A stretch of 18,833 nucleotides of DNA, taken from an uncultured Elusimicrobium sp. GTDB taxonomy: Bacteria > Elusimicrobiota > Elusimicrobia > Elusimicrobiales > Elusimicrobiaceae. The notes below the pieces were generated by a model. The model saw nothing but the letters and a program-made list of their open reading frames with translations. It was not told the origin of the DNA and made no database searches. Position 1 is the stretch's first letter, and the number at the start of each line of letters is the position of its first letter. The stretch spans positions 1 through 18,833 of the forward strand of contig CAMGSK010000006.1 in assembly GCA_946061795.1 (NCBI GenBank). The letters are read 5' to 3'. Position numbers and translations under genes: made by a program. This document shows, piece by piece, positions 1 to 18,833 of the stretch.

Positions 1-381
1 GTGGACGAAGTCCGCGTCATTGAAGAAGGCAAAACCTGCGTGGGCATCAAACACGTACGCGGAGACGAATACTTCTTTAAAGGGCATTTCCCTCAAAAGC
101 CGATTATGCCCGGCGTGCTGATACTGGAAAGCATGTCTCAGGCCTTTGGCGGAGCCATTATGAGCCGCGTCAACGTGACGGGCAAAGGACTGCCGCTTTT
201 TTTAGGCGTGGAAAACGCCAAATTCAGAGGGATGGTCGTACCGGGGGACACTCTGCACATGCCGGTGCAAGTTTTACGTCTTGGCAAGCTTTCGCGCATT
301 TACGCGGAAGCGTACGTCAATGACAAACTGTGCACCCAGGCATACCTGACGTTCATACTAGGAGAAAACCTTAATGTCTGA
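1..381 (+). CDS. fabZ: 3-hydroxyacyl-ACP dehydratase FabZ, 5'-truncated by window edge
   Basis: FabZ removes water from 3-hydroxyacyl-ACP in the fatty acid elongation cycle, in the cytoplasm. The hot-dog-fold core is clear: GHFPQKPIMPGV carries the catalytic His (residue 29 as numbered here) and the following LILESMSQA carries the catalytic Glu (residue 43). FabZ proteins normally have about 20 more residues ahead of this point, including a PFLLVD-like motif. The first codon, GTG, therefore probably encodes the internal Val of that motif and is not a start; the gene continues upstream of the window. In some phyla FabZ is fused to the C-terminus of LpxC, and the missing upstream part means this cannot be excluded. 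The stop overlaps the lpxA start by 8 bases, so the two are probably translated together. FabZ and LpxA compete for the same 3-hydroxyacyl-ACP pool. Confidence 0.93.
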   Translation: MDEVRVIEEGKTCVGIKHVRGDEYFFKGHFPQKPIMPGVLILESMSQAFGGAIMSRVNVTGKGLPLFLGVENAKFRGMVVPGDTLHMPVQVLRLGKLSRIYAEAYVNDKLCTQAYLTFILGENLNV

Positions 382-1174
382 CACCCGCATACACCCCACC
401 GCCATCATTGACCCTTCGGCCAAAATAGACCCGACGACGTACATCGGGCCCTATACGGTCGTGGGCAAAAACGTGACGATGGGGAAGAACAACCATATCG
501 GTCCTTTCTGTCTGATAGAAAACACCGAAATGGGCGACGGAAACGAAGTCATCGCACACGCTTCCATCGGCGTAAAACCGCAGGACCTGTCCTATGACGG
601 CATGGAAAGCATGGTGGTTATAGGCAACGGAAACAAAATTCGGGAATGCGTGACGATTCACCGTTCCACCAAACTGGACGTTCCCACCCGCATCGGCAAC
701 AACTGCCTGCTGATGGCTAATGCCCACATCGCACATGACTGCCAATTGGGCAGCAACATTATCTTGGCCAACAGCACCGGCATCGCCGGACACGTGCAGT
801 TGGCCGACCGCGTCATCAGCTCCGGCATGGTGGGCGTGCACCAGTTCGTACGCGTAGGCAAGCTGGCCATGCTTTCCGGCGGAGCCATGCTGCCGCTGGA
901 CGTTCCGCCGTACTGCACCGCCCAGGGTCAAAGAGCCCGTTTGGTGGGGCTCAACGTCATCGGCATGCGCCGGGCGGGCATGAGCCGCGATGAAATCATG
1001 GCCGTCAAACGCGCCTTTAAGGTGCTGTTCCGCTCCAAGATGATGCTGGCGGAAGCCATCGCCAAACTGGAAGCGGAAAACCCGATAGCGCCCGTCAAAG
1101 AAATGCTGGAATTTTGCAAAAATTCCAAGCGCGGTATCGCTTCGGCCAAACGCAAATTAACCGATGAAGACTGA
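374..1174 (+). CDS. lpxA: UDP-N-acetylglucosamine O-acyltransferase LpxA
   Basis: LpxA moves a 3-hydroxyacyl chain from ACP to the 3-position of UDP-GlcNAc (or to the 3-amine of UDP-GlcNAc3N in some bacteria), the first step of lipid A synthesis. The 266 residues are of normal length. The first 185 or so are left-handed beta-helix hexapeptide repeats, followed by a helical C-terminal domain. The active-site stretch NAHIAHDC (116-123) carries the catalytic His121. His118, His140 and His156 match the other conserved histidines, and DVPPY (176-180) ends the helix domain. An ungapped comparison with E. coli LpxA places Gly169 at the acyl-length ruler position (Gly173 in E. coli), which would favour a long chain near C14. 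The start overlaps the fabZ stop and the end overlaps lpxI by 11 bases. Confidence 0.97.
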   Translation: MSDTRIHPTAIIDPSAKIDPTTYIGPYTVVGKNVTMGKNNHIGPFCLIENTEMGDGNEVIAHASIGVKPQDLSYDGMESMVVIGNGNKIRECVTIHRSTKLDVPTRIGNNCLLMANAHIAHDCQLGSNIILANSTGIAGHVQLADRVISSGMVGVHQFVRVGKLAMLSGGAMLPLDVPPYCTAQGQRARLVGLNVIGMRRAGMSRDEIMAVKRAFKVLFRSKMMLAEAIAKLEAENPIAPVKEMLEFCKNSKRGIASAKRKLTDED

Positions 1175-1991
1175 AAAATTGGGCATTATTGCCGGCGAAG
1201 GCAAAATGCCCGTCTATATCGCCCGTCAGGCCGCTTCCAAAGGAGTGGAAGTGGTGGTGGCCGGCGCCAGAGGCAATGCGCGGGAGGAAGACTTCCGCGG
1301 TTTATGCGGCGTTTATCAGGATTTCCGCCTGGGCCAGTTGGGCGCGGGACTGAAATTCTTCAAACGCCACGGCGTAAACAAAGTGCTGATGGCCGGACGG
1401 GTGAAACATACGTCTATCTTCACCAACTTAATGCCGGATTTGCGCGGGGCCAAATTTTTGGCCTCGCTCAAATCCATGCAAACCAAAAATATTCTCACCC
1501 GAATTATTGAGGAATTTAAAAAAGAAGGCATAGATTTCGTCAGTTCCGCGCTGTATCTGGAACATTTTATGCCGCCGCGGGGAGTGCTGTCCAAACGCCG
1601 GCCGACGCAGGAAGAAGAAACCGCCTGCGCATACGGATTCCGCATCGCCAAAGAAATCGCCGCTTTGGACATCGGGCTGACGTGCGTAGTCAGCCAAAAC
1701 GCCGTCATCGCCGTAGAAGGCATGGAAGGCACGGACGCCTGCATACGCCGCGCGGGAGAGTTATACCGCCAGTCGGCGGAGAAAAACGCCTGTGTGGCGG
1801 TGGTCAAAGTGGCCCGCCCGAATCAAGACGACCGTTTTGACTTGCCCGTCATCGGCAAAGGCACTATGCAGGCCATGGCGGACGCGGGATTTAAACTGCT
1901 GGCTTTCGAAGCGGAAAAAACGCTGGTATTGGATTTGGAAGAAGTCATCGCGCTGGCGGACAAAAACGGCATCTGCCTGACGGCGATTTAA
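1164..1991 (+). CDS. lpxI: UDP-2,3-diacylglucosamine diphosphatase LpxI
   Basis: LpxI cleaves UDP-2,3-diacylglucosamine to lipid X and UMP, the fourth step of lipid A synthesis, at the inner face of the inner membrane. It is the alternative to LpxH in several phyla. At 275 residues it has the usual length. The N-terminal domain begins GIIAGEGKMPVYIA (7-20). The C-terminal catalytic domain has AVEGMEGTDACIRR (183-196) and KVARPNQDDRFDLPVIG (215-231). Asp226 in RFDLP is the likely counterpart of the catalytic Asp known from Caulobacter LpxI. The ATG lies inside the end of lpxA, so translation is probably coupled. The operon ends here: a hairpin follows 31 bases after the stop, and the next gene lies on the other strand. 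Confidence 0.96.
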   Translation: MKTEKLGIIAGEGKMPVYIARQAASKGVEVVVAGARGNAREEDFRGLCGVYQDFRLGQLGAGLKFFKRHGVNKVLMAGRVKHTSIFTNLMPDLRGAKFLASLKSMQTKNILTRIIEEFKKEGIDFVSSALYLEHFMPPRGVLSKRRPTQEEETACAYGFRIAKEIAALDIGLTCVVSQNAVIAVEGMEGTDACIRRAGELYRQSAEKNACVAVVKVARPNQDDRFDLPVIGKGTMQAMADAGFKLLAFEAEKTLVLDLEEVIALADKNGICLTAI

Positions 1992-2022
1992 TTCCTCTCA
2001 CGCGAAAGCAGATTGAAAAAAA

Positions 2023-2042
2023 GGCGGAGGGTGGCCCCCGCC
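2023..2042 (+). terminator. Putative terminator after lpxI
   Basis: A stem of GGCGG, a bulged A, then GGG pairs with CCCCCGCC across a three-base loop, TGG. It is flanked by seven A on the left and TCTTT on the right. The weak U-tract makes it a modest terminator for lpxI. Read on the minus strand it is followed by seven T, so it could also act as a backstop for the convergent operon. Confidence 0.65.
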
Positions 2043-2259
2043 TCTTTAAAACCGAAACACATCACTTTCCTCAAAAACTGTTTTTCAGTAATAATAAATA
2101 CCGTACGTCGGCAATTTTACAGAAGGCTCTTTTTTCCCCGTTTCCCCTCTGCATATTTCTTTATACACGTCGAATGCAAAGCCGTCTAATTTGCGTTTGA
2201 TGAGGTTTTTTCTTCCAGGGAAAGTTTTTGATAATTTTTGTTCATAAGCAAAATTTATC

Positions 2260-2294
2260 AAAAAAAAAAAACGCGTCAAGACTTTACGCGTCTT
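2260..2294 (-). terminator. Strong Rho-independent terminator of the ndk operon
   Basis: On the minus strand the palindromic hexamer ACGCGT occurs twice, 9 bases apart (2291-2286 and 2276-2271). The stem extends by one G-T and two A-T pairs (AAGACGCGT against ACGCGTTTT). A run of 11 T follows (2270-2260). It starts about 40 bases past the stop of the GH3-like gene and so closes the ndk / hydrolase-fold / GH3-like unit. Confidence 0.8.
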
Positions 2295-2336
2295 CGTCAA
2301 CAACGGCCCAACAGACCGAAAAACGAAACTTGATTT

Positions 2337-3275
2337 TTAAAAATGCAGCGCCGCTTCAAAGGCTTCTTTACGGCCGAACGCCGCCGCGTGGGAAGAAGCC
2401 ACCTTCCCGGACAGCATTTCATGGCAGGAAATGGCGCGGATGACTTCATCGGTCAATTCCGCTTTGTCACAAGCGCGCTCCACCGCATCCAATACGGGCT
2501 CCGCCGAACGCGGAGACAAAATAAAGTCCACGCCGCAGTGTATCATTTGCAAAGCCGCGGCGGCCTCGTTCTTAATGCGGCTTTTGAAAAGCGGCGCGCC
2601 CACAATACATCCTTTGTAGTTCAGTCGTTTTTTTAACAAATCCCGTATAATCCGGGAAGACATCATGGCGCGGCGGGAAGGATCCAGATTGGCAAACACC
2701 ATGTCGGAGAGCATAATGCCGTCGCAGCGGCGGAACATGTGTTTATATGGCACAAATTCACAATCCTCCAGCTGGGCCGGCGTTTTCAGTATTCCGCTGA
2801 CTCCGGGGAAATATTTCACGCAGTTTAACGCTCCGGCATTGGCTACGCCGGCGGCAAAGTCCCCCGCCAAACGGGAAACGGTCAGCGGATTTTCAGAAAA
2901 TGCGGGGCTTTGGTATCCCGTATCCACCACGGGGCCCAACAGCCAATCCACGCCCGCGCTGCGCGCCATGCGCGCCGTAAGCAGCCCCTTGCGGTACGCT
3001 GTATCCGCATCCGGGTCGGCGCCCAACGAAAAATTATCCGGCAGCGCAGGCGCGTCCGAAATCACCTCGGACAGATTATCATCCATCTCCGCGCATAACA
3101 GCAAACGCCCGTGCCCGGAAGCTTCCTGCATCTGTTCGGCAAAGCGGCTGACCTGAGCGGATGTGCCGCCATATACGCAAAAACCGCCCACACCGCGCCG
3201 CGCCGCTGCTTTGGCCGCGGCCAAAGAGCTTTCTCCAAACCAAAAACCGGGAAAAACGACGCGGGCGGGGTTCAT
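2337..3275 (-). CDS. GH3 (NagZ-like) fold protein lacking catalytic residues
   Basis: The 312-residue protein has the outline of the GH3 / NagZ beta-N-acetylglucosaminidase N-terminal barrel. Recognisable family landmarks in order are GVGGFCVYGG (28-37), VDWLLGPVVDTG (109-120), VKYFPG (153-158), and RIIRDLLKKRLNYKGCIVG (208-226) leading into CGVDFIL (247-253). Every catalytic element is changed. The family KHFPGHG is KYFPGVSG, so the His/Asp acid-base loop is missing. The nucleophile motif SDDL reads GAPL (226-229). The sugar-binding DQEGG reads EMDDN (63-67). It is therefore probably not an active glycosidase; a binding or regulatory role is possible. No signal peptide is evident. The start at 3275 is chosen because GGAG lies 5 bases upstream and it avoids overlapping the preceding gene; an earlier frame-open start exists at 3320. 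Confidence 0.8.
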   Translation of the reverse strand: MNPARVVFPGFWFGESSLAAAKAAARRGVGGFCVYGGTSAQVSRFAEQMQEASGHGRLLLCAEMDDNLSEVISDAPALPDNFSLGADPDADTAYRKGLLTARMARSAGVDWLLGPVVDTGYQSPAFSENPLTVSRLAGDFAAGVANAGALNCVKYFPGVSGILKTPAQLEDCEFVPYKHMFRRCDGIMLSDMVFANLDPSRRAMMSSRIIRDLLKKRLNYKGCIVGAPLFKSRIKNEAAAALQMIHCGVDFILSPRSAEPVLDAVERACDKAELTDEVIRAISCHEMLSGKVASSHAAAFGRKEAFEAALHF

Positions 3276-3297
3276 CGGGTCTCCATGTAAAACGAAT

Positions 3298-4140
3298 TTA
3301 TTCCAAAACGGACGGCACAAGCGCTTCTTCCGTATCCGAAGGCGTCACCGGTTCATAAGAACCGTACTCCGTTTCTTCTTCCTCGGGCGGCAGATCGGGG
3401 CGTATTTCCGGCTTCTGCGGCGTGATCAGCCATTGCACCAATTCCGGCGCCACCCAAGCGTCCAACATTTCATGCGATTTTTTATTGTACGCGGTGGCGA
3501 AAACCACTTTTCCTTCCCCCGCGCTTAAAAACGCCACATTGCGCAAAATGCTCGCTTCCAAAAAGGCCTTTTTGTCATCCGCCGCCGTGGCGATAAACAC
3601 ATAGCCTTTATATACGCGCAGGGCGGGGATGGAGAGTACGTCCCGGAAATTGGCCGAGGGCGTAAGCAACGCCAATCCCCCCACATCCGGCCATAAACTC
3701 GCCGATTTGGCCGCCACATTGGCACCCATACCCGCGCCGATAAAAACCAAGTTTTCTTCCGTCACGCCTTTACTTTTCAAAAATTCCACGGCGGCGTTTA
3801 CGTCGCGGGTCATTTTATTGTAATCGTTGTCCACACCTTCTTTGGCAAAAGAGGCATAGCCGCCTTTATTAATACTCCGGCCGTGGCCGCGCAAATCCGG
3901 AGCCAAAAAACCGATCCCTTTTTCTCCCAGCCGCTGCGCAAAGGCGGTAAACGCCTGATTGTCTTTCCCCGCGTCGTGCAGCAGCAGGACGGTCTTTTGT
4001 CCTTCTTCCGCCGGCTGATACAAAGCGGAAATCGTCCACCCGTCCTGAGAGGTCAAATTGACGGATGTTCCTTTCATTTGCGCCCACGCGGCGGGAGACA
4101 AACCCAACGCGGCGGCGCATAAAATCCAAAGTTTTTTCAT
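3298..4140 (-). CDS. Secreted alpha/beta-hydrolase-fold protein with Ser-to-Gly nucleophile elbow
   Basis: The 280-residue protein begins with a type I signal peptide (MKKLWILCAAALGLSPAAWA, likely cut before Gln21), so it is probably periplasmic. An alpha/beta-hydrolase core follows: TVLLLHDAGKD (50-60), FLAPDLRGHGRS (78-89), the nucleophile elbow VFIGAGMGAN (132-141), ATAADDKKAF (184-193) with a candidate acid Asp, and KSHEML (221-226) with the candidate His223. The elbow should read G-x-S-x-G, but the third residue is Gly137 (codon GGT), so the catalytic Ser is absent while Asp and His look kept. Residues 249-280 form an acidic, Pro-rich tail. The ATG overlaps the ndk stop (ATGA), and the GH3-like gene starts 22 bases after this stop. 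Family substrates are unknown; activity is doubtful. Confidence 0.85.
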   Translation of the reverse strand: MKKLWILCAAALGLSPAAWAQMKGTSVNLTSQDGWTISALYQPAEEGQKTVLLLHDAGKDNQAFTAFAQRLGEKGIGFLAPDLRGHGRSINKGGYASFAKEGVDNDYNKMTRDVNAAVEFLKSKGVTEENLVFIGAGMGANVAAKSASLWPDVGGLALLTPSANFRDVLSIPALRVYKGYVFIATAADDKKAFLEASILRNVAFLSAGEGKVVFATAYNKKSHEMLDAWVAPELVQWLITPQKPEIRPDLPPEEEETEYGSYEPVTPSDTEEALVPSVLE

Positions 4141-4583
4141 GCCAACACTTCTTCGGGCTTAAACCACAGCGCGATTTCGCGCGCCGCTTCTTCCGGCGTG
4201 CCGGAGGCGTGGACGGCGTTTTGCATCACGCCGTTTTTCACACAGCCGAACTGACCGCGCAGCGTCCAAGGCTCCGCTTTGTCCGGGTTGGTGGCGCCCA
4301 AGGCGGCGCGCACGCGGGAAACGGCGTTTTCCCCGCGCAGGACAAAGGCGTAAATGCGGTGGTCGGGCAAATGGTTGTAATCGCCCATCATAAAACGCAC
4401 CACTTCGTCCACAAACGGGGTGCCGGCCAAATTGGCGTAATGTTTGCGGAGCAATTCTTCCGTGGCGGACACGGCCTTCGCGCCCGCAATTTCCAGCCCC
4501 AAGGCTTCAAAGCGGGAGAGGATAATGCCCGTCAGCCTTTTTTCAATGGCGTCGGGCTTGATTAAAATAAGCGTTTGTTCCAT
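4137..4583 (-). CDS. ndk: Nucleoside diphosphate kinase
   Basis: Ndk passes the gamma-phosphate of ATP to other nucleoside diphosphates through a phospho-histidine, keeping NTP and dNTP pools balanced in the cytoplasm. The 148 residues are close to the normal length. The ATP-binding Lys lies in LILIKPDAIEK (5-15), ATNP is at 97-100, and RGQFGCVKNGVMQNAVHAS (109-127) carries the phosphorylated His125. The usual Asp after HxS is Gly here (HASGTPEEA), a change outside the catalytic His. It is the first gene of the minus-strand block, and its stop overlaps the next start by 4 bases. No Shine-Dalgarno sequence precedes the ATG, and a TATAAT ends only 6 bases upstream, which suggests a leaderless mRNA. 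Confidence 0.95.
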   Translation of the reverse strand: MEQTLILIKPDAIEKRLTGIILSRFEALGLEIAGAKAVSATEELLRKHYANLAGTPFVDEVVRFMMGDYNHLPDHRIYAFVLRGENAVSRVRAALGATNPDKAEPWTLRGQFGCVKNGVMQNAVHASGTPEEAAREIALWFKPEEVLA

Positions 4584-4589
4584 ATGCTT

Positions 4590-4595
4590 ATTATA
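4590..4595 (-). promoter_or_regulatory. -10 box of ndk, predicting a leaderless transcript
   Basis: A perfect TATAAT reads on the minus strand from 4595 to 4590, 6 bases ahead of the ndk ATG (4583-4581). Standard spacing puts the transcription start at or next to the A of that ATG. No convincing -35 hexamer is seen; the region about 17 bases upstream is GGGTTTT-like. Confidence 0.6.
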
Positions 4596-4642
4596 CTTAA
4601 AAAACCGCCCGAAAACCCGGCTAAACGAGCGCGCCCCGGCTA

Positions 4643-4651
4643 TGATATAAT
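4643..4651 (+). promoter_or_regulatory. Extended -10 promoter of the Gfo/Idh-lpxB-rel unit
   Basis: TGATATAAT is a perfect extended -10 (TGn followed by TATAAT at 4646-4651). Transcription would start near 4658, giving a leader of about 18 bases that holds the GAGG ribosome binding site at 4667-4670. No good -35 is visible, as is common for extended -10 promoters. It is divergent from the ndk promoter about 50 bases away. Confidence 0.7.
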
Positions 4652-4675
4652 AAAATAAACAACAGCGAGGTGCAC

Positions 4676-5737
4676 ATGCCAGAAGAAACCAATTTGAAAT
4701 TCGGCGTCATCGGCGCCGGAAAAATAGGAACTTTTCATACCCGCACGCTGGCAAAAATGCCGGGCGTCACCCTGGTGGGCGTGTGCGACCCGGATTTGAT
4801 GCGCGCGCAAAAACTGGCGTGGCAATACAACGCCACCCCGTATTCCAAAATGGAAGATTTGGTCGGGCAGGTGGACGCCGTCATCGTGGCCGCGCCGACG
4901 CATTTGCATCATCAAATCGGTATGTATTGTTTGGAACACGGCGTGCATACGCTGGTGGAAAAACCCATCGCTTCCACGCTGGAACAGGCAAAAGATCTTA
5001 TACGCGCCGCCAAACAGCGCGAATGCATCCTGCAAGTGGGACACGTAGAACGTTTTAATCCCGCCGTAGTGGAAGCCGTAAAATACATTGATCATCCCAA
5101 ATTCATCACCATGAACCGGCTGGGGCCTTACGACGCCCGCATGTCCAACATCGGCGTGGTGCTGGATTTGATGATTCATGACATAGACCTGCTGCTGACG
5201 CTGGTCCCTTCGGAAGTCAAAAGCATTGACGCCACGGGGATGAGCGTGTTTTCCGCCCACGAAGACATCGCCAACGTGCGCATCCGCTTTGCCGACGGCA
5301 CGCTGGCCGACCTGACCGCCAGCCGCGCCAGCTTTGAACGGGCGCGTTTCATGCATTTGTTTCAGCAGGACGCTTATATTTCCGTGGACTTTATGAACGC
5401 CCGGGTCAAAATGTACAAAAAAGAAAAACCGGTCATTTCTTCCATGCAGGATTTGACGGTCATTTATCCCCCCGTCCAGAAGCAGTTGCCCATTACCGCG
5501 GAAATTTTACATTTTATTGACTGTATCAAAACGCACAGAACCCCCGCACCCAGCGGAGAAAAAGGGAGCAAAGCGTTGGAACTGGCGCTGAAAATTACGG
5601 AACAAATCCGCCGCTTTGACATACCCAAAACCGAGCATGTGCATACGCCCAAACCTTTGCAAATGGTGCAGGACGTGGCCAAAGCCGCGCAAATGATGCT
5701 GGGCGAAACGCTGGGCCAATTCAAACAGGATAAATAA
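4676..5737 (+). CDS. Gfo/Idh/MocA-family sugar dehydrogenase, possible UDP-GlcNAc 3-dehydrogenase (GnnA-like)
   Basis: This 353-residue NAD(P)-dependent oxidoreductase has an N-terminal Rossmann fold with GVIGAGKIG (10-18), the loop VCDPD (36-40) and the family EKP motif (95-97). The substrate domain follows, with GHVERFNP (122-129) and DLMIHDID (164-171), whose His168 is the usual catalytic residue. Its place just ahead of lpxB suggests it oxidises a nucleotide sugar used in lipid A. In Acidithiobacillus ferrooxidans, gnnA and gnnB lie between lpxA and lpxB and make UDP-GlcNAc3N. A GnnA role is therefore plausible, but no GnnB aminotransferase is present here. The ATG at 4676 is preferred over a GTG at 4670 because GAGG sits 5 bases ahead of it. 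It is first in a four-gene unit, and lpxB follows after 1 base. Confidence 0.88.
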   Translation: MPEETNLKFGVIGAGKIGTFHTRTLAKMPGVTLVGVCDPDLMRAQKLAWQYNATPYSKMEDLVGQVDAVIVAAPTHLHHQIGMYCLEHGVHTLVEKPIASTLEQAKDLIRAAKQRECILQVGHVERFNPAVVEAVKYIDHPKFITMNRLGPYDARMSNIGVVLDLMIHDIDLLLTLVPSEVKSIDATGMSVFSAHEDIANVRIRFADGTLADLTASRASFERARFMHLFQQDAYISVDFMNARVKMYKKEKPVISSMQDLTVIYPPVQKQLPITAEILHFIDCIKTHRTPAPSGEKGSKALELALKITEQIRRFDIPKTEHVHTPKPLQMVQDVAKAAQMMLGETLGQFKQDK

Positions 5738-5738
5738 T

Positions 5739-6893
5739 ATGGCGACCATTACCCCTCTGCACAAAAACATTCTTATCGTGGCGGGAGACGTGTCGGGCGA
5801 TTTGCACGCGTCAGGCTTAATCCGGGAATTGAAAAAAGCGGACCCCGACGTACAAATAACCGCCGTCGGCGGCAAATTAATGCAAAAAGAAGCGGACCGC
5901 TTTTTGTTTGACTTGGCGGCGCAGGGAGCCAGCGGCTTTATTGAACCGCTGAAAAAAATGCCGCTGTGGATTTCTCTGACCAAACAAATCCGCGAATATA
6001 TGGAAACCCAAAATCCCGCCGCCGTCATTACGGTGGATTTTTACGGGTTCAACCGCCAGGTGCTGGCCATGGCGCAAAAACGCGGCATTCCCGCTTTTTA
6101 TTACGTGACGCCGCAAGTGTGGGCCAGCCGCCAATACCGCGCCAAACAATTGGCCCGGCTGACCAAAAAAATGTTTGTCATTTATCCCTTTGAGCCTTCT
6201 TTCCATAAAAAATTCGGCGGAAACGCCGTATTTTTGGGCAATCCGCTCTTAGACATCATGCCCGAGCCCGCCCCGCATACGTACGAAACGGACAATGTAA
6301 AAAATAAGGCTTGGAAACTGGGGATTTTGCCCGGCAGCCGCATGGGGGAAATTTCCCGTCTGACGCCCGTCTTCTACCAAACTTTTAAACAAGTTCTCAA
6401 AGAATTTCCCAACACGCAGGCGTATTTGTTTGCCTTGCCGGACGCGGACGAGAACAAAATTCTGTCCCTTCTGGGAGAGCCTCCCCACCCGAACTTTCAT
6501 ATCGTCAAAGATAAAAACTACGAATTGCGCGGACAAATGGACTTTTTGCTCGCCTGTTCCGGCACCGCCACGCTGGAAAACGCCCTGCTCGGCGTACCCA
6601 TGGTGGTGGCGTACAAATTGTTTTGGCCCACTTACCAAATAGCGAAAGCCGTCATTAAGGTAAAATATATTTCGTTGGTCAATTTGCTCTCAAACAAGCC
6701 GTTGGTCAAAGAACTGATTCAGGCCGAGGCCAACCCGCGCCTGCTGGCCGCGCAAACCATGGCCATGTTCCAAAATCCGGCCAAGCTGGCCGCCCAGCGG
6801 GAAGAGCTGCTTAAACTGCGCGCCTCTCTGGGAGAAAAAGGAGTAGCCGCACGCGCCGCACGCGAAATTTTGGCCGACATAGTGAGAAAATAA
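5739..6893 (+). CDS. lpxB: Lipid-A-disaccharide synthase LpxB
   Basis: LpxB joins lipid X to UDP-2,3-diacylglucosamine to make the lipid A disaccharide, at the cytoplasmic face of the inner membrane. The 384 residues match the usual length for this GT19 glycosyltransferase. Motifs in order are AGDVSGDLHASGL (15-27; the family usually has AGExSGD), VDFYGFN (99-105) with the essential Asp100, YYVTPQVWASRQYR (121-134), LGNPLLD (166-172; usually GHPLxD), ILPGSRMGEI (196-205) and ACSGTATLENALLGVPMVV (272-290). The E-to-D and H-to-N changes are conservative and probably lineage variation. AGGA at 5727-5730 gives a good ribosome site, and the dehydrogenase stop is 1 base upstream. Confidence 0.97.
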   Translation: MATITPLHKNILIVAGDVSGDLHASGLIRELKKADPDVQITAVGGKLMQKEADRFLFDLAAQGASGFIEPLKKMPLWISLTKQIREYMETQNPAAVITVDFYGFNRQVLAMAQKRGIPAFYYVTPQVWASRQYRAKQLARLTKKMFVIYPFEPSFHKKFGGNAVFLGNPLLDIMPEPAPHTYETDNVKNKAWKLGILPGSRMGEISRLTPVFYQTFKQVLKEFPNTQAYLFALPDADENKILSLLGEPPHPNFHIVKDKNYELRGQMDFLLACSGTATLENALLGVPMVVAYKLFWPTYQIAKAVIKVKYISLVNLLSNKPLVKELIQAEANPRLLAAQTMAMFQNPAKLAAQREELLKLRASLGEKGVAARAAREILADIVRK

Positions 6894-6896
6894 TTT

Positions 6897-8342
6897 ATGC
6901 CCATGGAATTGAAAGATTTGGTCGCCCAATTTAAAGAATATAATCCCAACGCGGACACGTCCATGCTGGAAAAAGCCTACCGCTTTGCCCAAAACGCCCA
7001 CAAAGACCAAAAGCGTGAAACGGGCGAGCCGTACTTTAACCATTGCACCGCCGTGGCCAAAATTTTGCTGGATTTTAATTTGGACGAAGAAACCATCTGC
7101 GCAGGCCTGCTGCACGATACGGTAGAAGACACCGGCGTGACGACGGAAGAGCTGAAAAAAGAATTCAACAAAGACGTGGCCCACATGGTGCAGGGCGTGA
7201 CGAAGATCAGCGATTTGAAGTTCTCTTCCACGGACGAAGAAACCGTGGAAAACTGGCGCAAAATGCTCATCGCCGTGGCCGAAGACGTACGCGTCATTCT
7301 CATCAAACTGGCCGACCGCACCCACAACATGCGCACCATGGACGTCATGCCTCCCGAAAAACAAAAATTCAAGGCATACGAAACCATTACGCTTTACGCG
7401 CCGCTGGCCCAGCGTTTGGGCATGTTCACCATCAAAACCGAACTGGAAGATTTGGCCTTTAAATATCTCCACCCGGAAGAATTTAAAGACTTGGTGCAAC
7501 AGGTAGAAAAACGCACCGCCGACCGCCAAGCCGCGCTGAACGAATTTAAACGTCTGCTGGAGCCCGCGCTGAAAGAAGAAAACATGGACTACCGCCTGCT
7601 CTCCCGCGCAAAAAACTACTATTCCATTTATCGCAAAATGCAAAAACAAAACCTGTCTTTTGCGGAAATTCAGGATTCGCTGGGCGTGCGCATCATCACT
7701 AAAAGCGTGTCCGACTGCTACAAAGCCCTGGGTGTGGTGCACTCCCGTTTCAAACCTTTGGCCGGCACGTTTACCGATTATATCGCCACCCCCAAAGCCA
7801 ACATGTACCAAAGCATTCACACCACCGTGCTGGTGCCCACGGGAGACATTGTGGAAATACAAATCCGCACGGAAGAAATGCACCGCACCTGCGAATACGG
7901 CATCGCGGCGCACTGGCGCTACAAACTGGGCGGGAAAAAGGATAAAAATTTTGACGAAAAAATCAACTGGATACGCCAGTGGATTGAATGGCAGCGGGAT
8001 TTAACCGCCCCGCGGGAATTTTTGGAAGGATTCCAAACCGACATCAACCTGCAGCAAGTATTCGTTTTTACTCCGCAGGCGGACGTAAAACCTTTGCCGG
8101 ACGGAGCCACCCCCATAGACTTCGCCTTCGCCATTCACACCGACATCGGCGAGCGATATATGGGTGCCAAAGTCAACAACCGCATGGTGCGTATGGATTA
8201 TGTATTTAAAACCGGCGACGTGTGCGAAATCATCACCAAGAAAACCGCCCAGCCCAAACGCGACTGGCTGGAATTTGCCAAAACGGCCAACGCACGCAGC
8301 CGAATCAAACGTTATCTGCGCAGCCACGGGGAGGACCTCTGA
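6897..8342 (+). CDS. rel: Bifunctional (p)ppGpp synthetase/hydrolase (RelA/SpoT family), C-terminally short
   Basis: This enzyme makes and destroys (p)ppGpp, the stringent response alarmone. The N-terminal HD hydrolase domain looks intact: His49, HD at 73-74 in LLHDTVEDT, and Asp140/Asn144 in LADRTHNMR. The synthetase domain has SRAKNYYSIYRKM (236-248), Asp260 in IQDSLGVRII, DYIATPKANMYQSIHTT (294-310) and VEIQIRTEEMH (319-329). A TGS domain follows (about 386-448). The protein ends at residue 481, whereas long RSH proteins reach about 700-750, so the zinc-finger and ACT/RRM regulatory domains are absent. The reading frame closes cleanly, and the next gene starts in the stop (TGATG). Starts at 6897 and 6903 are both possible; neither has a strong ribosome site. 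It follows lpxB by 3 bases, linking stringent control to the lipid A unit. Confidence 0.94.
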   Translation: MPMELKDLVAQFKEYNPNADTSMLEKAYRFAQNAHKDQKRETGEPYFNHCTAVAKILLDFNLDEETICAGLLHDTVEDTGVTTEELKKEFNKDVAHMVQGVTKISDLKFSSTDEETVENWRKMLIAVAEDVRVILIKLADRTHNMRTMDVMPPEKQKFKAYETITLYAPLAQRLGMFTIKTELEDLAFKYLHPEEFKDLVQQVEKRTADRQAALNEFKRLLEPALKEENMDYRLLSRAKNYYSIYRKMQKQNLSFAEIQDSLGVRIITKSVSDCYKALGVVHSRFKPLAGTFTDYIATPKANMYQSIHTTVLVPTGDIVEIQIRTEEMHRTCEYGIAAHWRYKLGGKKDKNFDEKINWIRQWIEWQRDLTAPREFLEGFQTDINLQQVFVFTPQADVKPLPDGATPIDFAFAIHTDIGERYMGAKVNNRMVRMDYVFKTGDVCEIITKKTAQPKRDWLEFAKTANARSRIKRYLRSHGEDL

Positions 8343-8641
8343 TGCCCGCCTGCCCGCGCTGCCGTTTTCACGCCGACGATTCCGACTGCTACTGCCGTCA
8401 CTGCGGCAAACCGCTGCGGCCGCAAATGGGCTTTTGGTACGACCACGGAGGCATTTTGCTACTGACGTGCCTGGTGGGGCCCTTTTCCTTGATTACGGTC
8501 TGGCTGTCGCGCAAAATCAGTCTGCGGGCCAAATGGCTCTGGACGGCGGGAATTCTGTTGTTTTCCGTTTACTGCGCGCTGGCGGTTTACCACAGCGTAC
8601 GGCTGCTGTGGCAGGCCGTTCAAATGAGTTTCCCCGCCTAA
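8342..8641 (+). CDS. Zinc-ribbon protein with two membrane segments, function unknown
   Basis: The 99-residue protein starts with a zinc ribbon built from CPRC (4-7) and CRHC (18-21). Two hydrophobic segments follow, at about 34-55 and 67-88, so it is probably an inner-membrane protein with a small cytoplasmic zinc-binding head. I do not recognise a specific family; zinc-ribbon plus transmembrane proteins of this size are common and mostly uncharacterised. The ATG overlaps the upstream stop by one base (TGATG), and a purine-rich GGGGAGG lies about 8 bases ahead, so it is translated with the (p)ppGpp enzyme. It is not the missing RSH C-terminus: that zinc finger domain lacks membrane helices. 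Confidence 0.82.
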   Translation: MPACPRCRFHADDSDCYCRHCGKPLRPQMGFWYDHGGILLLTCLVGPFSLITVWLSRKISLRAKWLWTAGILLFSVYCALAVYHSVRLLWQAVQMSFPA

Positions 8642-8678
8642 AATCCATTTTTTTCCTCCCTCACTCCCTCTTTTTTTG

Positions 8679-8684
8679 TAGAAT
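8679..8684 (+). promoter_or_regulatory. Candidate -10 box for the peptide transporter
   Basis: TAGAAT differs from TATAAT at one position and would place the transcript start near 8691, leaving a leader of about 30 bases that includes the GGAG ribosome site at 8711-8714. No clear -35 is seen. The alternative TGATACAAA at 8702-8710 would start the transcript beyond the ribosome site and fits less well. Confidence 0.35.
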
Positions 8685-8702
8685 AAGGGGTACCCTTTTT
8701 TT
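8685..8702 (+). terminator. Weak terminator or attenuator before the peptide transporter
   Basis: AAGGG pairs with CCCTT across a GTA loop, and seven T follow (8696-8702). The stem is only five pairs, so termination would be partial. It lies 43 bases after the zinc-ribbon gene and 18 bases before the transporter start, so it could end the upstream unit or attenuate the transporter. Confidence 0.4.
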
Positions 8703-8720
8703 GATACAAAGGAGAAATGA

Positions 8721-10106
8721 ATGACTGACGAAGAAGTGAAGCACAACGTCACCCACAAAGGCCAGCCGAAAGCTTTGTACATGCTTTTCATGGTGGAAAT
8801 GTGGGAGCGTTTCAACTATTACGGTATGCGCGCGCTGTTGGCGCTGTTTATGATCAGCACCGTCATCGGCTTCAGCAAAGCCACTTCCAGCAAAATTTAC
8901 GGAATGTTCACCGCGCTCGTTTATCTGACCCCGGTTTTGGGCGGCTATTTAGCCGACAAATTTATCGGCAAACGCCATTCCATCACCATCGGTGCGGCTT
9001 TGATGGCCTTGGGCCAGTTTACTTTGGCCGCTTACGAAATCATCAACCCCGTATTGGCTTTGGGCACCGGCTTGACTTTGATTATCATCGGCAACGGATT
9101 CTTTAAACCCAATATCTCCAGCATCGTGGGCGAATTGTACGAACCCAACGATCCGCGCATGGACGGCGGATTCACCATCTTCTACATGGGCATTAACCTC
9201 GGTGCATTCTTTGCGCCGTTCGTCTGCGGTTTCTTGGGCGAGCCTATGGACCCGATGAACGCGCTGGAAGCCTATAAATGGAAATACGGTTTTATGGCCG
9301 CCGGTACGGGTATGATCATTGGCTTGATTTGGTATTTGGTTTCCCAAAACAAATACCTGGGTCACATTGGTCTCAAACCCGTCACCAAGAGCGGTGATAT
9401 TGACGACGCTACCGAAAAAGCCCGTGCTGAACAGGCTAACAAACCGCTGACGCAGGAAGAATGGGACAAAATCAAAGCGATTTTCACGTTTGTGTTCTTC
9501 GCCGTGTTCTTCTTTGCATTCTTTGAGCAGGCCGGTACGTCTTTGAACTTCTTCGCCAAAGAAGCCACCAACCTGCACCCGGTGCTGCCGTTCTTTGGGC
9601 AAATTACCCTCAAGGCCTCTTACTTTCAGGCGGTCAACCCCATTTTTGTGGTACTGTTTGCGCCTATTTTCGCCAAAATGTGGATTAAGCTGGGCAGCAA
9701 AAACCCCTCCATCCCCACTAAATTCGGCTGGGGCTTGTTCCTGCAGGGCTTGGGTTTTGCCGCCATCGTTATCGGCGCCAGCATTTATGCTTCCAACGGC
9801 CCCGTCAGCGCGATTTGGCTGGTGCTGACCTACATGTTCTGCACGATGGGCGAGCTGTGCCTCTCCCCCGTCGGCCTGTCCATGGTTTCCAAATTGGCTC
9901 CGGCCAAATTCATGTCCTTGTTCATGGGCGTGTGGCTGACGGCCAGCTTCTTTGGCAACCTGCTCGCCGGCTGGCTGGCCAGCTATTATGAATCCTGGAG
10001 CCTGACGACGCTGTTCTCCGTTCCGGCCGGGCTGTCCATCCTCTTCGGCATTATCATGTGGTGCATGACCGCCAAGGTCAAACACTGGATGCACGACGTC
10101 AAATAG
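8721..10106 (+). CDS. POT-family proton-coupled di-/tripeptide transporter
   Basis: This 461-residue inner-membrane protein imports di- and tripeptides with protons (major facilitator fold, POT/PTR2 family). It has the family ExxER motif in VEMWERFNYYG (25-35), FFKPN (127-131) with the conserved Lys, the PTR2 signature FTIFYMGINLGA (151-162), FFEQAG (267-272) and GELCLSPVGLSM (377-388). About 12-14 hydrophobic segments are visible, with a hydrophilic loop at about 214-250 in the middle. Only short tails flank the helices. The ATG at 8721 has GGAG 6 bases ahead; an ATG at 8717 opens only three codons. The gene stands alone, with a weak hairpin before it and a strong terminator after it. Confidence 0.95.
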   Translation: MTDEEVKHNVTHKGQPKALYMLFMVEMWERFNYYGMRALLALFMISTVIGFSKATSSKIYGMFTALVYLTPVLGGYLADKFIGKRHSITIGAALMALGQFTLAAYEIINPVLALGTGLTLIIIGNGFFKPNISSIVGELYEPNDPRMDGGFTIFYMGINLGAFFAPFVCGFLGEPMDPMNALEAYKWKYGFMAAGTGMIIGLIWYLVSQNKYLGHIGLKPVTKSGDIDDATEKARAEQANKPLTQEEWDKIKAIFTFVFFAVFFFAFFEQAGTSLNFFAKEATNLHPVLPFFGQITLKASYFQAVNPIFVVLFAPIFAKMWIKLGSKNPSIPTKFGWGLFLQGLGFAAIVIGASIYASNGPVSAIWLVLTYMFCTMGELCLSPVGLSMVSKLAPAKFMSLFMGVWLTASFFGNLLAGWLASYYESWSLTTLFSVPAGLSILFGIIMWCMTAKVKHWMHDVK

Positions 10107-10120
10107 TCGGTTTGTTTTCA

Positions 10121-10152
10121 AAATCCCGCCGCGAAACCGGCGGGATTTTTTT
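10121..10152 (+). terminator. Strong Rho-independent terminator of the peptide transporter
   Basis: AAATCCCGCCG (10121-10131) pairs perfectly with CGGCGGGATTT (10138-10148) around a six-base loop CGAAAC. A T-tract ends at 10152. It lies 15 bases past the transporter stop. Confidence 0.93.
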
Positions 10153-10173
10153 ATCCCTTTTTCCGCCGCAAAG

Positions 10174-10212
10174 GCCGCCGGATTTTTCCCCTTTTAAAAT
10201 GCGGCTTTTTTT
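10174..10212 (+). terminator. Possible second, weak terminator hairpin upstream of tpiA
   Basis: GCCGC (10174-10178) can pair with GCGGC (10201-10205), followed by seven T. The loop is 22 bases, so the hairpin is weak and may be chance. It could back up the stronger terminator just upstream. Confidence 0.3.
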
Positions 10213-10220
10213 GATACTAT
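10212..10220 (+). promoter_or_regulatory. Candidate extended -10 promoter of the tpiA unit
   Basis: TGATACTAT matches an extended -10 (TGn then TACTAT, four of six to consensus). The transcript would start near 10227, right at the foot of the hairpin at 10229-10250. No clear -35 precedes it. Confidence 0.5.
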
Positions 10221-10228
10221 CTATATAG

Positions 10229-10250
10229 GCCGTTTTGGAATAAAAACGGC
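10229..10250 (+). promoter_or_regulatory. 5' leader stem-loop of tpiA mRNA
   Basis: GCCGTTTT pairs perfectly with AAAACGGC over a six-base loop, GGAATA. No T-run follows, so it is not a terminator. If the start near 10227 is right, this stem sits at the very 5' end of the mRNA, a position known to protect transcripts from decay. The tpiA ribosome site lies about 24 bases beyond it. Confidence 0.55.
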
Positions 10251-10284
10251 AAACCTATTTATTTTGCATCAACGAGGAAACAAA

Positions 10285-11040
10285 ATGACCAAAAGAACTC
10301 CTATCATCGCCGGAAACTGGAAAATGCACAACACGCTGGCCGAGTCGGCCGCGCTTATTGAAGCCTTAAAAACCGCCGGAAATAAAAACAACGCCGAAAT
10401 CATCGTCGCTCCCTCTTTCACTTCTTTAGCCAAAGTGGCCGAACTGGCCAAAGGCTCTCAGATTCAAGTCTCCAGCCAGGATGTACACTGGGAAGACAAA
10501 GGTGCCTTCACCAGCGCTGTTTCTCCCGTGCAGGCCAAAGACGCCGGCGCCACCCACACCATTTTGGGCCACAGCGAACGCCGCAGCGTGTTCGGAGACA
10601 CGGACGAAATTTTGAACAAGAAAGTCGCCGCCGCTCTGCGCCACGGACTGACCATTATCTTCTGCGTGGGAGAAACGCTCGCGCAGCGCGAAGCTGACGA
10701 AACCATCGCCGTCATTGATTCCCAATTGGAAAACGGCCTGAAAGGATTTACCGCCGAACAACTCAAAGGACTCATCATCGCTTATGAACCGGTGTGGGCC
10801 ATCGGCACCGGCAAAACGGCCACGCCGCAACAGGCGCAGGAAGTGCACGCCGCCATCCGCAAATTTTTAGCCGGAAAATATGGCGCGGACTTTGCCGAAG
10901 CCACCCGCATTCTCTACGGCGGAAGCGTAAAAGACAGCAACGTGGACGAAATCATGGCGCAGCCGGACGTGGACGGTGCGTTGGTGGGCGGACAGGCGTT
11001 GATCGCGGAAAAATTCGCCCGCATCATTAATTTCAATTAA
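10285..11040 (+). CDS. tpiA: Triosephosphate isomerase
   Basis: TpiA interconverts dihydroxyacetone phosphate and glyceraldehyde 3-phosphate in glycolysis and gluconeogenesis. The 251 residues are the standard TIM-barrel length. All key residues are present: Asn11 and Lys13 in AGNWKMH, His96 in GHSERR (95-100), Glu168 in AYEPVWAIGTGK (166-177, containing the catalytic loop), the phosphate-binding YGGSV (211-215) and GALVGG (231-236). The ATG at 10285 is chosen because it gives the canonical N-terminus and has GAGGA 7 bases upstream; a TTG at 10264 would add a non-family extension. It begins the unit that runs to dprA; deoC follows after 12 bases. Confidence 0.97.
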   Translation: MTKRTPIIAGNWKMHNTLAESAALIEALKTAGNKNNAEIIVAPSFTSLAKVAELAKGSQIQVSSQDVHWEDKGAFTSAVSPVQAKDAGATHTILGHSERRSVFGDTDEILNKKVAAALRHGLTIIFCVGETLAQREADETIAVIDSQLENGLKGFTAEQLKGLIIAYEPVWAIGTGKTATPQQAQEVHAAIRKFLAGKYGADFAEATRILYGGSVKDSNVDEIMAQPDVDGALVGGQALIAEKFARIINFN

Positions 11041-11052
11041 AGGAGCTTTTCC

Positions 11053-11697
11053 ATGAACTTGGCCAAATACATAGATCACACCCTTTTAAAACCCCAAGCC
11101 GCCCGGGAAGATATTGAAAAACTCTGCCGGGAAGCCCGGCAATACGGATTTTTCAGCGTATGCGTCAATCCGTATTGGGTGCCTTTCTGCAAAGACCAGC
11201 TCAAAGGCAGCGACGTAAAGGTGTGCACCGTCATCGGCTTCCCGTTGGGAGCCAACACGACGGAAACTAAAGTATTTGAAGCCAAAGACGCTTTGAAAAA
11301 CGGCGCCGACGAGTTGGACATGGTCATCAACTTGGGCGCCGTAAAAAGCGCGGATTGGGACACCGTACTCCAAGACATAAAAGCCGTACGCGCGGCCGGG
11401 GAAAATTTCACGTTGAAAGTCATCATTGAAACCTCCGTGCTGACGCAAGAAGAAAAAGTCAAAGCCTGCGAGCTCTGCGCCCAAGCGGGAGCCGACTTTG
11501 TCAAAACCTCCACCGGATTTACCGGCGGCGGCGCCACGGCGGAAGACGTGCGCCTTATGCGCGCCCATGTTCCGGCAAACATGCAGGTCAAAGCTTCCGG
11601 CGGCGTACGCACGCGGGAAGATTTTGACGCCATGGTGGCGGCCGGAGCCACGCGCATCGGCGCCAGCGCAGGCGTAAAAATTATAGAGGAAAAATGA
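11053..11697 (+). CDS. deoC: Deoxyribose-phosphate aldolase
   Basis: DeoC splits 2-deoxyribose 5-phosphate into glyceraldehyde 3-phosphate and acetaldehyde, so DNA-derived sugar enters glycolysis; the neighbouring tpiA handles one of its products. At 214 residues it is of normal short-type length. The barrel carries YIDHTLLKP (6-14), Asp89 in [10 protein letters not shown] (87-96), the Schiff-base Lys151 in FVKTSTGF (149-156) and Lys180 in VKASGGVRT (179-187). AGGAG at 11041-11045 sits 7 bases before the ATG. Its stop overlaps the start of the DnaA-like gene (ATGA). Confidence 0.97.
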
Positions 11698-14600
11698 TTA
11701 CCCAGTGGGACATCATCTCCAATTTAAGCCCTAACGACAATTCCATCCGCCACACATTGCTGATAGACGGAACGGAACATGACGCGCGCTTAATCGCCAA
11801 AAAACTGCAAGGTTATGTACAAGCCCCGCAGCCGGCGTTGGCGCCGTATGTGTACCGCTTCGGTCTGCCGGCGGATTTGGATGAAAACACGCTGGAAAAA
11901 ATCCGCGTGGCCGTCCGGGAAGGCATAGAACAGGCCAAAAAAGTAAACGAATTTATCCCGGGCGGTTCTTTGGGCAATCCGCTCTTTACGGAAAATGCGG
12001 CAAAAGAAGACAAAGATTTTCCCACTTTTATTACATTGGATCCGTCGGAAAGTTTTTTCAGCGCCGGCCGGACCATTCCTTCCAAACCCGAACCGCCTCA
12101 GGTGGAAGAGTTTGAACAAAAACAAATTCATATAGAGCCGGAAGAAGAAATTCCGGCCCACGCCCAGACGTTGGAAGAACTTGACCAGCCCGGCTACCGT
12201 TCCGACCCCCAACCGCCGCAGCCTCCCTTCCAATGGGAAGAAAACCCTTTATCGGAGCCGGAAGAAGAACCCTCCGCCGAAGAAGCGTTGACCTCCGTGG
12301 AAGCGCAAGACGAAGCATGGCCGGACGATCCCCCCGATTCCTCTTCCGGCGAAACGGAAAACCTCCACATACAGGCACAGTCTGTTCAGCCGGACGAATT
12401 GCCTTCGGAAATGACGCCTTCCGCACCCGTGCCGGAAACGAACGAGGAAGATTCGTCTCCTCTGACGGAAAGAGATATGCTGAACAAAGACATGGAAGGC
12501 ACATTGTTAGACCCGGCGTTGGAAGACATTTTTTCCGCAGAAACCAAATATGACATGTTTTTAGACGTGGACAAACTGGAAGGCAAAAATCCTCTTCCCG
12601 CCAAACGGGACTTGGCGCCGGACGCCGTAGCCGCCGGCCCCGAAGCCGTCTGCTCCGCCTCCTCCGAAGAAGACAACGCGGGCGGATTTAACGTTTTTGA
12701 CCAAAAAATTAAAGACCAAACCTGCTTTGTGGACTTGGACGATATTCACAGCGTGACGGAAAGAATTACCCAAAAAGATTTGGAATTTATACGCCACGCC
12801 CAAGTGCCGGAAGCGGACAAACAAGCCAGCTTGTCTGCGGACGCGGACAAACAGCCGGATTTGGACGGATTGGCCGTAGAAAAAATCCCTGCGGAACCGG
12901 CCGTCGTAGAGGAGCGGCAAACGCCGGAATCTGAACAAAATCAAGGACTTTTTATTTCGCAGCCGGAGGATTCCGCTCCGCAGGAAGAAGTCATGGATCC
13001 TTTTGAGCAAATGCTGGCGGCGGGACGTCAAAAGCAGGAAGACGCCGGGCAAACCGATTTACAAACGCAACCGGAGGCGCAAGACGCTCCCTCCCGGGAT
13101 AATACCGCAGAGGAAGAACCGACGCAACAACCAACCACGCCGCCGGCCACTCCGGCGCCGGAGCCCGACGCTCCCGCCACATTGAACACGGAACAGGCCC
13201 TCAGGGTGACGCCTGCTCCGCAAGCACCCATTACGGAGAATATTATGGAAGAAAATACCGGGGACAGAAAAACTTTCTTACATCTCAAACGTAAAATTCA
13301 AACTCCCGCGCCTCAGGCTCCCATCGCGCCGCAAGCGCCGCAAAAACCGGCCCAGCCCGATGTGCCGCAAAAGGCTGAGGCGCCCTCCGCACCCATTCCG
13401 TCCGCGCAGCCCCTTCCGGAAAAAGAAACTTCCGCGGGGACGACCATTTTGCGCAGAAGAATGCCCCCCGCTCCGGGCAACACCGTGCTGGAAAAAACGC
13501 GTACGATAGACCACTCCATTGAACTGCCTTTGTCCGCTTTGCAAAAGCACAACTGGCCGTTGGAAGTGCCGCTGGTTCCCACTTATACGCTGGAAAACAT
13601 GACCATATCCGTCAACCGTTTTGCGCACGCCACGGCTATTTCCGTTATTGACAACCCGGGCAAGCTTTACAATCCGCTCGTACTGCACGGAGCCAGCGGT
13701 ACGGGAAAAACCCACTTCCTGCACGCTATCGGCTACGCATTAAGCAAAAAATACGGACAGGAAAATATTTTCATCACCAACGGGGTCCGGCTGTCGCGCG
13801 GAGTACAACGCTACGTGATTGAAAACAATATGGATAAATTCCGCCAGTTCGCCGACTCGGCCAAAGCGCTGCTGATTGACGATATTCACTTGATTGCCGT
13901 CAACGAACAAAACCGCGCCCATTTGTCCAAATTGCTCAACGATTTCAAACAGCAAAACAAACAAATTGTCATTACTTCCAAATATCCGCCGGAAAGTCTG
14001 GCCAAATTGGAAGAATTGCTCAAATTCCGTCTGGATTCGGGCTGGATCTCCGAATTAAAAGACGCCACGGAACCCACCCGCACGCGGATTATCCAGAAAA
14101 TTCTGATGTCCAACGGCATCAACGTCACGGACGACGATACGCACCGATTTTTCGGCCACGCCAACATGTCTTTGGGCACGGTGGCGCGCAGCATACGCCG
14201 GGTGCGCGTATTGGAAAAATTGGTGTTCCCCAATGCCCCGCAGGCGCAGCGCTCCGAACTGGCTATCTTTGAAAAACTCTTGGCCACCAACGGAGAAGAC
14301 CAAAGCAGCCTGCTGACGCAGAAATCTCCGGAGGAGATTACCTCCGCACCCGTCGTCGGGAACGGAGAGTGGGGGCGCATCGGCTTCTTCTATCCGCAGA
14401 ACCACTCCGACATGATGAACTGGCTGGTGTTTGCGCTGCAGCAGCGCGCCAAAGAGTTGGGTATTCCCGGCGGGCCGGAGCTGGCCGTCCGTTCTTCTTA
14501 CTCAACCGACAACATCATTTCCTCCGCGTTTAAAATCGCCAATTTGTGCGACAACAAAAAACTCAAAGGAGCCGTCATCCTCGGCCCGGAAGTAATGGTT

Positions 14601-14744
14601 TGCGATCCTTCGGTCAGAGAAAACTTTTATGACATTCTGACCCATATGCTGGAAATTATGCTCATCCGCTGCGGTATTCTCAATTACGAAGACTACAGCT
14701 CCCCCAGCACGTATGTGAAAGTATTATCGGAGTTATTAAGATGA
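11694..14744 (+). CDS. DnaA-like AAA+ ATPase with long disordered N-terminal region and unknown C-terminal domain
   Basis: This 1016-residue protein has four parts. Residues 1 to about 100 look folded but match nothing I know. Residues about 120-600 are acidic and rich in Pro, Glu, Asp and Gln, so probably disordered; two basic patches, [10 protein letters not shown] (526-535) and TTILRRRM (583-590), and APQAP repeats break this region. Residues about 630-840 are a DnaA-type AAA+ domain: NRFAHATA, Walker A GASGTGKT (666-673), an initiator-type helix region, Walker B LLIDD (726-730), KQIVITS and a box VII Arg at 779. The sensor-2 Arg appears to be Gly828. DnaA's DNA-binding domain IV is absent; about 125 unrecognised residues (892-1016) take its place. 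It is thus not the replication initiator. It overlaps deoC and the next lipoprotein gene by 4 bases each. Confidence 0.85.
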
Positions 14745-15193
14745 AAAAGCTCGTTTTCCTGTTTGCCGCCGCGCTGTGCCTGTGCGCGTGCTCGGCCCAT
14801 ATGAAAAGCGCGGTAAAGGACGGACAAATCGCTCCTAAATTCGCCGATACGCTCACGGACGGAGAATATTTGTGGGTGCGCGGATTCGGCGCGGCCAATC
14901 CCAAGCACCAAAGCGACTCCCAGCGGCGTATCCTGTCCCGCGAAGCGGCCATCGCCCACGCATACCAACGCGCGACGGAAGTGATTTACGGCGCCAATTT
15001 GGAAAGCAACGTGCAAATCGTGGACGCGGTGTCGGAGGGATCTACGGTGCACACCACCGCTTCCGGCCTGCTTAACGACATGGAACTGGTTTCCACCGAA
15101 TATCTGGAAGACGGCGGATGCAGCGTAATTATGCGTATTTCCCGCGCCAAATTGGGCGCCGCCGGAAGTACCTTGCAAGGAGCCGCCCAATGA
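14741..15193 (+). CDS. LPP20-like lipoprotein, function unknown
   Basis: The 150-residue protein has a lipoprotein signal peptide ending in LCAC, so lipidation at Cys17 is expected and the mature protein is probably on the outer or inner membrane facing the periplasm. The remainder resembles the LPP20 / FlgT N-terminal type of small domain: SREAAIAHAYQRATEVIYG (66-84), an extended segment, then a strand pair ending GGCSVIMRIS (124-133). The specific function is unknown. The start overlaps the DnaA-like stop (ATGA), and the end overlaps the next lipoprotein gene in the same way, so all three are probably made together. The second lipoprotein seems to contain a related domain. Confidence 0.8.
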   Translation: MKKLVFLFAAALCLCACSAHMKSAVKDGQIAPKFADTLTDGEYLWVRGFGAANPKHQSDSQRRILSREAAIAHAYQRATEVIYGANLESNVQIVDAVSEGSTVHTTASGLLNDMELVSTEYLEDGGCSVIMRISRAKLGAAGSTLQGAAQ

Positions 15194-16296
15194 AAAAAAG
15201 TCTTTTGCTGGTTTTGGCTTGTCTGCTTGCGCTGGGAGCGTGCCGCGCCTTGCATATCGGGCCCAAAGGGGAAGGCGAATATGTAGTGGCCGAATCTTTG
15301 GTGCCTTACGATGAAAACAATATCTCCGCCATGAAAAAAGAAGGGGAACTGGCCGCCCGCAGAGCGGCGGTGGAAAAAGTGGCGGGCATTTTTATTTCCT
15401 CCACCTCCACCGTGGAACAGGCGCAGTTGGTGGAAGACAAAATCACCTCAAAATCCGCCGGATTTATTCGCCGCGGATATGTGCAGAAGGCCTACCGCAA
15501 AGGAGACCAGTGGTACACGCGCGTACGCGCCATGGTGCTGGTCAAAGACATCGGCGAAATTATTAAACAGTCCGACGCGGACGCTTTCGCCAAAAAAACC
15601 GTTATTTTGGTCACTTCGCGCGAAACCGTCGGAGAAGAAGTTTCTCTGAAACAAGACTGCAAACAGGCCGTGTACCGCGCGCTGAAAGGCCAGCCGTATT
15701 CTTTGATTAACGGCGACAATCTGAGCCAAAACAATCTGGAAAATCCCACCCCGGTTATAGACAAAGCCCGGCAAGACGGAGCCCGTTTTATTATTCTGGC
15801 CGACGTACACGCCGCGCCGCTGCAAGCGCTGCCCGGGATTTCCTCTCCGTTTAAGACCTACCGCGCGCGCGCCAATTTAAAAGCGGCTTCCACCAACAAT
15901 TACCAAATTGTGGCCGAAGCGGCGGACCAGGCCAGCGGTTTGGACCCGATGGAAAACATCGCCGCGCAAAAAGCCATTTCCGCCTCCTGCGAAGCGGCGG
16001 CCAAACAAATGGTGGAGGGCTTGAACGCCGCCATCAATTCCGCCGCGAAATTCAACGTGGTGGTGCGCAACGTCAACTCTATAGAGCGGTTGAAACAAAT
16101 TCAGGACATTTTCAAAGATATGCGCGAAATTGAGGACTACAATCTGACCAAATACACCAATTCCGACGCTTATTTTGAAATCTCGGCCCATATTTCTTCC
16201 GCCGAGGAATTGACGGCCAAAGTCATCCGCCGTTATAACGTCAATTTTACGGTAATGGCCGTTTCGCCGCAGCAAATCGTGTTAAACTTCATCTAA
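15190..16296 (+). CDS. Lipoprotein with FlgT/LPP20-like N-terminal domain, function unknown
   Basis: The 368-residue protein has a lipobox LGAC with the lipidated residue at Cys18. Residues about 27-130 resemble the LPP20 / FlgT N-terminal domain (AARRAAVEKVAGIF, then a variable stretch and WYTRVRAMVLVKDIG). Residues about 135-250 form an alpha/beta segment starting KTVILVTSRE and containing ARFIILADVHA, like the middle domain of FlgT-type envelope proteins. Residues about 250-368 are a helical and beta C-terminal part I do not recognise. No flagellar genes are in view, so a flagellar role is not supported. AGGAG lies 7 bases before the ATG at 15190, which overlaps the upstream stop. comM follows after 3 bases. 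Confidence 0.8.
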   Translation: MKKSLLLVLACLLALGACRALHIGPKGEGEYVVAESLVPYDENNISAMKKEGELAARRAAVEKVAGIFISSTSTVEQAQLVEDKITSKSAGFIRRGYVQKAYRKGDQWYTRVRAMVLVKDIGEIIKQSDADAFAKKTVILVTSRETVGEEVSLKQDCKQAVYRALKGQPYSLINGDNLSQNNLENPTPVIDKARQDGARFIILADVHAAPLQALPGISSPFKTYRARANLKAASTNNYQIVAEAADQASGLDPMENIAAQKAISASCEAAAKQMVEGLNAAINSAAKFNVVVRNVNSIERLKQIQDIFKDMREIEDYNLTKYTNSDAYFEISAHISSAEELTAKVIRRYNVNFTVMAVSPQQIVLNFI

Positions 16297-16299
16297 ATT

Positions 16300-17838
16300 A
16301 TGCTTGCCAACGTCCGGACCTGCGCCTTAAAAGGCATTGAAGGTTTTGAAGTGATGACGGAGGTGGACATCTCAGCCGGGATGCCCACCTTTTCCGTCGT
16401 GGGGCTGCCGGACGCGGAAGTAAAAGAAAGCAAAGACCGCGTGGTGGCCGCCGTGCGCAACAGCGGCTTTGATTTTCCGCTCAAACGCATTACCGTCAAT
16501 TTAAGCCCTGCGGAACTGCGCAAAAGCGGCACACAGTTTGACCTGCCCATTGCGGCGGGCATATTGGCCGCGTCGGGCGCGCTGTCGGAAGCGGCCGTCA
16601 AAAAAATGCAAGATCTTGTCCTTTTGGGGGAATTGGCGCTGGACGGCACGCTGCGCCCCTGCGCGGGGGTGCTCCCCATGCTGATTTCCGTCAAAAATTC
16701 CGGCAAGACGGCGGTCATTCCTCCAGGGAATTTATCGGAAGGACGCGCGTGCTCGGTTCCTTTTCTCACGCCGCGCACCTTACGCGATCTGGCGGACTGG
16801 CTGGAAGGAAAGGCCAAAGACGAAGCCGTGCAAATCGCCTATATCCCCGAAGAAGAAGAGTCCGCTCCCTGCGAACTGGATTTTTCCGATGTAAAAGGCC
16901 AAGCCGTAGCCAAACGCGCGCTGGAGATCGCCGCCGCGGGAGGGCACAACGTATTGCTTATCGGGCTGCCCGGCACGGGCAAAAGCATGCTGGCCAAACG
17001 TTTCCCCGCCATCTTGCCCCCGCTTTCGGAAGAAGAAGCGTTGGAAATTACCAAAATTTATTCCGTTTGCAGTCTCCTCGGCAAATCCAAACGTCTGACG
17101 CGGCGGCCTTTTCGGGACCCGCACCACACCATTTCCGACGTGGCGCTCATCGGAGGAGGCAGCACGCCCAAACCCGGAGAAGTGTCTTTGGCCCATAACG
17201 GCGTGTTGTTTTTGGATGAATTTGCGGAATTTTCCCGCACGACGCTGGAAGTTTTACGCCAGCCGCTGGAAAACGGTCAAGTGACCATTTCGCGCGCGAA
17301 AGAGACCGTCACGTTCCCGGCCAAATTTACCCTGATTGCGGCCATGAATCCCTGCCCGTGCGGCAATTTGGGCAGTCCGTACAAGAGCTGCACCTGCTCT
17401 CCGGTGCAAATCAACCGCTACCAGTCCCGCATTTCCGGACCGCTTTTGGACCGCATTGATTTGACGGTAAACCTCAATCCCGTCCAATACGGCGACTGGA
17501 ACAAACCCAGCGAAGGGGACTCCTCCGCCCAAATCCGCGCGCGCGTGATGGCGGCCCGCCAAATACAACAAAAGCGTTTTAAAGACACGGGCACCACGGC
17601 CAACGCGTTCATGACGCAAAAGCAAATCAAAGAATTTTGTCCTCTCCCGCCGGGAGCCGACGCCGTGCTGGAAGCCGCCATGCGCAAGTTCGGTCTCAGC
17701 GCGCGCAGTTTGGACAAAGTGCTTAAAACCGCGCGCACCATTGCGGACTTAGAAGGGAAAGCGCAAATTGAAAATGCGCATCTGATTGAAGTGCTGCAAT
17801 ACCGCCCGCTGGACCGCAAGGGGGTGCCCGACTTATGA
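16300..17838 (+). CDS. comM: ComM / YifB family AAA+ branch-migration helicase
   Basis: ComM is a hexameric AAA+ helicase that drives branch migration of D-loops and helps integrate incoming DNA during natural transformation; the family was once called Mg-chelatase-like. The 512 residues match the usual length. The N-terminal Lon-like domain includes VVGLPDAEVKESKDRV and NLSPAELRKSGTQFDLPIA. The AAA+ core has Walker A GLPGTGKS (222-229), the family segment FRDPHHTISDVALIGGG, Walker B FLDEF with Asp306-Glu307, and the cysteine cluster NPCPCG...CTC. The C-terminal Mg_chelatase_C domain includes GLSARSLDKVLKTARTIADL. It has little ribosome site of its own and starts 3 bases after the lipoprotein stop; it overlaps dprA by 4 bases (ATGA). 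Confidence 0.96.
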   Translation: MLANVRTCALKGIEGFEVMTEVDISAGMPTFSVVGLPDAEVKESKDRVVAAVRNSGFDFPLKRITVNLSPAELRKSGTQFDLPIAAGILAASGALSEAAVKKMQDLVLLGELALDGTLRPCAGVLPMLISVKNSGKTAVIPPGNLSEGRACSVPFLTPRTLRDLADWLEGKAKDEAVQIAYIPEEEESAPCELDFSDVKGQAVAKRALEIAAAGGHNVLLIGLPGTGKSMLAKRFPAILPPLSEEEALEITKIYSVCSLLGKSKRLTRRPFRDPHHTISDVALIGGGSTPKPGEVSLAHNGVLFLDEFAEFSRTTLEVLRQPLENGQVTISRAKETVTFPAKFTLIAAMNPCPCGNLGSPYKSCTCSPVQINRYQSRISGPLLDRIDLTVNLNPVQYGDWNKPSEGDSSAQIRARVMAARQIQQKRFKDTGTTANAFMTQKQIKEFCPLPPGADAVLEAAMRKFGLSARSLDKVLKTARTIADLEGKAQIENAHLIEVLQYRPLDRKGVPDL

Positions 17839-18833
17839 ACATTTCCGCGCAGGAACGGCTGGCGCGCATCCGCGTAAACGCGTTTTTATATCTCCGGGCG
17901 GACTGGCTGAGCCGGCTGATTGAAATTTTCGGCTCCGCCGAAGAAATTTTGAAACAAAACGCCGACACGCTCTCACGTGAAGCGCAGATGAATCCTTCCA
18001 CCGCCGCGCACTTCCTGCGCGACGCCTTTGCCGTGGATCCGGAAGAGGAGTTGGAAAAGACCGAAAAATACGGCGGACGCATTCTGGTGCCGGAGGATGA
18101 CGAATACCCCCAGAGCCTGCGCCAAATCAAAGAAGCTCCCGTCGCTTTGTACGTTCTGGGCGCCTTACCCCGAAATAAAGCCTGCATAGGCATGGTGGGC
18201 ACGCGCAAAATTACGCCGTATGGCCGGCGCGCGGCGGACAATTTGGCCACCGGTCTGAGCGAAGCGGGTGCGGTGGTGGTCAGCGGACTGGCGCGGGGGA
18301 TAGACAGCGTCTGCCACGCCGCGGCGGTGCGCCTGGAAAAGCCGACCGTTGCCGTCATCGGCACGGGTATCGGCCGGTGCTATCCGCCCGAAAACCGGGA
18401 TTTGGCCAAAGCCATTTTGCGCCACGGCGGAGCCATTGTTTCCGAACTCCCTTTTAACAAACCTCCCAACGCTTTTCACTTTCCGAGACGCAACCGCATC
18501 ATCGCGGCTTTGTCCGAAACGGTGGTCGTGGTGGAAGGCGAAGCCAAATCCGGCGCATTGATTACGGCCAAGCTGGCGCTGGAAATGGGCAAAGACGTAT
18601 TGGCCGTCCCCGGCCCGATAGACAGCCCCCAAAGCGCGGGGCCCAACAACCTCATCGCGGACGGAGCAGGCGTTGTCAGGTGCGTAAAAGATATAATAGA
18701 CTATATACCGACCCCCGATTTGTTCGGGGTGCGGACTCCCGCAGCCCATTCCGCTCCGGCCGAAGAGAACGAGGGGCTGACGGATTTGCAAAAACGCGTA
18801 TTGGAATGCGTAGGGTCCGGCTCCGTATCGGCG
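17835..18833 (+). CDS. dprA: DNA-processing protein DprA, 3'-truncated by window edge
   Basis: DprA binds incoming single-stranded DNA and loads RecA onto it during transformation. The 333 codons seen run open to the window edge. An N-terminal helix-hairpin-helix-like region (about 1-80) is followed by the Rossmann-like DprA core: YPQSLRQIKEAPVALYVLG, GMVGTRKITPYG (119-130), SGLARGIDSVCHAAA, GTGIGRCYPPEN, FHFPRRNRIIAAL, EGEAKSGALITAKLALEMG and AVPGPIDSPQSAGPNNLI. The last residues, LTDLQKRVLECVGSGSVSA, look like the beginning of the C-terminal winged-helix domain found in many DprA proteins, so perhaps 30-50 residues are missing. The ATG lies in the comM stop, and the comM-dprA order is widespread. 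Confidence 0.95.
   Translation, partial: MNISAQERLARIRVNAFLYLRADWLSRLIEIFGSAEEILKQNADTLSREAQMNPSTAAHFLRDAFAVDPEEELEKTEKYGGRILVPEDDEYPQSLRQIKEAPVALYVLGALPRNKACIGMVGTRKITPYGRRAADNLATGLSEAGAVVVSGLARGIDSVCHAAAVRLEKPTVAVIGTGIGRCYPPENRDLAKAILRHGGAIVSELPFNKPPNAFHFPRRNRIIAALSETVVVVEGEAKSGALITAKLALEMGKDVLAVPGPIDSPQSAGPNNLIADGAGVVRCVKDIIDYIPTPDLFGVRTPAAHSAPAEENEGLTDLQKRVLECVGSGSVSA

Follow-up and report, generated by a model that had tools for sequence, protein, structure and literature searches.

The window analysed here (18,833 nucleotides, positions 1 to 18,833 of the forward strand of contig CAMGSK010000006.1, GenBank assembly GCA_946061795.1, from an uncultured Elusimicrobium sp.) encodes a protein with an ATPase core like that of the replication initiator DnaA, which raises the question of what such a protein does in a genome that has a dnaA of its own. 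Few bacterial proteins are as conserved as DnaA, which acts as an ATP switch with subunits that stack through an arginine finger. Its offshoots known to us (Hda, DnaC/DnaI) all stay in replication. The protein described here belongs to a DnaA-derived AAA+ family with a testable function, which is probably other than the start of replication since the gene lies near pilT, a sensor kinase or both in most of the distant relatives examined. If this is true, an initiator fold has left replication with its core kept, its DNA-binding domain lost and two modules gained, and the intact operons of the relatives provide a testable set of partners. Among the matches listed in the literature searched there was no description of this family of DnaA paralogues.

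Overall organization and relation to known DnaA-type proteins

The features of the gene and its surroundings are collected in Table 1. The window's gene order is the triosephosphate isomerase gene, deoC, the DnaA-derived paralogue, two putative lipoproteins, comM and dprA. The paralogue gene overlaps both neighbours through an ATGA sequence, which in one case joins the deoC stop to its own start and in the other its own stop to the start of the following gene. A relative of the second putative lipoprotein was called in all seven loci of the window's family (f1). Pfam gave no support to a FlgT-like label for the window's copy.

Table 1. Features of the DnaA-derived paralogue and of the neighbouring genes in the window.
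Feature	Position	Strand	Basis or remark
Triosephosphate isomerase gene	10264..11040	+	Upstream neighbour; also in part of relatives' loci
deoC	11053..11697	+	4-base overlap with paralogue start
DnaA-derived paralogue, 1016 aa	11694..14744	+	ORF translation, Pfam Bac_DnaA match
Conserved N-terminal domain, residues 1-82	11694..11939	+	hhalign, model of relative P0122
Acidic, Pro-rich arm, residues 96-600	11979..13493	+	Composition; length varies widely among relatives
Conserved arm island, residues 255-296	12456..12581	+	Alignment A1, 17 rows
Second conserved arm island, residues 328-352	12675..12749	+	Conservation in alignment A1
DnaA AAA+ core, Pfam Bac_DnaA, residues 629-785	13578..14048	+	E 5.2e-32
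Walker A GASGTGKTH, residues 666-674	13689..13715	+	Lys and Thr in all 120 listed close relatives
Walker B LLIDDIH, residues 726-732	13869..13889	+	Both Asp kept in 120/120 close relatives
K763, sensor-1 Asp position of DnaA	13980..13982	+	
R779, box VII (arginine finger) position	14028..14030	+	
G828, sensor-2 Arg position	14175..14177	+	Read without gaps; in the MAFFT alignment the window has a gap here
C-terminal domain, residues 886-1016	14349..14741	+	beta-alpha-beta-alpha-beta-alpha-beta-alpha, MID-like predicted fold
Putative lipoprotein (by eye), no Pfam family	14741..15193	+	
Second putative lipoprotein	15190..16296	+	Likely start inside ORF listed as 15118-16296
comM/yifB	16300..17838	+	
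dprA	17835..18833	+	Cut by window end

The AAA+ core is the sole part of DnaA that Pfam sees in the paralogue. The original prediction held that domain IV is missing and that an unrecognised domain stands in its place; in agreement with both points, Bac_DnaA_C (domain IV) gave no match in the paralogue at E 0.01, and the C-terminal 157 residues searched alone remained without a Pfam match up to E 10 (the HMMER filters drop most matches above 0.1). The genome of the window (G000; 1.30 Mb, 159 contigs, 86% complete) holds one further Bac_DnaA match, a true dnaA at C40:6554-7033(-) that also carries the only Bac_DnaA_C match found in this assembly, so the gene is, as proposed, a paralogue beside a separate dnaA. 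Databases give some relatives the label 'chromosomal replication initiator protein DnaA', and such genomes therefore appear to have two dnaA genes.

The curated DnaA equivalog model (TIGR00362) scores the paralogue at 147.2 bits against a cut-off of 343.9 and the Hda model (TIGR03420) at 57.8 bits against 194.8; together with the missing domain IV, these cut-offs rule out filing the protein as either. It has the AAA+ domain III of DnaA but differs from DnaA in that no domain IV was found, the N-terminus is replaced, the sensors are lost in this lineage and the gene is the second of dnaA type. With Hda/HdaA it shares a DnaA-related AAA+ module without domain IV, and in the listed fold matches Hda structures come directly after DnaA. 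However, Hda-type chains have 191-231 residues in the PDB rows seen, whereas the paralogue adds two conserved domains and an arm of about 500 residues and, in contrast to Hda/HdaA, has lost the sensor-2 Arg. The loaders DnaC/DnaI/IstB are related AAA+ folds among the listed structure matches, but DnaC chains are also smaller (229-239 residues in the PDB rows seen), the model matches are weaker and no helicase is seen nearby. The size difference from both Hda and DnaC had likewise been pointed out originally.

AAA+ core and catalytic residues

The two best PDB alignments are both with DnaA, span residues 627-814/815 with one single-residue gap and reach E 1.5e-27, which together with the Pfam match confirms the close relation of the core to DnaA that was originally proposed. 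The motifs NRFAHA, GASGTGKTH, LLIDDIH and QIVITSK start at residues 641, 666, 726 and 757, and KFRLDSG and LGTVARS at 777 and 827, placing K763, R779 and G828 at the three sensor and arginine-finger positions. Residues were counted over the 120 close relatives listed of 1154 and over 114 of the 120 listed distant relatives (those with a core of more than 150 residues). Columns were matched using E. coli DnaA K178, D235, D269, R281, R285, R334 and V211.

In the distant relatives the sensor-1 Asp, the box VII Arg and the sensor-2 Arg are each present in 114 of 114, the Walker A Lys in 110 and the equivalent of R281 in 98. The sensor-1 position is a Lys in all 120 listed close relatives, a loss that goes beyond the original reading. 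The sensor-2 Arg, predicted there to be replaced by Gly, is indeed absent from all 120 (gap in 56, Gly in 37, Ser in 27). Arg779, put forward as the box VII arginine, is present in the window but is not a feature of the family, this position being Arg in 39, Lys in 80 and His in one of the 120. At the three positions concerned the window protein has K763 (sensor 1), G828 (sensor 2) and, in box VII, an unconserved R779. At the position that contacts single-stranded DNA in DnaA, the distant relatives have Ile in 101 of 114 and the listed close relatives Gln in 120 of 120.

Elsewhere in the window's class the sensor-1 Asp occurs in none of six loci of family f2 and none of seven loci of other families, and an Arg occupies the sensor-2 column in two of the six and none of the seven. 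As read from these alignments, sensor 1 has gone from the whole class and sensor 2 from almost all of it. Since the distant relatives retain the sensors, the starting point of the family was a DnaA-type ATPase that had them. The window protein would be expected to bind ATP and not to hydrolyse it. The original suggestion of an ATP-bound scaffold, rather than a cycling ATPase, is strengthened by the loss of the sensor-1 Asp and by the looseness of the box VII Arg in this lineage, and we infer such a state on these grounds.

N-terminal domain and acidic arm

Nearly 500 acidic, Pro-rich residues had been predicted to precede the ATPase. The composition bears this out for residues 96-600 (505 residues, 21% Asp and Glu, 14% Pro, net charge -69), but the first 82 or so residues form a conserved domain. 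In hhalign comparisons this N-domain matches between close (six rows, the window included) and distant relatives with Prob 94.9, between close and class relatives with Prob 98.7 and between class and distant relatives with Prob 99.3; controls gave at most 0.4. In the model of the distant relative P0122 (mean pLDDT 87.5) the domain is predicted with confidence as strand-strand-helix-strand-helix. A whole-model fold search returned a match list filled by AAA+ proteins.

The arm itself has a median identity of 36% (118 relatives), and the core match begins anywhere from about residue 114 (L046) to residue 1095 (L035) among relatives, the cut locus L041 being left out. Within the arm, residues 104-125 form another conserved island besides the two in Table 1, and the island at residues 255-296 is a candidate linear binding motif, a possibility raised by its conservation.

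C-terminal domain

Over the 120 listed close relatives the C-domain has a median identity of 83%, compared with 71% in the core and 68% in the N-domain. The C-domain is modelled as an alpha/beta fold, unlike the helix-turn-helix of domain IV. Close and distant C-domains match each other in hhalign with Prob 96.8-97.2 (41 of 121 close rows, 116 distant rows). Alignments for structure drew on 19 of the 120 listed close relatives and on 60, then 66, of the 120 listed distant relatives.

The predicted fold is like that of an Argonaute MID domain. Homology to Argonaute was not significant in hhalign: against 120 short Argonautes the distant C-domains reach Prob 2.4 and the close ones 0.1. A hint of such kinship had come from the C-domains of the companion protein described below and was removed by a cleaned profile (22 rows), which gives Prob 2.2, at another place and again not significant. 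The paralogue also differs from Argonaute/PIWI proteins in having no PIWI domain. Argonautes were found in three of 294 genomes of the phylum at E<=0.001, two of them over the cut-off. In Foldseek the best E-values of the C-domain model are mainly to a designed cage and lumazine synthases. The C-domain profile against PDB sequences gave only chance-level matches (surfactant protein A, E 0.05; best E for the companions 0.36).

Distribution and origin of the family

The paralogue is a member of a family that is widespread in Elusimicrobiota and is no recent oddity. A search with the C-domain alone, in 294 genomes sampled from the phylum, matched 136: 79 of 79 from f1, 45 of 46 from f2, 11 from other families of the class and, at the sensitivity of this search, one from outside the class. 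G278, the f2 genome that lacked a match, shows a partial gene. Two stops interrupt the copy in G193, a genome of the window's genus. In other classes the family is represented by more diverged members, seen as a second DnaA-like gene of mostly 450-675 residues. The family architecture of N-domain, DnaA AAA+ core and C-domain is present in the paralogue. Most sampled genomes of family f15 have a single core match, which shows that not all of the phylum carries the family.

A search with a distant C-domain found 140 proteins; in the 120 listed, the named organisms are Elusimicrobiota groups except for one 'bacterium'. The match lists used held 120 of these 140, 120 of 1154 (close relatives) and 120 of 1969. 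A contig scan that covered 84,980 species, with a single genome per species, yielded 27 loci, all from Elusimicrobia or Endomicrobia; it relied on just two peptide patterns, both from the distant form, and is therefore a limited test for other phyla. One close relative carries the label Alphaproteobacteria bacterium (P0045, 80% identity, from a contig of 2.4 kb); this contig is probably misassigned.

In a tree of the core (77 rows, 67 different) a branch with support 100/99 separates 62 family rows from 14 true Elusimicrobiota DnaA proteins and E. coli DnaA, the root resting on one outgroup row. The window falls within its class, on a long branch. As far as this tree shows, it fits a single origin of the family by duplication of DnaA.

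Genomic context of relatives

In the 27 distant loci pilT lies upstream in 20, a companion gene is present in 16, a GAF histidine kinase lies directly downstream in 16 and a receiver follows the kinase in six. pilT and the kinase occur together in 11 loci, and at least one of the two in 25. The companion and the kinase are each uncalled in 11 of the 27, some loci being cut by contig ends. The composite order is TIM, deoC, pilT, companion, DnaA-like gene, GAF histidine kinase and receiver, and no single locus has all seven. The companion profile comprised 13 hand-picked rows, seven of them from the 27 distant loci in which it then made its calls. Pfam confirmed T2SSE, GAF/HisKA/HATPase and the receiver in locus L096, with nothing in the companion, and confirmed the kinase in two further loci.

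The companion ends with a homologue of the C-domain (Prob 98.5 and 97.8 against the family C-domain in hhalign); the cleaned set of 22 rows gives Prob 98.2 against distant and 92.4 against close C-domains, with unrelated controls at 1.6 or below. Six companions (in L089, L091, L093, L094, L096 and L103) begin with the N-domain (Prob 97.0-99.5 against the N-domains of the family, 97.0 for the close relatives, with 29 of 37 distant rows used; controls at most 0.4). With both end domains, these six look like the DnaA-like protein minus its ATPase.

Within the window's class the context differs by family. The six f2 loci have the kinase in six, the companion in five and pilT in none, and seven loci of other families have the companion in six, pilT in four and the kinase in three or four (the putative fourth, in L051, overlaps the DnaA-like ORF). 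In the seven f1 loci pilT, companion and kinase are all absent. Searched against whole genomes, the companion profile gave no match at E 0.1 in six of seven f1 genomes and a faint one (E 0.07) in G128; it matched strongly in two f2 genomes, one f7 genome and G041, and in G012 found only the DnaA-like gene itself. The sensor part of the kinase was unmatched in seven of eight f1 genomes, the f1 genome G134 giving a partial match (E 6e-7 over about one third of the query), and was strong in two f2 genomes and one f12 genome. These absences are weak in the window's genome at 86% completeness; the other f1 genomes checked (six for the companion, seven for the kinase) are 92-99% complete and for the most part agree.

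Two pilT-like genes lie elsewhere in the window's genome, and a pilT tree with long branches did not single out an orthologue. A GYF-like protein (by eye) beside one of the genome's own pilT-like genes (L120:6973-8694) was a candidate for the missing companion; it was discarded because of a likely membrane stretch (by eye) and because the companion profile had no match in the window's genome.

Functional implications

The paralogue probably no longer starts replication. Our preferred reading, held tentatively at a probability of roughly 0.43, is that it serves as a scaffold linking a kinase-sensed signal to PilT, with an ATP-locked version in the window's lineage. The N-domain of about 80 residues and the C-domain of about 130 have taken the place of the N-terminal part and domain IV of DnaA. 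The AAA+ core would act as a nucleotide switch. Through the end modules, and jointly with the companion, it would form a scaffold that relays the kinase-sensed signal to type IV pilus retraction (PilT). The computational evidence establishes the domain make-up, the residue losses, the gene order and, within the limits of the searches, the extent of the family; that the modules bind one another and are linked to PilT function is what we infer from it. In the window's lineage an ATP-locked scaffold is the most likely form, since the partners were not found there and the sensors are lost; its long acidic arm with conserved short motifs might gather partners. What this lineage has preserved are the ATP-binding motifs and, most strongly, the C-domain. 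As pilT does not adjoin the gene in the seven f1 and six f2 loci, any pilus link in these families would be by descent only. The neighbourhood may be passive, since TIM and deoC stay as well.

A broader formulation, which we regard as possible but doubtful, is that the initiator fold was recruited once, early in the Elusimicrobiota, into surface-appendage signalling or DNA uptake. An ATP switch derived from DnaA would, together with a companion built from the end modules that it shares, couple the GAF histidine kinase to PilT, and the ATP-locked scaffold of the Elusimicrobiaceae would run without companion and kinase. With the added clause that the C-domain is a true, though very diverged, relative of the Argonaute MID domain, this formulation becomes improbable.

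The nearest rival to the scaffold reading is a role in DNA uptake (natural transformation), in which the AAA+ core would handle incoming single-stranded DNA near PilT, ComM and DprA; it ranks as such because pilT, comM and dprA adjoin different members of the family. We consider it unlikely. The frequent upstream pilT of the distant loci (20 of 27) and the hydrophobic residue at the single-strand-contact position in distant members fit it, but that residue is Gln throughout the listed relatives of the window's lineage. Similarly, comM was called in seven of seven f1 loci, and in the window it adjoins dprA, but in none of the 27 distant loci. The order comM-dprA-topA is common in bacteria and may be passive. 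For the phylum, conservation of comM, dprA and further uptake genes is reported to be usual (PMC8809381).

An Hda-like replication regulator, which would bind the true DnaA through AAA+-AAA+ contacts and tune initiation, is less likely again. It would account for the DnaA-type core, for the box VII and sensor-2 Arg kept by distant members and for the Hda structures ranking after DnaA in the fold matches. However, the Hda model falls far below its cut-off, the box VII Arg is unconserved in the window's lineage and the two further conserved modules require another purpose; moreover, the genes looked for and identified beside it in relatives are those for PilT, the companion and the kinase. A helicase loader of the DnaC/DnaI/IstB kind is very improbable: the weak model matches to IstB and DnaI are far outscored by those of the DnaA models, and the scanned window genes include no replicative helicase. 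Least probable is a decaying relic without function, to which the lost catalytic residues, the ancestral partners not found in the window's lineage and the broken copy in G193 might point, but the C-domain is kept in every f1 genome sampled and, with Walker A and B invariant in all 120 listed close relatives, is highly conserved in sequence.

Companion proteins and distribution of the paralogue

Two consecutive companion proteins, which carry the C-terminal domain of the DnaA-like protein without its ATPase, are placed between pilT and the DnaA-like gene in loci L093 and L094. Because the N-terminal domain opens the second of the two in both loci, this second companion looks like a DnaA-like protein devoid of its ATPase. 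In the window's own genome, a different protein adjoins one of the pilT genes (L120); inspection by eye indicates a GYF-like start, an acidic linker and a probable membrane segment.

Most genomes sampled from family f15 contain a single match to the DnaA core, which is taken as DnaA itself, and the paralogue therefore seems to have been lost or never acquired in this family. In the tree of the core, the genuine DnaA encoded by the window's genome sits on a long branch too, and the lead of its Walker A motif is unusual (YSTPGLGKTH).

Neighbouring genes

In one locus from f2 (L040), another family of the same class, lipoprotein-like genes stand in series between the GAF histidine kinase gene and comM, and the window holds two lipoprotein-like genes in the same place. 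No additional Pfam domain follows TGS in the Rel/Spo homologue of the window.

G116, a genome of the window's genus, encodes a short prokaryotic Argonaute, and another ORF lies immediately upstream of it, an arrangement like that of short-Argonaute defence pairs, with the pair type judged by eye from this locus (L131) alone. A match resembling this Argonaute match occurs in L132 (G250).

Coordinates of the features discussed
Feature	Location	Description
Short Rel/Spo homologue	window 6897-8342	481 aa; HD, RelA_SpoT, TGS
Lipoprotein-like genes	L040:10380-13048	GNA1162-like, CsgG-like, one without family
Tandem companions	L093:5447-7575	
Tandem companions	L094:5288-7560	
GYF-like-start protein	L120:5828-8694	G000, C31
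True DnaA	G000:C40:6554-7033	L001
Short Argonaute and upstream ORF	L131:1033-3463
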